Assembly (NCBI RefSeq): GCF_003096035.1 | Contig: NZ_CP029186.1 | Span: 3,889,001-3,953,000 of the forward strand | Direction of reading: 5' to 3' | DNA length: 64,000 nucleotides | Source of the DNA: Flavobacterium album | Lineage (GTDB): Bacteria; Bacteroidota; Bacteroidia; Flavobacteriales; Flavobacteriaceae | Shown here: piece after piece, positions 1-64,000 of the stretch | Numbering within the stretch: position 1 is the stretch's first letter | How the letters are laid out: each line of letters starts with the position of its first letter | The notes under the pieces: generated by a model | The model's input: the letters and a program-made list of their open reading frames with translations, nothing else | Database searches by the model: none | What the model was told of the DNA's origin: nothing | Program-made: the position numbers and the translations under genes

Positions 1-602
1 TCCATGGTATATTGATAAATCCTTGGGTCTCCAGAAGGGTTTTCAATGACATTGGTATTTCTGTAAACACGGCCAATGCCTGAAATCGCTACAGGAAGCG
101 CATTACTGAAAAACCAGTCAGGTATTACCCCGCCCGATACCAGCTGCGTAGAAGAATCGGTAAAATGTATGGTCGCACTTATGGTAGACGATCCGCTGCC
201 CGTTGTAGCCAGCAAATATAGTCTTGATGCAGGTACACCATTAGAGAACACCAGGGTACCTGTATCATTTTGTTCAGGAAGGCGCAATGAGTTGTTACCG
301 GATAATGGCCCAAGCTGGAAGGTAAGCCCGCTGGTTACATTTGATGTTATAAGCCCCGTTGCCGGGATCGCATAGGCAGGCGGCGTTATCGAGCCAGGCT
401 GGAAATCGGTAGCCATAAAGCAAATGTTGCCATTATCGATACCAATTGTAGAGGAATTCAGGGCCGGACCCGCACCGTTGGCTATTACATCCTGGTTAAA
501 GCCTGATGTTACCAAAAGCTGTTCATAGGTTTGTGCCTTTATCGTACTTAGCGATAAAAGCGCCGCAAACACAGTAAAGGATTGAAGTAATTTTTTTTTC
601 AT
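1..602 (-). CDS. Secreted hypothetical protein, C-terminal part missing
   Basis: The reading frame is open from an ATG followed by three Lys codons to the window edge, so about 200 N-terminal residues are seen. It begins with a classical signal peptide (basic start, a hydrophobic stretch near residues 8-20, cleavage likely after KAQ). The mature part is rich in Ser, Thr, Gly and Asn and looks like a beta-rich extracellular domain, as in T9SS-exported flavobacterial proteins. No catalytic motif is visible and the C-terminus, where a sorting domain would lie, is outside the window. It has its own transcription unit. Secretion is supported; the function is unknown. Confidence 0.75.
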   Translation of the reverse strand, partial: MKKKLLQSFTVFAALLSLSTIKAQTYEQLLVTSGFNQDVIANGAGPALNSSTIGIDNGNICFMATDFQPGSITPPAYAIPATGLITSNVTSGLTFQLGPLSGNNSLRLPEQNDTGTLVFSNGVPASRLYLLATTGSGSSTISATIHFTDSSTQLVSGGVIPDWFFSNALPVAISGIGRVYRNTNVIENPSGDPRIYQYTM

Positions 603-866
603 GCAAGTAGGTTTTTAATTGGTTGAATTGATAGTAATTTTTGTTATCAAGGTAACTAATACTCAGTAATTTAACAAATACATTCACCTTTTGCGGAATA
701 GCATTCAAAAACAAAAGAACATTATAGAATAATCAGGATATCGCATAAAATTGAGATATAAATTAATAATCATTCAACAAAACCTATAAAAAGCCGTTTT
801 AAAAAAATAAAAAAGCCCATTCCTGAAGGAAAGGGCTCACTATTTTCACAAAATAAATTGGCTTTG
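603..866. other. AT-rich intergenic stretch
   Basis: This stretch separates two minus-strand genes. It is AT-rich, with no convincing ORF or RNA. Its only clear element is the terminator hairpin of the downstream-facing gene near its right end. The promoter of the truncated secreted gene should lie here, but no full TTTG/TAnnTTTG pair could be assigned. Confidence 0.5.
801..837 (-). terminator. Rho-independent terminator of the secreted 371-aa gene
   Basis: An interrupted stem pairs AGCCC and TTCCT with AGGAA and GGGCT around a GA loop. On the minus strand it is followed by a T-rich run (positions 813 down to 801). It lies about 30 bases past the stop codon of the upstream gene. Confidence 0.75.
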
Positions 867-1982
867 TTATTTACCGTAAGGAACAGGTATCTCCCTGGTG
901 ACGATGGACGGTTCCCGCACGATCTTTTTTTCGTACCGCGGCGTAACCGACTTATCCATATATTTTTCGTCTTTATATTTGATATGCTCAATGATCGCTG
1001 ATACTTTTACATTGACATCAAGGGCCTGTACAATATTATCATTGGCAAGTGCAATGACGAATTTTCCCTGCAGCTTGTCGTTTTCTGTAATTCGCTTATA
1101 GCCTGCTATCCCCTTTCCGCTATCGAAAGATTTATATGGCTTGCCTTGCAGGAACAATTTGTTGTTCTGCTCGTTCACCAGGGCATACTCAACATCTTCA
1201 CCATTCACGGGCAGCATAAGATTGGTTATCGCCCCGGCCGCAATGCCACCCAGCGGTGTTGTAAAATAAGTTGCCACGCCCTGTACCGCGCCCGCGATCA
1301 CTTTACGGTTCTGGTTCCAAAATTCATTGCTCTCCTTGCCCACGCCAATCCAATAGGCCCAGGCCACAACCTTTTTGGTCTCATCTTTTGTAACCGTATT
1401 TACCGGAAGCGAAAAGTTTACTGATGCTTTTGTATCGCCAAAGCTTGTCTTAGCATTCACACGCTGGCTTTTATCAAACACCATTTCTTCATATTTCTTT
1501 TCAAAAGCGACTACCCGCCTTGTCTTTTGTACCTGAAGCGTATCATAGCCGGCCACCACATCTTTAGTAAGTGAATTCCAGACAGTATCCTGTACTTTTA
1601 TCCACTTTACGGCCGTATTAAAGTTCTTATCTTCCGATCTTTTCGGTACGCGCTGTATCGTTACATTGCAGTTCCGCTTTCCTTTAGTAGTATTGCCAAA
1701 CCTGAAAACATATACCGAATTGCCCTGTACCGTAAATTCCTTCTTTTCCTCCTTTACATTTTGGCCTCTGTACTTCAGCGCAGCAGGATATTCAGTCACA
1801 GTAACCTCACTGACAGCGCTGCCTTGGGCTTCGATTGTAAAAATAATCCTGTCACCATCTGCAAAGCCGTACATCAGCTCTTCGGTGGCTCCGGGTTCAA
1901 TCTTAATTTGTAAATCGGCAACGGGCATTTTTTGCCCAAAAGAAAATGCTGAAAATAACAGCAAAACAACACATCTGATCAT
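867..1982 (-). CDS. Secreted conserved hypothetical protein (371 aa)
   Basis: The start gives a short signal peptide (residues 1-16, cleavage after SFG). Residues about 20-110 form a beta-rich domain with spaced hydrophobic strands and a GDRIIF-type motif, somewhat like GOLD or lectin-like sandwiches; this resemblance is my inference. The middle has many Lys, Val and Asn; residues 230-270 are Gly/Ala-rich and could be membrane-inserting. The C-terminus is basic. The gene starts 12 bases after mazG and is probably the last member of the def-DUF5606-mazG transcription unit. No enzymatic motif is visible and the role is unknown. Confidence 0.7.
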   Translation of the reverse strand: MIRCVVLLLFSAFSFGQKMPVADLQIKIEPGATEELMYGFADGDRIIFTIEAQGSAVSEVTVTEYPAALKYRGQNVKEEKKEFTVQGNSVYVFRFGNTTKGKRNCNVTIQRVPKRSEDKNFNTAVKWIKVQDTVWNSLTKDVVAGYDTLQVQKTRRVVAFEKKYEEMVFDKSQRVNAKTSFGDTKASVNFSLPVNTVTKDETKKVVAWAYWIGVGKESNEFWNQNRKVIAGAVQGVATYFTTPLGGIAAGAITNLMLPVNGEDVEYALVNEQNNKLFLQGKPYKSFDSGKGIAGYKRITENDKLQGKFVIALANDNIVQALDVNVKVSAIIEHIKYKDEKYMDKSVTPRYEKKIVREPSIVTREIPVPYGK

Positions 1983-1994
1983 AATACTAAACTC

Positions 1995-2768
1995 CTATAA
2001 TTTTTTTGCTTCGTTCCAGAAAACATCCATTTCTGCAAGGGTCATATCGGCTAACGGTTTGCCGAGCTCGCCTGCCTTGCTTTCAAGGTACATAAACCGT
2101 TTAATGAATTTTTTATTGGTGCGCTCCAAGGCATCCTCAGGGTTGATGTTTAGGAAACGCGCATAGTTGATCATGGAGAACAGCACATCACCGAATTCCG
2201 ATTCGATTTTATCCGCATCGCCGTTTTTCACCTCTTCCTGGAATTCCTCAATTTCTTCCTGCACTTTATCCCATACCTGGTGCGGCTCTTCCCAATCGAA
2301 CCCAACGCCTTTTGCCTTGTCCTGTATGCGGCTGGCTTTCACTAGCGCAGGCAGGCTTTTTGGTACACCTTCCAGAACCGACTTCTTGCCTTCCTTCAGC
2401 TTTAGCTTTTCCCAGTTCTGCTTTACCTGTTCTTCATCTTCCACAACCACATCGCTATAAATATGCGGGTGGCGGTGTATCAGCTTGTCGCAAATCTCGT
2501 TGGCTACATCGGCAATATCGAAGTCGCACGTCTCACTGCCTATTTTGGCATAAAAAACAATATGCAGCAGTATATCGCCCAGCTCTTTTTTGATCTCCTG
2601 AAGGTTGTTGTCGAGGATAGCATCCCCCAGCTCATAGGTTTCCTCAATAGTAAGATGGCGAAGGCTTTGGAGCGTCTGCTTTTTATCCCACGGGCATTTT
2701 TCGCGAAGGTCGTCCATTATGTCGAGCAGCCTGCCAAAGGCATCGAGTTGTTGCTGGCGTGTGTTCAT
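1995..2768 (-). CDS. mazG: Nucleoside triphosphate pyrophosphohydrolase MazG
   Basis: MazG hydrolyses (d)NTPs to NMP and pyrophosphate, cleaning the nucleotide pool and modulating alarmone levels in E. coli. The 257-residue length matches full-length MazG with two tandem MazG domains. The N-terminal CPWDKKQT motif (about residues 25-32) and the acidic helix IEETYE are diagnostic. The second domain carries the EEIEEFQEE and ESEFGDVLFS acidic motifs that bind magnesium. It lies downstream of def and the DUF5606 gene on the same strand, a common flavobacterial arrangement. The ATG start follows a purine-rich stretch. Confidence 0.95.
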   Translation of the reverse strand: MNTRQQQLDAFGRLLDIMDDLREKCPWDKKQTLQSLRHLTIEETYELGDAILDNNLQEIKKELGDILLHIVFYAKIGSETCDFDIADVANEICDKLIHRHPHIYSDVVVEDEEQVKQNWEKLKLKEGKKSVLEGVPKSLPALVKASRIQDKAKGVGFDWEEPHQVWDKVQEEIEEFQEEVKNGDADKIESEFGDVLFSMINYARFLNINPEDALERTNKKFIKRFMYLESKAGELGKPLADMTLAEMDVFWNEAKKL

Positions 2769-2930
2769 GGTGGAAAATTTTGTGCAAAATTACGGAATAG
2801 CTACCGAAATATACTCCTACGGGAAATCAAAAAGATTTTTTACAACGAATGACACAAATTTCAAAATTCCAGTACTCCAAAAATTTAAGGAATTCGTGTA
2901 ATTCGTAGCAAACACAATTCATAGGGAAAA

Positions 2931-2965
2931 TAAAAAATCCTGCCTCTTGTTTGCAAAAAGCAGGA
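2931..2965 (-). terminator. Terminator after the DUF5606 gene
   Basis: TCCTGC pairs with GCAGGA around a 16-base loop and is followed on the minus strand by a T-rich run. It lies just past the stop of the DUF5606 gene and may limit read-through into mazG, about 170 bases further on. Confidence 0.7.
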
Positions 2966-2988
2966 CTAGTAATATAACGTAAGATGTA

Positions 2989-3438
2989 TTATTCTTCTGT
3001 CTTTACCTCTTCAGCAGGGGTTTCATCTACGGCAGGGGCGGCAGCAACAGGGGCTTCTTTATTAACAAGGCCTTTTGCCTGGAGCATGTTGTACCAGTTA
3101 AGTATCTTTTTGATATCAGAAGCATAAACCCTGTCCTCATCGAATTCAGGAAGCACTTCCCTGAAATACGACTCCAGCTTGGCATTGTCTTCTTTATGCG
3201 ACATTGCCGGGCCGTTATCCTCTTTTTCAGCTATGGCGCGGAATACCTCTGAAAGCTTTATCTCGCCGTCATACGTGTATACCGATATTTCAGAAAGCAG
3301 GCTTACGTTGCTCCTCATGCCAACGGTTATTTTCTTGCCGTCTATAAGCGATTCTGCCACAAAACCTGTGCGCGTTTGGATCTTTAGTTCATATAATCCA
3401 GGTTTCCCTGAGATAGCTAATATTTTTTCAACACTCAT
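2989..3438 (-). CDS. DUF5606 family protein
   Basis: A 149-residue cytoplasmic protein. I chose the internal ATG encoding MSVEKILAISGKPGLY because homologues begin there and the in-frame upstream extension is low complexity. The N-terminal half (about residues 1-60) is a small beta-barrel-like domain with the conserved SGKPGLYEL motif. The middle is helical, and the last 25 residues are an Ala/Pro/Glu-rich disordered tail. The gene lies between def and mazG, as in many flavobacteria. Its biochemical role is unknown; the conserved position suggests a housekeeping task. Confidence 0.85.
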   Translation of the reverse strand: MSVEKILAISGKPGLYELKIQTRTGFVAESLIDGKKITVGMRSNVSLLSEISVYTYDGEIKLSEVFRAIAEKEDNGPAMSHKEDNAKLESYFREVLPEFDEDRVYASDIKKILNWYNMLQAKGLVNKEAPVAAAPAVDETPAEEVKTEE

Positions 3439-3493
3439 TTTTCTTTTTTTTAAGGATGGCAAATATGCAATGTTTGGTTTTAAAAACAAAAAA

Positions 3494-4081
3494 TTACCTG
3501 CCTTTTTTGGCGATAAATTTCATTTTATAGTCCGGCCTTGTCTTGCCTTCCATGATGTTCTGTAGTTTCTTTTGTATCAAACGTTTTTTCAGCGACGATA
3601 TTTTATCGGTAAACAAAATACCTTCAATATGATCGTATTCGTGCTGTATCACCCTGGCAATAAGCCCGTCATACACATCCGTGTGCTTGTTAAAATCCTC
3701 GTCGTAATATTCTATGGTAATCTTTTCATGGCGGTACACGTCCTCACGAACTTCAGGAATGCTCAGGCAGCCTTCGTTAAAGCCCCACTCCTCGCCTTCT
3801 TCCTTCAGCATTACCGGGTTGATAAACGTTTTTTTGAAATTCGCCAGCTGTTCCTGCTCTTCTTTCGGAAGGTCCTCGTCATCGCTGAATGGCTTGGTAT
3901 CTACAATGAACAGGCGTATGGCAAGGCCAACCTGTGGTGCAGCAAGGCCAACGCCATAGGCATTATACATGGTCTCATACATATCAGCAACGATCTGCTT
4001 AAGGTTCGGCATATCCTTCGGGATGTCCTCTCCTTTTTTTCTGAGCACAGGGTCGCCGTATCCTACAATCGGTAATATCAT
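3494..4081 (-). CDS. def: Peptide deformylase
   Basis: Removes the N-formyl group from nascent proteins; a metal enzyme essential in most bacteria. All three signature motifs are intact: GVGLAAPQ (residues 43-50), EGCLS (103-107, metal-binding Cys) and HEYDH (147-151, two metal-binding His and the catalytic Glu). The 195-residue length is typical of the Bacteroidota form, with its acidic insertion at residues 66-78. The DUF5606 gene follows 55 bases downstream. A TACTTTTG -7 box lies about 45 bases upstream. Confidence 0.97.
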   Translation of the reverse strand: MILPIVGYGDPVLRKKGEDIPKDMPNLKQIVADMYETMYNAYGVGLAAPQVGLAIRLFIVDTKPFSDDEDLPKEEQEQLANFKKTFINPVMLKEEGEEWGFNEGCLSIPEVREDVYRHEKITIEYYDEDFNKHTDVYDGLIARVIQHEYDHIEGILFTDKISSLKKRLIQKKLQNIMEGKTRPDYKMKFIAKKGR

Positions 4082-4125
4082 ATCAAATGTATTTTAAATC
4101 AGGCATAACGCCTTTTTCCGGACTG

Positions 4126-4133
4126 CAAAAGTA
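4126..4133 (-). promoter_or_regulatory. Candidate -7 box of def
   Basis: The minus strand reads TACTTTTG, matching the Bacteroidota TAnnTTTG consensus, about 45 bases before the def ATG. No TTG was found at the expected 19-20 nt upstream, so this is a partial match. Confidence 0.4.
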
Positions 4134-4222
4134 ATAAATAAAATTGACTCTTTAACCCTTGCCCAAATGCTAAAATTTTGTGAGAATTCACGCATGCTCC
4201 CGAAGAATGATTTGGCATTTAG

Positions 4223-4230
4223 TACCTTTG
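4223..4230 (+). promoter_or_regulatory. Candidate -7 box of the FUSC gene
   Basis: TACCTTTG matches TAnnTTTG and lies 17 bases before the chosen ATG, which gives a short leader. This supports starting the FUSC protein at the later ATG rather than at the upstream in-frame ATG. Confidence 0.45.
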
Positions 4231-4247
4231 CGGCATACCCTTTTTTT

Positions 4248-6467
4248 ATGATCGAAAAGATAAGGCAGTTTGCTGACAGCACCAATTTTACCAAAGCCGT
4301 TATCGTAACGGTCGCTGCCGTGCTGCCTGTACTTATCCTCGCTCAGTTCGGGCATTTCGAGACGGGTTTTACCATTGCCATAGGCGCATTCCTTACCTAT
4401 CCGTCCGATATCCCGAGCAACCTGTTGCACCGTACCAAGGGCCTTCTTACTGCTTCCGTTATCGTTGCGGGGTGCATGCTGGCTGTGAATACGCTGCATC
4501 CCTGGCCGTGGTTGTTCTATCCCGTGGTGATTGCGCTGGTTTTCTTCCTTTCGATGATATCGGTCTACGGGCAGCGCGCCACGATGGTTTCTTTTTCGGG
4601 ATTGCTTGCGCTGGCGCTGGGTTCCGGGCACATTCATACAGGGTGGGATATCGTTACCTATGTAGGACTGGTACTTGCCGGGGGACTGTTCTATACCTTT
4701 ATATCGGTAACATTCAACTACCTCAGCCCGCACCGTTATACCGAGTTGGAGGTAGCAGAGTGTATGAAGCTAACCTCAAAATACATGAAGCTGCGCGGTG
4801 ACCTCTGGAACGCAGATGCCGACAGGGCTGCCATTGTAGAGAAACAGCTGCACCTGCAGGTCGAGATAAACACCACCCACGAAAACCTGAGGGAAATACT
4901 CCTTCGTAACCGGAGCAATGCCGGGCACTCTAACCGAAGCCGGAAAATGCTCTTGGTATTCATATCGTTAATGGAAATACTCGAACTGGCGCTGTCCACC
5001 TCGTTCGACCACAGCAAGCTGCACCAGAAATTCAGCGCGCACCCTCAGGTTTTGGACACTTACCAAAATCTTGCTTACAACTTGGCATCGACATTAAAAA
5101 GGATATCGAAAAGCATTTTTAACCGCAAAAAGTATCTGCCAAAGCACCAACTGCTCCGGGATGTGGAAGCGCTCGAACAAGCCATTACTGATTATGAAGC
5201 CCTGCTTGGCAAAGAAGCTGCCTCCGAAGGGGTGTGGATGCTGTCGAACATGCTGCATTATGCCGAAAAGCAGTTAGAGCGCATCAAGATCATTGAGCGT
5301 GCCTTTACCAATAAAATTGACTTCAAAGACCTGAAAGGGCGCGATAAAGACCTTGAAAAATTCCTTGCGCCGGAGTATTATCCATGGCATACACTGCGCG
5401 AGAACCTTAGCTTTTCGTCAACCATATTCAGGCATTCGCTGCGGCTCACGCTTACGGTTGCCATTGGGTTTATCATCGGAATCATCTTTGAACTGGAAAA
5501 CGTGTACTGGATACTGCTCACTATTGTGGTTATCATGCGCCCCGGCTACGGGCTTACCAAGCAGCGTTCTTTCCAAAGGATTATTGGCACGGTAACAGGC
5601 GGCGTGATTGCCTTCGCCTTCCTGAGCGTTGTGCACCATAATATCATTATAGGTACATTGGCTATTGTATGCATGATATTGGGCTTTGCGTTCACAGCCA
5701 TCAATTACCGCATAGGTGCAACATTCGTGACCATTTATGTAGTGTTTGTCTATGCCTTGCTGAACCCGAATTTTGCCGACGTTATCCAGTACCGCATTGT
5801 AGATACTGCTGTGGGTGCGCTGCTCGCTTTTATGGCGAATTATTTCCTGTGGCCCACGTGGGAATTTATCAACCTGCCGGGATTCATCAAAAAATCCATA
5901 GAAGCCAACCGGAACTACCTTGAAGAAATATCGGTGTATTACAATCATAAAGGCAATGTAACGACTTCCTACCGCCTTGCCCGTAAGAGTGCTTTTATCG
6001 AGTTGGGTAACCTGATGTCGTCCTACCAGCGTATGGCACAGGAACCTAAGTCGAAACAAAAACAGCAGCAGCAGGTGTACAAGTTGGCAGTGCTCAACCA
6101 TACATTGCTATCGTCGCTGGCTTCACTGGGCACGTACATCCAGTCACACAAGACCTATAAGGCGTCTGAAGCATTCAATGTAGTCGTGAATACGGTCATC
6201 CGAAACCTTGACCATGCCATTGCCCTGCTTGCCATGGAAACACAGGCGGGCGAAGCACAGCAATCGCAAAACGAAGAGCTTGCCATGCGCTTTACAGAAC
6301 TCAAAAACATCCGGGCGCGTGAACTTCGTGAAGAACATTTAACCGAAGAAGAGGAATTCAGGTTAAAAATGGAAGAGGCACACTTGGTTATAGAGCAATT
6401 GGTTTGGTTGAACAGCTTATCTGAAAAGATAGTGAAAGCGGCCAGGCAATTGGAGTTGGTGAAGTAG
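4248..6467 (+). CDS. FUSC family (YccS/YhfK-like) inner-membrane protein
   Basis: A 739-residue membrane protein with two blocks of transmembrane helices (about residues 15-160 and 390-520), each followed by a long soluble helical region. This layout is typical of the YccS/YhfK branch of FUSC proteins, related to aromatic acid exporters such as AaeB. The second block contains RHSLRLTLTVAIGF and VIMRPGYGLTKQR, characteristic of the family. The ATG encoding MIEKIRQF was preferred over one 27 codons upstream because a -7 promoter box lies between them. It is transcribed divergently from def. The substrate is unknown; an efflux role is an inference from the family. Confidence 0.85.
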   Translation: MIEKIRQFADSTNFTKAVIVTVAAVLPVLILAQFGHFETGFTIAIGAFLTYPSDIPSNLLHRTKGLLTASVIVAGCMLAVNTLHPWPWLFYPVVIALVFFLSMISVYGQRATMVSFSGLLALALGSGHIHTGWDIVTYVGLVLAGGLFYTFISVTFNYLSPHRYTELEVAECMKLTSKYMKLRGDLWNADADRAAIVEKQLHLQVEINTTHENLREILLRNRSNAGHSNRSRKMLLVFISLMEILELALSTSFDHSKLHQKFSAHPQVLDTYQNLAYNLASTLKRISKSIFNRKKYLPKHQLLRDVEALEQAITDYEALLGKEAASEGVWMLSNMLHYAEKQLERIKIIERAFTNKIDFKDLKGRDKDLEKFLAPEYYPWHTLRENLSFSSTIFRHSLRLTLTVAIGFIIGIIFELENVYWILLTIVVIMRPGYGLTKQRSFQRIIGTVTGGVIAFAFLSVVHHNIIIGTLAIVCMILGFAFTAINYRIGATFVTIYVVFVYALLNPNFADVIQYRIVDTAVGALLAFMANYFLWPTWEFINLPGFIKKSIEANRNYLEEISVYYNHKGNVTTSYRLARKSAFIELGNLMSSYQRMAQEPKSKQKQQQQVYKLAVLNHTLLSSLASLGTYIQSHKTYKASEAFNVVVNTVIRNLDHAIALLAMETQAGEAQQSQNEELAMRFTELKNIRARELREEHLTEEEEFRLKMEEAHLVIEQLVWLNSLSEKIVKAARQLELVK

Positions 6468-6523
6468 GTTTTTGTTGGAAGCAGGGATGTCCGAAGTCCG
6501 ATGCGTTTTGGCAACATGCGTCC

Positions 6524-6765
6524 GTGTCATTTCGACCGTAGCGCAGCGGAGTGGAGAAATCTTTAATTATTTATTCTTTTGAAACGAATGTTCGTGTCAT
6601 TTCGACCGCAGTGCAACGGAGTGGAGAAATCTTTAATTATTTATACTGAACGTGCATCCGTGTCATTTTGACCGCAGTGCAACGGAGTGGAGAAATCTTT
6701 AATTATTTATACTGAACGTGCATCCGTGTCATTTCGACCGCAGTGTAACGGAGTGGAGAAATCTC
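6524..6765 (+). repeat. Four tandem copies of a 40-bp palindromic repeat
   Basis: Copies begin at 6524, 6594, 6660 and 6726, with periods of 70, 66 and 66 bases. Each starts GTGTCATTTCGACCG and ends GGAGTGGAGAAATCT; the first three are followed by TTTAATTATTTAT linkers. Within each unit ATTTC can pair with GAAAT and CCGC with GCGG (the CGG of some copies is altered), giving a REP-like hairpin. The array fills the space between the FUSC gene and the GIY-YIG gene, and an inverted copy lies beyond the latter. Confidence 0.9.
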
Positions 6766-6799
6766 AGAAAAAACATATATTTGAAATAAATACCTTACG

Positions 6800-7108
6800 A
6801 TGTATAAGACACTTGGAACACACAATTACTACGTCTATATCCTTACAAACAAAATAAAAACAGTCCTTTATATTGGCTTTACAAACAATATGAAGGAACG
6901 ATTATACTATCATCAACATCCTGAAGCATTTTGCAAGGCTTTTACAACAAAATATAAATGCTATAACCTTGTGTATTGGGAACATTACCAGGATGTTGAT
7001 ATCGCAATTGATAGGGAAACACAGCTAAAAAAATGGAGCCGGAAGAAAAAGGATGCACTCATTACCGCCTTCAATCCGGAGTGGAAATTTCTCAATGATG
7101 AAATTTGA
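6800..7108 (+). CDS. GIY-YIG nuclease family protein (UPF0213-like)
   Basis: A 102-residue single-domain GIY-YIG protein. The YVY (residues 11-13) and YIG (24-26) strands, Arg34 in MKERL, and the metal-binding Glu73 in DRETQLKKW are all present, so the active site looks intact. The C-terminus is basic. Stand-alone proteins of this size are common in Bacteroidota; a few relatives are structure-specific nucleases, but most are uncharacterised. Here the gene lies between inverted repeats, which hints at a selfish or repeat-linked role. It is more AT-rich than its neighbours. Confidence 0.9.
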   Translation: MYKTLGTHNYYVYILTNKIKTVLYIGFTNNMKERLYYHQHPEAFCKAFTTKYKCYNLVYWEHYQDVDIAIDRETQLKKWSRKKKDALITAFNPEWKFLNDEI

Positions 7109-7113
7109 ATTTT

Positions 7114-7153
7114 GAGATTTCTCCACTCCGCTGCGCTGCGGTCGAAATGACAC
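7114..7153 (-). repeat. Inverted copy of the 40-bp repeat
   Basis: Reverse complement of the unit that precedes the GIY-YIG gene. Its central part is a clean palindrome (CCGC, AGCGCA, GCGG). It also lies just past the 3' end of mqo and could act as a bidirectional transcription stop. Confidence 0.9.
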
Positions 7154-7200
7154 GGAATTAGCGCTACACGACTGAAAACTGTGACTGCGACTGAAAACTA

Positions 7201-8697
7201 CTAATTCACCAACCCCAGCACTTCACTCGTATGTTCCCGCATGGCTTTAAGGATTTGCGGGTTCTCATTAAGGGACTGCCCGTGGGACGGGATCATCTCA
7301 CGAAGCTTATCCTGCCATTCAGCGCTTTGCATCTGCTCCGGGAAGCAGCGCTCAATAACATCGAGCATGATAGAAACCGCTGTTGATGCTCCCGGGGAAG
7401 CACCTAGTAATACGGCCAGTGAGCCATCGGCGCTGTTGATGACCTCGGTACCGAATTCCAGCTTGCCGCCTTCTTTTTCATCTTTCTTGATCACCTGCAC
7501 GCGCTGCCCTGCCGTTTCCAGTTCCCAGTCTTCCATCTTTGCTTCAGGAAGGTATTCTTTCAGGGCTTCAAGGCGGTCTTCGCGGCTTTGGGTAACCTGT
7601 TCAATGAGGTATTTCGTCAGCGGGATATTATGGAAACCAGCAGAAAGCATCGGACCTATATTATTGAATTGTATTGAAAGCGGCAGGTCGAAGTATGAAC
7701 CGTTCTTCAGAAATTTAGTGCTAAAGCCCGCATAGGGTCCGAACAACAATTCTTTCTTCCCGTTGATCATACGGGTATCGATATGCGGCACCGACATTGG
7801 CGGCGCACCTACCGAAGCTTTGCCATATACTTTCGCATTGTGTTTTGCTATCACCTCCGGGTTGTTGCATTTTAGCCATTGCCCGCTCACAGGAAAGCCG
7901 CCAAAACCTTCGCCTTCCGGGATATTGGCTTTTTCGAGAAGGTGCAGTGAGCCGCCTCCCGCGCCGATAAAGACGAATTTGGCATAAGGCCTTGTCTTTT
8001 CACCGGTTTGCAGGTCTTTTATCTTAAGCTTCCATTTGGGTGCTTTTGCCGAACGGCGGATACCTTTCACTTCGTGCTCAAAAAACAGGTTTATGCCTTC
8101 CTGCTTTTCGAGCCAAACGAACATATCTCGGGTCAGTTCGCCAAAGTTCACATCGGTGCCTATCTTCATGCGCGTGGCAGCCACAGGCTCATTGCCTTCA
8201 CGGCCTTCCATGATTAGCGGCGCCCATTCGGCGATCACTGCGGGGTCTTCGGTATATTCCATCCCCTGGAAAAGCGGGAATTTTTGAAGCGCATCATAGC
8301 GTTTTTTCAGGTAGGCCACGTTCTCTGCGCCCCACACAAAACTCATGTGCGGAATACTTTTTACAAATTCTTCGGGATTTGAGATCAGGCCTCTTTCGAC
8401 CAGATGTGCCCAGAATTGTTTTGAAGCTTCGAACGATTCGGCGATCTTCACCGCTTTGGAGGTGTCGATGCTGCCATCGGGAAGCTCGGGCGTATAGTTG
8501 AGCTCGCAGAAAGCCGAGTGGCCTGTACCCGCGTTGTTCCACGCATCGCTGCTTTCGGCGGCAGCCACATCAAGCCTTTCGTAAATGTTTATTGTAATTT
8601 CAGGCATCAGCTCTTTCAGGAACATGCCAAGGGTAGCGCTCATGATTCCGGCGCCTATAAGAACCACATCGGGTTCATTTTGTATGATTGCAGACAT
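7201..8697 (-). CDS. mqo: Malate:quinone oxidoreductase
   Basis: A membrane-associated FAD enzyme that oxidises malate to oxaloacetate and passes electrons to quinone, replacing or supplementing NAD-linked malate dehydrogenase in the TCA cycle. The 498-residue length fits. The N-terminal [14 protein letters not shown] (residues about 11-24) is the FAD dinucleotide-binding motif. [20 protein letters not shown] and [11 protein letters not shown] are family signatures. I chose the ATG encoding [10 protein letters not shown] because a palindrome carrying a -7 box lies between it and the earlier in-frame ATG. It has its own transcription unit. Confidence 0.95.
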
Positions 8698-8700
8698 TGT

Positions 8701-8724
8701 GTAAATTTGAATATGCAAATTTAC
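8701..8724 (-). promoter_or_regulatory. Palindromic promoter element before mqo
   Basis: A perfect 9-bp inverted repeat, GTAAATTTG and CAAATTTAC, around a 6-base spacer. Each arm contains TAAATTTG, a match to TAnnTTTG, one on each strand. The minus-strand copy (8716-8723) is placed to drive mqo with a very short leader. The plus-strand copy has a TTTG 19 nt upstream, inside mqo. It could be a regulated promoter or a coincidence of AT-rich sequence. Confidence 0.45.
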
Positions 8725-8800
8725 CTCCAAAGAGTCTAAATATTATCTTAATATACGCAGTTGCAGGCCTAAAGCACCATTTTTACCGAATTTGAAGGAA

Positions 8801-9217
8801 TTACAGGAATTTTTTTCGCGATAGGTAATCCTGTAATAAGATCGTTGCCGAAATTTCATCAATCAGGGCTTTATTCTGACGCTGCTTCTTTTTAAGGCCA
8901 CTGTCAATCATCGTCTGGAAGGCCATTTTACTTGTGAAGCGCTCGTCTACCTGTTCCAGCGGCATATCTGGGAACTGCTCTTTAAATTTTACGATAAAAG
9001 CTTCGATAATAGGCGCGCTTTCGGATGGCTGGCCGTTCATCTGTTTTGGCTCGCCAATAAGTACGCGCTCTACTTTTTCTTTTGCAAAATAATTACGCAG
9101 GAAATCGATAGCCGTAGCCGACTCAATAGTGGTAAGTCCAGAGGCTATCATTTGCATCTCATCGGTTACTGCTATTCCGGTGCGTTTAAGTCCGTGATCT
9201 ATGGCGAGGATCCTCAT
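8801..9217 (-). CDS. ruvX: Putative pre-16S rRNA nuclease / Holliday junction resolvase RuvX (YqgF)
   Basis: A 138-residue RNase H-fold protein of the YqgF family. The first strand carries the acidic residue in ILAIDHGLKRTGIA; a GEP motif follows near residue 79; DERFTS and the C-terminal IDEISA contribute the other acidic residues. In E. coli YqgF is needed for 16S rRNA 5' maturation. In many flavobacteria it is next to def; here the two are separated by the FUSC, GIY-YIG and mqo genes. It follows the unknown 263-aa gene by 29 bases. Confidence 0.93.
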   Translation of the reverse strand: MRILAIDHGLKRTGIAVTDEMQMIASGLTTIESATAIDFLRNYFAKEKVERVLIGEPKQMNGQPSESAPIIEAFIVKFKEQFPDMPLEQVDERFTSKMAFQTMIDSGLKKKQRQNKALIDEISATILLQDYLSRKKFL

Positions 9218-9246
9218 TTCTGGAGTTAGATTATTAGTTTATTGTT

Positions 9247-10038
9247 TTACATTAGTACATCCATGAGGATGTATTCATTTTCAAAATCGAATACTGCGCA
9301 GGTATCCCTTAGCATTTCATAGCATTCAGCTAAATTATCATTCGTCAGGGCCGGGTCAAGGGTTTTCAGAAAATCACAGTAACCATTGTATTTGTTTTTA
9401 GCAGGAATGCAGGCGCCAAGTTGCGAGCTGTCGTAATAATGATCGGTTATCTCCTTGAAATAATTAAGGTTGGCCATCATCCTGAAACTCATCAGGGCAG
9501 GCCTTGACGAAAGCCAAAAATCGTTTATACCTTTAAAATCCCTTTTATAGCCAATATAAATGAACATTTCCTGTTCCGATGGGGCAGGCTTGTGTAAAAC
9601 GACATGTTCGGCAACAGTGACGTCCTCATGATGTTGCAACAGGTTTATAATGTCCACGGGGTTTAGCTCACGGCCGCTGTCAGCTACATGCAGGATCTCT
9701 TCATCAGTAAGTGTTTCGATATAATAAAATTCCCTGAAGTTCAACTTAAAAAAATCTTCAAGCAGGTATACTGAAGGCGTGTAAGGATTCTCAAAATAGG
9801 AAGAATTGATAAACAATTCAACCGAGCTATCCTCAGTATCAAAAAGCTTTGAATGATCGATCTCCAAAGAACCGTATTCCGATCTGGCAGCCCATCGTCC
9901 CTCATTGGTATCATATAATTCGATCCCCCGTAACTTTAAAAACCCTAGTATCGATTTCTTCATCAGGAACTGATTGATATCCGCAAGCTGGCGTACGCAG
10001 TATATATTTATTTTGTAGTGCTTCGTCTCCATAAACAT
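9247..10038 (-). CDS. Hypothetical protein (263 aa)
   Basis: I do not recognise this family. It is a soluble, acidic protein without a signal peptide or membrane segment, with many aromatic residues (Tyr, Phe) and two Cys in the C-terminal third. Mixed alpha/beta composition is suggested by the alternating pattern. It follows the methyltransferase gene by 10 bases and precedes ruvX by 29, so all three are probably co-transcribed. The composition is that of the host genome, with no sign of disruption. A Met two codons in is an alternative start. Confidence 0.6.
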   Translation of the reverse strand: MFMETKHYKINIYCVRQLADINQFLMKKSILGFLKLRGIELYDTNEGRWAARSEYGSLEIDHSKLFDTEDSSVELFINSSYFENPYTPSVYLLEDFFKLNFREFYYIETLTDEEILHVADSGRELNPVDIINLLQHHEDVTVAEHVVLHKPAPSEQEMFIYIGYKRDFKGINDFWLSSRPALMSFRMMANLNYFKEITDHYYDSSQLGACIPAKNKYNGYCDFLKTLDPALTNDNLAECYEMLRDTCAVFDFENEYILMDVLM

Positions 10039-10048
10039 CGGGCTGCTT

Positions 10049-10786
10049 TCATTTTTTTAGCCTTCCCACCCGCAAAAGTAACAGAAAAACAGCCTTGCCA
10101 TCGCTTTTGTCCCATGATTCTTTTAATTCATCACGAATGAGGTCGACCGGGTTGCTGCCGTTCTTTTTGATATAATGCTGCACTGCCGACCACGAGTCGA
10201 TATAGCCAATAAGGTGCTCAAACGTCCATGTAAAGGTCTCAGAGAATTGTTTTGCTTCAATTTCGTCGAACGGAAAAGGGATGGTTTCGTAATCCTTGTC
10301 TACATACCTGCGCTCCGGATCCCAGTAGTCGCCTAATGTCTTTTGATGGAAATGGCGGATGATGCGGTCGCTCTCAGGGTTGGTGGAAAAAAGGCCGTAA
10401 CCCATAACTATGAATAGCCCATCCGGTTTAAGAATACGGTACACTTCTTTATAAAAAGCATCAAAATCAAACCAGTGGATGGCCTGAGCAACTGTTATAA
10501 GGTCGAACATTTTATCATTAAAAGAGGTATGCTCTGCCCTTTCTTTCTTATAAATAATATTATCGGCAGTAGCAGCATTTTCCAGCTGCTTATCGCTGAT
10601 GTCTGTCGCATATACCGTTGTAAAGTGCTTTGCAAGCTTTGCTGCTACCTGCCCATTGCCTGTAGCTACATCGAGGGCAAGGCCTTTTTGAGGGACTAAG
10701 GAAATTATATAATCAATGATCTCATGGGAATAGTCGGGCCGGAATTTAGCATAGGTTTGCGCCTGTGTGGAGAAGTTGTCTTTCAT
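10049..10786 (-). CDS. Class I SAM-dependent methyltransferase
   Basis: A 245-residue Rossmann-fold methyltransferase of the Methyltransf_11/UbiE-like type. Motif I is ALDVATGNGQVAAKL (residues about 37-51); the post-I acidic strand TVYATDIS and motif II ITVAQAIHWFDFD follow. The HWFD motif resembles yeast trans-aconitate methyltransferase-type proteins, but the substrate cannot be read from sequence. Its first six codons are part of an 18-bp direct repeat whose other copy lies 1.35 kb upstream, so an MBL-fold gene has been inserted between this gene and its ancestral promoter region. Confidence 0.88.
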   Translation of the reverse strand: MKDNFSTQAQTYAKFRPDYSHEIIDYIISLVPQKGLALDVATGNGQVAAKLAKHFTTVYATDISDKQLENAATADNIIYKKERAEHTSFNDKMFDLITVAQAIHWFDFDAFYKEVYRILKPDGLFIVMGYGLFSTNPESDRIIRHFHQKTLGDYWDPERRYVDKDYETIPFPFDEIEAKQFSETFTWTFEHLIGYIDSWSAVQHYIKKNGSNPVDLIRDELKESWDKSDGKAVFLLLLRVGRLKK

Positions 10787-10787
10787 T
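10770..10787. repeat. Direct repeat, left copy
   Basis: An 18-bp perfect repeat that overlaps the ATG and first five codons of the methyltransferase gene; it matches the copy at 12119-12136 exactly. Confidence 0.95.
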
Positions 10788-12071
10788 TTAATAGCTTTGT
10801 GAAATATTTAATGTACATAAGCCCGAACACGGAGCAGTCGCTGTTATCAAATTTTCTTTTAAGGCAATGCTTCCTCTAATAGTTTCTAGATGATTCCAAT
10901 TATTTGAAACATATTTTCTTCTAGCATTACAATGAGCATGTTTATGAGTGTTGTCAAGCCCAAATGAATATGCCAACATTGATGGTTTACTGGCATATGG
11001 CACACCGTCAACACTTCCATTTGCACCATGATGACTAGCTGTTATTCCTATAATTGTTTTTGAAGGATGATAAGGTATTTTTAAAAATTTTGCATCCCCA
11101 GATAATAAAACATACTCATTATTTCCATAGTGAACAAATAAAGCCAGCCCAGAATTGTTCTTATTATTTATATTGCCGGAACACCTAACTATTCTGTGAT
11201 TTGAAAAGTCAATAAAGTTATCTGAATTATTCCAACATAGTAAATTTCCATTCCGTAATAAAGCAGTAGCTAATTTAATCGCTGTATTACTTAGCCTTTG
11301 TTTTGGAACTAACCATTCAGTATTTAAAAGGTCTGAGTTATTTATGTCGAAAGCTAAACATATATGATCTAAATCCCAATGTGAAAGTATTACTTTGGGT
11401 TGATTAGAAAAACATAACTTAAATCCAAAAGGAAAAGTTTTTTTATTGGCATTACATCCCCCGCCAACATCGAAATAAAGTAAAGGTATATTATCACCGC
11501 TTACTAATGCATTACAATTACCCTGTCCCACATTATATATATTAACATGACTGAAACTATTCAAATTAATATTCTCCAAAAATGCTTTATTTTGTTTTCT
11601 TGGGGTACTACTTATTTGGGTGGCGGAAACTATTTCCCTAATCTTTTCCTGCTCGATTTCGGAAAGGTTTTCAAATAGTGTTATATTTTCTAAATCATAA
11701 TTACCCATAGGCTCTTCGCCTATTAATTGAAAATTGAAAAATTGTTGTTGTAAAATATCTGTTTCTCTTATATTTGTTTGAATTTTCATCCAATCACTCT
11801 CCATTCCATAAATAAAATCCGTTCCGAATTTATCAATAAGTTTTGAATAATTTCCACGAACATCAATAATTATTGAAGGAAAATTTAAAATGGTTTCATT
11901 ATTAATATTTACCTGAAGAGCATCCTTAATATTGATACAGTCGAACCTTATATGTAATTCTCCCATAATTTTCTCAATAGAATCCAAATAAGCAAAATAG
12001 CTTTCTCCTGTCAATTTAGGTAATTCACTTTCTTTGATAAGTTTGGGATTGATATTAAACCCTTCATTCAT
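10788..12071 (-). CDS. MBL-fold hydrolase with ComEC/Rec2-like domain (soluble)
   Basis: A 427-residue soluble protein. Residues 1-165 are an N-terminal domain I do not recognise. From about residue 175 a metallo-beta-lactamase domain of the ComEC/Rec2 type follows: VGQGN (181-185), the metal motif SHWDLDH (230-236, where Trp occupies the second His position of HxHxDH), LSGD (323-326) and SHHG (346-349). There is no membrane channel as in true ComEC. The gene is AT-rich and Asn-rich, unlike its neighbours, and lies in a repeat-bounded insertion. Stand-alone proteins of this kind often occur among accessory or defence genes; a nuclease or phosphodiesterase role is an inference. Confidence 0.8.
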   Translation of the reverse strand: MNEGFNINPKLIKESELPKLTGESYFAYLDSIEKIMGELHIRFDCINIKDALQVNINNETILNFPSIIIDVRGNYSKLIDKFGTDFIYGMESDWMKIQTNIRETDILQQQFFNFQLIGEEPMGNYDLENITLFENLSEIEQEKIREIVSATQISSTPRKQNKAFLENINLNSFSHVNIYNVGQGNCNALVSGDNIPLLYFDVGGGCNANKKTFPFGFKLCFSNQPKVILSHWDLDHICLAFDINNSDLLNTEWLVPKQRLSNTAIKLATALLRNGNLLCWNNSDNFIDFSNHRIVRCSGNINNKNNSGLALFVHYGNNEYVLLSGDAKFLKIPYHPSKTIIGITASHHGANGSVDGVPYASKPSMLAYSFGLDNTHKHAHCNARRKYVSNNWNHLETIRGSIALKENLITATAPCSGLCTLNISQSY

Positions 12072-12118
12072 AAAATAATTTATTTAAATGTTTATTTATC
12101 GGTATATTTTCGCTTGGA

Positions 12119-12136
12119 GAGAAGTTGTCTTTCATT
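12119..12136. repeat. Direct repeat, right copy
   Basis: Second perfect copy of the 18-mer, on the far side of the MBL gene. On the minus strand it spells ATG plus five codons of the methyltransferase, a non-functional remnant or footprint of its start. Confidence 0.95.
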
Positions 12137-12219
12137 GTGTGCTGTTTACCATAAAGATAAAAAAATATAACAAAAACGAGACAGTACATTGAAAAATATT
12201 TGTACTTTGTTCCGTGAAA

Positions 12220-12255
12220 TTTGGCATCCATAATAATTACGGATTGTTATCTTTG
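12220..12255 (+). promoter_or_regulatory. Candidate dapD promoter
   Basis: TTTG (12220-12223) and TATCTTTG (12248-12255) are separated by 24 nt, slightly longer than the usual 19-20. The -7 box lies 20 bases before the dapD ATG. Confidence 0.5.
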
Positions 12256-12275
12256 CCGAAAACATACTTTTTGCT

Positions 12276-13091
12276 ATGAACGCCTTACAACCTATTATAG
12301 AGGCTGCCTGGAATGACAGGTCGCTGTTACAGAATGAAACAACTACCAATGCCATACGCGAGGTTATCGAACTTTTAGATTCCGGGAAACTTCGGGTTGC
12401 CGAACCTGTAGAAAGCGGCTGGCAGGTAAACGAATGGGTGAAAAAGGCAGTGGTGATGTATTTCCCTATCCAGAAGATGGAAACCCTTGAGGCCGGTATA
12501 TTTGAGTACCACGACAAAATGCCGCTAAAGCGCGGCTATGCCGAAAAAGGCATTCGTGTGGTACCTAATGCCGTAGCCCGCCATGGAGCCTACATATCAT
12601 CGGGCGTGATCCTGATGCCAAGCTATGTGAACATCGGCGCTTATGTAGACGAGGGCACCATGGTAGATACCTGGGCCACCGTAGGCAGCTGCGCACAGAT
12701 AGGCAGAAACGTACACCTGAGCGGCGGTGTGGGCATTGGCGGCGTATTAGAACCGCTCCAGGCCGCACCCGTTATCATTGAGGATGGTGCCTTCATCGGC
12801 TCCAGATGCATTGTGGTAGAAGGTGTTCGCGTAGAGGCCGAAGCGGTGCTTGGCGCTAACGTGTGCCTGACTGCCTCCACAAAAATTATAGACGTTACAG
12901 GCGATACGCCGATAGAAATGAAAGGTGTGGTGCCTGCACGAAGTGTTGTGATACCGGGCAGCTATACCAAAAAATTCGCTGCAGGCGAATACCAGGTGCC
13001 GTGCGCCCTTATTATTGGGAAGCGCAAGCCTTCAACCGACCTGAAAACTTCGCTCAATAACGCTTTAAGGGAATATGACGTAGCGGTTTAA
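12276..13091 (+). CDS. dapD: 2,3,4,5-tetrahydropyridine-2,6-dicarboxylate N-succinyltransferase
   Basis: Transfers succinyl from succinyl-CoA to tetrahydrodipicolinate in the lysine/diaminopimelate pathway, which supplies peptidoglycan. The 271-residue length matches E. coli DapD. The N-terminal helical domain is followed by a left-handed beta-helix of hexapeptide repeats (about residues 105-230), including GVILMPSYVNIGAYVDEG and AQIGRNVHLSGGVGIGGV. A -7 box lies just upstream. The GT2-GT9 gene starts 9 bases after its stop, so the two are probably co-transcribed although functionally distinct. Confidence 0.97.
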   Translation: MNALQPIIEAAWNDRSLLQNETTTNAIREVIELLDSGKLRVAEPVESGWQVNEWVKKAVVMYFPIQKMETLEAGIFEYHDKMPLKRGYAEKGIRVVPNAVARHGAYISSGVILMPSYVNIGAYVDEGTMVDTWATVGSCAQIGRNVHLSGGVGIGGVLEPLQAAPVIIEDGAFIGSRCIVVEGVRVEAEAVLGANVCLTASTKIIDVTGDTPIEMKGVVPARSVVIPGSYTKKFAAGEYQVPCALIIGKRKPSTDLKTSLNNALREYDVAV

Positions 13092-13100
13092 CCATAGCTT

Positions 13101-14936
13101 ATGAGTGAACTCAACACAAGAATATCTGCCCTCGCAATTGTTTTTAACGAAGAACATAATATAAGGGAGTACCTGCAAAACATGTCGTTTGCCGACGAGA
13201 TCGTTGTTGTGGACTCTTTCAGTACCGACCGTACGCCACAAATCATAAAGGAAGAATTCCCCCATGTGCGGTTCTACCAGCGTGTTTTCGATGATTTTTC
13301 CTCACAGCGTAATTATACCATAGACCTGGCTAACAACGAATGGGTGGTTTTTTTTGATGCCGACGAAAGGGTTACCCAACAAGGCATTGAAGAGATCGTT
13401 GCTACGGTAAACAGCAATCCTGAAGAAGCCGCTTTCTGGGTAAAGCGTATTTTTTACTACCAGGGCAGGCCGCTTGTAAACAACAGCTTTAACGAAGACA
13501 GGACCGCAAGGGTTTTCCGGAAGTCGCTGTGCCGTTATTCCGATAAGCTTGTGCACGAACAGCTGAGCATCAACGGCAAAAGCCGTGTACTAAAGCATGC
13601 CATACACCACTACTCCTTTAAGGACAAGGAAGACTTTTTGCAGAAAAGGCTCCAATATTCAAAACTGAAGGCAAAAGAATTTCATAAAGATGGCATAAGG
13701 CCGAATATTTTTCATTTTACGGTGCGCCCGGCTTTCCGCTTCTTTAAGTATTATGTCCTGAAATTCGGTTTTGTAAATGGCAGGCGCGGCTATGAAATTG
13801 CATCCATACTGGGGCACCATGTGTACATGCGCTATGTGTACCTCAAAGAAATGTATGCCGGCGAAGGCAAAAAGATATTAGTGATCCAGCAGAAAATGAT
13901 TGGAGACGTGCTGGCCAGCAGCGTTATCTGCAATACACTGAAAGAAAACTGCCCGGCATCGCAAGTAGATTATATGGTGCACGACTTTACCAAACCGGTA
14001 ATTGAGAACAACCCTAATATAGACAACATCATTGTCTTTAAGGAAGAATACCGCAAAAGCCGTCTGGCCTTGTTCCGCTTTGCACTGTCAATCCGAAAAT
14101 CCAAATACGATGCGGTTATCGATGCGTATAACAAATGGGAAAGCGGCATCATTACACTATTCTCGGGTGCAAAAACAAGGATAGGCTATAAAAAATGGTA
14201 TACCTCTTTCTTTTACGACAAGACTATTTCGCCCGACTGGAAAGCGCCCAACTCGGCACTGGTACACCGTATGCAGCTTGCAGAAGCCCTTACAGGACAA
14301 CAACACCCGGTAGTGTACCCTAAGATATACCTTTCCGAAAGCGAAGTGGCCGGGGCAAAAAAAGTACTTGAAGCAAGCCTTGATATGTCGTTGCCCGTGA
14401 TCATGATAAGCGTACTGGGAAGTGACGAAATAAAGAGCATGCCGGCACCTGAAATGGCGGCCATATTAGATGCTATTGTACAGAACAGCAATGCGCAGCT
14501 GCTTTTTAATTACCTCCCTAAACAAGTGGATCAGGCCCGCGAGATCTACAACCTGTGCCGCCCCGAAACACAGCAAAGGATATTATTCGACCTGTATATA
14601 AGGGGATTGCGCGAATTTATGGCAGTACTCTCGCAATGCGATGCGCTGATAGGTAATGAAGGCGGCGCGGTGAATATGGCCAAAGCGCTTAGTGTGCCTA
14701 CATTTACCATATTTTCCCCGTGGATCAACAAAGGATCGTGGAGCATGCTCAACGATGATGAAACGCACATGGCAGTGCACCTACAGGACTTTTTCCCGGA
14801 AATTTATGGCGACAGGCACCCGAAGGAATTCAAGGAAAAGTCACTCGAACTATATCAAAAGCTGAAGCCGGAATTGTTTAAGGACAAGCTGCTACGTTTC
14901 CTGAAACTGAATGTTAAGCAGCATATGCCTATTTAG
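13101..14936 (+). CDS. Fused glycosyltransferase: GT2 (WaaE/KdtX-like) plus GT9 (heptosyltransferase-like)
   Basis: A 611-residue protein with two glycosyltransferase domains. Residues 1-250 are a GT2 domain of the WaaE/KdtX type: ALAIVFNEEHNI, the DSFSTDRT strand and the metal-binding FFDADER. Residues about 258-605 are a GT9 domain: ILVIQQKMIGDVLASSVI is the GT9 N-terminal motif and ALIGNEGGAVNMAKALSVPT the C-terminal nucleotide-sugar binding motif. Separate in enterobacteria, these two LPS-core functions are combined here in one chain without an obvious linker. It probably adds sugars to the lipid A-core at the cytoplasmic face. It heads the surface-glycan cluster. Confidence 0.9.
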   Translation: MSELNTRISALAIVFNEEHNIREYLQNMSFADEIVVVDSFSTDRTPQIIKEEFPHVRFYQRVFDDFSSQRNYTIDLANNEWVVFFDADERVTQQGIEEIVATVNSNPEEAAFWVKRIFYYQGRPLVNNSFNEDRTARVFRKSLCRYSDKLVHEQLSINGKSRVLKHAIHHYSFKDKEDFLQKRLQYSKLKAKEFHKDGIRPNIFHFTVRPAFRFFKYYVLKFGFVNGRRGYEIASILGHHVYMRYVYLKEMYAGEGKKILVIQQKMIGDVLASSVICNTLKENCPASQVDYMVHDFTKPVIENNPNIDNIIVFKEEYRKSRLALFRFALSIRKSKYDAVIDAYNKWESGIITLFSGAKTRIGYKKWYTSFFYDKTISPDWKAPNSALVHRMQLAEALTGQQHPVVYPKIYLSESEVAGAKKVLEASLDMSLPVIMISVLGSDEIKSMPAPEMAAILDAIVQNSNAQLLFNYLPKQVDQAREIYNLCRPETQQRILFDLYIRGLREFMAVLSQCDALIGNEGGAVNMAKALSVPTFTIFSPWINKGSWSMLNDDETHMAVHLQDFFPEIYGDRHPKEFKEKSLELYQKLKPELFKDKLLRFLKLNVKQHMPI

Positions 14937-14988
14937 AGCATATTGAACATGCGATCTTTATTTTCTTCTGCGTCCGTTTCATAGAAAG

Positions 14989-15013
14989 ATTGCTTCGTCG
15001 TGCCTCCTCGCAA
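14989..15013. repeat. Short dispersed palindromic repeat
   Basis: ATTGC and GCAAT arms enclose a 15-base TTCGTCGTGCCTCCT-type core. This sequence type is a widespread intergenic repeat in bacterial genomes. Here it lies between convergent genes, where it may help terminate transcription. Confidence 0.5.
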
Positions 15014-15039
15014 TGACTCGCGTAGTGGGAACTTAAAAA

Positions 15040-15870
15040 TTACTCAACAGTAACGCCCGGCTCCTTCACAATGCCATAAGGTGTCCATTTTATCTTTTTC
15101 TCTTTAACTTCTTTACGGATGGCAAGGTTGGCCGCTAATGATTCCGGCGTTTTGTAACCGCGTGCATGGTCAAGGTGCAAGCATACGGCCTTGTGGCGTA
15201 TCTGCTTGCCTTTCACGCCAAAATTCTCAAGACGTTCGCCAAACTCACGGTCAGGACCGCCATATTTCATTCTTTCATCATAACCATTCACCGCTATCAT
15301 ATCCTCACGGAAACCTGATGAGTTACAGTTATTGAACGAAGGTGTTGTAGTAGTCACCGTATCGAGCACGGCACCTAATACAGGGCCCGCAGATAATTTC
15401 AGCGCCTGCGAAAAGCCCAGCTTGTCCTGTTTTTTCAACCAGTCTACATCAAAGCAATTTTCGTTGAGGATATCTTCTTTGGTAATGGCCTCACTTGTTT
15501 TCATGGTGAGCTTGCAGTACCCACCTGAAAGGAATTTCCCCTTCTCGGCAAATTTTGCATGTATCTCTACAAAATCCTTACGCGGAATGCAGTCGCCATC
15601 GGTCATGATGATGTACTCATTGGCCGCCTCTATAATGGCAATATTCAGTATCTCCTGCCTGCGATAGCCTTTGTCCTCATGCCAAAGGTGGCGTACAGGA
15701 ACGGGATAATCAGCGGCATAGCGGTCGATCAGCTCTTTTGTAGCCGGCCGCGAACCGTCATCGGCAATAATAAGCTCAAAATCTTTATAGGTCTGGTTGC
15801 TGTACCCTATCAGGACATTCTCCAGCCAGCGTTCTGCATTATACGTACTTACTACTACTGATATTTTCAT
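15040..15870 (-). CDS. Family 2 glycosyltransferase
   Basis: A 276-residue GT-A protein. The N-terminus SVVVSTYNAERWLENVLIGY is the GT2 nucleotide-sugar motif, ADDGSRP follows, and TDGDCIPRKDF (about residues 90-100) carries the DxD-like metal-binding acids. The C-terminal part with NGYDERMKYGGPDREFGERL resembles the Glyco_transf_7C domain of galactosyltransferases and chondroitin polymerases and contains the likely catalytic acidic residues. It probably builds LPS or another surface glycan with the neighbours. The acceptor and donor are unknown. It is a single minus-strand gene convergent with the GT2-GT9 fusion. Confidence 0.9.
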   Translation of the reverse strand: MKISVVVSTYNAERWLENVLIGYSNQTYKDFELIIADDGSRPATKELIDRYAADYPVPVRHLWHEDKGYRRQEILNIAIIEAANEYIIMTDGDCIPRKDFVEIHAKFAEKGKFLSGGYCKLTMKTSEAITKEDILNENCFDVDWLKKQDKLGFSQALKLSAGPVLGAVLDTVTTTTPSFNNCNSSGFREDMIAVNGYDERMKYGGPDREFGERLENFGVKGKQIRHKAVCLHLDHARGYKTPESLAANLAIRKEVKEKKIKWTPYGIVKEPGVTVE

Positions 15871-15962
15871 TTTTTTTCTGAGATTCTTAATTTCTTAGGT
15901 ACTTAGCAAACTAAGGAACTAAGCACCTCAGCACCTAAGCACCTTTTACTGCACAAAGATAG

Positions 15963-16736
15963 TTATTTTGTCTTTTTCCTGAGGCCAAGCTTTTCCTTAA
16001 GGCGGCGCTTGCGGTGAAAGCGGTTGGCAAAATATTCCGTATACTTTACCATCATTGCCAGTACTTCACTGTATGGGCTGCCGTAAAGCCTGGCATATTC
16101 ATCACTCATTACTTCCACAAGGCGGATCTCGGGAGTGAGCTTTGCCATATTGATTACCCTTTGCTTCAGTGTCATAGCGCTGCTATGGAAGTTCATCCGG
16201 TTCAGGTCGACCAGGAAAAATTCATATTTCTCAGGGCCGGTCTTTTTTATCAGTGTATTGCCCGGTGTATGGTCGAGAAATTCTATTCCCAGCTCATGCA
16301 GCCTAAAGGTGAACTGCGTGAACTGGCGCAGGATGATCTCGTGTTCCGGATAATCAGGAATCTCTATCAGCTGCCTGTATGTAAGGTCGGCTTCCAGCTG
16401 CTCGCTCATATAATAGCTGTCCTTTAGCGACAAAGGCCCCTTGTTTTCAAAATAAGCAATGGGCTGCGGGGTGCCAATACCTTTTGAAAGCAGGATGTTT
16501 GCAAATTCATAAGAGCGCTGTGCCTTGCCTTTTCGCAAAAAACGGTACACTAATTTATTGAGGATGTTGGGCACTTTGAACGATTTGACATTTACCGTCA
16601 TACTGCCCAGCGGAAATAGCTTTATCCTGTTGCGCTTGCCGTCGATGAACAGAACGCCTTCGGTATCAAAATTGTCGATAATATGTGTTATCTCTTGTGT
16701 TTGCGGAAGGAATTCAGGATGGATGGTTTTATTCAT
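15963..16736 (-). CDS. Lipopolysaccharide (Kdo/WaaP-type) kinase family protein
   Basis: A 257-residue protein with a protein-kinase-like fold of the LPS kinase family (WaaP, KdkA, InaA). The catalytic loop is FLDHTPGNTL (about residues 154-163, Asp and Asn) and the metal-binding Asp is in FFLVDLNRM. Such kinases phosphorylate Kdo or heptose in the LPS core, using ATP on the cytoplasmic side of the inner membrane. The basic C-terminus could contact the membrane. Its place among glycosyltransferase genes supports a core-LPS role. Confidence 0.85.
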   Translation of the reverse strand: MNKTIHPEFLPQTQEITHIIDNFDTEGVLFIDGKRNRIKLFPLGSMTVNVKSFKVPNILNKLVYRFLRKGKAQRSYEFANILLSKGIGTPQPIAYFENKGPLSLKDSYYMSEQLEADLTYRQLIEIPDYPEHEIILRQFTQFTFRLHELGIEFLDHTPGNTLIKKTGPEKYEFFLVDLNRMNFHSSAMTLKQRVINMAKLTPEIRLVEVMSDEYARLYGSPYSEVLAMMVKYTEYFANRFHRKRRLKEKLGLRKKTK

Positions 16737-16834
16737 CTACAATTGCAAATTTTGTACAAAAGTAACCATTTTGCATTTTACACTTCAAATAATTGCGCTA
16801 TTTTTACCGGATTAAGTATCTGGCTGAAATATCC

Positions 16835-16964
16835 AACCACATAGGAACATAGGTTTCATAGCGTTTTAAAGAAAGTGTATACTCACATAGGTGAAGCGTC
16901 GCTTCATCTATGTGTTCTTAAGCATCACTTAAAGGTTCTTTTAGGCCTATGTATCTATGTGGTT
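16835..16964. repeat. Nested palindromic (MITE-like) intergenic element
   Basis: Outer arms at 16835-16853 and 16946-16964 are inverted copies (17 of 19 bases match). Nested within, 16884-16914 is a near-perfect hairpin with arms of 14 bases and a GTC loop. The whole 130-bp unit can fold into a cruciform. It fills the gap between a kinase gene and a plus-strand glycosyltransferase gene that diverge here. No ORF is present. Confidence 0.75.
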
Positions 16965-17004
16965 AAAAATAAAACAGATCGTATAATTAACCATAACCCG
17001 CTTT

Positions 17005-17859
17005 ATGTTCAACCATTACCTCATCACGCGCTTCAACCTGAAAAACCCCAAGTGGGATGTTACCAAGAACAACGAATCCCTTCTGACGGATGAGTGGCTG
17101 GAACACAGGCTTTGGCTGTTCGAGAATTTCTGCTTCCCTTCTGTGGCGGCACAGGTGAACAGGAACTTTGAATGGCTTATTTATTTTGACATAACCACAC
17201 CTGATACTTATAAGCAAAAAATTGCCGCTATCATCGGGAACCAGCCCAACATCAGGCTGTTTTATATTGAAGGGATGCCTGCTTTTTACCCTGAGATCCA
17301 AAAGCTCATCGCAACAGAAGCTACCGGAAAGCCTTACCTCATCACTTCGCGCATTGATAATGACGACTGCATACGGAACACCTTCATCGACGAAGTGCAA
17401 AAACAATTTGACAAACAGGATTACCTTGCCATCGATGTAATAAAAGGCTATTCTTTACAGATAAAGCCCGTGATCATGCTGGGCAAGAAAGAGCACATCT
17501 TCAACCCGTTCATTAGCCTTATCGAGAAAAACGACAACCCGACGACCGTTTGGGCCAACGACCATAACCACTGGAAAAAAGAAACCCGGGTAAAGCAGGT
17601 TACCGACAAACGCTTATGGATGTCGATCATCCACGAGAAAAATAAAGTGAACGAGTTCGACGGCTACGGCAACATCAAATGGGACGATGTAAAGAACGAT
17701 TTTATCGTGTCCGGTGCCATGGCATCAACTATAAGCCGGGACATACTGCCGCACAGCCAGTGGTGGTGGACCAGCTTTAAGAACGGATTGTACGTAAACT
17801 GGGTACTGTTTAACAAGTCGCTCAAAAAAGCGCTTGGCATTTATAAATTAAAACAATAG
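17005..17859 (+). CDS. Putative rhamnosyl transferase family protein
   Basis: A 284-residue protein whose opening (FNHYLITRFNLKNP, then DEWLEHRLWLFENFCFPSVAAQ) matches the putative rhamnosyltransferase family PF11316 as I know it. The stretch LITSRIDNDDCI (about residues 112-123) contains a DND motif like the metal-binding DxD of GT-A enzymes. No membrane segment is visible. The actual donor sugar is unproven. It begins a plus-strand run of glycan genes; the GT4 gene follows 39 bases after its stop. Confidence 0.8.
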   Translation: MFNHYLITRFNLKNPKWDVTKNNESLLTDEWLEHRLWLFENFCFPSVAAQVNRNFEWLIYFDITTPDTYKQKIAAIIGNQPNIRLFYIEGMPAFYPEIQKLIATEATGKPYLITSRIDNDDCIRNTFIDEVQKQFDKQDYLAIDVIKGYSLQIKPVIMLGKKEHIFNPFISLIEKNDNPTTVWANDHNHWKKETRVKQVTDKRLWMSIIHEKNKVNEFDGYGNIKWDDVKNDFIVSGAMASTISRDILPHSQWWWTSFKNGLYVNWVLFNKSLKKALGIYKLKQ

Positions 17860-17898
17860 CGGGACCTGCCGGAATTGATAATCCTATAAAAGAATTAC

Positions 17899-18960
17899 AT
17901 GAGATCTGTCTTCCTGGAATCACACAATATGAAGAACCGCGCCGGCGGACTGGGCACTTTCAATTATGAGCTCATCAAAGCAATCGCGAAAAAGCCGCTG
18001 ACAGACCTGGAGATCTGCCTGAACCTGAAAGATCCGCAACAGGCACAGGATGAGTTTAAGGACATATTCAAATATAAAAAATACACCAGCCTGCAGCGTC
18101 ATGCCTTTTTCAGGATACGCGGGAAATTCGATGTATGGCACAGCATGAACCAAAACACGAAAGTAGAGCCGTTTTCTGCGCCTAAAAAATACATCCTTAC
18201 TGTGCATGACGTAATTTTTATGGAACAGGGGAATGAAGCAGACAGGCAGAAAAACGTGAAGCTTTTTAAGGACAAGCTGGAGCGTGCCGATGTAATAACC
18301 TATATTTCCGACTTTGCCAGGCAGCAGGTGCACACGCATTTCCGGGTCCCGCAGGTGGAGGAAGTAATCATCTATAATGGGAACCCTGTTGCTTCAGCGT
18401 TAAATTATGAAGGCTATACACCACAGGCACCTATGGATAAGCCATTTTTTTACAGCCTTGGTGACTTCCTGGAACGCAAGAATTTTATGGCGCTGGTAAA
18501 AATGATCGAAATAACCGATGGCTATAATCTTGTCATCTCAGGGAATAACGACAAAAGCTACGGGCAGGAAATAAAGGATTACATTAATCAAAAGAACCTT
18601 CAGGACAGGGTATTCCTTACCGGAAAGGTGAGCGAGGAAGGCAAGCGGTTCTACATGGCCAATTGCGCCGCGTTCCTGTTTCCGTCTGTTAATGAAGGTT
18701 TTGGGCTTCCGCCGATAGAGGCTATGTACTTTGGTAAGCCGGTATTTTTAAGCAACCTGTCGTCGCTGCCCGAGATAGGCGGGGATGCTGCTTTTTACTG
18801 GGAAAATTTCGATCCGGGATACATGAGGGATTTCGTACTGCAAAACCTGCAGCGCTATCATGCCAGTCCGGGCAGTTATGTTGAAAAAATAAAAGCAAGG
18901 GCAGCTTTTTTCAGTTGGGACAAAGCCGCTCATGCCTATCTGGAACTGTACCGCAAGTAA
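17899..18960 (+). CDS. Family 4 (GT-B) glycosyltransferase
   Basis: A 353-residue GT-B protein. The C-terminal half carries the GT4 signatures: FLTGKVSEEGKRFYMANCAAFLFPSVNEGFGLPPIEAM, where the EGFGLPPIE motif binds the nucleotide sugar. The N-terminal domain contains LTVHDVIF, also typical. It lies between the rhamnosyltransferase-like gene and a methyltransferase on the same strand, so a glycan assembly role at the cytoplasmic membrane is likely. The donor is unknown (mannose and glucose are common in this family). Confidence 0.9.
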   Translation: MRSVFLESHNMKNRAGGLGTFNYELIKAIAKKPLTDLEICLNLKDPQQAQDEFKDIFKYKKYTSLQRHAFFRIRGKFDVWHSMNQNTKVEPFSAPKKYILTVHDVIFMEQGNEADRQKNVKLFKDKLERADVITYISDFARQQVHTHFRVPQVEEVIIYNGNPVASALNYEGYTPQAPMDKPFFYSLGDFLERKNFMALVKMIEITDGYNLVISGNNDKSYGQEIKDYINQKNLQDRVFLTGKVSEEGKRFYMANCAAFLFPSVNEGFGLPPIEAMYFGKPVFLSNLSSLPEIGGDAAFYWENFDPGYMRDFVLQNLQRYHASPGSYVEKIKARAAFFSWDKAAHAYLELYRK

Positions 18961-18983
18961 CATTACGATATAAATAACACACT

Positions 18984-19739
18984 ATGATAATAGAGCAATA
19001 TTTTACTAAAGGCAAAAAGGTTCTGAACGATCCTATATTTAAGGACGCGCAGCAAAAAGGACGCGACGAACTGAATAAAAAGCCTTCCCGCAGCGATATT
19101 ATTAACTTCCTTTTATCGAAACTGAACCGCGAAACGACCTACCTTGAAATTGGCGTGCGCAACCTGAATGATAACCACAACCATGTAAAAGCTGATAAAA
19201 AATATGGCGTAGACCCGGGAGTTGATTTTGCAGGCAACCCTAATGGATTCCAGCTTCCCAGCGATGATTTTTTTGCAAAGCTGGAAAAGGGCGAAGTTCT
19301 CGATAAGGATATTTTGTTCGATGCGATCTTCATTGACGGCCTTCACCTTGCAGAGCAGGTAGACCGTGACATCATCAACTCCCTGAAGTATATTAAGGAT
19401 GACGGCTTTATCGTGCTGCACGACTGCAACCCGCCAACAGAATGGCATGCCCGGGAAGATTACGATTACAAGCACTCCCCAGCAGGCGTGCAATGGAACG
19501 GCACCACCTGGAAGGGATTTGTAAAATGGAGGCACGAATCATCAGTCTACTCCTGCTGTGTAGACAGTGACTGGGGCGTGGGCGTAATTGCTAAAAAACA
19601 TGCTATAGGCAACAGCATAGCTACACCTAACAGCAATCCTTTTTATGAGTTCGATGTATTTGCCAAAGACCGAAAGGGCTACCTCAACCTGATATCGTTC
19701 GAAGAGCTTAAGGCAGCGGTAAACAAAGCAATGCCATAA
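18984..19739 (+). CDS. Class I SAM-dependent methyltransferase (Methyltransf_24 type)
   Basis: A 251-residue protein. Motif I is TYLEIGVRNL (about residues 52-61), the acidic post-I strand is in YGVDPGVDF, and DAIFIDGLHLAEQVDRD followed by GFIVLHDCNP matches the Methyltransf_24 and cephalosporin hydroxylase-type family. The IDGLH and HD motifs suggest a metal-dependent O-methyltransferase acting on a sugar. It follows the GT4 gene by 23 bases and has a terminator after it, so it closes this operon. The substrate is an inference from context. Confidence 0.85.
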   Translation: MIIEQYFTKGKKVLNDPIFKDAQQKGRDELNKKPSRSDIINFLLSKLNRETTYLEIGVRNLNDNHNHVKADKKYGVDPGVDFAGNPNGFQLPSDDFFAKLEKGEVLDKDILFDAIFIDGLHLAEQVDRDIINSLKYIKDDGFIVLHDCNPPTEWHAREDYDYKHSPAGVQWNGTTWKGFVKWRHESSVYSCCVDSDWGVGVIAKKHAIGNSIATPNSNPFYEFDVFAKDRKGYLNLISFEELKAAVNKAMP

Positions 19740-19751
19740 TTAAAGAGATAT

Positions 19752-19790
19752 AAAAAGGCTCCGATGCTAAACACACCGGGCCTTTTTTTT
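19752..19790 (+). terminator. Terminator of the glycan operon
   Basis: AAAAAGGC pairs with GCCTTTTT around an imperfect stem-loop, ending in a run of eight T. It begins 12 bases after the methyltransferase stop codon. Confidence 0.8.
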
Positions 19791-19828
19791 ATGCTTAATA
19801 CGTTACAACCGAAAATATTCTAAAGCCG

Positions 19829-19874
19829 AACGAAAATGTCAGATTGAGCGCAGTCGAAATGCGGCATTTTCGTT
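19829..19874. repeat. Hairpin repeat with 10-bp arms
   Basis: AACGAAAATG and CATTTTCGTT form a perfect inverted repeat around a core related to GCGCAGTCGAAATG. The core resembles the repeats next to the GIY-YIG gene and common flavobacterial intergenic repeats. It lies between convergent genes. Confidence 0.6.
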
Positions 19875-19914
19875 CTTCATGCTTACCGAGTACGCTCGAA
19901 GCTGCAAGATTATC

Positions 19915-20781
19915 TTATTTTTTAAACAAAAACTTGAACCACTGCCCGAAATTCTTTTTAAGAAGGAAGAAGGAAGGAACATTCAGCTTACCCGAGCGCT
20001 TAAAGTTCTCCAACAGCTCCTGTATGGTTTTGCCCGGCATGAACTCCAGCGTTTTCCAATGCATCGGGTTCAGGTAAAAGAAGCCCTCGATCTGCTTGTA
20101 GTTCGACTTGTTCACCATATCCCACTTTTTCATAAAAGCCTCTTTGTCTATATCGGTATTGTGGCCCCAGTTTTCCAGCTTCTGCACCAGCTCTCCCCTT
20201 TCCCTCGAAAGGCAGTCGTGCAGCGCGATGCTGTTGGTATAAACGGACCTGCATTTACAGTGGCGGCCCACCTTATAACCCGGGTGGTTGGAGGCCACCA
20301 TGAACTTATCTAGCTTATCTACATAGAGAACGCCTTCATCTACATATTTATACAGGTTCACCTTGAAGGCACATATTTGTATCTTTTCGGCCCCTTCCTT
20401 CAGGAAATGGTTCTTTGACCTTAAGAAGTCGGTAAACGATTTGAAGTCATAAAAATATTCGTCGCTGTCCAGCTGTACAAGCCAGTTGCCAACACCCATT
20501 TTTTCGGCCAGCATCTTGCGTTCCCTTACTTCACATGCCATAGTGCTGAGTTCCGGCACGTAAAACTCATCTTCATAAATGACAATCTTATTGTCGGTAT
20601 CTACGGCTTTTATCCATTCGAAAAAAGACGGGTCGATATCAAAACTTTCCCCGTTCCAGGTTTTCTTATTCTTGTCGATAGCCAGGAAAATGGTATCGCT
20701 CTCAGAATATATAGGCGGCAATGCGAACTTAATCAGCTTATAATCATACGACACAAGAAAGCCTACCTGTATTTTTTTCAT
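19915..20781 (-). CDS. Glycosyltransferase-like protein (GT2/Glyco_tranf_2_4 type)
   Basis: A 288-residue protein starting MKKIQVGFLVSYDY. Residues 95-115 contain GVGNWLVQLDSDEYFYDF, where LDSDEYF is a DxD motif placed as in Glyco_tranf_2_4 and related GT-A proteins. The C-terminus is basic and aromatic. There is no signal peptide or clear membrane helix. It lies alone on the minus strand between two plus-strand glycan operons, divergent from glf. A glycosyltransferase role is likely; sugars are unknown. Confidence 0.75.
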   Translation of the reverse strand: MKKIQVGFLVSYDYKLIKFALPPIYSESDTIFLAIDKNKKTWNGESFDIDPSFFEWIKAVDTDNKIVIYEDEFYVPELSTMACEVRERKMLAEKMGVGNWLVQLDSDEYFYDFKSFTDFLRSKNHFLKEGAEKIQICAFKVNLYKYVDEGVLYVDKLDKFMVASNHPGYKVGRHCKCRSVYTNSIALHDCLSRERGELVQKLENWGHNTDIDKEAFMKKWDMVNKSNYKQIEGFFYLNPMHWKTLEFMPGKTIQELLENFKRSGKLNVPSFFLLKKNFGQWFKFLFKK

Positions 20782-20904
20782 GTTGGAAGATGTTGATTTT
20801 TATGCGGTGCAAGTTAAGATAATTTTGAATTTCATGTGCAGGTAATATTTTCTTTGTGACGGCGGTTCGCCAAAACTTAAAAAAATATTGCATAATTTCG
20901 CCAA

Positions 20905-22014
20905 ATGGACAAATATGATTACGTTATAGTGGGTTCGGGGCTTTTTGGAAGCGTTTTTGCGCATGAAGCTTCCAAAAGGGGAAAAAAATGCCTCGTGATA
21001 GACAAGCGCGACCATTTGGGCGGCAATGTATATTGCGAAAATGTAGAGGGCATCAATGTGCACAAATACGGCGCACATATTTTTCATACCAACGATAAAG
21101 GCCTTTGGGATTACGTGAACCAATTTGCCGAATTCAACCATTACAGGAATTCGCCGTTGTCGCTGTCTAAGGGCAAACTGTACAACCTGCCTTTCAATAT
21201 GAATACCTTTTACCAGCTTTGGGGAACGATAACCCCGGCAGAGGCGCAGGCAAAGATCGATGAGCAAATAGCTGAATACGGGACATCCGACCCGCAGAAC
21301 CTTGAGGAACAGGCGCTATCGCTGGTGGGGAAGGATATTTACGAAACCCTTATAAAAGAATATACCGAAAAGCAATGGGGAATGAGCGCAACGCTGCTGC
21401 CTGCTTTTATCATAAAGCGGCTGCCGGTGCGTTTTACCTTTGACAATAATTATTTTAACGACACCTACCAGGGCATCCCGAAAGGCGGCTACAATAAGAT
21501 CATAGACGGCCTGTTGGAAGGAATAGAATGTAAAACGGATATTGATTTTTTTGAGGAAAGGGAAAAATGGGAAGGCCTGGCCGATAAGATCGTGTTTACC
21601 GGCAAGGTGGATGAATATTTCAATTATGAGTTCGGGCAGCTGGATTACCGTTCACTGCGCTTTGAGAACGAGATATTGCCAGTGGCTAACCACCAGGGGA
21701 ATGCGGTGGTTAACTATAATGATAAGGAAGTTCCCTATACCCGCATCATAGAGCATAAGCACTTTGAGTTTGGCACACAGCCATCGACGGTCATTACGAA
21801 GGAGTACCCCGACGAGTGGACGCCCGGCAAAGAAGCCTTCTACCCCATAAACGATGATAAGAACCAGGCGATCTACCAAAAGTATAGCGAGCTGAAAAAA
21901 CAGCAGCCCAACACCATATTTGGCGGGCGCCTGGCAGAATACCGTTATTATGACATGCACCAGATCATTGCCTCTGCACTCACTGCCATAAAAAAAGAAT
22001 TCAATGAGAACTAA
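20905..22014 (+). CDS. glf: UDP-galactopyranose mutase
   Basis: Converts UDP-galactopyranose to UDP-galactofuranose using reduced FAD. The 369-residue length fits. The N-terminus DYVIVGSGLFGSVFAHEA is the FAD Rossmann motif; the adjacent KRDHLGGNVY and GAHIFHTN are family signatures. KQWG and RYYDMHQII near the C-terminus carry conserved Arg/Tyr residues that bind substrate. It implies that this organism puts galactofuranose into a surface glycan. Its last codons overlap the start of the DUF4422 gene by 11 bases, suggesting translational coupling. Confidence 0.96.
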   Translation: MDKYDYVIVGSGLFGSVFAHEASKRGKKCLVIDKRDHLGGNVYCENVEGINVHKYGAHIFHTNDKGLWDYVNQFAEFNHYRNSPLSLSKGKLYNLPFNMNTFYQLWGTITPAEAQAKIDEQIAEYGTSDPQNLEEQALSLVGKDIYETLIKEYTEKQWGMSATLLPAFIIKRLPVRFTFDNNYFNDTYQGIPKGGYNKIIDGLLEGIECKTDIDFFEEREKWEGLADKIVFTGKVDEYFNYEFGQLDYRSLRFENEILPVANHQGNAVVNYNDKEVPYTRIIEHKHFEFGTQPSTVITKEYPDEWTPGKEAFYPINDDKNQAIYQKYSELKKQQPNTIFGGRLAEYRYYDMHQIIASALTAIKKEFNEN

Positions 22015-22777
22015 GATATTCGTAGTTACCCACAAAGGCAAGCCGCCTGTAATTAATGAAGTGTTTATCCCGATTCAGGTAGGCAAAGGCGAGACCATTT
22101 ATGATGGCATTGCACGTGACAACACCGGGGATAACATCACGCAAAAGAACAGCAGCTTTTGCGAACTTACGGCATCCTACTGGATTGATAAGAACATAAC
22201 CGATGCCAACTATGTAGGCATCTGCCATTACAGGAGGTATTTCAATTTTTTCCCGCCGCTGTTCACTTTTAAGCCCTCGCGGCAGAAAAAGGCAACGGAG
22301 CAGGAATTCAAAGCGTCCCCTACCGGAAAGGCTTCTGCTGAAAAGACCGCTAAGAAAGTAGCCGCGATCATGAAAGACCATGATTGCATTATGCTGCGCC
22401 CCTACCACATGAAAGAAGGGCTTTCGGAATCATATTACAATGCGCAGGGCGGGCACCGGGAATCGGACTGGAAAGAAACCATGAAGATCATCAGGGAGCT
22501 TTATCCTGAATACGACCAAAGCATTGTGGACTATCTTGACAACGGGCACAATTTCCACATGGGCAACATGATGGTTACTACCAAAGAGAAGTGGGCTGCC
22601 TACCACAAATGGCTTTTCTCCATACTATTTGAACTGGAAAAAAGGATCGAAGTGCCGACTGACGCTGTACAGGGAAGGGTTTTCGGGTATATCTCGGAAA
22701 GGATCATCAACCTGTATGTATACCATAACAAGTTCAGGATAAAAGAAATGGGCGGCTATAAGATCACCGACCTTTAA
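22004..22777 (+). CDS. DUF4422 family glycosyltransferase-like protein
   Basis: A 257-residue protein. The opening IFVVTHKGKPP, the motif NSSFCELTASYWI and especially VGICHYRRYF (about residues 70-79) define DUF4422 (PF14393), often found beside glf. HNFHMGNMMV is a second conserved motif near residues 185-194. Members are thought to be glycosyltransferases, and the coupling with glf makes a galactofuranosyltransferase a reasonable guess, not a proven one. A basic insertion of about 30 residues lies near residues 85-120. Confidence 0.85.
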   Translation: MRTKIFVVTHKGKPPVINEVFIPIQVGKGETIYDGIARDNTGDNITQKNSSFCELTASYWIDKNITDANYVGICHYRRYFNFFPPLFTFKPSRQKKATEQEFKASPTGKASAEKTAKKVAAIMKDHDCIMLRPYHMKEGLSESYYNAQGGHRESDWKETMKIIRELYPEYDQSIVDYLDNGHNFHMGNMMVTTKEKWAAYHKWLFSILFELEKRIEVPTDAVQGRVFGYISERIINLYVYHNKFRIKEMGGYKITDL

Positions 22778-22789
22778 ACTGTCTTTGGC

Positions 22790-23893
22790 ATGATAAAATT
22801 CCTCGACCTGCAAAAAATAAACCTCCTGCACCAACAGGAAATTGAGGCACGCCTGCTTAAAGCGTTCAGGAGCGGCTGGTACCTGCTGGGCGATGAAGTA
22901 AAGCAGTTCGAGAAAAATCTTAGCGCTTATATTGGCTGCAGGAATGCCATTGGGGTTGCCAACGGGCTTGATGCATTGCGCCTGATCCTGAAAGCTTATA
23001 TGGAACTCGGTGTAATGCAGGAAGGCGACGAAGTGATTGTCCCGGCAAATACGTATATTGCCTCGTTGCTGGCCATTACCGATAACCGCCTCTCCCCGGT
23101 TTTAGTAGAGCCGGACATTGACACTTATAATATCGACATTGCCAAAATAGAAGCCGACATTACACCGAAGACCAAAGCCATAATGATTGTGCATCTGTAT
23201 GGGCGTGTTATATTTTCGGAGGAACTGAAGGCATTGGCACAAAAGCATAACCTGAAAATAATTGAAGATAACGCCCAGGCCATCGGGGCTGAATGGAACG
23301 GAATAAAAAGCGGCAACCTTGGCGATGCAGCGGGCTTTAGCTTTTATCCCGGCAAGAATCTTGGCGCGCTGGGCGATGCCGGCGCTGTTACGACCAATGA
23401 TGATGAACTGGCAAAAACGATCCGCACACTGGCCAATTACGGTTCGGAAGAGAAGTATGTGAATAAGTTGCAGGGACTGAATTCAAGGCTGGATGAGATA
23501 CAGGCAGCCGTTCTGGATGAAAAGTTGCACTACCTTGACCAAGAGAATGATAGGCGAAAAGAGGTGGTGAAATTTTACCTGGACAATATAACCAACCCTG
23601 AGATCATACTGCCGCAGCTTCCCGAAAATGAGAAAGAGCATGTATGGCACCTGTTCGTTATCCGTACTAAAGAACGGGACAGGCTGCAAAATTATTTAAA
23701 GGATAACGGCATACAGACATTGATCCACTACCCTATCCCGCCACACAGGCAGGAAGCGTACCCGCAACTGCATCATCAATCGTTCTCGATAACCGAGAAG
23801 ATACATGAGGAGGTTTTGAGCCTTCCGGTAAGCCCGGTGATGACGGATGAAGAAATAAAGAAAGTGGTTGAAACACTAAACAATTACAAATGA
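22790..23893 (+). CDS. DegT/DnrJ/EryC1/StrS family sugar aminotransferase
   Basis: A 367-residue PLP enzyme that aminates a nucleotide keto-sugar. The PLP lysine is K189 in [12 protein letters not shown], and the acidic PLP-binding motif is [12 protein letters not shown] (157-168). [10 protein letters not shown] (58-67) binds the cofactor phosphate. The pattern is closest to the FdtB/QdtB group that makes 3-amino-3,6-dideoxyhexoses, but no partner isomerase gene is in the window. It ends the glycan cluster; the sua5 start overlaps its stop (ATGA). Confidence 0.92.
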
Positions 23894-24465
23894 GCACACC
23901 CGATATAAATACCGAAGTACACAATGCCTTTGAGGCTATAAAAAATGGCGGCATTATTCTCTATCCTACTGATACCGTGTGGGGCATTGGCTGTGATGCG
24001 ACTAATCCCGAGGCCGTAAAAAAAATATATGCCCTAAAGCAGCGCGAGGAAAGCAAAAGCATGATCGTGCTGATGAACAGCGACCGCATGATGCATAATG
24101 TTTTTAAGGAAATACCTGAAGTGGCCTGGCAGATACTCGACTTGTCTGAAAAGCCTACAACACTGATACTGGATAACCCGCGCAATGTGGCCCCGAATAT
24201 CATTGCCGAAGACAAAACCCTTGGCGTAAGGGTGGTAAAAGAGCCTTTTTGCTACAAGCTCATGGAACGCATGAAAAAGCCTTTAGTGTCTACTTCAGCG
24301 AATATCAGCGGCAGCCCTACCCCAAATTCTTTTAAAGAAATAGACCATCATATTTTGGACGGCGTAGACTATATCGTAAATTTGCACCGTGAAAAGATCG
24401 CCGCAAAACCTTCCACCATCATTAAGCTGGGGAACGATTTGCAGGTGAAAGTGATACGCCCCTGA
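23890..24465 (+). CDS. L-threonylcarbamoyladenylate synthase (YrdC/Sua5 family)
   Basis: Makes threonylcarbamoyl-AMP from Thr, bicarbonate and ATP, the first step of t6A37 modification on ANN-decoding tRNAs. The YrdC motif [19 protein letters not shown] (about residues 21-39) and the C-terminal [12 protein letters not shown] are clear. At 191 residues it is the short YrdC/TsaC form without the Sua5 C-terminal domain. It overlaps the aminotransferase stop and its own stop touches the cca start, so it is translationally coupled to both. Confidence 0.94.
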
Positions 24466-25898
24466 TGGAAAACAAAACTTCATATAAAGAAGCCCTAAAT
24501 AATAAGATCTTCAGCATTACCTCGCAGGCCGCCAAAGAACTTAACGTAAAAAGTTATGTAATCGGCGGGTTTGTACGTGACCTGTTGCTAAAGCGCGATT
24601 TCAAAAAAGATATTGACATCGTAGCTGTAGGAAGCGGCATCGACCTTGCCGAAAAGGTCTCTTCCCTTTTACCGAAAAAGCCAAAAGTGCAGGTATTCAA
24701 AACCTATGGCACTGCAATGCTGCGTTTTGAGGAAATTGATATTGAGTTTGTTGGCGCCCGCAAGGAGTCGTATACCGAGAACAGCCGCAACCCGCAGGTG
24801 GAGACCGGCACGCTGGAAGACGACCAGAACCGTCGCGACTTTACCATCAATGCCCTGGCGCTTTCACTGGATGAAAAAGACTTCGGTGCATTGGTTGACC
24901 CGTTCAATGGCGTTGAAGACCTTCGCAACAAGATTATCCGTACGCCATTAGATCCGGATATTACCTATAGCGACGATCCGCTGCGCATGATGCGCGCCAT
25001 ACGTTTCGCCACACAGTTGGGCTTTACCATTGAGGAAGATTCGCTTACTGCTATTGAAAGGAACAAGGAGCGTATCAAAATAATTTCGGGTGAGCGTATT
25101 GTAGATGAGTTGAACAAAATACTGTCGGCTGCTGTGCCCTCTGTAGGCTTTAAGCTGCTGCATCAAACCGGCTTGTTGCACATCATCCTTCCGGAACTTA
25201 CCGCCCTACAGGGTGTTGAGGAAGTGGAAGGCCAGACCCATAAAGACAATTTTTACCACACACTTGAGGTGGTTGACAATATAGCGCCAAACACCGAAGA
25301 TGTATGGCTCCGCTGGGCTGCACTGCTGCACGATATTGGCAAGGCGCCTACGAAGAAATTCAGCAAAAAAGTAGGCTGGACCTTTCACGGGCATGAGTTT
25401 GTTGGCGGCAAGATGGTGAAAAAGCTGTTTGAGCGCCTGCACATGCCGCTGAACCAGAAGATGAAGTTCGTATCGAAAATGGTGATGCTGAGCTCTCGCC
25501 CTATTGTATTGTCGCAGGACATTGTGACCGATTCGGCTGTACGCAGGCTGGTGTTTGATGCCGGTGAAGATATTGAGAGCCTTATGACACTATGCGAAGC
25601 CGACATTACGACCAAGAACCCGAATAAGTTCAAAAAATACCATAACAACTTTAAGATCGTGCGCCAGAAGATCGTAGAGGTTGAAGAACGCGACCATGTA
25701 CGCAACTTCCAGCCGCCCATTACCGGCGAGGAGATCATGGAAACATTTGGGCTTACTCCGGGGCGTGAGATCGGGATTTTAAAGGAAGCTATTAAAGAAG
25801 CAATACTGGAGGGGGAAATACATAATGATTATGAGTCGGCACATGCTTTCATGATGGCTAAAGCGGAAAATATGGGCCTGAAAATTCAAAACAACTAA
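24465..25898 (+). CDS. cca: tRNA nucleotidyltransferase (CCA-adding) with HD domain
   Basis: Adds or repairs the 3' CCA of tRNAs. The N-terminal nucleotidyltransferase domain has [11 protein letters not shown] (residues about 31-41), the catalytic DIDIVAVG (DxD), and [14 protein letters not shown]-terminal HD domain has [12 protein letters not shown] and LLHDIGKAP, which gives phosphatase/phosphodiesterase potential as in E. coli Cca. The length (477) fits this Bacteroidota form. A role beyond CCA addition, such as poly(A) polymerase, cannot be excluded from sequence. The ctaA gene follows after 3 bases. Confidence 0.94.
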
Positions 25899-25901
25899 GA
25901 T

Positions 25902-26918
25902 ATGAAACGCAATAACGCTGTGATATGGTGGCTGCTTTCAGGCTGTATCCTTGTTTTTATAATGGTAGTGGTTGGCGGTATCACGCGCCTGACAAATTCG
26001 GGCCTTTCGATGACCGACTGGCATCTGGTTACTGACACCTTCCCTCCTATGAGTGAAGAAAAGTGGAGTGCTGCATTTGAGGAATACAAAAAGTTTCCCG
26101 AATACCAAAAGATCAACATCCATAACGACTTTACCCTTGACGACTACAAGTTCATTTATTTTTGGGAGTGGTTTCACAGGCTTATTGGGCGCATCATCGG
26201 CATTGTTTTTATCGTACCTTTCATCTATTTCCTGATAAGAAAGCAACTGGACGGGAGCACTATAAAAAAATGCCTTATCCTATTGGGCATGGGTGCCCTG
26301 CAGGGATTCTTCGGATGGTTCATGGTGAAAAGCGGCTTGGTAGACAACCCGGATGTGAGCCACTTCAGGCTTTCGCTTCACCTTACGTTTGCATTTATAA
26401 CTTTCGCCTATACGCTTTGGGTAGCGCTCGACCTGATTTACCCCGAAAGGCATACTGTAAACCACAAACTGCGCCGCATTGGAAGGATTGCACTTGCTAT
26501 TTTATTACTTCAGATCATCTACGGCGGATTCGTTGCGGGCCTTAATGCCGGGCTAATACACAACCACTGGCCGCTTATGAGCGACGGGCAGTTGGTACAC
26601 GACAGCGTTCTTATAGAGAAGCCAACAATCCTGCTGGCCCTCACTGAAGGCCAGAGTGGTGTGCAATTTGTGCACCGCACCATGGCGTATATAGTTGTGG
26701 CAATGATCGTATATCTCTACTTTACCGCAAGAAGCACAGCCAATGCCCAGCAAAGAAAAGGATTGAATGCACTTATATTGATCGTGTTCATTCAGTTTAC
26801 ACTGGGAGTATTCACGTTGTTGCTGCGGGTTCCGCTATGGCTGGGGCTGGCGCACCAGGTAGTGGCTTTCTTCCTCCTTACTTCCATGACCTATACGCTG
26901 CACCGTTTCAGTAAGTAG
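25902..26918 (+). CDS. ctaA: Heme A synthase (COX15/CtaA family)
   Basis: Oxidises the C8 methyl of heme O to give heme A for cytochrome oxidase. A 338-residue protein with eight predicted transmembrane helices. VVGGITRLTNSGLSMTDW (residues 21-38) and the helix with EWFHRLIGRIIG (heme-ligand His) are the signatures; a second HRTMAY motif and a final LAHQ contribute further His ligands. It lies in the sua5-cca-ctaA unit. Presence implies an aa3-type terminal oxidase elsewhere in the genome. Confidence 0.95.
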   Translation: MKRNNAVIWWLLSGCILVFIMVVVGGITRLTNSGLSMTDWHLVTDTFPPMSEEKWSAAFEEYKKFPEYQKINIHNDFTLDDYKFIYFWEWFHRLIGRIIGIVFIVPFIYFLIRKQLDGSTIKKCLILLGMGALQGFFGWFMVKSGLVDNPDVSHFRLSLHLTFAFITFAYTLWVALDLIYPERHTVNHKLRRIGRIALAILLLQIIYGGFVAGLNAGLIHNHWPLMSDGQLVHDSVLIEKPTILLALTEGQSGVQFVHRTMAYIVVAMIVYLYFTARSTANAQQRKGLNALILIVFIQFTLGVFTLLLRVPLWLGLAHQVVAFFLLTSMTYTLHRFSK

Positions 26919-27014
26919 TCATGTTTGTGATTTAATTAAGATTGCTTTACCATCAATTTGGGAAATCATGGTGTAATTTTACAATACAGAAAGCAACTAA
27001 TAAAATTACACATT

Positions 27015-27197
27015 ATGCCAAATTCAACGGAGATCCAGGGTGGCTGGGACGAATTCAAAGGTAAACTGAAACAGAAATATGCCGAACTTACAGATGATGA
27101 TCTGACATATGAGGAAGGCAAAGACGATGAAATGTGGGGAAAACTTGAGCAGAAATTAGGCAAGGCAAAGAAAGAAATACTTTCTATTTTCCAATAG
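27015..27197 (+). CDS. CsbD family stress-related protein
   Basis: A 60-residue protein, MPNSTEIQGGWDEFKGK onward, with the CsbD hallmark of a small hydrophilic helical repeat: GGWDEFKGKLKQKYAELTDD and KLEQKLGKAKKE. I chose the ATG that begins MPNSTEIQ because the upstream in-frame ATG would add a segment not seen in the family. CsbD proteins are induced by general stress in Bacillus; here the role is unknown. A strong terminator follows. Confidence 0.9.
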   Translation: MPNSTEIQGGWDEFKGKLKQKYAELTDDDLTYEEGKDDEMWGKLEQKLGKAKKEILSIFQ

Positions 27198-27230
27198 CCT
27201 TTCCCTTAAGAAAAACTACCACATATTCCG

Positions 27231-27274
27231 AAACTGTTCTATAGGCGCAAGTTGCTTATCGAACAGTTTTTTTT
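27231..27274 (+). terminator. Terminator of the CsbD gene
   Basis: AAACTGTTC and GAACAGTTT are perfect 9-bp arms around a 21-base loop, followed by a T run. It begins 34 bases after the stop. Confidence 0.85.
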
Positions 27275-27530
27275 ATGTGGATTTCAGATTTCAGAATGTA
27301 GATTTTAGATTGAGCTTCACTCGGGTGTGCCACTTTATTCGATACCTGCCTATAATCATTTCAATGAAAATTCTGAAAAACCATTAAAAAAAACAATCTG
27401 CATATATCATGAAGTCTTTTCATCCGAGTGAAGCTCGCGTGAGGGACAGAAGCGACATCCTGCTGAGGCACGAAGCAGATAGAGCGGATGGCCCGACGTC
27501 GTAGCTTGCGGAGCCGGCACGCCCAAATTA
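27275..27530. repeat. Intergenic repeat element, related to the one after the transketolase N subunit
   Basis: GAGCTTCACTCGG (27312-27324) and CCGAGTGAAGCTC (27424-27436) are a perfect 13-bp inverted repeat about 100 bases apart. AGATTGAGCTTCACTC at 27307-27322 recurs at 28467-28482. To the right, 27437-27530 is unusually GC-rich (GAGGGACAGAAGCGACATCC and following) and resembles a dispersed flavobacterial repeat. No ORF is supported. Confidence 0.65.
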
Positions 27531-27531
27531 A

Positions 27532-27563
27532 TTTGCCAGTCGTGAAAATTAAAAGTACTTTTG
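27532..27563 (+). promoter_or_regulatory. Promoter of the transketolase genes
   Basis: TTTG (27532-27535), exactly 20 nt, then TACTTTTG (27556-27563): a full match to the Bacteroidota sigma-A consensus. The ATG follows 25 bases after the -7 box. Confidence 0.85.
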
Positions 27564-27588
27564 CGCAAGTTTAATTTTAATCTGACAA

Positions 27589-28437
27589 ATGAAGCCTAAC
27601 ACCCAACAACTAAACGATTTAACTACACAGGTACGAAGGGATATCCTTCGCATGGTGCATGCCGTAAACTCAGGCCACCCGGGCGGTTCGCTGGGATGTA
27701 CTGAATTTTTGGTAGCGCTTTACCAGGTTTTGATGGACCGCAAAGAAGGATTTGACATGGACGGCATCAATGAAGACCTGTTTTTCCTTTCCAACGGCCA
27801 CATTTCGCCTGTATTTTACAGCGTGCTTGCCCGCAGCGGCTACTTTCCTGTAGCAGAGCTGGCTACCTTCCGCCTTATCAACTCCAGGCTTCAGGGGCAC
27901 CCAACAACCCACGAAGGGCTTCCTGGTGTGCGCGTTGCTTCAGGCTCCCTCGGACAGGGACTAAGCGTTGCTCTTGGCGCTGCGCAAACCAAAAAACTTA
28001 ATGGCGACAACCACCTTGTTTACAGCCTGCATGGCGACGGTGAGCTCCAGGAAGGGCAAAACTGGGAAGCTATAATGTATGCTTCGGCTTATAAAGTAGA
28101 TAACATCATTGCTACAATTGACGTTAACGGAAAACAAATTGACGGCCCAACAGACGATGTGCTGCCGATGGGAAGCCTTAGCGCAAAATTCATCGCCTTT
28201 GGGTGGGAGGTTGTAGAGATACCGCAGGGGAACAATATTGAGGCCATCATTGCCGGCATGACCGAAGCCAAAGCGCGTACCGGAAAAGGAAAGCCGGTTT
28301 GCGTATTGCTGCATACCGAAATGGGCAACGGCGTTGACTATATGATGCATACCCACGCATGGCACGGAAAAGCGCCGAACGATGAGCAGCTTGAACTTGC
28401 TTTTGCACAGAATGCGATAACCTTGGGAGATTATTAA
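27589..28437 (+). CDS. Transketolase, N-terminal (thiamine diphosphate) subunit
   Basis: The N-terminal half of a split transketolase (282 aa), which moves two-carbon units in the non-oxidative pentose phosphate pathway. GHPGGSLGCTEFLVALYQ is the opening family motif; GHISPVFYSVL follows; the thiamine diphosphate motif runs from GDGELQEGQNWEA (about residues 148-160) to IATIDVN. The C-terminal subunit is the next gene on the same strand but is separated by a palindromic repeat, and both would be transcribed from the upstream consensus promoter. Confidence 0.95.
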   Translation: MKPNTQQLNDLTTQVRRDILRMVHAVNSGHPGGSLGCTEFLVALYQVLMDRKEGFDMDGINEDLFFLSNGHISPVFYSVLARSGYFPVAELATFRLINSRLQGHPTTHEGLPGVRVASGSLGQGLSVALGAAQTKKLNGDNHLVYSLHGDGELQEGQNWEAIMYASAYKVDNIIATIDVNGKQIDGPTDDVLPMGSLSAKFIAFGWEVVEIPQGNNIEAIIAGMTEAKARTGKGKPVCVLLHTEMGNGVDYMMHTHAWHGKAPNDEQLELAFAQNAITLGDY

Positions 28438-28454
28438 TAGATTTAAGAATTCAG

Positions 28455-28536
28455 ATTTCAGATTTCAGATTGAGCTTCACTCCTGCCGGATCAGTTCGGA
28501 ATATTAAAGTATGAGTGGCAATCTGAAATCTGAAAT
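28455..28536. repeat. MITE-like stem-loop between the transketolase subunit genes
   Basis: ATTTCAGATTTCAGATTG (28455-28472) and CAATCTGAAATCTGAAAT (28519-28536) are perfect 18-bp inverted repeats with a 46-base centre that itself contains CACTC and GAGTG. The left half is shared with the repeat at 27307. It has spread the two subunit genes about 120 bases apart. Confidence 0.8.
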
Positions 28537-28555
28537 CTACAATCTGAAATATTTC

Positions 28556-29509
28556 ATGAAAAAATACACAAATACAGGAAATAAAGATACACGTTCGGGT
28601 TTTGGCGCAGGCCTTACCGAACTTGGGCAGACTAACGAAAATGTTGTTGCCCTTTGCGCCGACCTTATCGGGTCGCTTAAAATGGACGATTTTAAAAAGA
28701 ACCACCCGGAGCGTTTTTTCCAGATGGGTATTGCCGAGGCGAACATGATAGGAATGGCTGCCGGTATGACTATCGGCGGAAAGATACCTTTTACAGGTAC
28801 GTTCGCCAACTTCTCTACCGGAAGGGTATACGACCAGATACGCCAGTCGGTTGCGTACTCTGACAAAAACGTGAAAATATGCGCATCGCACGCGGGGCTT
28901 ACCCTGGGCGAAGACGGTGCAACCCACCAGATACTTGAAGACATCGGACTAATGAAAATGCTTCCGGGCATGACCGTTATCAATACCTGCGACTACAACC
29001 AGACGAAAGCTGCTACCATAGCTATTGCCGAGCATCACGGGCCGGTTTACCTACGTTTCGGAAGGCCGTCGGTACCGAACTTTACGCCCGAGAACGGTGA
29101 ATTCAAAATCGGTAAGGCTGTATTGCTAAATGAGGGTACCGATGTGACCATAATTGCTACTGGCCACCTGGTTTGGGAAGCTTTGGTTGCTGCTGAGGCA
29201 CTGGAAGCAAAAGGCATTTCTGCCGAGGTGATCAACATTCACACCATTAAGCCCCTTGATGAGGAAGCTATCCTGAAATCGGTTGCCAAAACAGGATGTG
29301 TGGTTACTGCTGAGGAGCACAACATCCTTGGAGGCCTTGGGGAGAGCGTTGCCCGTACATTGGCATTGAACACCCCTGCCCCGCAGGAATTCGTTGCCGT
29401 GAACGACAGTTTTGGCGAAAGTGGTACACCTGCACAGCTTATGGATAAATACAAGCTGAACAACCAGGCTATTGTTGAAGCTGCTGAAAAAGTGATAAAG
29501 AGGAAATAG
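28556..29509 (+). CDS. Transketolase, C-terminal (pyrimidine-binding) subunit
   Basis: The second half of the split transketolase (317 aa). The motif ERFFQMGIAEANMIGMAAGM (about residues 57-76) contains the catalytic Glu that activates thiamine diphosphate; HAGLTLGEDGATHQ binds the cofactor pyrimidine. I chose the ATG encoding MKKYTNTG because the upstream in-frame ATG lies inside a palindromic repeat. It pairs with the N subunit to form the active enzyme. A terminator follows. Confidence 0.94.
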   Translation: MKKYTNTGNKDTRSGFGAGLTELGQTNENVVALCADLIGSLKMDDFKKNHPERFFQMGIAEANMIGMAAGMTIGGKIPFTGTFANFSTGRVYDQIRQSVAYSDKNVKICASHAGLTLGEDGATHQILEDIGLMKMLPGMTVINTCDYNQTKAATIAIAEHHGPVYLRFGRPSVPNFTPENGEFKIGKAVLLNEGTDVTIIATGHLVWEALVAAEALEAKGISAEVINIHTIKPLDEEAILKSVAKTGCVVTAEEHNILGGLGESVARTLALNTPAPQEFVAVNDSFGESGTPAQLMDKYKLNNQAIVEAAEKVIKRK

Positions 29510-29532
29510 TTTTATTCCTTATTTATAGATAT

Positions 29533-29562
29533 AAATCCCGTTCTTATGAGCGGGATTTTTTG
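29533..29562 (+). terminator. Terminator of the transketolase operon
   Basis: AAATCCCG and CGGGATTT with a 10-base loop, then a T run. Confidence 0.85.
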
Positions 29563-29581
29563 TTTAGCTGTAATGCACAAA

Positions 29582-29610
29582 AAATCCCGATGCCAACGAC
29601 ACCGGGATTT
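29582..29610 (-). terminator. Terminator of the FKBP lipoprotein gene
   Basis: AAATCCCG and CGGGATTT again, around a 13-base loop; on the minus strand it is followed by T-rich sequence. It is almost a second copy of the transketolase terminator hairpin, so the two convergent genes have near-identical stops. Confidence 0.75.
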
Positions 29611-29631
29611 CTGTTATAATTTATTCCTTCA

Positions 29632-30528
29632 TTACCAACAAGAAGGATCCAAATGCTTTTTCAGCGTCCCGCCGGAGCAGGGTGGTATTTGATCAAACGA
29701 ATAATATGCCGCAGGGCTTGAATCAGGTATCATTATCTCATACTTTGTAAAGTGCCCATCGCCATCATCATCGGTATCAAGATAGTTTGGCACATCGTCG
29801 CCATCGGTATCATAATCTTTTATATCTACACCATCAACAGTCTCATATTTATTCAGGATACCATCGCCATCTATGTCGGTGTATTCAAGAGCATAAAATT
29901 TAAAAGTGAAGATCATCGAATCGTAAGCCGAAACCCCCGATGCAGGTGTCGAATTATAATAGGCCAGCCCTGAAGGGAGGAACATGGCACCAGCTCCGTA
30001 ATTCTGGAAAGTAGGGGGATCATTCGGGTTAGTATCTACATATTGCCCTGTCTTAAACAACGGTATTATTTCCTGCCATCCCAGGATAGTACCAGCAAGG
30101 GACGAAAGGGTTTGCGGGTAGGGCTGCGAATCGAACTGGAGGCCCGAAAATATGGTACCGCTATAAGCAACCAGCACATTATCGGCCCTGGTAGGCGACT
30201 CGCCTGTACCTTCATTGAACATCAGGTAATATACGGTATAATCAACATTGTTGCTATTTACGATCTTGTTACGTAAAGGATACTCCGTCTGCTCCCATAT
30301 AGAAGTTTGGGTCCCGCCTTCGGGTATCGCAAAAAAGGTAGCATCAAGGGTGGTCGGATTAACGACCATATAATGTGTTTTCAGGTAATTCTCTATGTCA
30401 ACTTTCTCAGTAGCATACTGTACGGCATAATCCCTTGGCGGCACTACATTGACACCATCGTCTTTTTTACAGGCTGCAAAGAGGGTAATTATTGAAAGAA
30501 GGCCAAAAGCCTTTAAAAATCTATTCAT
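29632..30528 (-). CDS. FKBP-type peptidyl-prolyl isomerase lipoprotein with calcium-binding tail
   Basis: A 298-residue lipoprotein. I chose the ATG encoding MNRFLKAFG because it gives a proper lipoprotein signal with Cys20 in LFAAC; the upstream Met adds a basic stretch. An FKBP domain follows in the middle: ADNVLVAYSGTIFSG, GWQEIIPLF and GAMFLPSGLAYY. From about residue 235 the chain has DxDxDG repeats (DIDGDGILNKYE, DTDGDDVP, DTDDDGDGHF), like thrombospondin type-3 calcium sites. It probably helps fold periplasmic or outer-membrane proteins and is related to GldI-type lipoproteins. Catalytic activity was not assessed. Confidence 0.88.
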   Translation of the reverse strand: MNRFLKAFGLLSIITLFAACKKDDGVNVVPPRDYAVQYATEKVDIENYLKTHYMVVNPTTLDATFFAIPEGGTQTSIWEQTEYPLRNKIVNSNNVDYTVYYLMFNEGTGESPTRADNVLVAYSGTIFSGLQFDSQPYPQTLSSLAGTILGWQEIIPLFKTGQYVDTNPNDPPTFQNYGAGAMFLPSGLAYYNSTPASGVSAYDSMIFTFKFYALEYTDIDGDGILNKYETVDGVDIKDYDTDGDDVPNYLDTDDDGDGHFTKYEIMIPDSSPAAYYSFDQIPPCSGGTLKKHLDPSCW

Positions 30529-30565
30529 TTTAATTTTTTTAATGGCGCAAGATACAATTTTCATT

Positions 30566-30573
30566 TATTTTTG
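30566..30573 (+). promoter_or_regulatory. Candidate -7 box before the S4 gene
   Basis: TATTTTTG matches TAnnTTTG and lies 34 bases before the ATG. No TTG was found at the expected upstream distance. Confidence 0.4.
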
Positions 30574-30607
30574 TATGGCATTATAACAACGATTTTTAAG
30601 AATTAGT

Positions 30608-31003
30608 ATGAGAATCGACAAATATTTGTGGTGCACACGCTACTACAAAACCCGCAGCCTTGCTACACAGGCGATACAAAAAGGCCACGTTACAGTAAAC
30701 GGGCAGCAGGCCAAAGCTTCGCGGGACATTTTCCCTTCGGATAAGATCACTGTGCGCCGTGACCAGATCAATTATATACTCACGGTCCTTGATATACCCA
30801 AAAGCCGGGTGGGCCCGAAGCTGGTGGACATTTACCGGAAGGACGAAACCCCGCCGGAGTCTTTTGAGCACCTTGAAATGCTGCGGCTTACAAAAGAGCA
30901 TTACCGTGCCAAAGGGACAGGAAGGCCCACCAAAAAAGACCGCCGCGACCTTGACGATTATGGCGACGACTTTGACGATGATTTTGAGGCGGATGCCAAC
31001 TAA
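30608..31003 (+). CDS. RNA-binding S4 domain protein (HslR/Hsp15-like)
   Basis: A 131-residue protein. The N-terminal S4 domain (MRIDKYLWCTRYYKTRSLATQ, then GHVTVNGQQAKAS) is that of the Hsp15 family, which in E. coli binds stalled 50S subunits carrying nascent chains. The C-terminal 50 residues are highly charged, with a basic part and then an Asp-rich tail. It lies 33 bases before the phosphoribosyltransferase gene, a common flavobacterial pairing. Confidence 0.9.
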   Translation: MRIDKYLWCTRYYKTRSLATQAIQKGHVTVNGQQAKASRDIFPSDKITVRRDQINYILTVLDIPKSRVGPKLVDIYRKDETPPESFEHLEMLRLTKEHYRAKGTGRPTKKDRRDLDDYGDDFDDDFEADAN

Positions 31004-31036
31004 CAACTGCCTTTATCTTTAAACCAATACAACCCA

Positions 31037-31534
31037 ATGAAAAATATCATACTCACACAACAGGAAATAGCACATAAAACCAGGCGTATTGCCTACCAGA
31101 TCTATGAGACATTTCCTGATGAGACCGAAGTTGTGCTTGCCGGTATTGCCAGCAACGGCTACCTTTTCTCCAAAATGATAGCGGCTGAACTGGATAAAAT
31201 AGCGCCTTTAAAAGTTATCTTGTGTGAAGTGACCGTGAATAAGGAAAAGCCTTTGGAAAAAGTGCAGACCTCCCTCCCACCGGAAGACTATACAAATAAA
31301 GCGCTCGTACTGGTAGACGATGTACTGAACAGCGGCACAACATTGATCTATGGTGTAAAGCATTTTCTTGACGTGCCCCTCAAAAAATTCAAAACCGCTG
31401 TACTGGTCGACCGGAACCATAAGCAATATCCCGTAAAAGCCGATTTTAAAGGGCTATCGCTCTCTACATCGTTGCGGGAGCGCGTACAGGTCGTTATCAC
31501 AGATAACGATCAATATGCTTACCTTGAAGATTAA
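31037..31534 (+). CDS. Phosphoribosyltransferase family protein (PyrR-like)
   Basis: A 165-residue type I phosphoribosyltransferase. The PRPP-binding loop is VLVDDVLNSGTT (residues 91-102). Its size and the early IAHKTRRIAYQIYE motif resemble PyrR, the regulator and uracil PRTase of the pyrimidine operon, but no pyrimidine genes are nearby, so neither activity nor regulation can be claimed. It overlaps the tail of aroK by 4 bases on the opposite strand. Confidence 0.88.
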   Translation: MKNIILTQQEIAHKTRRIAYQIYETFPDETEVVLAGIASNGYLFSKMIAAELDKIAPLKVILCEVTVNKEKPLEKVQTSLPPEDYTNKALVLVDDVLNSGTTLIYGVKHFLDVPLKKFKTAVLVDRNHKQYPVKADFKGLSLSTSLRERVQVVITDNDQYAYLED

Positions 31535-32046
31535 AACAGGCTCATTATCTCATTAACTACATCTTCGGGAGATTTGCCATCGGTAACTACCACATGTTTT
31601 GCCTGATGGTAATAATAGCTCCTGTCAAAAAGGTGCTTAGCTACATATTCCTGCAGTTCATCGTCCGGCAGCTTTTCGAGAAGGGGCCGTTCCTTGCCCT
31701 GATGGCGCAGGCGGTTTACAAGCTCTTCAATCCCTGTTTTCAGGTACACCGATACTACATCATCGCGCTGTAAGAATAAATGGTTGTTGGCATAGCAAGG
31801 CGTGCCCCCTCCAAGCGAAAGGATAAAGGCATCTTCTTCTGCAAGCAGTTCTTTGAGGTTGTCATGCTCCAAACGGCGAAATGCGATCTCACCGTCTTGC
31901 GAAAAGAGCTGCGGAATGCTTTTACCTGTCTTTTTCTCGATAACCTCATCAAGATCGAGGACCGGCATACCGGCCGCTTTGCCCAATAAACGGGCGATCG
32001 TGGTTTTACCGGAAGCCATATATCCGCATAACAATATCTTTTTCAT
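31531..32046 (-). CDS. aroK: Shikimate kinase
   Basis: Phosphorylates shikimate at O3 using ATP in the aromatic amino acid pathway. The Walker A motif GYMASGKTT (residues 8-16) is adjacent to a conserved DLDEVIEKKTG that binds shikimate; FRRLE and LGGGTPC (the GGG of the substrate pocket) follow. The RHQGKERPLL lid motif carries the expected Arg. The 171 residues are normal. It is convergent with the PRTase gene and overlaps it by 4 bases. Confidence 0.95.
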   Translation of the reverse strand: MKKILLCGYMASGKTTIARLLGKAAGMPVLDLDEVIEKKTGKSIPQLFSQDGEIAFRRLEHDNLKELLAEEDAFILSLGGGTPCYANNHLFLQRDDVVSVYLKTGIEELVNRLRHQGKERPLLEKLPDDELQEYVAKHLFDRSYYYHQAKHVVVTDGKSPEDVVNEIMSLF

Positions 32047-32118
32047 AGTAATAAGCCCTTATAAATTAAGGCGTTGAACAATTTAATCAAAAAAAACTCA
32101 AATTTATAATAATTTAGC

Positions 32119-32150
32119 TTTGAATAATTAATAATACATCCGTATATTTG
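32119..32150 (+). promoter_or_regulatory. Promoter of the tRNA-Lys/tRNA-Leu operon
   Basis: TTTG (32119-32122), 20 nt, TATATTTG (32143-32150): a full consensus match, followed by CACCCGC, a motif seen after the tRNA promoters here. Confidence 0.88.
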
Positions 32151-32187
32151 CACCCGCATTCAGGGAATGAAATAAGGTACAAATAAT

Positions 32188-32260
32188 GACTCGGTAGCTC
32201 AGCCGGTAGAGCACATCACTTTTAATGATGGGGTCCTGGGTTCGAATCCCAGCCGGGTCA
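32188..32260 (+). tRNA. tRNA-Lys (anticodon TTT)
   Basis: A complete 73-nt cloverleaf: acceptor arms GACTCGG and CCGGGTC, anticodon loop CTTTTAA giving TTT, T-loop TTCGAAT. The CCA end is not encoded. First of three tRNAs in one transcript. Confidence 0.97.
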
Positions 32261-32286
32261 CAAAACCTTACATTTCCTAATGCTAC

Positions 32287-32359
32287 GACTCGGTAGCTCA
32301 GCCGGTAGAGCACATCACTTTTAATGATGGGGTCCTGGGTTCGAATCCCAGCCGGGTCA
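32287..32359 (+). tRNA. tRNA-Lys (anticodon TTT), second copy
   Basis: Identical to the first copy over the full 73 nt. The two identical genes are 26 bases apart, so it is probably a tandem duplication. Confidence 0.97.
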
Positions 32360-32413
32360 CAAGAAGTTAAGCCGCCAAATGCAAGCTTAACTTTTTTTAT
32401 TTAAAGTACTACC

Positions 32414-32495
32414 GGCCACGTGGAGAAATTGGTAGACTCGCCATCTTGAGGGGGTGGTGCTGCAAGGCGTATGGGTTCGAATCCCATCGTGGTCA
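32414..32495 (+). tRNA. tRNA-Leu (anticodon GAG)
   Basis: An 82-nt tRNA with acceptor arms GGCCACG and CGTGGTC, D-arm GAG/CTC and a short variable arm as in class II tRNAs. The stem CCATC/GGTGG encloses TTGAGGG, giving anticodon GAG. Confidence 0.93.
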
Positions 32496-32500
32496 CAACA

Positions 32501-32554
32501 AATAAACCGTAATAAAATTACCTGAGCAAACTCATAATTTTATTACGGTTTATT
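32501..32554 (+). terminator. Strong terminator after tRNA-Leu
   Basis: AATAAACCGTAATAAAATTA and its exact inverse form 20-bp perfect arms around a centre that itself pairs TGAG with CTCA. It lies 6 bases past the tRNA and ends in ATTT. It is among the longest perfect stems in the window. Confidence 0.85.
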
Positions 32555-32846
32555 ATTTCCAAAGCCTTCCTTTCAGTGTGCAGCAGGAAGCCCTGTTTTT
32601 GCCACAACAAAATCCGCTATATTCCGTTTTCTTAATCAGGCGAACCTGATTATAAACCTATTCATTTTACTGTCTTACAAAAAATATACTAATAAAAAAT
32701 TTTAAGTTAGGGTTTTCAATTATATAACTGTTTATATAATAACTAATTATTAAAAAAATAATATATTAGCTTCGTAATAATAATTTGCTAAAAATCAGGA
32801 TTTCACTTAGTTAATTTTTAAATACAGGTGTTTTGTTGTATGATTT
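32555..32846. other. AT-rich intergenic stretch before the giant T9SS gene
   Basis: About 290 bases, very AT-rich, with no convincing ORF or RNA gene. Sequence composition and runs of A and T suggest a spacer, possibly with transcription factor sites. The promoter of the next gene lies at its right end. Confidence 0.5.
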
Positions 32847-32878
32847 TTGATTACTATTACCAATAGTAAATATTTTTG
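32847..32878 (+). promoter_or_regulatory. Promoter with embedded palindrome before the T9SS type B gene
   Basis: TTG (32847-32849), 21 nt, then TATTTTTG (32871-32878). The perfect palindrome TTACTATT, ACC, AATAGTAA (32851-32869) fills the space between the two boxes, an ideal place for a repressor. The ATG is only 10 bases past the -7 box. Confidence 0.6.
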
Positions 32879-32888
32879 AAATGCGGTT

Positions 32889-35800
32889 ATGAGTTTTTTC
32901 CACACCTTATTCCCTCACGGCTTTAAATATGACTTTTATTTAAGGCCAGTCGCCATACTATGGTTATTATGCACTGCAATTACCGCAAAAGCCCAACTTC
33001 CTGACTTCGACTTCAATGTTGCCTTTACAAACGAAACCTGTCCCGGCAACGGCACGCTTACGTTTAGTACCGAAAACACAACCCCCGGCGCTACATTTTT
33101 ATACACCGTTTACCACAATCCCAACCTTGATGTCCCCATTTCTTCTTCCGCCGATTTACTGGTGGATGGCTTGAGCGCCGGTACATACACCATCATTGCC
33201 CTGCAAACGCTCGGCAACCAGACAAGCACCGAACAGGTTGAAGTTACGCTAGAAAACCAAATAACACCATTGACGTATACAATCAGTTCTACCACCCATG
33301 ATTGCATGGTCGGCGGACAGCTTGTAATCACTACGCTAACCGGAATCGCCTCACAATATGAGATCATATCCGGGCCGGTAACACGGCCGTTGCAGGATTC
33401 AAATGTGTTCGATGCCCTTCCTGCAGGGCAATACAACATTAGGGTTTTTAATAATTGCGGCCAGGCTGTAGTAACCACCTATACCGTAGTGGCCGATCCT
33501 GGGGCACCCGTCGTTTCGCAGCCTATTCTTGAAGATGTGTATAGCGGCGATTGCGATTCGGTTACGATAACAAATACCCTTACGTATCCTGAAGGTACGG
33601 TGATCAGTTATCCTCTTACAGTAACCTATACAATACATCTTCCCGGCGGGGCGCCGCCACAGGTGGTCACCATGAATTTTGCCGATGGAGCGCCGTCATA
33701 CCTCGAGTTTGTCAATGAGTTTCCTGCTTTTGCAGGCGAAACCTATACTTACGACCTGGTAGTGACCAACAGCTGCGGCATACAGTATGGCAACAGCGGC
33801 ATGACTGTCAACCCCGCGCCGGAAATAAGCCATTCGCTTATCCCGCTGCCCTGCGGTCATTACTATCTTACGCTAGATGTGGCACATTATATGCCGCCTT
33901 TTACATTCGATTTTTCAACAGTACCGGCAGGCTTTAACCCCACAGTATTTAATGCCGCATACCCCGGACCGTATGCCGAGGGGCCGGTCGCATTTGGCGG
34001 GGAGAGCATGCATGTACCGGAAGGTAATTATACCGTTTCGGTAACCGACGCTTGTGGCAGGACGGGAACGATCTCCTTTACCGTTCAGGAAATAATACCC
34101 GAACCTTCAGTAAGCGGAAGGAACAACGGCTGTTTTTCGCTATTCGGGCGCATCATAGCGAGCGTGACTGACAGAAAGCTGGTTTTTGCCGAAATAACTG
34201 CCGCCCCTGCTGACTACACCTTTGCGCTCCCAAGTAATGTATCAAGCTTTATAAATGGCTCAGGAACACTTATCGTTCCCAACCTGCCATTGGGTTTTTA
34301 CACTTTGCACCTCATAGACGAATGCGGCACGGAATATACCGTTACCGCAGAAGTTCCACCGTTCACGGAGCAGGATTTTACCGCTCTTCCCCTCGCAGAT
34401 TGCCGTGAAGGCATAGGTGCCGTACGGGTTACCAGCGGGAATGGCAAGCTTACTGCTTTATCAATTACATCTGCCCCTGCCGCATTTGGGCAGACACTTC
34501 CTTTTGATGTCTCTGCAAGCATAAGCAGTGCAGGTATTTTTTTCATGGACGACCTGCCTGCAGGGAATTATACTTTTAGCGGTACCGATATATGCGGAAT
34601 ACAAAGGACCGTTTCTGCCAATATAACTGGTTATATGCCCATGGGTGGGGTGCCTTTCACTTTTGAGCCCCATTGCAGCTCTTTTGACATAGCGCTGTTC
34701 GACAGTGACACTTCTTCGGGAACACCCGGTTATTGGCTGCAAATGGAAAACCCTGATGTACCGGGACAATGGGTACATCCCGGGAACGGTACTATTTATC
34801 CCGAAGGCACACTGCCGGATAGCAGTAACTCACTTGCGCTCGAAAACAACCATACCACTGTTAATTTGCTTTATTTCGGTAAATTCAGGATCGTAAAAGC
34901 TTTTGAGACCGTTGGTAACGGTACCTCGTTAAAGATCTGCATTGAGGTGTTAGGGGAATTCAATTATTATGATGGGGTTAAGATCGAAAACATTTACAAT
35001 ATTTCATGCCTGGAAAATACCGACGATATTTTTGTCGAGGCTACCGGGCTTGCACCTTTGCATTACCGCATCGAAAAAAAAGACGGCCTGCCGTTCTTCC
35101 TGGATAACGGAACTAACAGCGTGTATTCGGGACTCGCTATCGGGTCTTACCAGTTTGTAGTGGAAGATGCCTGTGGGCATATTGGCCGGAGGACAGAAAA
35201 CATCAACCTGCTGCCCGAACTCGCACACGCACACGATCCCGGTGGAATGCTGGAATGCATACAGCCGGGCCAGCCCGAATTTCTTCCATTTGACCTCTCG
35301 TTGCAAAATTCAGGTATCCTCGGGGATCAAAGCCCGAATGCCTATACTGTAACCTACCACCTGAGCCAGGAAGATGCCGATGCAGGCATAAATCCGCTGC
35401 CGGTACTGTACACAAATACCAGCAACCCGCAAACTATTTATGCCCGGCTGGTACATAATTTCATAGACATTTGCCATGATGTGGTATCCTTTGGCCTGCA
35501 GGTTTCGGAATATCCGCGACTGACCATGGACGAGGAAGAATATGTGTGCGTTGACGGTGGTTCGGTAACACTTTCCGCCGATCCGGGATATGATACTTAT
35601 GAATGGTCGACAGGGGAAAATACAAGTTCAATTGTGGTGGAAACGCCCGGCATTTATACCGTGACTGTCGCAAATGTTTACGATGGTACGGTTTGCGCGA
35701 CCACAAGGGAAATAACCGTTAACCCTTCAGAAGCTCCCACTGTTTTGGATATCGAGACCTCCGACTGGACCGACAACCACAACTCAATAACCATCAGAGT

Positions 35801-36203
35801 AAGCGGGTCGGGCCTGTATGAATATTCGATAGATGGTAATAACTTCCAGGATAGCCCGGTTTTCAGCGGGCTCGAAACAGGCGTGTACTTTTTATACATA
35901 AGGGATAAAAATGGCTGCGGAATGATCGTGAAGGAATTTTACCTGCTCAACTATCCTAAATTCTTTACCCCGAACGGCGATGGCATCAATGATACCTGGA
36001 GGATACAGTTCTCCATAGTAGAGCCGGGCATGGAAATTTTCATCTTTGACCGATATGGCAAATTCTTGGCGCAGATTGATCCCACCGGTCGCGGATGGGA
36101 CGGAATGTACCACGGCAGGCCTCTCCCATCTACCGATTACTGGTTCCTTGTAAAACGCACTGACGGCAAAGAGCACAGGGGGCATTTTTCTATGATACGA
36201 TAA
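32889..36203 (+). CDS. T9SS type B sorting domain protein (giant secreted adhesin-like)
   Basis: A 1104-residue secreted protein. An N-terminal signal peptide (hydrophobic core near residues 20-33, cleavage after AKA) precedes at least seven beta-rich segments of 80-100 residues with recurring Cys pairs and LPAGxY or LxxGxYTxxxxDxCG motifs, typical of flavobacterial surface repeats. The final 85 residues are a CHU_C/type B sorting domain: PKFFTPNGDGINDTWRI and the closing FLVKRTDGKEHRGHFSMIR. Such proteins are exported by the type IX system and remain on the cell surface or are released; adhesion is likely. The gene starts right behind a palindromic promoter. Confidence 0.92.
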   Translation: MSFFHTLFPHGFKYDFYLRPVAILWLLCTAITAKAQLPDFDFNVAFTNETCPGNGTLTFSTENTTPGATFLYTVYHNPNLDVPISSSADLLVDGLSAGTYTIIALQTLGNQTSTEQVEVTLENQITPLTYTISSTTHDCMVGGQLVITTLTGIASQYEIISGPVTRPLQDSNVFDALPAGQYNIRVFNNCGQAVVTTYTVVADPGAPVVSQPILEDVYSGDCDSVTITNTLTYPEGTVISYPLTVTYTIHLPGGAPPQVVTMNFADGAPSYLEFVNEFPAFAGETYTYDLVVTNSCGIQYGNSGMTVNPAPEISHSLIPLPCGHYYLTLDVAHYMPPFTFDFSTVPAGFNPTVFNAAYPGPYAEGPVAFGGESMHVPEGNYTVSVTDACGRTGTISFTVQEIIPEPSVSGRNNGCFSLFGRIIASVTDRKLVFAEITAAPADYTFALPSNVSSFINGSGTLIVPNLPLGFYTLHLIDECGTEYTVTAEVPPFTEQDFTALPLADCREGIGAVRVTSGNGKLTALSITSAPAAFGQTLPFDVSASISSAGIFFMDDLPAGNYTFSGTDICGIQRTVSANITGYMPMGGVPFTFEPHCSSFDIALFDSDTSSGTPGYWLQMENPDVPGQWVHPGNGTIYPEGTLPDSSNSLALENNHTTVNLLYFGKFRIVKAFETVGNGTSLKICIEVLGEFNYYDGVKIENIYNISCLENTDDIFVEATGLAPLHYRIEKKDGLPFFLDNGTNSVYSGLAIGSYQFVVEDACGHIGRRTENINLLPELAHAHDPGGMLECIQPGQPEFLPFDLSLQNSGILGDQSPNAYTVTYHLSQEDADAGINPLPVLYTNTSNPQTIYARLVHNFIDICHDVVSFGLQVSEYPRLTMDEEEYVCVDGGSVTLSADPGYDTYEWSTGENTSSIVVETPGIYTVTVANVYDGTVCATTREITVNPSEAPTVLDIETSDWTDNHNSITIRVSGSGLYEYSIDGNNFQDSPVFSGLETGVYFLYIRDKNGCGMIVKEFYLLNYPKFFTPNGDGINDTWRIQFSIVEPGMEIFIFDRYGKFLAQIDPTGRGWDGMYHGRPLPSTDYWFLVKRTDGKEHRGHFSMIR

Positions 36204-36373
36204 TCAATAAAAGTTGTGGAATTTCTACACTATTGTGTGGAATTCTACAACTGACCTGATTTGAAGGCAAATAAAAATAAGCTAAAAATCAGAGGTTTGA
36301 TGTAAAAAAGTATGAATCACGCAATTGGTATGATTATTTCATAAGTAGTAGTAAGCTTGTAAAATACTGTATC
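36204..36373. promoter_or_regulatory. Regulatory stretch with tandem palindromes and a possible sigma-54 promoter
   Basis: TGTGGAATTTCTACA (36215-36229) and TGTGGAATTCTACA (36236-36249) are two related palindromes starting 21 bases apart, that is two helical turns. Downstream, TTGG (36325-36328) and TTTCA (36337-36341) are a partial match to a -24/-12 promoter. This layout fits enhancer sites for an NtrC-type activator, but the match is imperfect. Confidence 0.4.
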
Positions 36374-36676
36374 ATGAAAAGTATAGTGACAGCAATAGCA
36401 TTTATATCAGCACTGAGTGCAAATGCAGGGCCTGCCCATCATGAAACAAATGATATTGCGAAGATTTGGTGTGGATACCGTAAAATTGATATTACCGATG
36501 TCCCTATTGCCATTCTGAAACAAATAAGCGATAAATACTATGGCTATTCGGTGTCGGGGGCATATACTTCCGAAGAAGGAGAAAACGAATATAAGCTGGT
36601 GTTGGTAAATAAAGGCCGGATAGTTATTGCCTATTATAAGCATACCGGCGATTTTATTAAAGATGAAATGAAATAG
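36374..36676 (+). CDS. Small secreted hypothetical protein (100 aa)
   Basis: A 100-residue protein with a signal peptide (residues 1-18, cleavage after ANA). The mature part has a mixed pattern (IPIAILKQISDKYYGYSVSGAYTSEE...YKLVLVNKGRIVIAYYKHTG, abridged here) that resembles PepSY-like or BLIP-like small periplasmic folds common in Bacteroidota. It lies between tandem palindromes and a sigma-54-dependent regulator, and a terminator separates it from the latter. The function is unknown. Confidence 0.75.
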   Translation: MKSIVTAIAFISALSANAGPAHHETNDIAKIWCGYRKIDITDVPIAILKQISDKYYGYSVSGAYTSEEGENEYKLVLVNKGRIVIAYYKHTGDFIKDEMK

Positions 36677-36717
36677 AAAAATATATAGTAAGGTGATTGA
36701 AGAATTTATTCTTCGGC

Positions 36718-36750
36718 AAAGGAGATGGAAGCATCTCCTTTTGTTTTTCT
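36718..36750 (+). terminator. Terminator after the small secreted protein
   Basis: AAAGGAGATG and CATCTCCTTT are perfect 10-bp arms around a GAAG tetraloop-like loop, followed by TGTTTTTC. Confidence 0.85.
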
Positions 36751-36776
36751 TAACACTTTAAAACTTTCAAAACTAT

Positions 36777-36784
36777 TACATTTG
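36777..36784 (+). promoter_or_regulatory. Candidate -7 box of the sigma-54 regulator gene
   Basis: TACATTTG matches TAnnTTTG and lies 19 bases before the ATG. The upstream TTG is not found at the expected distance. Confidence 0.45.
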
Positions 36785-36803
36785 CAGATATTCCCTTTAG
36801 CTG

Positions 36804-38141
36804 ATGACTCCTAAAATCCTTGTTGTTGACGACGATACCGCTTTTTGCGTAATGCTTAAGACATTCCTTCAAAAAAAAGGATTTGAAGTGGTAAACGCAT
36901 TTACGGCGCAGGAGGCGGAAGACGCCATAAAAAGCCAGTTTTTCGATATTGTCCTTACTGATATACGCCTTCCGGACAGTGACGGCCTGCATATACTCAG
37001 GTTGGTAAAAGAAACTGCCATGGACAGCCAGGTAATATTAATGACAGGCTATACCGATATCAGGACAGCAGTAAATGCCATGAAGCTTGGCGCATTTGAG
37101 TATGTAGGCAAGCCCATTAACCCCGACGAGATACTCCATACCATTGGGTTAGCGCTCAATAAAAAATCCGGTAAGCAGACCCCTCCTTCTGAAAAGAAAC
37201 AGGCAAAAGCATCCGGGGTACCGTTTGTAAAAGGCATCAGCAGCGATTCTGCAAGGCTTCAGGAGCATATTGCCCTTGTAGCCCCTACCAACATGTCGGT
37301 GCTTATCATTGGCGACAGTGGTACCGGCAAAGAGCATATCGCCCACTCCATCCATTCGCAAAGCAAAAGGGCATCACAGCCTTATATCGCGGTCGATTGT
37401 GGCGCGATACCGAAAGAGCTGGCGTCAAGCGAATTCTTTGGGCATATAAAAGGCTCTTTTACCGGGGCAATAAACGACAAGACCGGCCATTTTGAAGCAG
37501 CTAACGGCGGTACGCTTTTCCTTGACGAAGTAGGCAACCTCAGCTATGAAGTGCAGGTACAATTGCTCAGGGCATTGCAGGAACGCAAAATAAAACCCGT
37601 AGGCAGCAGCAATGAGATACAGGTAGACATACGGGTTGTGGCAGCTACCAATGAAGACCTTGCCGAAGCGGTAAAGCGTGGCGACTTCAGGGAAGACCTG
37701 TACCACAGGCTCAACGAATTTTGTATTAAAGTCCCGCGCCTTTCTGAGCGCAAGCAGGACATCATGATATTTGCCAACCATTTTTTGGCGCAGGCCAATG
37801 ACGACCTCGAAAAAGATATCGAAGGCTTTGATGAGGAAGTGACCACGCTGTTTAAAAATTACAGCTGGCCGGGCAACCTCCGCGAAATGAAAAATATCAT
37901 CAAGCGCTCGGTATTGCTCGAAAAATCCGCGACGATACATATTGATGTACTGCCGCCGGAAATGCAGGAGGCTTCAAAACTGGAAGGCTCACTTTCGGGA
38001 TATTCAAAAAGCAATGAGGAAGAAGCTATAAGACAGGCGCTCGAAAAGGCAAATTATAATAAATCTAAAGCTGCGATATTGCTTGATATCGACAGGAAAA
38101 CACTGTACAATAAACTGAAGTTGTATAATATTGACCTTTAA
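36804..38141 (+). CDS. Sigma-54-dependent response regulator (NtrC family)
   Basis: A 445-residue activator with three parts. The receiver domain (1-120) has the acidic pair near residue 10 and the phosphoacceptor D53 in IVLTDIRLP. The AAA+ domain (about 145-370) has Walker A GDSGTGKE (170-177), the sigma-54 contact loop GSFTGA (217-222; canonical GAFTGA) and Walker B GGTLFLDE (235-242). A Fis-type HTH ends the protein (about 405-445). It should switch on sigma-54 promoters on phosphorylation. The convergent neighbour is a hybrid histidine kinase, its likely partner. Confidence 0.93.
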   Translation: MTPKILVVDDDTAFCVMLKTFLQKKGFEVVNAFTAQEAEDAIKSQFFDIVLTDIRLPDSDGLHILRLVKETAMDSQVILMTGYTDIRTAVNAMKLGAFEYVGKPINPDEILHTIGLALNKKSGKQTPPSEKKQAKASGVPFVKGISSDSARLQEHIALVAPTNMSVLIIGDSGTGKEHIAHSIHSQSKRASQPYIAVDCGAIPKELASSEFFGHIKGSFTGAINDKTGHFEAANGGTLFLDEVGNLSYEVQVQLLRALQERKIKPVGSSNEIQVDIRVVAATNEDLAEAVKRGDFREDLYHRLNEFCIKVPRLSERKQDIMIFANHFLAQANDDLEKDIEGFDEEVTTLFKNYSWPGNLREMKNIIKRSVLLEKSATIHIDVLPPEMQEASKLEGSLSGYSKSNEEEAIRQALEKANYNKSKAAILLDIDRKTLYNKLKLYNIDL

Positions 38142-38218
38142 ATATCTTTTTAATTTTCACGCAAAGCCGCAAAGGCGCTAAGACTCATGCCGAAACCATA
38201 TATTTTAAGCCGCAAAGG

Positions 38219-38237
38219 CATTGCTTTGCAATGTTTT
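38219..38237. terminator. Hairpin between convergent regulator and kinase genes
   Basis: CATTGC, TTT, GCAATG followed by TTTT. Just to the left, the sequence around GCAAAGCCGCAAAGGC is a dispersed repeat type. It could terminate transcription from the plus strand. Confidence 0.5.
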
Positions 38238-38270
38238 AAGTATGCAGGGATAGCTCGGTGTTTTTGTAAA

Positions 38271-40682
38271 TCAGGCAACTTCTTTTTCCAGGGCATTGCA
38301 CAATTCCTGTACTTCCCCGCATATCCTGTTTATGTAGCTTTCCAGTTCCGGCCAATCCAGCCCGGTGGCCCTGTCTTCAAGAGGCATGAGCAAACCTGCT
38401 ATAGAATGCACTTCCATTTGCTTTAGCATCGGTATCATCCTGTGGGCGGTGGTTACAAGCTGCTCTCCGTCTTTCGTTTCCACTGCTTTTAGCAGTTCAT
38501 CACAATTGGTTTTTGCGCTTTCAATAAAAGTAAGCACAATTGTCCTGAGGGAATCGGGGTCGTTATTGGTAAAACGCGAAAGGCTTTTAAGGTCATATAG
38601 TTTCCCCGAAGAACGCTTCTCTTCAACCGGTGTCTTTTGTACAGGCAGCTTCTCATCAAAAATTCCGGCCAATAGCTCCAAAAGCTGTTCAAACTGCACC
38701 GGTTTCGGATGATGGGCGGTAAACCCCCTGCTTACGAAATCATCAGCGCTAAGGTCTCTCCTGCCCGAAAGCGCGATTACCGGGAGCGACGCGATAGCAG
38801 GGTCCGGATGCTGCCTTATCCTGGCCAGCACTTCAAACCCATCTACCGAAGGCATTTGTATATCAGTTAATACGATATCAAAATCGCCTTGTTCAAGTGT
38901 TGCTTCCAGAGCCGAGGGATTGATCTCGGTCTTTATTGCGGCAACATAAGCCCCCAGCAATTCGCTCATTAGGGTAAGCTGCGTGCTGTCATCATCCACG
39001 ACAAGAATACGTTTGTTCTTTAAAGCGGGGGGCTCCGGCTTCGATGCAGGGGCTGCTGTGCCCGGAGTGTCACTTTTACCCGCAATGCATGGTATTGAAA
39101 TAGTAAATATAGACCCCTGCCCTTCGGCACTTTCAAGCGTTATGGTGCCGCCAAGCAGTTCGAGTATCTTTTTAGAGATCGTAAGGCCAAGCCCTGTTCC
39201 GCCAAACTTCTTTTCGATCCCGGCATGGGCCTGCGTGAACTCCTTAAATACATCGCTGTGCTTTTCCGGCGCTATACCTATTCCGGTATCCAGTACTGAT
39301 ATCAGTATGTCAAAACCTTCAATTTTGGCTGTAACCTCAACAGAACCATCGCCCGTAAACTTTATGGCATTGCTGATAAGATTTGTAAGCACCTGCTTAA
39401 TGCGGTACGGGTCAGAAATATAATTACGGTCCAGCTTATCATCGATATCCCAGTTGAGCTCGATATTCTTTTTCTGTGCCATGGGCTCCAGTGTCATACA
39501 CGTCCCTTCAATAACATTTTTCATGTTGAAGACGGAGTTCTCGATAGCGATACGATTATTTTCCAGCCTTGAAAAATCAAGCAGGTCGTTTACCAGCTTC
39601 AGGATATAATCAGCCGACTGCTTGATATTGCCAAGGTACTGCCCTTGTTTTGGTGTAATTCCCGAATCTTTTATAAGGTCATGAAACCCGACGATGCTCC
39701 CCAGCGGTGTCTGCAGGTCGTGCGTAACAGTAGCCATCAGCATGGATTTGGTGCGCAATAGCTCTTCATTCTCATGGTTGAGGAGCTCGAGCTGCTTCCT
39801 GTAGTTCTGGTTGGTAGTAAGGTCGCGGATGATAACCCAGGCAAAAACAATGAGCAGGAAAAGCGTGATCGCCCCTACCCATGTCATTTTTTTTACGGTA
39901 TCCGATATGGCTGCCTGTGACTGATCGATCCGGGCATAGGACTTTTCTATGAATTCTTTTTCCACCGAAGCCAGTATCGCCCTCAGCTGGTCGGATATGA
40001 CACGGTTTTCATCCAACAGCTTTTGCTCTTTACGGTTAAGCACATTTTTGAGCTTCCTGTCCTTTACCAGCACATTGGTAATTACTTTATCGAAAATTAT
40101 CGCAAGTGAGTCATTAGAAACCGGGAGCTTACTCAGGGAATCGAGCATTTTTGGCGGAAGCGCAGAATAGATGAGCTGCTTGGCTTCGTAGGATCTTGTG
40201 GACTTTACGGGCTTGGTTTTATCCCATACGGAATCCCTGGAATTGTAAATGCGCTCGATAGAAAGGCTCAGGGCATCTTTTTGCCCATACTTCTTGCGGT
40301 AAAGGCCTATATCGGTAATGCTCTGCTTTTTTCTCGCCAGCAGCATTTGTATCGAGTCGAATTTCGGCACCTGGCTTTCTTCTACATTTGCCTTAATAGC
40401 CTCGATATCATTGTTAATGCTGTCAATCAGTTGTTTGTAGCGATTATAGTCTTTTTGGGACCCTGTCAGTATAGAGCTTCTGCCAATGGCTTCGGAAGCA
40501 TAAAGATCGGCAATGGTGTTGCTGATGCGAATGATATTCTTATTGTCTTCACCGGTTTGTGCCGGTATAGCGATGCGTATGATCTCGCTGTAAAGGAACC
40601 ACACGGAAAAAACGGCTATGGCAAATAACAGCACATAGCCGGCAATGACTTTATATTTAACCGATCTTGGTTTTTGTACCAT
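38271..40682 (-). CDS. Hybrid sensor histidine kinase with receiver and Hpt domains
   Basis: An 803-residue membrane sensor. Transmembrane helices at about 11-31 and 268-287 enclose a 235-residue periplasmic helical sensor (four-helix-bundle/CHASE3-like). The cytoplasmic part has a HisKA domain with phospho-His321 in TVTHDLQTPLGS, an HATPase domain (NLISNAIKF, DTGIGIAPEKH, FGGTGLGLTISKK), a receiver domain (ILVVDDDSTQ; phosphoacceptor Asp in IVLTDIQMP) and a C-terminal Hpt domain with AHRM as its His motif. This is a complete internal phosphorelay, with the Hpt able to pass phosphate on, plausibly to the convergent sigma-54 regulator. Confidence 0.93.
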   Translation of the reverse strand: MVQKPRSVKYKVIAGYVLLFAIAVFSVWFLYSEIIRIAIPAQTGEDNKNIIRISNTIADLYASEAIGRSSILTGSQKDYNRYKQLIDSINNDIEAIKANVEESQVPKFDSIQMLLARKKQSITDIGLYRKKYGQKDALSLSIERIYNSRDSVWDKTKPVKSTRSYEAKQLIYSALPPKMLDSLSKLPVSNDSLAIIFDKVITNVLVKDRKLKNVLNRKEQKLLDENRVISDQLRAILASVEKEFIEKSYARIDQSQAAISDTVKKMTWVGAITLFLLIVFAWVIIRDLTTNQNYRKQLELLNHENEELLRTKSMLMATVTHDLQTPLGSIVGFHDLIKDSGITPKQGQYLGNIKQSADYILKLVNDLLDFSRLENNRIAIENSVFNMKNVIEGTCMTLEPMAQKKNIELNWDIDDKLDRNYISDPYRIKQVLTNLISNAIKFTGDGSVEVTAKIEGFDILISVLDTGIGIAPEKHSDVFKEFTQAHAGIEKKFGGTGLGLTISKKILELLGGTITLESAEGQGSIFTISIPCIAGKSDTPGTAAPASKPEPPALKNKRILVVDDDSTQLTLMSELLGAYVAAIKTEINPSALEATLEQGDFDIVLTDIQMPSVDGFEVLARIRQHPDPAIASLPVIALSGRRDLSADDFVSRGFTAHHPKPVQFEQLLELLAGIFDEKLPVQKTPVEEKRSSGKLYDLKSLSRFTNNDPDSLRTIVLTFIESAKTNCDELLKAVETKDGEQLVTTAHRMIPMLKQMEVHSIAGLLMPLEDRATGLDWPELESYINRICGEVQELCNALEKEVA

Positions 40683-40747
40683 CTTATAAACCCGGGTTTA
40701 TTATCCTAATAGAACGGTACAGTAAGGTTTTAAGTATGAATTATAGG

Positions 40748-41077
40748 TTAGCTTCTCACCATCACCCTTAAAAAATTGATCTCGTCTTTCAAATGCTGTA
40801 TTTCAGATGTAAGGCTTTCCACCAGTATGTCATATACTTCTTTATTTGAATTACTGAAAACCGCACCGTCCGCACTCATAGGCTCATTAAAAATATATGC
40901 GATATTAACATCCAATATACGCACAATTTTCAAAAGCTTCACCACATTAAGCCTCCTGTCATCTTTTTCGAGGCGCCCATAGTTGCTTTGGGTTACATCA
41001 AGATGAAGAGCCATGGCTTCCTGCGTAATACCTTTCTCTTCCCTCAGGTTTTTGATTCTCTGTCCGATTACGTTCAT
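40748..41077 (-). CDS. XRE-family helix-turn-helix transcriptional regulator
   Basis: A 109-residue protein. Residues 1-60 are an XRE/Cro HTH: RIKNLREEKGITQEAMALHLDVTQSNYGRLEKDDR, where the LHLDVTQSNYGRLE part is the recognition region. The rest is helical and ends in a possible coiled coil (LVESLTSEIQHLKDEINFL) for dimerisation. No toxin gene lies next to it, so this is not an obvious antitoxin. The neighbours are the hybrid kinase and a long AT-rich gap. The target is unknown. Confidence 0.88.
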   Translation of the reverse strand: MNVIGQRIKNLREEKGITQEAMALHLDVTQSNYGRLEKDDRRLNVVKLLKIVRILDVNIAYIFNEPMSADGAVFSNSNKEVYDILVESLTSEIQHLKDEINFLRVMVRS

Positions 41078-41487
41078 TGTAGTAGTTTTTTAGTAAATGT
41101 TTTAGCTGCCCCTTTATAAGTAAATAATAACTAATTTGTAAAACTTTCCTTCGCTTTCAGGTCTGTGTGCCAGACATTAAAATCATTATGATCATTAAGT
41201 AGTAAACTGCCTTCTACCACATTTCCTTAAAGCTTTCATTGCATGGAAAATTCTCTGTTTAGTATTGATTTCAGTATTTTTCATAAATTTAATAAAAGAA
41301 ACGGACTTATAAATTTAAATGTAATTTTTTCGATATAATGCGCTTTTTGCCGTTGAAATTCAGGTAAAAATTACATATATAATTATTTTTTAATAGTTAA
41401 ATTTTAAATTAACATTATCTACGTATATTCTCAAAATACGGTTTTAAGAATATTAAAAACTATAAAGCGATTTAAAAATTTAGAATA
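41078..41487. other. AT-rich intergenic stretch (about 410 bases)
   Basis: Between the XRE regulator and acyl-CoA dehydrogenase. It is AT-rich, with no supported ORF, repeat or RNA structure found by eye. It must hold the promoter of the XRE gene, but no clear box pair was seen. A small RNA cannot be excluded. Confidence 0.4.
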
Positions 41488-41520
41488 AATAAAAAACCCA
41501 CGCTTCTGCGTGGGCCCTTT
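41488..41520 (-). terminator. Terminator of the acyl-CoA dehydrogenase gene
   Basis: CCCACGC and GCGTGGG around a TTCT loop, with a T run on the minus strand, directly after the stop codon. Confidence 0.9.
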
Positions 41521-41521
41521 A

Positions 41522-42664
41522 TTATTGTGAGATAATTGCTCTCGAAATGACGATCTTCTGTATTTCCGATGTCCCTTCATAGATCTGGGTGATCTTGGCA
41601 TCGCGCATAAACCTCTCTACGTGATATTCTTTTACGTAGCCGTTACCGCCATGTATCTGTACGGCTTCAACAGCAGTATCCATAGCTACCTGTGAGGCAT
41701 ATAGCTTCGCCATGGCGCCGCTAAGGTCATAATTCTGGCCGTTGTCTTTATCCCAGGCCGCTTTCATGCAAAGGTGGCGTGCCGCTTCAATCTGTACGGC
41801 CATATCGGCAAGCTTGAAGGCGATAGCCTGGTGGTTGCATATCTCTGTCCCGAATGCTTTGCGTTCTTTAGAATACTTAAGCGCCAGCTCGTAAGCACCC
41901 GCTGCTATACCCAACGCCTGGGATGCAATGCCTATCCTGCCGCCCGAAAGCGTTTTCATGGCAAACTTAAACCCAAAGCCATCTTCGCCTATCCTGTTTT
42001 CCTTAGGTACTTTTACATCGGTGAACATGAGAGAATGCGTGTCGCTTCCGCGGATGCCCAGCTTTTGCTCTTTAGGCCCTATTTCAAAGCCCGGCATGCC
42101 TTTTTCTACGATAAGCGCATTGATGCCTTTGTGCCTTTTATCTGCATCAGTCTGCGCTATAACAAGATATACATCGGCTGTGCTTCCATTGGTTATCCAG
42201 TTTTTGGTACCGTTCAGCAGATAATGGTCGCCCATATCTATAGCCGTGGTTTTTTGTGATGTTGCGTCGCTGCCCGCTTCCGGTTCGCTAAGGCAAAAAG
42301 CGCCTATGATTTCGCCGGTTGCCAGGCGGGTAAGGTATTTTTGCTTCTGCTCCTCGCTTCCAAAAGTCTGGAGGCCCCAGCATACAAGCGAGTTATTTAC
42401 AGACATAACCACTGATGCCGATGCATCTACTTTAGAGATCTCTTCCATGGCCAGCACATAAGAAATGGTATCAAGCCCGCTCCCGCCGTACTTAGGATCG
42501 ACCATCATGCCGAGAAAGCCCAGCTCTCCCATTTTTTTGATCTGCTCCGTTGGGAACATTTGTTTTTCGTCTCTTTCTATAACGCCCGGGAGCAATTCGG
42601 CCTGTGCAAAATCACGTGCCGCTTTCTGGATCATCAGGTGCTCTTCAGTAAGTTTAAAATCCAT
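41522..42664 (-). CDS. Acyl-CoA dehydrogenase
   Basis: An FAD enzyme for the first oxidation of acyl-CoA in beta-oxidation or branched-chain amino acid breakdown. The 380-residue length is standard. FCLSEPEAGSDA (about residues 123-134) is the FAD/acyl-CoA signature and QIYEGTSEIQKIVISR near the end carries the family's C-terminal motif; the catalytic Glu lies in the middle-to-late region. Short-chain or isovaleryl/glutaryl preference cannot be read from this. It is divergent from anmK with a full promoter between them. Confidence 0.93.
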   Translation of the reverse strand: MDFKLTEEHLMIQKAARDFAQAELLPGVIERDEKQMFPTEQIKKMGELGFLGMMVDPKYGGSGLDTISYVLAMEEISKVDASASVVMSVNNSLVCWGLQTFGSEEQKQKYLTRLATGEIIGAFCLSEPEAGSDATSQKTTAIDMGDHYLLNGTKNWITNGSTADVYLVIAQTDADKRHKGINALIVEKGMPGFEIGPKEQKLGIRGSDTHSLMFTDVKVPKENRIGEDGFGFKFAMKTLSGGRIGIASQALGIAAGAYELALKYSKERKAFGTEICNHQAIAFKLADMAVQIEAARHLCMKAAWDKDNGQNYDLSGAMAKLYASQVAMDTAVEAVQIHGGNGYVKEYHVERFMRDAKITQIYEGTSEIQKIVISRAIISQ

Positions 42665-42683
42665 AATTACGCAATTAGTTTTT

Positions 42684-42691
42684 TATTTTTG
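42684..42691 (+). promoter_or_regulatory. Candidate -7 box of anmK
   Basis: TATTTTTG matches TAnnTTTG and lies 60 bases before the chosen ATG. It sits 6 bases from the opposing -7 box of the dehydrogenase promoter, so the two divergent promoters nearly overlap. The TTG partner is not clear. Confidence 0.4.
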
Positions 42692-42697
42692 TGCGTC

Positions 42698-42728
42698 CAA
42701 ATGTAATTATTAAATGTGAATTTTTCAA
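42698..42728 (-). promoter_or_regulatory. Promoter of the acyl-CoA dehydrogenase gene
   Basis: On the minus strand: TTG (42726-42728), 20 nt, then TACATTTG (42698-42705), a full consensus match, 33 bases before the ATG. Confidence 0.8.
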
Positions 42729-42751
42729 CACGATTGCCTAATTTTAGCCCT

Positions 42752-43825
42752 ATGGAAGAAGAAAACTATAACGTTATAGCTGTAATGTCGGGAACTTCGC
42801 TCGACGGGGCGGATCTTGCCCATGTTTCACTGGCATATAAAGACGCAAAATGGGCTTTTAAAATTGCCGAAACCGCAACTGTACCGTATACGGATGAATG
42901 GGTCCAAACGCTAAAAGCTGCCGTAGAATTTACTCATGAGCAGCTGGAGCACCTTAATAAAGAATACACCACATTATTAGCAGGCATCATTAACGGCTTT
43001 ATCAGGGAGCACGGCCTGGCAAATATAGATGCCATATGTTCGCACGGACATACCATACAGCACCGTCCGCAGGATGGCTACACACTACAGATAGGTAACC
43101 TTCCGGAAATTGCCACACTTACAGGACACAAAGTAATATGCGATTTCAGGGTACAGGATGTGGAACTGGGCGGGCAGGGTGCACCGTTAGTACCTATAGG
43201 CGACAGGCTGTTGTTTGGCCAATACAGGTATTGCCTTAACCTTGGCGGGTTTTCCAACATCTCTTTTGAAGAAGGACAGGACAGGATTGCCTTTGATATT
43301 TGCCCTGTTAATACGGTATTGAACTTTTATGCGAACAGGCTTGGATTTGATTATGACGATGGCGGCTCGCTGGCATCCAATGGCAATTGTATACCCGGAC
43401 TTTTGGAAGCGCTGAACAGCCTGCAATTTTACAGCTTGCCTTATCCAAAATCGCTTGGTTTTGAATTTGTTAAGGAAATGGTGCTTCCGCTAATGGAAAA
43501 ATATGATACAGCTCCGGAAGATAAGCTCCGGACCTTCACAGAGCACATCGCATTTCAGATAGCTGAAGTGATAAAACAAAAAGGAGATAAGGGGGAATTG
43601 CTGGTAACGGGCGGCGGCGCTTACAATACGCTCCTCATAAACCGAATGAAAGCTTTACTGCCGGATACACTTATATATATACCTGACGATACGACCATAC
43701 AATTTAAGGAGGCGCTTATTTTTGCTCTGCTTGGAGTATTAAAACTAAGGAATGAGGACAATGTGCTTAGCAGTGTCACAGGCGCCGAAAAAGACCATAG
43801 CTCGGGCAGGATATACCTTCCTTAA
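42752..43825 (+). CDS. anmK: Anhydro-N-acetylmuramic acid kinase
   Basis: Phosphorylates and opens 1,6-anhydro-N-acetylmuramic acid to MurNAc-6-phosphate in peptidoglycan recycling. The N-terminal motif AVMSGTSLDGADL (residues about 9-21) is diagnostic; later motifs CSHGHT, GGFSNIS and TGGGAYN are intact. I chose the ATG encoding MEEENYN because homologues begin near here and the upstream Met adds residues just past the -7 box. Its stop overlaps the response regulator gene on the other strand by 4 bases. Confidence 0.95.
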   Translation: MEEENYNVIAVMSGTSLDGADLAHVSLAYKDAKWAFKIAETATVPYTDEWVQTLKAAVEFTHEQLEHLNKEYTTLLAGIINGFIREHGLANIDAICSHGHTIQHRPQDGYTLQIGNLPEIATLTGHKVICDFRVQDVELGGQGAPLVPIGDRLLFGQYRYCLNLGGFSNISFEEGQDRIAFDICPVNTVLNFYANRLGFDYDDGGSLASNGNCIPGLLEALNSLQFYSLPYPKSLGFEFVKEMVLPLMEKYDTAPEDKLRTFTEHIAFQIAEVIKQKGDKGELLVTGGGAYNTLLINRMKALLPDTLIYIPDDTTIQFKEALIFALLGVLKLRNEDNVLSSVTGAEKDHSSGRIYLP

Positions 43826-44499
43826 AGTATACCCATTTTCTTTATGGCCTCAATAAGTTCGTGGTCATCTCCTCCCCTGCCCTGAAGCAACATGTTTTTC
43901 ATGCGTGCTTTCCTTTCTTCAATATCGCTCAGGGAGAGCGGAATATAATTAGGGATATTGGCTGTTTGTATCCCTTCGGTGAGGCGCATAAGTATCTGCT
44001 TGTCGTAGCTGTCCAGGTTATAATTATCAAATACTTTATCTTTCAGCGATTTTACTATTTTGCTGCTCAGGTAGGTATTTCCGGAAAAAATGATCTTGAA
44101 TGCATTGAGAAACTCATCAATGTCTATATCGCTTTTGCAAAGGATCCCCTGTGGGTTTATTTCTTTTATAAGCCTGTCTATCAACGATGCTTCACTATGC
44201 ATCGTAAGTATTATTATGACACAGTCCGGCAAAATGTCCCTTATAAGGATGCCAAGGTCAAGCCCGGAAAAAATATTCTTATCAGCATACGGAGGAAGGC
44301 TCAGGTCGAGATAGGCAATATTGAAAGGGTGTCCGGTACTTTGGGCATTGGTAATTAAGTTGTAGGCCTGCTCACAATCCAGTGCTTTTGTAAAAATCAG
44401 ATTATAACCTTCAAAATCTTCATCGGATAATACATTTATATATCCGTTAACTGTCATGGGGTGGTCATCGACAATTAAAATATTCAAATCCTCGCGCAT
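43822..44499 (-). CDS. NarL/FixJ-type response regulator
   Basis: A 225-residue regulator. The receiver (1-140) has acidic residues D11/D12, phosphoacceptor D65 in YLDLSLPP, and the conserved Thr and Lys in ILTMHS and GILCKSD. The C-terminal part (about 165-225) is an HTH-like domain with DKQILMRLTEGIQTANIP, more divergent than standard LuxR-type. It is likely the partner of the TPR sensor kinase nearby, with which such regulators pair. It is divergent from the LytTR gene, with a promoter region of 100 bases between. Confidence 0.85.
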   Translation of the reverse strand: MREDLNILIVDDHPMTVNGYINVLSDEDFEGYNLIFTKALDCEQAYNLITNAQSTGHPFNIAYLDLSLPPYADKNIFSGLDLGILIRDILPDCVIIILTMHSEASLIDRLIKEINPQGILCKSDIDIDEFLNAFKIIFSGNTYLSSKIVKSLKDKVFDNYNLDSYDKQILMRLTEGIQTANIPNYIPLSLSDIEERKARMKNMLLQGRGGDDHELIEAIKKMGIL

Positions 44500-44600
44500 A
44501 GAAACTAAAATATCAACAAATTTAACAAAAATACGGTTTGATTATAAAATCCTAATTTAAAATATATAACTTGCAAAAAATTTTTTTTAACTTTTTTTAA

Positions 44601-45326
44601 GTGCAGTATTCGTACCTCATAGTTGATGACAATGCAACCCATGCACAGGAAGCCCTTAGACAGCTCGAAGGATTTCCTGAATATTTCTGTGTGGGTGTGG
44701 CAACTAACAGGAATGATGCCGTGAATAAAATCCTGGAACTGCAGCCCCAAATAGTATTTATTGAAATAAGCCCGGCAAGCAAAAAAAGTGATCTTTCGTT
44801 ATCTATCATTACAGAGCTGCACCAGTTTATCGATATTCTTCCTTACTTTATAGTAAACACTGCCACGCCAAAACATGCTTTTGAAGCTATAAGGGCAGGC
44901 GTATCGGATTACCTGCTTAAGCCGCTCAGCCAGTTCGAGCTCAGGAAAAGCCTGCTTAAGTTCCAAAAAACAAATCCGGCAGCAGCCAATAACACGATTT
45001 GTATAAAATCGTATGGGGATTACCAGTTCATATCACTGAACGAGATCGTGTACCTGAAGGCCGACAATAATACTACCGACTTCCATTTACAGAATGGCAA
45101 AAAGGTCACAGCCTACAAAACGCTCAAGCATTATGAAGCGAGCCTGCCGTTTTTCTTCTTCAGGGTGCACAACAGTTATATAGTTAACAGCAACTATATC
45201 ACCAGGATAAACACCGGAAAGTCTTTGTGCTACCTCAATAATAGCGACTTGTCCATTTCTTTCTCCAAGACTTTTAAGGATAATATAGATACCATTATCC
45301 GTAAGATCGCACCCGAGTATTTATAA
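44601..45326 (+). CDS. LytTR response regulator with an altered receiver (Glu for Asp)
   Basis: A 241-residue protein starting at GTG. The receiver (about 1-120) keeps the acidic pair D9/D10, Thr87 and Lys107, but the expected phosphoacceptor Asp is Glu55 in IVFIEISP. Glu at this place can mimic phosphorylation, so the protein may be constitutively active. The C-terminal LytTR DNA-binding domain (about 133-240) is complete, with the NNTICIKSYGDYQFI and FFRVHNSYIVN motifs. It sits between the NarL-type regulator and the small lipoprotein gene. Confidence 0.87.
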   Translation: MQYSYLIVDDNATHAQEALRQLEGFPEYFCVGVATNRNDAVNKILELQPQIVFIEISPASKKSDLSLSIITELHQFIDILPYFIVNTATPKHAFEAIRAGVSDYLLKPLSQFELRKSLLKFQKTNPAAANNTICIKSYGDYQFISLNEIVYLKADNNTTDFHLQNGKKVTAYKTLKHYEASLPFFFFRVHNSYIVNSNYITRINTGKSLCYLNNSDLSISFSKTFKDNIDTIIRKIAPEYL

Positions 45327-45425
45327 AAATACTTCATTTACCCTTCAAATCGGTCGAGTTACTCGCATACGGGTATCATTCACTAAACCACCTGTAAATC
45401 ATAGCAGTTAACGTTTTTTTAGTCC

Positions 45426-45433
45426 TACTTTTG
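45426..45433 (+). promoter_or_regulatory. Candidate -7 box of the small lipoprotein gene
   Basis: TACTTTTG matches TAnnTTTG, 77 bases before the ATG, leaving a leader of about 70 nt. A TTG partner is not evident. Confidence 0.45.
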
Positions 45434-45509
45434 CTTCAGAATTAATCGCAGAACGGTAATTCAAAAAGCAAAATTTAAATAAAAAACATCTATAAAAAAC
45501 CTTACTACC

Positions 45510-45680
45510 ATGAAAAAGTTTATACTAACTATCGCTCTTATTGCAACACTTGGCGCTACTACTGTTTCTTGTTCAACTGATGACAGCGCACTAACTGATA
45601 CATCTGCAGACAGCCTTGGGCAACAGCTACCTGGTAATGGCGATGTAGGCCTTCCAAAACCGACAACTCCGAAGCCATAA
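45510..45680 (+). CDS. Small lipoprotein (56 aa)
   Basis: A short gene whose product has a typical lipoprotein signal, MKKFILTIALIATLG, with Cys21 following VS as lipid-modified Cys. The mature tail is acidic and then Pro/Gly/Lys-rich, ending in LPKPTTPKP. There is no close relative I recognise. It lies between the LytTR regulator and the TPR sensor kinase, with its own promoter and a terminator hairpin that overlaps the kinase promoter. A role as a ligand or partner of the kinase is possible but purely contextual. Confidence 0.75.
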   Translation: MKKFILTIALIATLGATTVSCSTDDSALTDTSADSLGQQLPGNGDVGLPKPTTPKP

Positions 45681-45711
45681 TTGGCATTTAACATAAAATA
45701 TATTATTTTTG
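45681..45711 (+). promoter_or_regulatory. Promoter of the TPR kinase, overlapping a terminator hairpin
   Basis: TTG (45681-45683), directly after the lipoprotein stop codon, then 20 nt and TATTTTTG (45704-45711): a full match. The -7 box extends into the left arm of the hairpin, so transcription should start inside it. Confidence 0.75.
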
Positions 45712-45742
45712 AGGCAATAGTCGAACACTATTGCCTCAAAAA
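45706..45742. terminator. 16-bp perfect hairpin between lipoprotein and kinase genes
   Basis: TTTTTGAGGCAATAGT and ACTATTGCCTCAAAAA pair perfectly around CGAAC. It can terminate transcripts from the lipoprotein gene, and, being symmetric with A and T runs on both sides, from either direction. It ends 2 bases before the kinase start. Confidence 0.85.
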
Positions 45743-45744
45743 TT

Positions 45745-47784
45745 TTGAATAAGTACCTATTATATATACTTATCCCGGCTCTCTGCCTCACCTTTTTTTC
45801 CTGCGAAAAATCTTCGGGGGGTAAAAGCAAATCCCAAAATACGATTGAAAAGCTTTTTGATGAGGGCGAGAATACCAATACCGACCAAAAAGTAAGAGAA
45901 TCCAGAATTGATTCTGCCTACACCTTATTTTCCAACAATGACAACGATTCTATAACGCGGTTTTTCTACCGCAGGGCAACCGTTGCTTACTACGACCTTA
46001 ATAAATATGACAAGTCCCTGCGGACAAGCCATAAAGTATACGACATGGGCACCGAGGCAAAAGATTCGGTAACCATGGCCAAAGCCTCTTACTTTTCGGG
46101 TCTATCCCATTCGGAAAAAGGGAACAATGACAGCGCCTTTTATTATTACGGGCAGGCAGAAAGGCTTTTTCTTGATATTAATGACTCCAGCCTTTTAGGG
46201 GAGATAGGATTATATAAAGCCTACATTTATTATAACATAGGGGAATATGTGCAGTGCGAAAGCCAGGCTATCAAAGCCCTGCGATTGCTGGAGGCAAAAA
46301 ACAGCACTATAGATATCTATAAATGCAACAACCTCATAGGGAGTGCGCTGTTAGGCGAAGGCAATTTTACGGAAGCTATCAAATATTACCGGGCAGCTTT
46401 GGGATTGCTTGAAAACCTCAGGAAAGAAGGTTACCCTGACAATATTATATCCAACTACAAAGCATACTGTTACAATAATATGGGCCGGGTATATATAAAG
46501 CAGAAAGATTACGATGACGCCATCCGCATCTACGAAGAGGCTTTTCCTGAAATTGACCAACGAATCATAGAGCCTGCGCTTTATGCCATGATGATAAATA
46601 ACCTGGCGTATGTAAGATTCAAATCCGGGAACAATGCCGGCCTTCCTGATATGTTCTACCGCTCATTGCACATAAGGGACAGTATCGGGGACCGTTCGGG
46701 CGTTGTGGCCAGCAACCTGAGCCTGGGGGAATACTTTGCGAGCCGCCGCGATACTGCCCGTGCGATAATGTACCTGAAATTTGCTTATGATGGTGCCCGC
46801 AAAATAAAAAGTACCGACGATATACTTACCACCACTAAAATGTTATCGGATATTGACCGTAAAGACGGCCCTTTTTATGCCGACCAATATATCCAGGTGA
46901 GCGAGGCATTGCAGGAAACCGCTAAAGCCAACAGGGGTAAGTTTGCCAGGATAGAATATGAAACCGACAAGCTACAGAACGAGAAAGAGGCCCTCGACCG
47001 GAAAAACAACTATATAATGGGTGCATCGGTAATTGTATTGCTGTTCGTCGCGGCCATATTCATAATATATTACCTGAATTCCCGGAACAAGGAACTTTTG
47101 CTTATACAGGAACAGCAAAAAGCAAGCGAGGAAATTTACCAGCTTATGTTTGAGCAGCAGTCCAATATCGAATCGGCCCGTACCGAAGAAAAAACGCGTA
47201 TCGCCATGGAACTCCACGACGGCATACTCAACAACATCTATGCTGTCCGGCTAAACCTTGAGTTCATCAATAAAAAGGCCGATGAAGAATCTGTAATAAA
47301 GCGAAAGGAATACATTAAGGAACTGCAGAACGTGGAAAGTGAGATACGCGCTGTATCGCACGACCTTAGCCGCAATGATATCTTTAACCAGGGACAGGAT
47401 TTTGGCACCATATTGAAATTCATGATAACCTCCCAGAAGAATAACTTCAATACGGGCTTCGATGCGGAGATTGACCCTACAATAGACTGGGATGCCATGA
47501 ACAACACCTTTAAGATAAATATTTACAGGATCGTGCAGGAGGCATTGCAAAACATCAATAAATATTCGCAGGCCGAAAATGCCGGCGTAGAGATAATGCA
47601 GCAGGGCAACAACCTGAACATACTCGTTACAGATGACGGCATAGGGTTCGAACCTGAAAAAGCGAAAGGCGGTATCGGGCTGCGCAACCTGCGTAAACGG
47701 GCCGACTCGCTGAAGGGCATACTGAACATCACCTCGCAGCCTGGCAAAGGCGCATCCATTGAAGTAATATTCCCGTTAGTATAA
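45745..47784 (+). CDS. TPR-containing sensor histidine kinase (NarX/DesK-type)
   Basis: A 679-residue kinase with a TTG start. The first 20 residues are a lipoprotein signal, with Cys20 in LTFFSC, which supports this start. Residues about 50-400 are TPR repeats (e.g. GNFTEAIKYYRAALGLLENL, DYDDAIRIYEEAFPE); a transmembrane helix lies near 425-445; then a coiled coil, the HisKA_3 motif MELHDGILNNIYAVRL, and an HATPase_c domain ending in DDGIGFEPEKAKGGIGLRNL. This design is typical of Bacteroidota. The NarL-type regulator 1.2 kb upstream is its likely partner. Confidence 0.92.
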   Translation: MNKYLLYILIPALCLTFFSCEKSSGGKSKSQNTIEKLFDEGENTNTDQKVRESRIDSAYTLFSNNDNDSITRFFYRRATVAYYDLNKYDKSLRTSHKVYDMGTEAKDSVTMAKASYFSGLSHSEKGNNDSAFYYYGQAERLFLDINDSSLLGEIGLYKAYIYYNIGEYVQCESQAIKALRLLEAKNSTIDIYKCNNLIGSALLGEGNFTEAIKYYRAALGLLENLRKEGYPDNIISNYKAYCYNNMGRVYIKQKDYDDAIRIYEEAFPEIDQRIIEPALYAMMINNLAYVRFKSGNNAGLPDMFYRSLHIRDSIGDRSGVVASNLSLGEYFASRRDTARAIMYLKFAYDGARKIKSTDDILTTTKMLSDIDRKDGPFYADQYIQVSEALQETAKANRGKFARIEYETDKLQNEKEALDRKNNYIMGASVIVLLFVAAIFIIYYLNSRNKELLLIQEQQKASEEIYQLMFEQQSNIESARTEEKTRIAMELHDGILNNIYAVRLNLEFINKKADEESVIKRKEYIKELQNVESEIRAVSHDLSRNDIFNQGQDFGTILKFMITSQKNNFNTGFDAEIDPTIDWDAMNNTFKINIYRIVQEALQNINKYSQAENAGVEIMQQGNNLNILVTDDGIGFEPEKAKGGIGLRNLRKRADSLKGILNITSQPGKGASIEVIFPLV

Positions 47785-47820
47785 AAATAAAAAATACGGA
47801 ATTCTCATAAATTTGTTTTA

Positions 47821-47828
47821 TATATTTG
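47821..47828 (+). promoter_or_regulatory. Candidate -7 box of the glutamate dehydrogenase family gene
   Basis: TATATTTG matches TAnnTTTG, 25 bases before the ATG. TTTG lies too close upstream to be its partner. Confidence 0.45.
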
Positions 47829-47853
47829 TGCCGATTTATAAAAACACAACTAA

Positions 47854-49080
47854 ATGAAAGATTTACTAAGTAAATTCGAAAATAAACAACCTGAAATAAT
47901 ATTCAACTGGAAAGATACCGAAACCGAGGCTGAAGGCTGGACAGTGATCAATTCACTTCGCGGTGGCGCTGCCGGCGGTGGTACCAGGATGCGCAAAGGC
48001 CTTGACATGAACGAGGTGCTTTCGCTGGCCAAAACCATGGAAGTAAAATTTTCGGTTTCCGGCCCTGCAATAGGGGGCGCAAAATCGGGAATTAACTTTG
48101 ACCCGAACGACCCACGCAAAAAAGGCGTGCTGCAAAGATGGTACAAAGCCGTATCCCCATTACTGAAAAGCTATTACGGAACCGGCGGCGACCTTAATGT
48201 AGACGAGATACACGAGGTGATACCAATGACAGAGGAGTGTGGCGTATGGCATCCGCAGGAAGGTGTTTTCAACGGGCATTTTAAGCCAAGCGAAGCGGAC
48301 AAGATAAACAGGATAGGCCAGCTGCGCCAGGGTGTTGTGAAGGTTATCGAGAACCCTGCCTTCTCCCCTGACGTGAACAGGAAATATACGGTGGCAGACA
48401 TGATTACCGGATATGGCGTTGCTGAGGCAGTACGTCATTTTTACAACATTTACGGAGGTGACGTTAAAGGCAAAAAAGCCATTGTACAGGGCTTTGGTAA
48501 CGTAGGTTCTGCGGCGGCATTCTACCTTGCTGAGATGGGCGCTAAAGTAGTGGGCATCATCGACCGTGACGGCGGGCTTATCAATAAAGAAGGCTTTACT
48601 TTTGAAGAGATCAAGCAACTGTTCCTTAATAAGGACGGCAACAAACTTGTGGCTGACAATATGATCCCGTTTGAGCAGATCAATGCGGAAATATGGAATA
48701 TAGGCGCGGAAATATTTACGCCATGTGCCGCTTCGAGATTGGTTACCAAAGAGCAGATAGACAGCATGATCGCTTCGGGCCTTGAGGTGATATCTTGTGG
48801 CGCCAACGTGCCTTTTGCCGATAAAGAAATATTCTTCGGCCCGATCATGGAAACTACCGACAGCAAAGTAAGCCTTATCCCTGATTTCATTTCAAACTGC
48901 GGTATGGCAAGGGTATTTGCTTATTTCATGGAGAAAAAAGTAAGCATGACCGATGATGCGATATTCAATGACGCGTCAACAATAATCGGCAATGCGATAC
49001 AAAAAGTACATGCACAAAACAGCAGCAAAACAGGCATTAGTGCTACGGCATTTGAAATTGCCTTAAAGCAACTGGTGTAA
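47854..49080 (+). CDS. Glu/Leu/Phe/Val family amino acid dehydrogenase
   Basis: A 408-residue NAD(P)-dependent oxidoreductase of the glutamate/leucine/phenylalanine/valine dehydrogenase superfamily. The substrate-binding GPAIGGAKSGINFDP has the catalytic Lys; GTGGDLNVDEIHEV follows; the nucleotide motif GFGNVGSAAAFYLAEMGAKVVGIIDRDG is a Rossmann fold. The length is between leucine dehydrogenase (about 365) and glutamate dehydrogenase (about 440), so the substrate is uncertain. It is a single gene downstream of the kinase. Confidence 0.9.
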   Translation: MKDLLSKFENKQPEIIFNWKDTETEAEGWTVINSLRGGAAGGGTRMRKGLDMNEVLSLAKTMEVKFSVSGPAIGGAKSGINFDPNDPRKKGVLQRWYKAVSPLLKSYYGTGGDLNVDEIHEVIPMTEECGVWHPQEGVFNGHFKPSEADKINRIGQLRQGVVKVIENPAFSPDVNRKYTVADMITGYGVAEAVRHFYNIYGGDVKGKKAIVQGFGNVGSAAAFYLAEMGAKVVGIIDRDGGLINKEGFTFEEIKQLFLNKDGNKLVADNMIPFEQINAEIWNIGAEIFTPCAASRLVTKEQIDSMIASGLEVISCGANVPFADKEIFFGPIMETTDSKVSLIPDFISNCGMARVFAYFMEKKVSMTDDAIFNDASTIIGNAIQKVHAQNSSKTGISATAFEIALKQLV

Positions 49081-49136
49081 ACCCAAAATAAATTATACTT
49101 TTATAATGGCAGGCGATCCCTGCCATTTTTTAATAT

Positions 49137-50351
49137 ATGGACTATAAAGAAACCGTTGAATGGATGTTTGGCCGCCTGCCCATGTACCAGATGCAGGGCG
49201 CTTCGGCCTATAAAAAAGACCTTACCAACACCCTGCTGCTGGCAGATCATCTTGGCAACCCGGAAAAGAAGATTACGGCCATACACGTGGCGGGAACCAA
49301 TGGCAAAGGCTCCACATCGAACATGCTGGCCTCCATACTACAGGAAGCAGGCTACAAGACCGGCCTGTATACCTCGCCGCACCTGAAGGATTTCAGGGAA
49401 CGGATTAAGATCAACGGTCAGGACATACCGGAGAGCTTTGTAATTGGTTTTATAGAAAGGAACAAGCCTTTTTTTGAAGAGCAGGAACTCAGCTTTTTTG
49501 AGATGACCGTAGGCCTTGCCTTCGATTATTTCGTGGCGGAACAGGTAGACATAGCAGTGATTGAAGTAGGCATGGGCGGCAGGCTCGATTCTACCAACAT
49601 CATTACGCCGCTGGTATCTGTTATTACCAACATCGGAATGGACCATATGCAATTCCTTGGGAATACATTACAGGAGATTGCGATGGAAAAAGCAGGGATC
49701 ATCAAGCCCGGCATACCGGTAGTCATTGGTGAGTATACACCTGAGACCAGGCCTGTATTTTTAGCGAAAGCGAAGGCGTGCTCCTCCCCTGTCTTCTTTG
49801 CTTCAGATGAAGTAACCGGCGACTATCCGTCCGACCTTGTTGGCGATTACCAAAATTACAACAAAAAAACGGTTCTAAAAACCATTGAAATACTACAGGA
49901 GCGATTCCCGGTAACACAAAAAAACATCAGCGAAGGCTTGCTTCATGTGTCAAAAAATACAGGATTCGCAGGCAGGTGGCAGCAGGTGCATACTAATCCT
50001 ACAGCCATAGCCGATACTGCCCATAACAGCCACGGCCTTAAGATCGTGATGGCACAGCTTCAAAAGCAAAAATTCGGTGCCCTGCACATCGTTCTTGGTG
50101 TGGTGAATGACAAAGACCTGGCCGATATCCTCCCGCTATTCCCGAAAAATGCCACCTATTATTTTTGTAAGCCCATTGTACCCCGCGGACTCGACGCAAA
50201 ACTTTTGCAGGGAGCGGCAACAGGCTACGGACTGAATGGCAATGTATATAATTCGGTTACAAGCGCTTATGAGGATGCGCTGGCAAATGCATCTGCAAAC
50301 GACTTCATTTACATTGGCGGGAGCACTTTTGTAGTAGCAGAAATTTTATGA
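49137..50351 (+). CDS. folC: Folylpolyglutamate synthase / dihydrofolate synthase
   Basis: Adds glutamates to dihydropteroate and folates. A 404-residue Mur-ligase-like enzyme: ATP loop GTNGKGST (residues about 53-60), SFFEMTVGLAFDYF and GMGGRLDSTNII, the metal-binding IGMDHM, and DTAHNSHGL near 300. The length fits FolC. It precedes tRNA-Val by 83 bases. Confidence 0.95.
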   Translation: MDYKETVEWMFGRLPMYQMQGASAYKKDLTNTLLLADHLGNPEKKITAIHVAGTNGKGSTSNMLASILQEAGYKTGLYTSPHLKDFRERIKINGQDIPESFVIGFIERNKPFFEEQELSFFEMTVGLAFDYFVAEQVDIAVIEVGMGGRLDSTNIITPLVSVITNIGMDHMQFLGNTLQEIAMEKAGIIKPGIPVVIGEYTPETRPVFLAKAKACSSPVFFASDEVTGDYPSDLVGDYQNYNKKTVLKTIEILQERFPVTQKNISEGLLHVSKNTGFAGRWQQVHTNPTAIADTAHNSHGLKIVMAQLQKQKFGALHIVLGVVNDKDLADILPLFPKNATYYFCKPIVPRGLDAKLLQGAATGYGLNGNVYNSVTSAYEDALANASANDFIYIGGSTFVVAEIL

Positions 50352-50366
50352 TTTTTTACTTTAATG

Positions 50367-50397
50367 TTTGCAAATATCAAAAAACACCCTATATTTG
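50367..50397 (+). promoter_or_regulatory. Promoter of tRNA-Val
   Basis: TTTG (50367-50370), 19 nt, TATATTTG (50390-50397): a full match, followed by CACTCGC. Confidence 0.88.
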
Positions 50398-50434
50398 CAC
50401 TCGCAATACGGAACAAGATTGCAAAACATATTGG

Positions 50435-50509
50435 GGGCGATTAGCTCAGCTGGTTCAGAGCATCTCGTTTACACCGAGAGGGTCGGGGGTTCGAATCCCT
50501 CATCGCCCA
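50435..50509 (+). tRNA. tRNA-Val (anticodon TAC)
   Basis: A 75-nt cloverleaf with acceptor arms GGGCGAT and ATCGCCC; stem TCTCG/CGAGA encloses TTTACAC, giving anticodon TAC. T-loop TTCGAAT is normal. No encoded CCA. Confidence 0.97.
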
Positions 50510-50510
50510 C

Positions 50511-50582
50511 AGATTTAAAAACTCTTCAGGAAACTGAAGAGTTTTTTGTTTTTATGAGCTTTTGGTATTGATTCTTTTTAAT
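50511..50582 (+). terminator. Terminator of tRNA-Val and left copy of a 70-bp imperfect repeat
   Basis: ACTCTTCAG and CTGAAGAGT around GAAA, followed by a T-rich run. The surrounding 70 bases recur at 51573-51643 with about 20% differences, one copy on either side of the protease pseudogene. Confidence 0.85.
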
Positions 50583-50714
50583 CTTATTTTAGTTTAGTCA
50601 AAATACTCGTCTTTGTAAGTTGTAAACGGCTAAATTGGGGGATGTTAATTGCTAGACCAAATACAGCCGAATAAATATGAAAGAACTAAATAAAAAAGAA
50701 TAAATTAAACTATT

Positions 50715-51458
50715 ATGGGCACAGAAAATTTACTTGAAGATTTGGTTAACCATGTTGTATCATCGACACTACATGTCGTTATGATCGATCCAAAAACTCT
50801 TATGCCTAAATGTGCCGGTAGCGGATGTTTTATCATATATAAAGAACGTCCGTTTTTTATTTCAGTTCAACACGTAACAGATAAAGAAGGGTTACAGGCG
50901 GTTATTGATAAAGGAACAGGAAATGAGACTGGGACAGACGTGTTTCCTGTCCTGCTCTAAACTATATTGGTGAAATTGATATTAATCAATTGGACATCAG
51001 TAAACCTGTAATTGAGCAGACAAAAATGTTAGATGTTTGTTATGCTGAAATGAAAGAAGATATCGTCATTTATCAAAAAGAATTATGGTTTAATAAAATA
51101 CATGTAAAAGCTGATAATAAACGATTGCTATTTACCGATTTGACTTATATTCCCAATACAGATGAAAAAATACTGTTTCTATGGTAGAATACGTGCAGCC
51201 ACATACCAAAATGAATTAATTCAAACGGATAAATTATTTTTGGGTTTAGAATATGACTGTAAAGTTGGACCATTTGAGCGTTTTATTTTGCAAGATGTTA
51301 TACAAGAACATAACCATATTGATTTTATTGGGACCAGTGGAGCACCGATTATTTCGGAAACCGGAGAACCAGTTGCATTTGTTGCTCACGGATATACAGG
51401 CGAAAAATATATTTATGCTTTCTCGGATAGAGAAATAAAAAGATATCTGGATATATAA
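50715..51458 (+). pseudogene. Trypsin-like serine protease, broken by two frameshifts
   Basis: Three frames together encode a single chymotrypsin-fold domain of about 245 residues. Frame 1 (50715-50960) carries the His region SVQHVTD; a frame change near 50940 leads to a second segment from NYIGEI onward with the likely Asp in LDVCYAEM; a run of six A near 51165 shifts back to the first frame, where GTSGAPI (about 51330) supplies the catalytic Ser. Restoring one A-run length rejoins the last parts cleanly. It is AT-rich and probably acquired. Sequencing error cannot be excluded. Confidence 0.7.
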
Positions 51459-51811
51459 TATATATTGACATGCACCCTAATGAATAAAATTAACCATGAT
51501 TTATATGTTTTGTATATATCTAAATCATTTGTAATTTCAATTCAGAATCAAATAAACAATAAACTCGTCTAATGATTTATAACTCTCCAGGAAACTGAGG
51601 AGTTTTTTTGTTTTATGAACTTTCGGAAGTGATCCGTATTAATCCCTATTTCTGCACTTCCCGCAAATGGAATAATAAAATAAAGACATTTTAAATTCTC
51701 CAAAAATTATTTGTGCAGTCCTTTTTTTTGTAGTATTGTAAAATACCTAGTTCATTCATTCTTTACTATTATCAGGTTTGCATTATTTAGCTGCCATTTA
51801 ATAACATCGCG
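51459..51811. other. Intergenic stretch with duplicate terminator
   Basis: AT-rich. It contains the second, diverged copy of the tRNA-Val terminator region (51573-51643) with ACTCTCCAG, GAAA, CTGAGGAGT and a T run. No other element was seen; the promoter of the esterase gene should be near its end. Confidence 0.6.
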
Positions 51812-52969
51812 ATGATAAAAAAAATATTTATATTACTGTTTCTTTTCAATTTGCTGCCTGCAACGTTGTCTGCACAAAATTATGAGAGATACAAGAAGCT
51901 GACCGACAGTACAATAGTATCTAAATACCTCGGATACGACAAAAAGATATCGGTGTTAGTACCAATAGAGTGGCAAAAGGATTTAAAAAACAAATTTCCC
52001 CTGATTATTATATTCGATAAGCAGAATAAAAGAAGCCATAATTACATCATTAATACAGTTGATTACCTGACAAGTAATGAGCAGATGCCATCCTCTGTAA
52101 TAATTAGTGTAGCATCCGAACAGCGTTATCGTTACCTGGAAACACAGTATAAAATTTCTGATTCGAGCGGACTTGCTGCAGAGAATGAAAAATTCATATT
52201 TGATGAACTTATCCCGATTGCCGAAAAAAAATATAAAACTAATGCCCTAAGAATATTAATCGGCCATTCGAGATATGGGTACTTTACCACTTCACTATTC
52301 AAATCCAGGATTAACGATTTGACCGGCGTTATTGCTATGAGTCCGTTTTTTGTACAGAAAAATATTAATCTAACGGACTCAATAAGCAAATTAAACAATC
52401 CTTCCCACTCCAGGAAATATTTCCGTTTCGCAATTGGAAATGATTTTCCGGAGGATTTCAGCATGATGGAATCAGGTTTGGGGAAGCGTACTCCCAACGC
52501 CTTGCTGGATATAAAAGGATACCGCTTTAAAGAAGCCGCCCATAATGTTACACCCGGTTTATTGATAAGCACATCGCTCTATGAAATATTCGAGGAATGG
52601 TCCAATATCCAGGCGCAATATTCTTCGGTTAAGCAAAACGATTTAAACTGCAAAGCTACCCTTGAGAAACAAATAACCTCGTGCTATGGAACAGGTGTTA
52701 ACTTTTCAATTGGTGTACTCAATGGGAAGGGATGGCATTTTTTCAATGAAAAACAATATGACAAGGCAGTTCAGGCGTGGCAAATATTGATGGCTGCTTA
52801 TCCAAATTTTTCCGAAGGTTATCTATACATAATTGAGGCCCAAATTCAACTGAAAAAAAATTATGATAAAACAGTTCAAGATTTCAGGGATTCATTGGCT
52901 GCTTCAGGATTTTACACAGAGCAGGAAAAGAAAGACTTACTAATTGAATTACAGGAATTGATAAAATAA
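51812..52969 (+). CDS. Secreted putative esterase (alpha/beta hydrolase, PF00756-like)
   Basis: A 385-residue protein with a signal peptide (residues 1-21, cleavage after LSA). The nucleophile elbow is GHSRYG (about residues 148-153, Ser in GxSxG), and residues 40-265 fit the putative esterase (IroE/Fes-like) fold. The C-terminal 110 residues are helical and TPR-like (GKGWHFFNEKQYDKAVQAWQ). It may hydrolyse an ester of a siderophore or similar; this is an inference from family. It is followed 27 bases later by another alpha/beta hydrolase. Confidence 0.82.
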   Translation: MIKKIFILLFLFNLLPATLSAQNYERYKKLTDSTIVSKYLGYDKKISVLVPIEWQKDLKNKFPLIIIFDKQNKRSHNYIINTVDYLTSNEQMPSSVIISVASEQRYRYLETQYKISDSSGLAAENEKFIFDELIPIAEKKYKTNALRILIGHSRYGYFTTSLFKSRINDLTGVIAMSPFFVQKNINLTDSISKLNNPSHSRKYFRFAIGNDFPEDFSMMESGLGKRTPNALLDIKGYRFKEAAHNVTPGLLISTSLYEIFEEWSNIQAQYSSVKQNDLNCKATLEKQITSCYGTGVNFSIGVLNGKGWHFFNEKQYDKAVQAWQILMAAYPNFSEGYLYIIEAQIQLKKNYDKTVQDFRDSLAASGFYTEQEKKDLLIELQELIK

Positions 52970-52996
52970 TAGGCTGATAACAATCATACATATCAA

Positions 52997-53896
52997 ATGG
53001 ATTTAAACTTATTTTCTAAAGCATTGCTTTGGTTATTACTGGTAACCTTACCGGAAACCGCATTTTCCCAATCAGCCGACTTTACCATTAAGGATGTAAA
53101 ATTTGAAAGCCAGGGCATCACTCTTGCGGGCTCAGTTTTAACGCCTAAAAAACCCGTTGCGGCAGTTGTAATTGTTCACGGCTCTGATCCTGTAAAAAGA
53201 GAACTGGAGTTTGCAAAACGCCTTGCGAAAGAAGGCATTGCTGTATTAACATATGATAAACGCGGCGTTGGAGAATCCGTTGGTGTGTATGTCGGGCCGT
53301 CTGTTGGCACCAATAATATAGATGCTGCCAATCTTGATTTATTAGCTCAGGATGCATCAGCAGCAGTTAGTGTGCTTCGAACTAATTTGAAAGATAAGAA
53401 AATACCAATTGGCCTGGCAGGCTTCAGCCAGGCAGGATGGATCATACCAATTGCTGCGGGTAAAAACCCACTAATAGCATTTATGGTTCTGTTTAGCTGC
53501 CCTACGATTACCACCCTGGAACAACTCAGGTTTCAGTTTTACACTAATGGAAATAATAGTTTTTGGGAAAATCATACAGATGAAGATGCCCGCGAACATA
53601 CTAAAAATGACCCGGACAGGTACCAGTTCGCTGCAACTGACCCAAAAATTTCGCTTAATACCCTGTCAATTCCGGGACTTTGGCTTTATGGTGAAAAAGA
53701 TATACAGATCCCGGTAAAATTATGTATAGAGCAGCTAAATACATTGAAAGCAAAAGGCAAACCTTTCGAATATACTTTGTTCCCGGCATTAGGACACAAT
53801 ACTTCTTCTGAGACTATTATAGAGCCCGTTGCTATTTCAATTCAATGGATAAAACAAAAAGCTTTGGAGATTAAGAAGGTGAAAGTATCCCAATAA
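52997..53896 (+). CDS. Secreted alpha/beta hydrolase (serine aminopeptidase S33-like)
   Basis: A 299-residue protein with a signal peptide (residues 1-25, cleavage after FSQ). The motif IVHGSDPVKR opens the fold, YDKRGVGESVG is the characteristic oxyanion region, GFSQAGW (about residues 143-149) is the Ser nucleophile elbow, GEKDIQIP supplies the acid and LGHNTSS the His. It is similar to S33 aminopeptidases and BAAT-like hydrolases. It is probably in an operon with the preceding esterase. Confidence 0.85.
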   Translation: MDLNLFSKALLWLLLVTLPETAFSQSADFTIKDVKFESQGITLAGSVLTPKKPVAAVVIVHGSDPVKRELEFAKRLAKEGIAVLTYDKRGVGESVGVYVGPSVGTNNIDAANLDLLAQDASAAVSVLRTNLKDKKIPIGLAGFSQAGWIIPIAAGKNPLIAFMVLFSCPTITTLEQLRFQFYTNGNNSFWENHTDEDAREHTKNDPDRYQFAATDPKISLNTLSIPGLWLYGEKDIQIPVKLCIEQLNTLKAKGKPFEYTLFPALGHNTSSETIIEPVAISIQWIKQKALEIKKVKVSQ

Positions 53897-53962
53897 CCAC
53901 CAGTTTCATTTCATCCTGAAAACCTTTCAAAATGGGAGGCGGTTATGTTTAGCCCAGGCTCT

Positions 53963-55333
53963 TTATTCAATCAGTTCGACCAACAAAGAGCATGCCCCGC
54001 CAACATAGGTGGTATTTGTATCTGAAACTGTAGGACGTACGGATATTTTCTGGTAAGCGTTGCAATTCACCATGACCGTTTTTTCTATGGTGGTAAGGCT
54101 ATTGTTTGACAATCTTTCTACCGAATAGCTTCCGGGAACAGAGGTGGAGTAATCCAGATAGAGCATAAAGCCTGCATTTAATGCTGAGCCCCCCGATTTA
54201 GTGAGTCCGAGAGTGTAGGTTATCCTGTAGATACCGGCTTTCGGCAGCGTTATCCCATCTGTTTCAACGGTAACTCCATTGGAAACCGTTGCTGTAGGAA
54301 GGCTCACATTAGTATACTGGTTAAGGGCCTGTCCGCTTCCGGAATAATAAATTTGTCCATATACTTTAGTTGCTTTTTGCCAGGACGCCTTGCCTGCAGC
54401 ATCGCTGGTAAGCACATACCCGTTTGCCTGCGTTCCGTCCGTAAGCTTGAATGTCCCATTCACATGTAGGCGGGTGTCGGGGGTATTGGTACCGATACCC
54501 ACTTTATTATCCGCGTTCGACGAGCTCCCTAAAATGACCGAATTTGCCTGTGTTGCTGTTGCCTGGAAACCAATAGCCGTGGCATTTTGACCGGAAGCCG
54601 AAGCTTCGGTCCCAAAAGCTCCTGCCTGATAGGCCGTTGCAGCCGCACCATATCCTACAGCTGACGTATTATTTTGCGTGGCGGAGGAATTCATTCCAAT
54701 AGCCAGTGACTGATATCCTGTGGCAGAAGCAGAATAACCGCCTGCAAAGGCATTATTGGACGAAGCCGTTGAGCCATATCCTATGGCTGAAGAGCGGTAT
54801 CCCCCCGCATTCGATGAAATGCCCAGTGCCATCGCTTCTGTGTTCACTGCAGAGGTTGCCCCGCTTCCTATAGCGATACCTTTGGTGTCATTGGCTAAAG
54901 CGTTTATCCCTAACGAAATGCCGCCCCCGGGATGGAGTTTGCCCATGAGCAGGTTGTTCACTTTAATGGTGAAGGGGTTATAATTAAGGGTTCCTATAAA
55001 ATTCCCGGATCCGGCGGTATTCCCCGCAACACCCCATGAAGGGCCTGTCACGGCAGATGCAAGGAGTGGTTTCCAGCTGCTGTCCCAGTAATAAAACCCG
55101 GGGAGCACATCGTTTTGGGAAACAGTATTGTACACCAGCAGGCCGGCAGCAGGCGAAGGCACCGTAACTGCGTCTGTGGTAGACACCAGGGAAACACGCG
55201 GGATAAGCAGCCCTTTGGAAGAGCTTTTTAGTTCCAGCACCGCAGAAGCGTTCGGCGTGATTGTACCAATACCTACCTGTGCATAAAGGCCTGAGAACAA
55301 TAAGCAAAAAACGAACGTTATAACAGATTTCAT
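53963..55333 (-). CDS. Secreted surface protein with YadA-head repeats and C1q-like end
   Basis: A 456-residue protein with a signal peptide (1-18, cleavage after LYA). After the Bacteroidota 'VGIGTITPNASAVLELKS' opening and a short region, residues about 150-280 have 14-residue repeats (AIGxxSxAxxxxxxAxGxxA) of the YadA/Hia left-handed parallel helix type. The C-terminal 130 residues resemble a C1q/TNF-like jelly roll, with GIYRITYTLGL. Such proteins form trimeric surface fibres. It is a single minus-strand gene. Confidence 0.8.
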   Translation of the reverse strand: MKSVITFVFCLLFSGLYAQVGIGTITPNASAVLELKSSSKGLLIPRVSLVSTTDAVTVPSPAAGLLVYNTVSQNDVLPGFYYWDSSWKPLLASAVTGPSWGVAGNTAGSGNFIGTLNYNPFTIKVNNLLMGKLHPGGGISLGINALANDTKGIAIGSGATSAVNTEAMALGISSNAGGYRSSAIGYGSTASSNNAFAGGYSASATGYQSLAIGMNSSATQNNTSAVGYGAAATAYQAGAFGTEASASGQNATAIGFQATATQANSVILGSSSNADNKVGIGTNTPDTRLHVNGTFKLTDGTQANGYVLTSDAAGKASWQKATKVYGQIYYSGSGQALNQYTNVSLPTATVSNGVTVETDGITLPKAGIYRITYTLGLTKSGGSALNAGFMLYLDYSTSVPGSYSVERLSNNSLTTIEKTVMVNCNAYQKISVRPTVSDTNTTYVGGACSLLVELIE

Positions 55334-55660
55334 ATAATATGTTTACATTAATAAATTACCGGAGGGGGCCGGGCATACAGAAGCAGGGGGCAGCCTGCGT
55401 GGCAAAACTATTATATGCGGTAAAACTATCCACACCAGAAGTAACAACAGGCGGGAATGCGGTAACAAATGAATGTATTTGAATATATAGCGGCGGGCTA
55501 ATCCTATACTACTTTTAAAATAGACGCGAATCTAACATTAGCAGAAATTTAATCCCGCATAAATGACGGTGAATATTGCAATAGTATTGGGAGTAATTGT
55601 ATTGGCTGCAATACACTATATAAAGATTGCTGTCAGCCATTCCGGGATGGGCTGCTGCCA
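55334..55660. other. Intergenic stretch, no gene supported
   Basis: About 330 bases with mixed composition. A plus-strand ORF of 73 codons overlaps the terminator to the right and has no family features, so it was not accepted. No promoter pair for the YadA-like gene was clear. Confidence 0.5.
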
Positions 55661-55692
55661 AAGAAAAACGCCATTGACTTGCAATGGCGTTT
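55661..55692 (-). terminator. Terminator of the T9SS nuclease gene
   Basis: AAACGCCATTG and CAATGGCGTTT, perfect 11-bp arms around a 5-base loop, followed on the minus strand by a T-rich run; it lies 22 bases past the stop. Confidence 0.88.
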
Positions 55693-55713
55693 GGTATATT
55701 TTAGCGTATCAGC

Positions 55714-57393
55714 TTATTCTTTCACAAACTTTGCATTCCTGTTGCCGATCTTCAAAATATAGACACCGGAAGGCAGTGCACTAACATTAACAGAGCTGCT
55801 GTTGTTTAATTTTTCATGAACTATCAGCCTGCCGGTAAGGTCATAAATAGCTGTATTGGTATCTTCTAATGTACCCTGAACAGCGATATTCAGTTCGCTT
55901 TTCACAGGGTTGGGGAAAATTGTCCACGAACTTACGGCATAATCACCATGCTCCGGATTAGAAAGTGTTGAGAACTGGAACCTTGCGCTCATAGGCAAAT
56001 GGTCGGATGTAGTACTGTAATAACCGGCAATGGTTTGGGGTACACTTATTTCCTGTGCGGCGCTGTCCGTTACATAATTGCCTATCAGTTCATTGGAGAT
56101 AATAATATTCTCAATAATCGGGTGAATTCCCCAGTCGGTATCGGCATCAACAATATCCTTGCTTATGCCGGTATAATTGGTAGTATCATCCATAAAATTC
56201 TTATATGGTGAAATGCTGCAATTGCAATTGTTGCTCGAAGTCCCGATGAGATAGTCATTAAAATCGCCAATTACTATCAAATTCTTAGTATTGTAAGCGC
56301 TTCCGTCAAGTATTCCTTTTAGCCCTTCAGCGGCTCCTTTCCTGCGGGTGTAGCTCTCGCCATTATCGTTATTATCTTCTGCTTTGGCATGGATGTTTAT
56401 AAGCGAAACCGGAATTAATGTGGTGCCCGCAACAAGCTTTACATTATAAAGCACCGGAAAGCGGCCGTTTGTCCAGTTATACGAATAGGTATTGCCCTGC
56501 GAGCCATTCCCGTTGCTTAACTCCAAAGAATTGACAAGCTGCACTTTTGATTTTTTGTAAATAATACCCTGCCTCTGGTTGCAGTCGCCTGTATTGGAAG
56601 GCACAATGGCTCCACCCCACTCATTTCCTAATAGCGTAAGCAATGTAGCGATAGAAGGCTGCGAAGATGTATTGATAACTTCCTGGATACAGTAAATATC
56701 CGAGTCCATAGTGATCATTGCCGCGGCAACGTTGTTGATCTGCTGGGTTTCGTTAGTTGGGCCAAATTGCGTGCATCCGAGCCATTCGGTATTCCAGTTC
56801 GTTATTTTGAAAACAGCAGTGTTTGGGTCTTCGCCTGTGACTTTCACGTTCTTTATTTCCCATGTGGCGCTTTGGGATGCACTGCTCTTATAGCGGAAAG
56901 CAATACGTGAGTTGGCCGATTTTGCCGCCGCAGGGATAACAAGCCCGCCTGACGATACATAATCCCAGGCGTTTGCTATACTTTGGTTGAGCCCAAGGTC
57001 TACCCATTGCGTGGTGGCAGGGTTGCCGGTATAATTGGCCGTTGCAAATGCTTCATACCATCCCTGGTCGAGGCCGGCATTGACCAGCGCTCCCGGGCCG
57101 CGTGTATGGCTGAAGGAGAGCTGTGCGTTGTTCGCCTGCAAAAGGTTCATAGGTGAGCTGATAAGCCAGTCTTCATTTGCAAAGCTCTGCCCTCCTGAAT
57201 ACCCGCTGCACACCGCGCCATATTGCGCACTGAAATTCCATGTTTGCGTACCCGTTACGCTCACAGCTGTAAACGTATTAAAGCTTTGCTGTGTCAATAA
57301 TGTCTCGTCAAGTATCGTGGTTTGCGCATTCAGCTTGCTAAAGCCAAAGCAAAGGCATGCCAGCACAATAATAAGTCGGTTGAATTTTTGCAT
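55714..57393 (-). CDS. Secreted endonuclease/exonuclease/phosphatase family protein with T9SS type A tail
   Basis: A 559-residue protein. I chose the ATG encoding MQKFNRLIIV because it gives a good signal peptide (cleavage after LNA); the earlier Met adds 29 residues. Residues 25-200 look like a choice-of-anchor J (jelly-roll) domain; residues 215-485 are an EEP domain with NTEWLG, DSDIYCIQEV (catalytic Glu), GDFNDYLIG and SDHLPM. The last 75 residues are a T9SS type A sorting domain (IFPNPVKSELNIAV... ending FVKE). It probably degrades extracellular DNA or phosphate esters. Confidence 0.9.
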   Translation of the reverse strand: MQKFNRLIIVLACLCFGFSKLNAQTTILDETLLTQQSFNTFTAVSVTGTQTWNFSAQYGAVCSGYSGGQSFANEDWLISSPMNLLQANNAQLSFSHTRGPGALVNAGLDQGWYEAFATANYTGNPATTQWVDLGLNQSIANAWDYVSSGGLVIPAAAKSANSRIAFRYKSSASQSATWEIKNVKVTGEDPNTAVFKITNWNTEWLGCTQFGPTNETQQINNVAAAMITMDSDIYCIQEVINTSSQPSIATLLTLLGNEWGGAIVPSNTGDCNQRQGIIYKKSKVQLVNSLELSNGNGSQGNTYSYNWTNGRFPVLYNVKLVAGTTLIPVSLINIHAKAEDNNDNGESYTRRKGAAEGLKGILDGSAYNTKNLIVIGDFNDYLIGTSSNNCNCSISPYKNFMDDTTNYTGISKDIVDADTDWGIHPIIENIIISNELIGNYVTDSAAQEISVPQTIAGYYSTTSDHLPMSARFQFSTLSNPEHGDYAVSSWTIFPNPVKSELNIAVQGTLEDTNTAIYDLTGRLIVHEKLNNSSSVNVSALPSGVYILKIGNRNAKFVKE

Positions 57394-57719
57394 ATGTAAA
57401 TAAGGGTATCGTTCGTTCAAAAATGATTCTGTTAATAATTTCCGGCAAATATATACGAAATTGGGTAAATGCCTCAACAATATTATAGTACACCAGCATC
57501 ACCAGCCGGAAGTTATAGTATTGGCACAAAAAAGCACTTCTTTAAAATCCTTTTCCTTTATATTGAAAACCCTGAAATCCTTAATAATTGCTAGCATTTT
57601 CATTCGTATGAGAATCAAAATGACGGTAGTATCAACGGCTTATAATGTATATTATAAAAAGGTTAATTTATTTTGAAGTCAAAATTTAAGCTGAACCCAT
57701 ATCAAACCAACCAACAACC

Positions 57720-59405
57720 TTAAAACTCCTCACTCACCTCAAACTTCATCATCTCGCCTGTTACCGGATGGATGAATTCAAGATACGCCGCATGCAGGTG
57801 CAGCCTGTCCGCAGCCGTCCCGTAGAGGTTATCGCCAACAATAGGCGCGTTCAGTCCGTCTTCGTGCGCGGCATGCATACGGAGCTGGTGCGTGCGGCCT
57901 GTAAGCGGCCAGAAATGGACTTTGGTAGTCCTTTCTTTCCGTTCGATGACTTTCCATTTTGTTATGGCCTTTTTACCGAATTCGAAGCAAACCAGCTGCC
58001 TTGGCCTGTTATCCAGGTCGCCCCGCAACGGAAGGTTTATCTCCCCTCCCTCTTCTTTTATTACTTTTGAAAGCAATGCAGTGTATCGCTTGGTTACGGT
58101 TCTTTTCAGGAATTGCTTCTGGATATCCTTATGGGCTTCCTTCGTTTTCGCCACCACCAAAAGCCCCGATGTTGCCATATCCAGCCTGTGGATGATAAGC
58201 GGCTCGATAGTAACGAACGCTGCTTTCAATCTTGAATATACCGAATCATAGATGTTGATACCGGGAACAGAAAGCAGCTCGGCAGGCTTGTTTACGATCA
58301 CAAAGCTATCATCTTCATAAATGATATCCAGCTCTTTACCTTCGCCCGGATTGTTCAAAAGCGGGTCTTCGTCTACTTCCATACCTTCCAGCATGTGGGC
58401 CAGGATAGGCTTGCATTTCCCGGTACACGCCGGATAGAACTGCTTGTGCTGCCTGATCTCGGACTTTGGAGGCGCACCCCACCAGAATTCTGCCATGGCA
58501 ATGGGCCTATAACCATTCAGGAAGGCATGCTGCAACAGCTTGGGTGTCGCGCACTCCCCGGCGGCGGCAGGCGGTTTGCCAAAAACGGTATCGCTGAAAA
58601 TCGCCTGCAGGCTTTTCTTTTTGTTGTGTATGTTCAGGAATTCGTATTGCTCAAAAAGCTGTTGTTGCAACGCTGCCGACTTTTCTTTACGTTCCTTTTT
58701 AAGGGCATCGATCTGTCCGTCCAATTCGGCCAGGGCAGACCGCGCTTCGTCCAGGCGTTGCTCCCAATACCTTGCAAGGAGCCGGGACTGGTGCCTGTCG
58801 TTCAGGCTATGGCGTACCAGATAGGCTTCCAGCCGTGCAAAATGCTTTTCGCTGAGTAGTTTCCGCTGCTCTTCCCTAAGTTCTTTACGTTCGGCTTTAC
58901 TGCGCTTTAGTTTGTCTTTAAGGGCAGCGGTTTCCTTTATGGATTCAGAAGATAACTGTTCAAACTCCCGCTTAAGGGCAATATAATGTTCGTCAGTCTC
59001 TATTTCCTTTACCTTATCATTGATGGTGTTGAGGATGTTTTGCTCTTTAAGGAAGAAGCTGTTCTCGATCAGCATATCGAACACCGGCGGCACAAAACGT
59101 GAATGCTCATTAGTCCCGGCCAACTTTCCGGAAAAAGCAGATAAATAGCCGAGTTTTCCTTTCTTATCCTCTATTACCAGCACACCAAACATTTTCCCGA
59201 TAACAAGCCCCTGACCATTTTCTGAAAGCCCGAAATTATGGTCCAGGTCCGCATCGCTTTCCAGATAGTCCTGTAATTCTTTCGCTGCGATATTTGCTAA
59301 CGGATGCGGTTCGTAAAAAAAAGGAAAGGTAAACCGTTCCGGCAGCGCTATCCCTTGTATGGCACTGTCAGAAAAATAGGAAATATAATTTTGGCTGCTA
59401 TCCAA
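57720..59405 (-). CDS. RluA-family pseudouridine synthase with long N-terminal extension
   Basis: A 561-residue protein. The C-terminal 200 residues are an RluA/RluC/RluD catalytic domain: VNKPAELLSVPG, and HRLDMATSGLLVVAKT with catalytic Asp409. The N-terminal 350 residues contain a long coiled coil (about 125-260) and a Cys-rich segment with C285, C327 and C331 (a CxxxC pair), possibly zinc-binding. Such long RluA relatives are known in gammaproteobacteria and Bacteroidota, with unclear targets. It is a single-gene unit. Confidence 0.9.
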   Translation of the reverse strand: MDSSQNYISYFSDSAIQGIALPERFTFPFFYEPHPLANIAAKELQDYLESDADLDHNFGLSENGQGLVIGKMFGVLVIEDKKGKLGYLSAFSGKLAGTNEHSRFVPPVFDMLIENSFFLKEQNILNTINDKVKEIETDEHYIALKREFEQLSSESIKETAALKDKLKRSKAERKELREEQRKLLSEKHFARLEAYLVRHSLNDRHQSRLLARYWEQRLDEARSALAELDGQIDALKKERKEKSAALQQQLFEQYEFLNIHNKKKSLQAIFSDTVFGKPPAAAGECATPKLLQHAFLNGYRPIAMAEFWWGAPPKSEIRQHKQFYPACTGKCKPILAHMLEGMEVDEDPLLNNPGEGKELDIIYEDDSFVIVNKPAELLSVPGINIYDSVYSRLKAAFVTIEPLIIHRLDMATSGLLVVAKTKEAHKDIQKQFLKRTVTKRYTALLSKVIKEEGGEINLPLRGDLDNRPRQLVCFEFGKKAITKWKVIERKERTTKVHFWPLTGRTHQLRMHAAHEDGLNAPIVGDNLYGTAADRLHLHAAYLEFIHPVTGEMMKFEVSEEF

Positions 59406-59476
59406 CTAATTTTTTTTCGCGAAAATAATGCAATATTCGCTTAGTGCAGACGCCAAAGCAATTTTAACGCAATGTT

Positions 59477-59508
59477 TTTGGAAGCCTTGCCATGATAGCT
59501 TATTTTTG
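59477..59508 (+). promoter_or_regulatory. Promoter of the caspase-fold-like gene
   Basis: TTTG (59477-59480), 20 nt, TATTTTTG (59501-59508): full consensus. The ATG lies 11 bases after the -7 box, so the leader is very short. Confidence 0.8.
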
Positions 59509-59519
59509 AGTACTACATT

Positions 59520-60077
59520 ATGGATGATAAATTTATATTCTGCCTCGAAGCAGTCCCCGATACAGAAACAGGTACTATCACAGAAACCGTCAGGAATTTA
59601 GAACAACTGGCTTTCGAACAGGGCATTGACAGCATTTACAAAACATGCGATACCATCGAGGGGCTGGAGGAAAGCCTGAACGCATTGCTGTATAATGACC
59701 ATAACTTCAGGAATTATGAGATCATTTACCTGGTGATGCAGGGCGAAGGCAATACCATCTGCCTCAACGATTATTACTACAGCCTCGAGGAAATTGCCGA
59801 AATTTTTGAAGGAAGGATGAGAGGGAAGATCGTGCATTTCGCCAACGCCAAGGTTTTGGACCTGACAAGTGAGGAAGCCCAATATTTTTTAGACATTACC
59901 GGGGCAAAAGCTGTATCGGGATACGGTACGATATTCGACACGATTACCAGCAGTAACCTCGACAAGGCTTTCTTCAGCCTGTTTGAAGATGAGGACAATG
60001 TGGTGGAGATCGTAAAAGAGCTTCATGAAAAGCATTATGCGCTCTGCAGGCTGCTCGATTTCCGGTTGTACTATTAA
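59520..60077 (+). CDS. Conserved hypothetical protein, DUF6642-like (possible caspase-like fold)
   Basis: A 185-residue soluble acidic protein. The pattern YEIIYLVMQGEGNTICL (67-82), YSLEEIAEIFEGRMRGKIVHFANAK and TGAKAVSGY matches, from memory, the DUF6642 layout that resembles CHAT/caspase folds. In that layout the His-Gly and Cys sites would be Q74-G75 and the ANAK part (108-111), so both catalytic residues appear to be absent. This makes it a likely pseudo-enzyme or a different family; low certainty. It has its own full promoter. Confidence 0.6.
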   Translation: MDDKFIFCLEAVPDTETGTITETVRNLEQLAFEQGIDSIYKTCDTIEGLEESLNALLYNDHNFRNYEIIYLVMQGEGNTICLNDYYYSLEEIAEIFEGRMRGKIVHFANAKVLDLTSEEAQYFLDITGAKAVSGYGTIFDTITSSNLDKAFFSLFEDEDNVVEIVKELHEKHYALCRLLDFRLYY

Positions 60078-60138
60078 ATTCATACGGTTTTTCTCATCTT
60101 TTAAGATGCTTTTGGTAATTCTTTCTTTTTATTTAAAT

Positions 60139-60146
60139 TATATTTG
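60139..60146 (+). promoter_or_regulatory. Candidate -7 box of the AI-2E family gene
   Basis: TATATTTG matches TAnnTTTG, with TTG 24 nt upstream (60112-60114). It lies 25 bases before the ATG and supports this start over a TTG-initiated upstream one. Confidence 0.5.
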
Positions 60147-60171
60147 ATTGAACCCACCAAGGATCCTTACT

Positions 60172-61287
60172 ATGAGACAAACTGTACAATTCCCTTTTTA
60201 CGCAAAATTAGCCCTATCGCTATTTATAGTCATTGCTATTACCGCTATTCTTTATATTGGGCAGTCGGTTATCATACCGCTGCTGATGGCTTTGCTGTTT
60301 GCGATCCTGCTCCGCCCGGTTGCTAACTTTATGCAGACAAAAATGCGGCTGCCCCACGTGATCGCCTGCCTGCTAACGGTCATATTGTTCGTTTTCTTCT
60401 TTGCCGTGATCTTTTACTTTATATCCGTCCAGATCATTGATATGGCCAACGACTGGAATACCATGAAGGCCAATCTGATGCATCATTACCATAACCTGCA
60501 GGAATATGTAAGGGACAATTTTAACCTCAACAAGACCGATCAGGAAAAGCTAATTGAAAAAGCCGCCGATGGCTCGCTTGATTCAGGCAAACAGATCGTG
60601 GGAACTACGCTGCTATCTTTTTCCGACACCATGATGAACATGGTACTCGTGCAGGTATACATATTCCTTATACTGCTCTACAGGACACACTTTATTAAAT
60701 TCCTCTGCAAATTATTTGACCAAAAACACCACCAGACGCTGCAGGAAATTCTCGGCACCATAAAGGTTTCGGTGCAAAGCTATATTGTTGGGCTGCTCAT
60801 TGAGTTTGTCATCGTGTCTGTGCTTACCGCCATCGGGCTAATGATCATCGGGGTAAAATACGCCATCCTTCTTGGGGTCATAACAGGGCTGCTCAACCTC
60901 ATACCTTATATTGGCATCCTAATCGCCGGAGTGCTCACAATAATAGCCTCTCTCACAGGAACTGCCGATACTTCTATCATCATTGGCATCATTGTGGTAA
61001 ACGTTGTGGTACAGCTGATCGACAATAACCTGCTTGTACCGATGATCGTAAGCTCGAAAGTAGAGATCAATGCGATAGCCTCCATTGTGGGGATCATCAT
61101 TGGGGGAATGCTGGGCGGCATTTCGGGCATGTTCCTGGCCATACCGCTGATGGCCATCATGAAAGTTATTTTCGACAGGATCGATGCCGTTGAGCCGTGG
61201 GGTTATTTATTAGGCGACGACCTGCCCCGTACGTTCAAATGGCGTAAAAAGAGGAAACCGCAACCTACCGATGCCCCGGAGGCGTAA
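60172..61287 (+). CDS. AI-2E family transporter
   Basis: A 371-residue membrane protein. Seven or eight transmembrane helices include the opening LALSLFIVIAITAILYI and the conserved LLNLIPYIGILIAGV (about residues 235-250), and the C-terminal GIIIGGMLGGISGMFLAIPLMA. This is the AI-2E/PerM/YdiK family. Some relatives export autoinducer-2, others Na+/H+ or lipids; the substrate here is unknown. I chose the ATG encoding MRQTVQFPF over an in-frame upstream TTG. Confidence 0.92.
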   Translation: MRQTVQFPFYAKLALSLFIVIAITAILYIGQSVIIPLLMALLFAILLRPVANFMQTKMRLPHVIACLLTVILFVFFFAVIFYFISVQIIDMANDWNTMKANLMHHYHNLQEYVRDNFNLNKTDQEKLIEKAADGSLDSGKQIVGTTLLSFSDTMMNMVLVQVYIFLILLYRTHFIKFLCKLFDQKHHQTLQEILGTIKVSVQSYIVGLLIEFVIVSVLTAIGLMIIGVKYAILLGVITGLLNLIPYIGILIAGVLTIIASLTGTADTSIIIGIIVVNVVVQLIDNNLLVPMIVSSKVEINAIASIVGIIIGGMLGGISGMFLAIPLMAIMKVIFDRIDAVEPWGYLLGDDLPRTFKWRKKRKPQPTDAPEA

Positions 61288-61371
61288 ATGTGAAAATTAC
61301 CCTAATAATTAAGGCTTTAAATATACTGTAACATTTTATCGCCGTAAATTAGTCTCACTAAGTATTTGACC

Positions 61372-61800
61372 ATGGAAATGACAGAGCAGCTTTTCTGGCT
61401 ATTCGTACTGGCAATCCCAATATCCTGCGTGGCTTGGACGGTCACACATGAAGAGATATTCAGGGAGCCTCGGGAATATTGCGTGGGACGGAGCAAAAAC
61501 GGGCGCAGCATGTTCGAACGGAAATTCTTTTACCTTTTCACCTGCGAATATTGCTTCAGCCATTATATCACGATTATTTTTATTGCAATGAGCGGCTTTC
61601 ATTTGCTGCTTGATGACTGGCGGGGCTATATCATTGCGGGCTTTGCGCTGGTTTTTGTGGCCAATGCCTACATGAGCGCCTTTGCATTGCTGCGCCAGGC
61701 CATCAAAAAGGAAAAGACTGAGATAAAGGTAATGCAAAAAAGCGTCGACACTGAGGAAAGCATCGCGGAGTTGTATAAAGGCGACAATGAGATACGATAA
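61372..61800 (+). CDS. Hypothetical membrane protein (142 aa)
   Basis: A 142-residue protein starting MEMTEQLFWLFV. Hydrophobic segments near residues 5-25, 55-75 and 85-105 suggest two or three helices; FTCEYCFSHY (about residues 49-58) has a CxxC pair at the start of a helix. The C-terminus is charged. I do not recognise the family. A possible in-frame TTG two codons upstream was not used. It follows the AI-2E gene by 84 bases. Confidence 0.65.
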   Translation: MEMTEQLFWLFVLAIPISCVAWTVTHEEIFREPREYCVGRSKNGRSMFERKFFYLFTCEYCFSHYITIIFIAMSGFHLLLDDWRGYIIAGFALVFVANAYMSAFALLRQAIKKEKTEIKVMQKSVDTEESIAELYKGDNEIR

Positions 61801-61863
61801 ATCATTCCTGTAAAACTGCTGTTATCCGGCCGGTTACCCTCTCCTCCATCCATGCAGGGAAAT

Positions 61864-61893
61864 AAAAAATCCCTCCGACGGGAAGGATTTTTA
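61864..61893 (+). terminator. Terminator after the membrane protein gene
   Basis: AAAAATCC pairs with GGATTTTT, with CCGACGG in the loop and a partial inner stem. It is symmetric enough to work both ways. Confidence 0.7.
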
Positions 61894-61950
61894 TTCAATA
61901 AAACTCATTTTTTATCTTTAAACCGGAAAGTTTTACAACTTTACCTAAAC

Positions 61951-61977
61951 AAAAACTCCCCGCTATTGCGGGGAGCT
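61951..61977 (-). terminator. Terminator of rpsT
   Basis: CTCCCCGC and GCGGGGAG around TATT, then a T run on the minus strand; 25 bases past the stop. Confidence 0.92.
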
Positions 61978-62001
61978 TGTATACTATCGTGTGGCTTCTG
62001 A

Positions 62002-62253
62002 TTAAAGAGCCGCTACGTGCCTTGTAAGTTTTGATTTAAGGTTTGAAGCCTTATTAGCGTGAATGATATTCTTCTTCGCCAGTTTGTCAATCATAGAGAT
62101 AACAGAAGAAAGTTTCTCTGAAGCCTCACTCTTATCAGTAGCCATACGTATTGCTTTGATAGCGTTACGTGTAGTTTTATGCTGATACCTGTTCAACACC
62201 CTTTTCTTCTCGTTTGTCCTTATTCTCTTTAATGCTGACTTATGATTTGCCAT
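62002..62253 (-). CDS. rpsT: 30S ribosomal protein S20
   Basis: An 83-residue basic protein, starting MANHKSALKRIRTNEKKR, that matches S20; it binds 16S rRNA near the bottom of the 30S body. The long-helix pattern and the closing NLKSKLTRHVAAL are normal. It lies 37 bases downstream of the second tRNA-Glu on the same strand and may be read from the same promoter. A strong terminator follows. Confidence 0.97.
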   Translation of the reverse strand: MANHKSALKRIRTNEKKRVLNRYQHKTTRNAIKAIRMATDKSEASEKLSSVISMIDKLAKKNIIHANKASNLKSKLTRHVAAL

Positions 62254-62290
62254 TTTTTCTTAACTTAATCTCGTTATTAACTTTTTATTG

Positions 62291-62362
62291 TAGTCCGTAG
62301 GGGAATCGAACCCCTGTTACCAGGATGAAAACCTGGCGTCCTAACCCCTAGACGAACGGACC
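62291..62362 (-). tRNA. tRNA-Glu (anticodon TTC), copy A
   Basis: A 72-nt cloverleaf on the minus strand: acceptor arms GGTCCGT and ACGGACT, anticodon stem CCAGG/CCTGG enclosing TTTTCAT. The two tRNA-Glu genes differ at several stem positions. No encoded CCA. Confidence 0.96.
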
Positions 62363-62382
62363 ATTGTCCTCTTTGAAATTTG

Positions 62383-62454
62383 TAGCCCGTAGGGGAATCG
62401 AACCCCTCTTGCCAGAATGAAAATCTGAAGTCCTAACCGATAGACGAACGGGCC
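62383..62454 (-). tRNA. tRNA-Glu (anticodon TTC), copy B
   Basis: A 72-nt tRNA with acceptor arms GGCCCGT and ACGGGCT; stem TCAGA/TCTGG (one T-G pair) encloses TTTTCAT. It differs from copy A in the acceptor stem, the D arm, the anticodon stem and the variable region but keeps the same anticodon. It is first in the operon. Confidence 0.95.
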
Positions 62455-62477
62455 ATTTTGTTTCTCTAATGCGGATG

Positions 62478-62507
62478 CAAAAATACAACTATTTTTTATT
62501 TTCGCAA
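62478..62507 (-). promoter_or_regulatory. Promoter of the tRNA-Glu/rpsT unit
   Basis: On the minus strand TTG (62505-62507), 19 nt, TATTTTTG (62478-62485): a full match, followed by CATCCGC, like the other tRNA promoters. Confidence 0.85.
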
Positions 62508-62534
62508 GAGGTAAACAAAAAAATATTTAAAATT

Positions 62535-64000
62535 TTAGTAGGCTCTTGCAAACAGCACCCTGCCTTTAGACGGAGCCCCTGTAAATACACAGCTTCCCGC
62601 CTCTTCTTTCCTGTCTAAAGGAATGCAGCGGATAGTTGCTTTGGTAAGGTCTTTTATCTTTTCTTCAGTCTCCGGTGTGCCGTCCCAATGGGCAGAAACG
62701 AAACCGGCCTTATTCTCAAGAACTTCCTTAAACTCTTCAAACGAATTTACTTCGGTGATATGTTCTTCCCTGTAAGCCAACGCTTTGGTAAACATATCTT
62801 TCTGCATCTCCTCAAGAAGGTCGCTGATATGGCTTACAATGTCGGCGCTCAATATTGTTTCTTTGGTTAGCGTATCCCTCCTGGCTACTTCAAAAGTACC
62901 GTTGGCAAGGTCGTTCGGCCCGATAGCGATACGCACCGGCACGCCTTTAAGCTCATACTCATTAAACTTCCATCCCGGCTTGTGCGTGGTCCTGTCGTCA
63001 TATTTTACCGATATGCCCAGCTTCCTTAGGCGGGCCATCAGTTGTTTTGCTTCTTCGGATATGGCAGCAAGCTGCTCATCGCCTTTATATATAGGAACGA
63101 TAATTACCTGTATTGGCGCCAGGTTAGGAGGCAGCACCAGTCCGTTATCGTCGGAGTGCGTCATTACAAGCGCACCCATCAGGCGGGTAGAAACACCCCA
63201 TGAGGTAGCCCACACATATTCCTGCTTGCCTTCCTGGTTGGCGAATTTCACATCGAATGCCTTGGCAAAGTTCTGCCCGAGGAAGTGCGATGTGCCTGCC
63301 TGCAGGGCTTTTCCGTCCTGCATAAGCGCCTCGATACAATAGGTCTCAATAGCGCCGGCAAAACGCTCGTTGGCGCTCTTTACGCCTTTTATCACCGGTA
63401 TTGCCATGAAGTTTTCGGCAAAGTCGGCATATACGTTCATCATTTGTTCTGCTTCGGCTATGGCCTCAGTTTGGGTAGCGTGTGCGGTATGTCCTTCCTG
63501 CCAAAGAAACTCAGCAGTGCGAAGGAATAGCCTTGTACGCATTTCCCAGCGTACCACGTTGGCCCACTGGTTTACGAGTATCGGCAGGTCGCGATACGAT
63601 TGTATCCAGCCCCTGTAGGTATCCCATATTATAGTTTCCGATGTCGGCCTCACGATAAGCTCTTCCTCAAGCTTGGCATCAGGGTCGACCTCGATCTTTC
63701 CATCCTCGCCTGTTTTTAGCCTGTAATGAGTAACTACGGCGCACTCTTTTGCAAAGCCATCTACGTGGCTTGCCTCCTTGCTGAAGTAGGACTTGGGTAT
63801 GAACAGCGGGAAATAAGCATTCTGGTGGCCTGTTTCCTTAAACATCCTGTCCAGCTCTGCCTGCATTTTTTCCCAGATCGCATAGCCATACGGCTTGATC
63901 ACCATGCATCCCCTAACTCCCGAATTTTCGGCAAGGTCTGCTTTTACCACCAGTTCATTATACCACTTGGAATAATCTTCTGCGCGCTTCGTTAAATTCT
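62535..64000 (-). CDS. proS: Prolyl-tRNA synthetase, N-terminus cut by the window edge
   Basis: Charges tRNA-Pro with proline. The reading frame is open to the window end, with [21 protein letters not shown] as its first visible residues (a few codons missing). It is the archaeal/eukaryote-like ProRS form found in Bacteroidota: class II motif 2 [20 protein letters not shown], then [13 protein letters not shown] and [18 protein letters not shown]. The final residues GRVLFARAY match the C-terminal domain end of this form. It starts the minus-strand unit upstream of the tRNA-Glu promoter. Confidence 0.96.

Follow-up and report, generated by a model that had tools for sequence, protein, structure and literature searches.

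A single ComEC-like gene inserted at the start of a methyltransferase gene in Flavobacterium album, with likely capture of the host gene's promoter

In the chromosome of Flavobacterium album, a gene for a ComEC-like metallo-beta-lactamase (MBL) protein lies between a methyltransferase gene and the region that would normally stand upstream of it, with the same 18 bp at either end. How did one gene come to be lodged there, and what might it do in its new place? We addressed this question in a window of 64,000 nucleotides, the whole stretch of DNA that was analysed. The host gene (10049..10786, minus strand) encodes a class I SAM-dependent methyltransferase of 245 aa (Pfam PF08241 and others). 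Its present start coincides with the left 18-bp copy (10770..10787, minus strand), and the right copy (12119..12136, minus strand) lies behind the native upstream region, which matches that of the nearest relative, G231. The original prediction held that the copies are exact, that one gene alone lies between them and that its stop codon touches the left copy, and we found all of this to be so. It also took the left copy for the first six codons of the methyltransferase; the copy is indeed the start of that gene, but it comprises one upstream base and 17 nt of coding sequence, so five codons plus a sixth that lacks its last base. The 1,331 bp between the copies consist of one intact gene of 1,284 bp (427 aa; 10788..12071, minus strand) and a 47-nt leader (12072..12118, minus strand) that runs from the right copy to the start codon of this gene. 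The insert is AT-rich against its neighbours, as had been noticed before: its GC content is 0.301, whereas the flanks have 0.423 and 0.464 and the whole window 0.441. The inserted gene itself (GC 0.305) is the lowest among the 52 window ORFs of at least 100 aa.

The exact 18-mer occurs at just these two sites in the whole 3.98-Mb genome, with one further site at two mismatches, and none of 100 shuffles of the window yielded two sites with up to three mismatches permitted. As a control we used 1,214 ORFs of at least 150 aa from the loci of the family and of the relatives and from the window, excluding the window copy of the inserted gene beforehand; because these loci partly overlap, the ORFs are not all independent. 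An exact 18-bp repeat near both ends was found for four of the 1,214, all re-fetched copies of the inserted gene, and the longest exact flanking repeat among the remaining 1,210 was 15 bp. This A-rich 15-bp repeat, which may be due to chance, lies on both flanks of a gene that neighbours a family member (L036:11207-12116). Exact repeats at such distances are in themselves nothing unusual in bacterial DNA: 1.43 Mb of other loci contained 20 of at least 18 bp that lie 0.3–4 kb from each other. What is exceptional is that this pair frames an insert specific to one lineage.

An insertion at a gene start, as originally proposed, predicts an empty site in relatives with a single copy of the 18-mer. 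The methyltransferase was present in 46 of 398 genus genomes at E 1e-40 or better, the F. album genome counted, and we compared its loci from 30 relatives. The native site is marked by a dapD-like gene for tetrahydrodipicolinate N-succinyltransferase (12276..13091, plus strand; Pfam PF14805). A ruvX-like gene (8801..9217, minus strand; Pfam PF03652) follows the methyltransferase in relatives and was found in the locus DNA of 28 of the 30. The methyltransferase starts 88–691 bp from dapD in 22 relatives; in four others the spacing is 1,035–1,045 bp and a different ORF of 208–209 aa lies between, and in four dapD is beyond the locus DNA taken. The inserted gene is at this site in none of the loci from the 30 relatives; in the 26 whose locus DNA includes both neighbours, the gap is too short for 1,284 bp. 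In G231, whose methyltransferase is 79% identical at the amino-acid level, dapD is followed by one identical 18-mer and then by the methyltransferase, with no insert, just as anticipated. G231 is collinear with window positions 865-17831 at 77–83% nucleotide identity, and the window blocks 10063-10787 and 12107-14905 adjoin at G231 11221-11252. A search of 335 genomes related to G231, largely the ones already covered, gave the methyltransferase in 19 (E 1e-60 or better) and none closer than G231.

The inserted gene is present as a single copy in the genome and is rare around it. At E 1e-3 or better, 4 of 398 genus genomes match it, its own included, and the only other strong match is G206 (E 1.5e-50, 35% identity). 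Profile searches gave four matches in 397 family genomes, namely its own and three at E 7e-6 to 5e-4, and four in 395 class genomes, namely its own, G1098 (E 1e-28, with two internal stops), G1116 (E 1e-17) and G956 (E 1e-4). The protein database returned 82 matches, the window protein included, of which P0002–P0035 share 43–51% identity with it along most of the length. A tree of 87 rows places the window protein with P0019 (the protein of locus L035), P0021 and P0027 (support 97/95), and the G206 copy, although from the same genus, falls in a different clade. We read this grouping, away from the copy in its own genus, as horizontal acquisition; the comparison of gene tree and species that had been proposed as a check thus showed a tree that departs from the genus. 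As for a vector of the inserted gene, none was found: no match occurred in 50,697 phage records, 3 viral contigs, out of 42 candidate stretches, matched the MBL part (26–39% identity), and the 6 matches among 72,556 plasmid records were all below 60% identity. That the gene is a foreign insertion is nearly certain.

A promoter-like motif, TAnnTTT[AG], which we take to be the −7 element of Bacteroidota promoters, precedes the methyltransferase ATG by 24–34 nt in 23 of 30 relatives; by chance it appears in 3–20% of shuffles of single upstream regions. In the window it lies at 12152..12159 (minus strand), 24 nt before the ATG of the right copy, and it is absent upstream of the left copy, a point that the original prediction had not made. 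As the native motif stays upstream of the right copy, the inserted gene is probably under the promoter of the host gene. Promoter capture is therefore likely, and the gene is now probably served by the methyltransferase's native promoter and start region. A 23-codon leader ORF (12064..12135, minus strand) begins at the original methyltransferase start codon and, with its stop, reaches 8 nt into the inserted gene, from which we infer translational coupling between the two. At the other end, the left copy supplies the methyltransferase start codon and the resulting N-terminus agrees with that of the relatives, which supports the earlier idea that the duplication rebuilds the 5' end of the host gene. 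The insertion may thus be a freeze-frame of a bare defence-type gene becoming expressible in a new host in one step, in which a single event would bring promoter and start region yet spare the target gene.

Next, we consider the protein. About residues 171–425 form a ComEC-like MBL domain, as predicted originally from the letters alone; the fold agrees and the metal-site residues are invariant in 37 sequences. We tentatively assign an OB-like domain to the N-terminus (about residues 18–155), and ComEC/Rec2 has an N-terminal OB-fold domain. Pfam, NCBIfam and PADLOC hold no model that matches the window protein, and PADLOC models match three of the 37 relatives, only at E 0.002 (LmuA). The DNA-uptake channel ComEC/Rec2 (PDB 9ic4, 9vcb) shares the ComEC-like MBL domain but also has a multi-helix membrane domain, for which the 427-aa model of the window protein has no room; it shows no helical domain, and its longest helix is of 13 residues. 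The window protein is a soluble ComEC-like MBL protein and a probable nuclease, with a likely role in defence. Tuck and others report ComEC-like MBL pro-nucleases that entered Hachiman, AVAST and further defence systems time and again and that a partner protease activates (PMC12799240). The gated pro-nucleases HamM, Avs1a and CanC have the ComEC-like fold and the pattern of repeated acquisition in common with the window protein. Unlike them, the window gene is not accompanied by a protease gene, its near neighbours being the methyltransferase, dapD, ruvX, a 263-aa ORF that matches no Pfam family and a glycosyltransferase. The gated pro-nucleases also have two disordered insertions over the active site, whereas the MBL part of the model of the window protein shows no low-confidence loop; its lowest 10-residue block has a pLDDT of 81, although pLDDT is no more than a proxy for disorder.

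The family to which this protein belongs is sparse and scattered, and it recurs in defence neighbourhoods. The genome collection yielded 150 relatives, of which 80 were kept. An operon-like neighbour was found in 56 of 80 loci, and these 56 neighbours match 173 PADLOC families, compared with 8 for 50 distant genes from the same loci; as families rather than neighbours are counted, this is a contrast and not a rate. The family is enriched beside known defence genes. By Pfam, patatin (4/56) and NA37 (3/56) occur among the operon-like neighbours. McrB and McrC adjoin the family gene in 3 of 82 readable loci, and the locus DNA, not always in adjacent position, holds HsdM-like genes in seven, HsdR-like genes in six and patatins of two kinds in eight and four of the 82. 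Lone copies are not unusual, since 21 of 80 loci have no same-strand neighbour within 150 bp. In the sister locus L035 the family gene is preceded by an SNF2-type helicase and an Eco57I-type methylase and followed by McrB and McrC, an arrangement that resembles DISARM. The clusters in the order MBL–McrB–McrC (L125, L035) and McrB–McrC–MBL (L061) carry the same protein family, but the window gene has no such partner, and PF10117 detected no McrC in the whole F. album genome. A census of McrBC systems mentions an MBL fold in one legend (PMC11090510), and our search for literature that links McrBC, metallo-beta-lactamase and anti-phage defence found none. Together, these loci outline a family of putative soluble ComEC-like nucleases, relatives of which recur in several phyla next to genes for McrBC, type I restriction and patatins.

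Several loci of this family deserve mention in their own right. At L125:9514-14736, in G206, the family member lies 20 bp before McrB, and McrB abuts McrC, so that the three look like one operon. Five of the 82 loci (L055, L059, L063, L065 and L066) pair an S8-type protease gene with a second, different MBL gene near the family member, which recalls the published nuclease–protease pairs. In large ORFs of 1,352–1,405 aa at L097:9902-13960, L099:9905-14122 and L110:9905-14122, the MBL family is fused with other sequence; NHL propeller repeats occur in both of the two that were scanned.

An 18-bp duplication calls for a staggered cut or for recombination to the same effect, and our preferred route is capture at a break. 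A gene for the putative nuclease, from the pool of defence genes, would have arrived by itself on a 1.3-kb piece and come to lie within the opening codons of the chromosomal methyltransferase gene, where a break whose two ends were offset by about 18 nt would have been filled in and joined to the foreign fragment. Joining would most simply have been by end joining, since adjacent genes for Ku and for a LigD with three domains (ligase, phosphoesterase and polymerase) make this process available. The insert would have been retained because it gained the host promoter and start region, with the 23-codon leader overlapping its own start, and the duplicated 18 bp would have re-founded the methyltransferase as the second gene of a new operon. 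The product, a putative metal-dependent nuclease with an OB-like, nucleic-acid-binding N-terminus, might then attack phage or other foreign DNA, either by itself or together with a resident system. Capture leaves one coincidence unexplained, namely the exact end of the insert on the stop codon. Taken whole, from bare capture through promoter gain to anti-phage nuclease, this explanation is evenly poised between holding and failing; we rank one-off capture first and then, in this order, shrinkage of an island, import of an insertion made earlier, and movement in trans.

Direct repeats are a trace of site-specific integration, and the better-known loci of the family lie in defence islands. The insert could thus be the remnant of a larger island or integrative element that integrated by recombining at an 18-bp core and was subsequently reduced to this one gene. 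Such shrinkage would have had to stop exactly at the stop codon and at a 47-nt leader, leaving neither a recombinase gene (the gene described above is the only ORF of the insert) nor any other remnant, and the 26 relatives with both genes show no element at the site. We regard this origin as unlikely.

An insertion made in another lineage, with a diverged methyltransferase start, could instead have been imported by homologous recombination in the flanks. In one of its reading frames the leader gives QAxxY, which is a motif found at the N-terminus of the methyltransferase (noticed post hoc, with a chance of 2e-4), and an anchored alignment of the leader with the genome's own methyltransferase gave p 0.014–0.05. 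Across all 31 sequences, however, the resemblance is not significant (mean p 0.16–0.28), and upstream the match to G231 extends all the way to the repeat. Such an import strikes us as decidedly improbable. A longer, decayed duplication in the leader was not upheld over the 31 sequences and is kept as a hint. A local test of the leader against 20 methyltransferase sequences gave p 0.07 (own), 0.04 (G231) and 0.01 (L130), the single best of the 31 gave p 0.035, 0.064 and 0.002 under three controls, and the resemblance had looked significant in a set of eight that was partly chosen by these scores.

The original prediction favoured a one-gene element, here taken as a unit moved in trans by a transposase, an integrase or another enzyme that makes 18-bp duplications. 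Transposons leave target-site duplications, and the window insert likewise has an exact direct repeat of which the empty site holds one copy; its clean ends, its single gene and the scattered distribution of the family would also fit. Yet transposons come with a transposase, terminal inverted repeats and recurrence, and the insert has none of the three: the longest exact inverted run at its ends is 6 bp, and the genome and the relatives' sites hold no second copy. The direct repeats that had been expected beside family genes elsewhere did not appear either. Among 84 family loci taken, 83 had a readable ORF, and none of these has an exact flanking repeat of at least 14 bp, the longest being 13 bp; the test covers exact repeats, so that older, decayed ones would be missed. 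The proposal of a mobile one-gene unit thus found no support here and is unlikely, a shade more so than import. Slimmer again are the prospects of its fullest form, a portable defence nuclease that lands in first codons, duplicates the start, takes the promoter and spares its target through a novel enzyme.

Integration of a reverse-transcribed transcript at a staggered nick would suit an insert that resembles one transcript from leader to stop codon, and three places in the genome have reverse-transcriptase matches; none is linked to the insert, we know of no RNA-mediated route for ordinary bacterial genes, and this origin is highly improbable. An ancestral gene with a chance repeat is practically negligible, for although exact 18-bp repeats a few kb apart exist, the empty site in relatives, the low GC, the discordant tree and the lack of such flanks on any of the other 1,210 ORFs argue against it, and the empty site of G231 contradicts it outright.

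Returning to the comparison with G231, two further window stretches of one gene each, 6474-7257 and 9222-10062, are likewise absent from that genome. The second contains the 263-aa ORF (9247-10038), which lies between the methyltransferase and ruvX; no exact flanking repeats of at least 7 bp were found near its ends. The first contains a lone GIY-YIG gene (6800-7108, GC 0.343, within 6528-7149). Upstream of it lie four direct copies of a 35-bp near-palindromic repeat, with one inverted copy just downstream, so that gene and repeats look like REP-like repeats with a nuclease and are perhaps a mobile pair.
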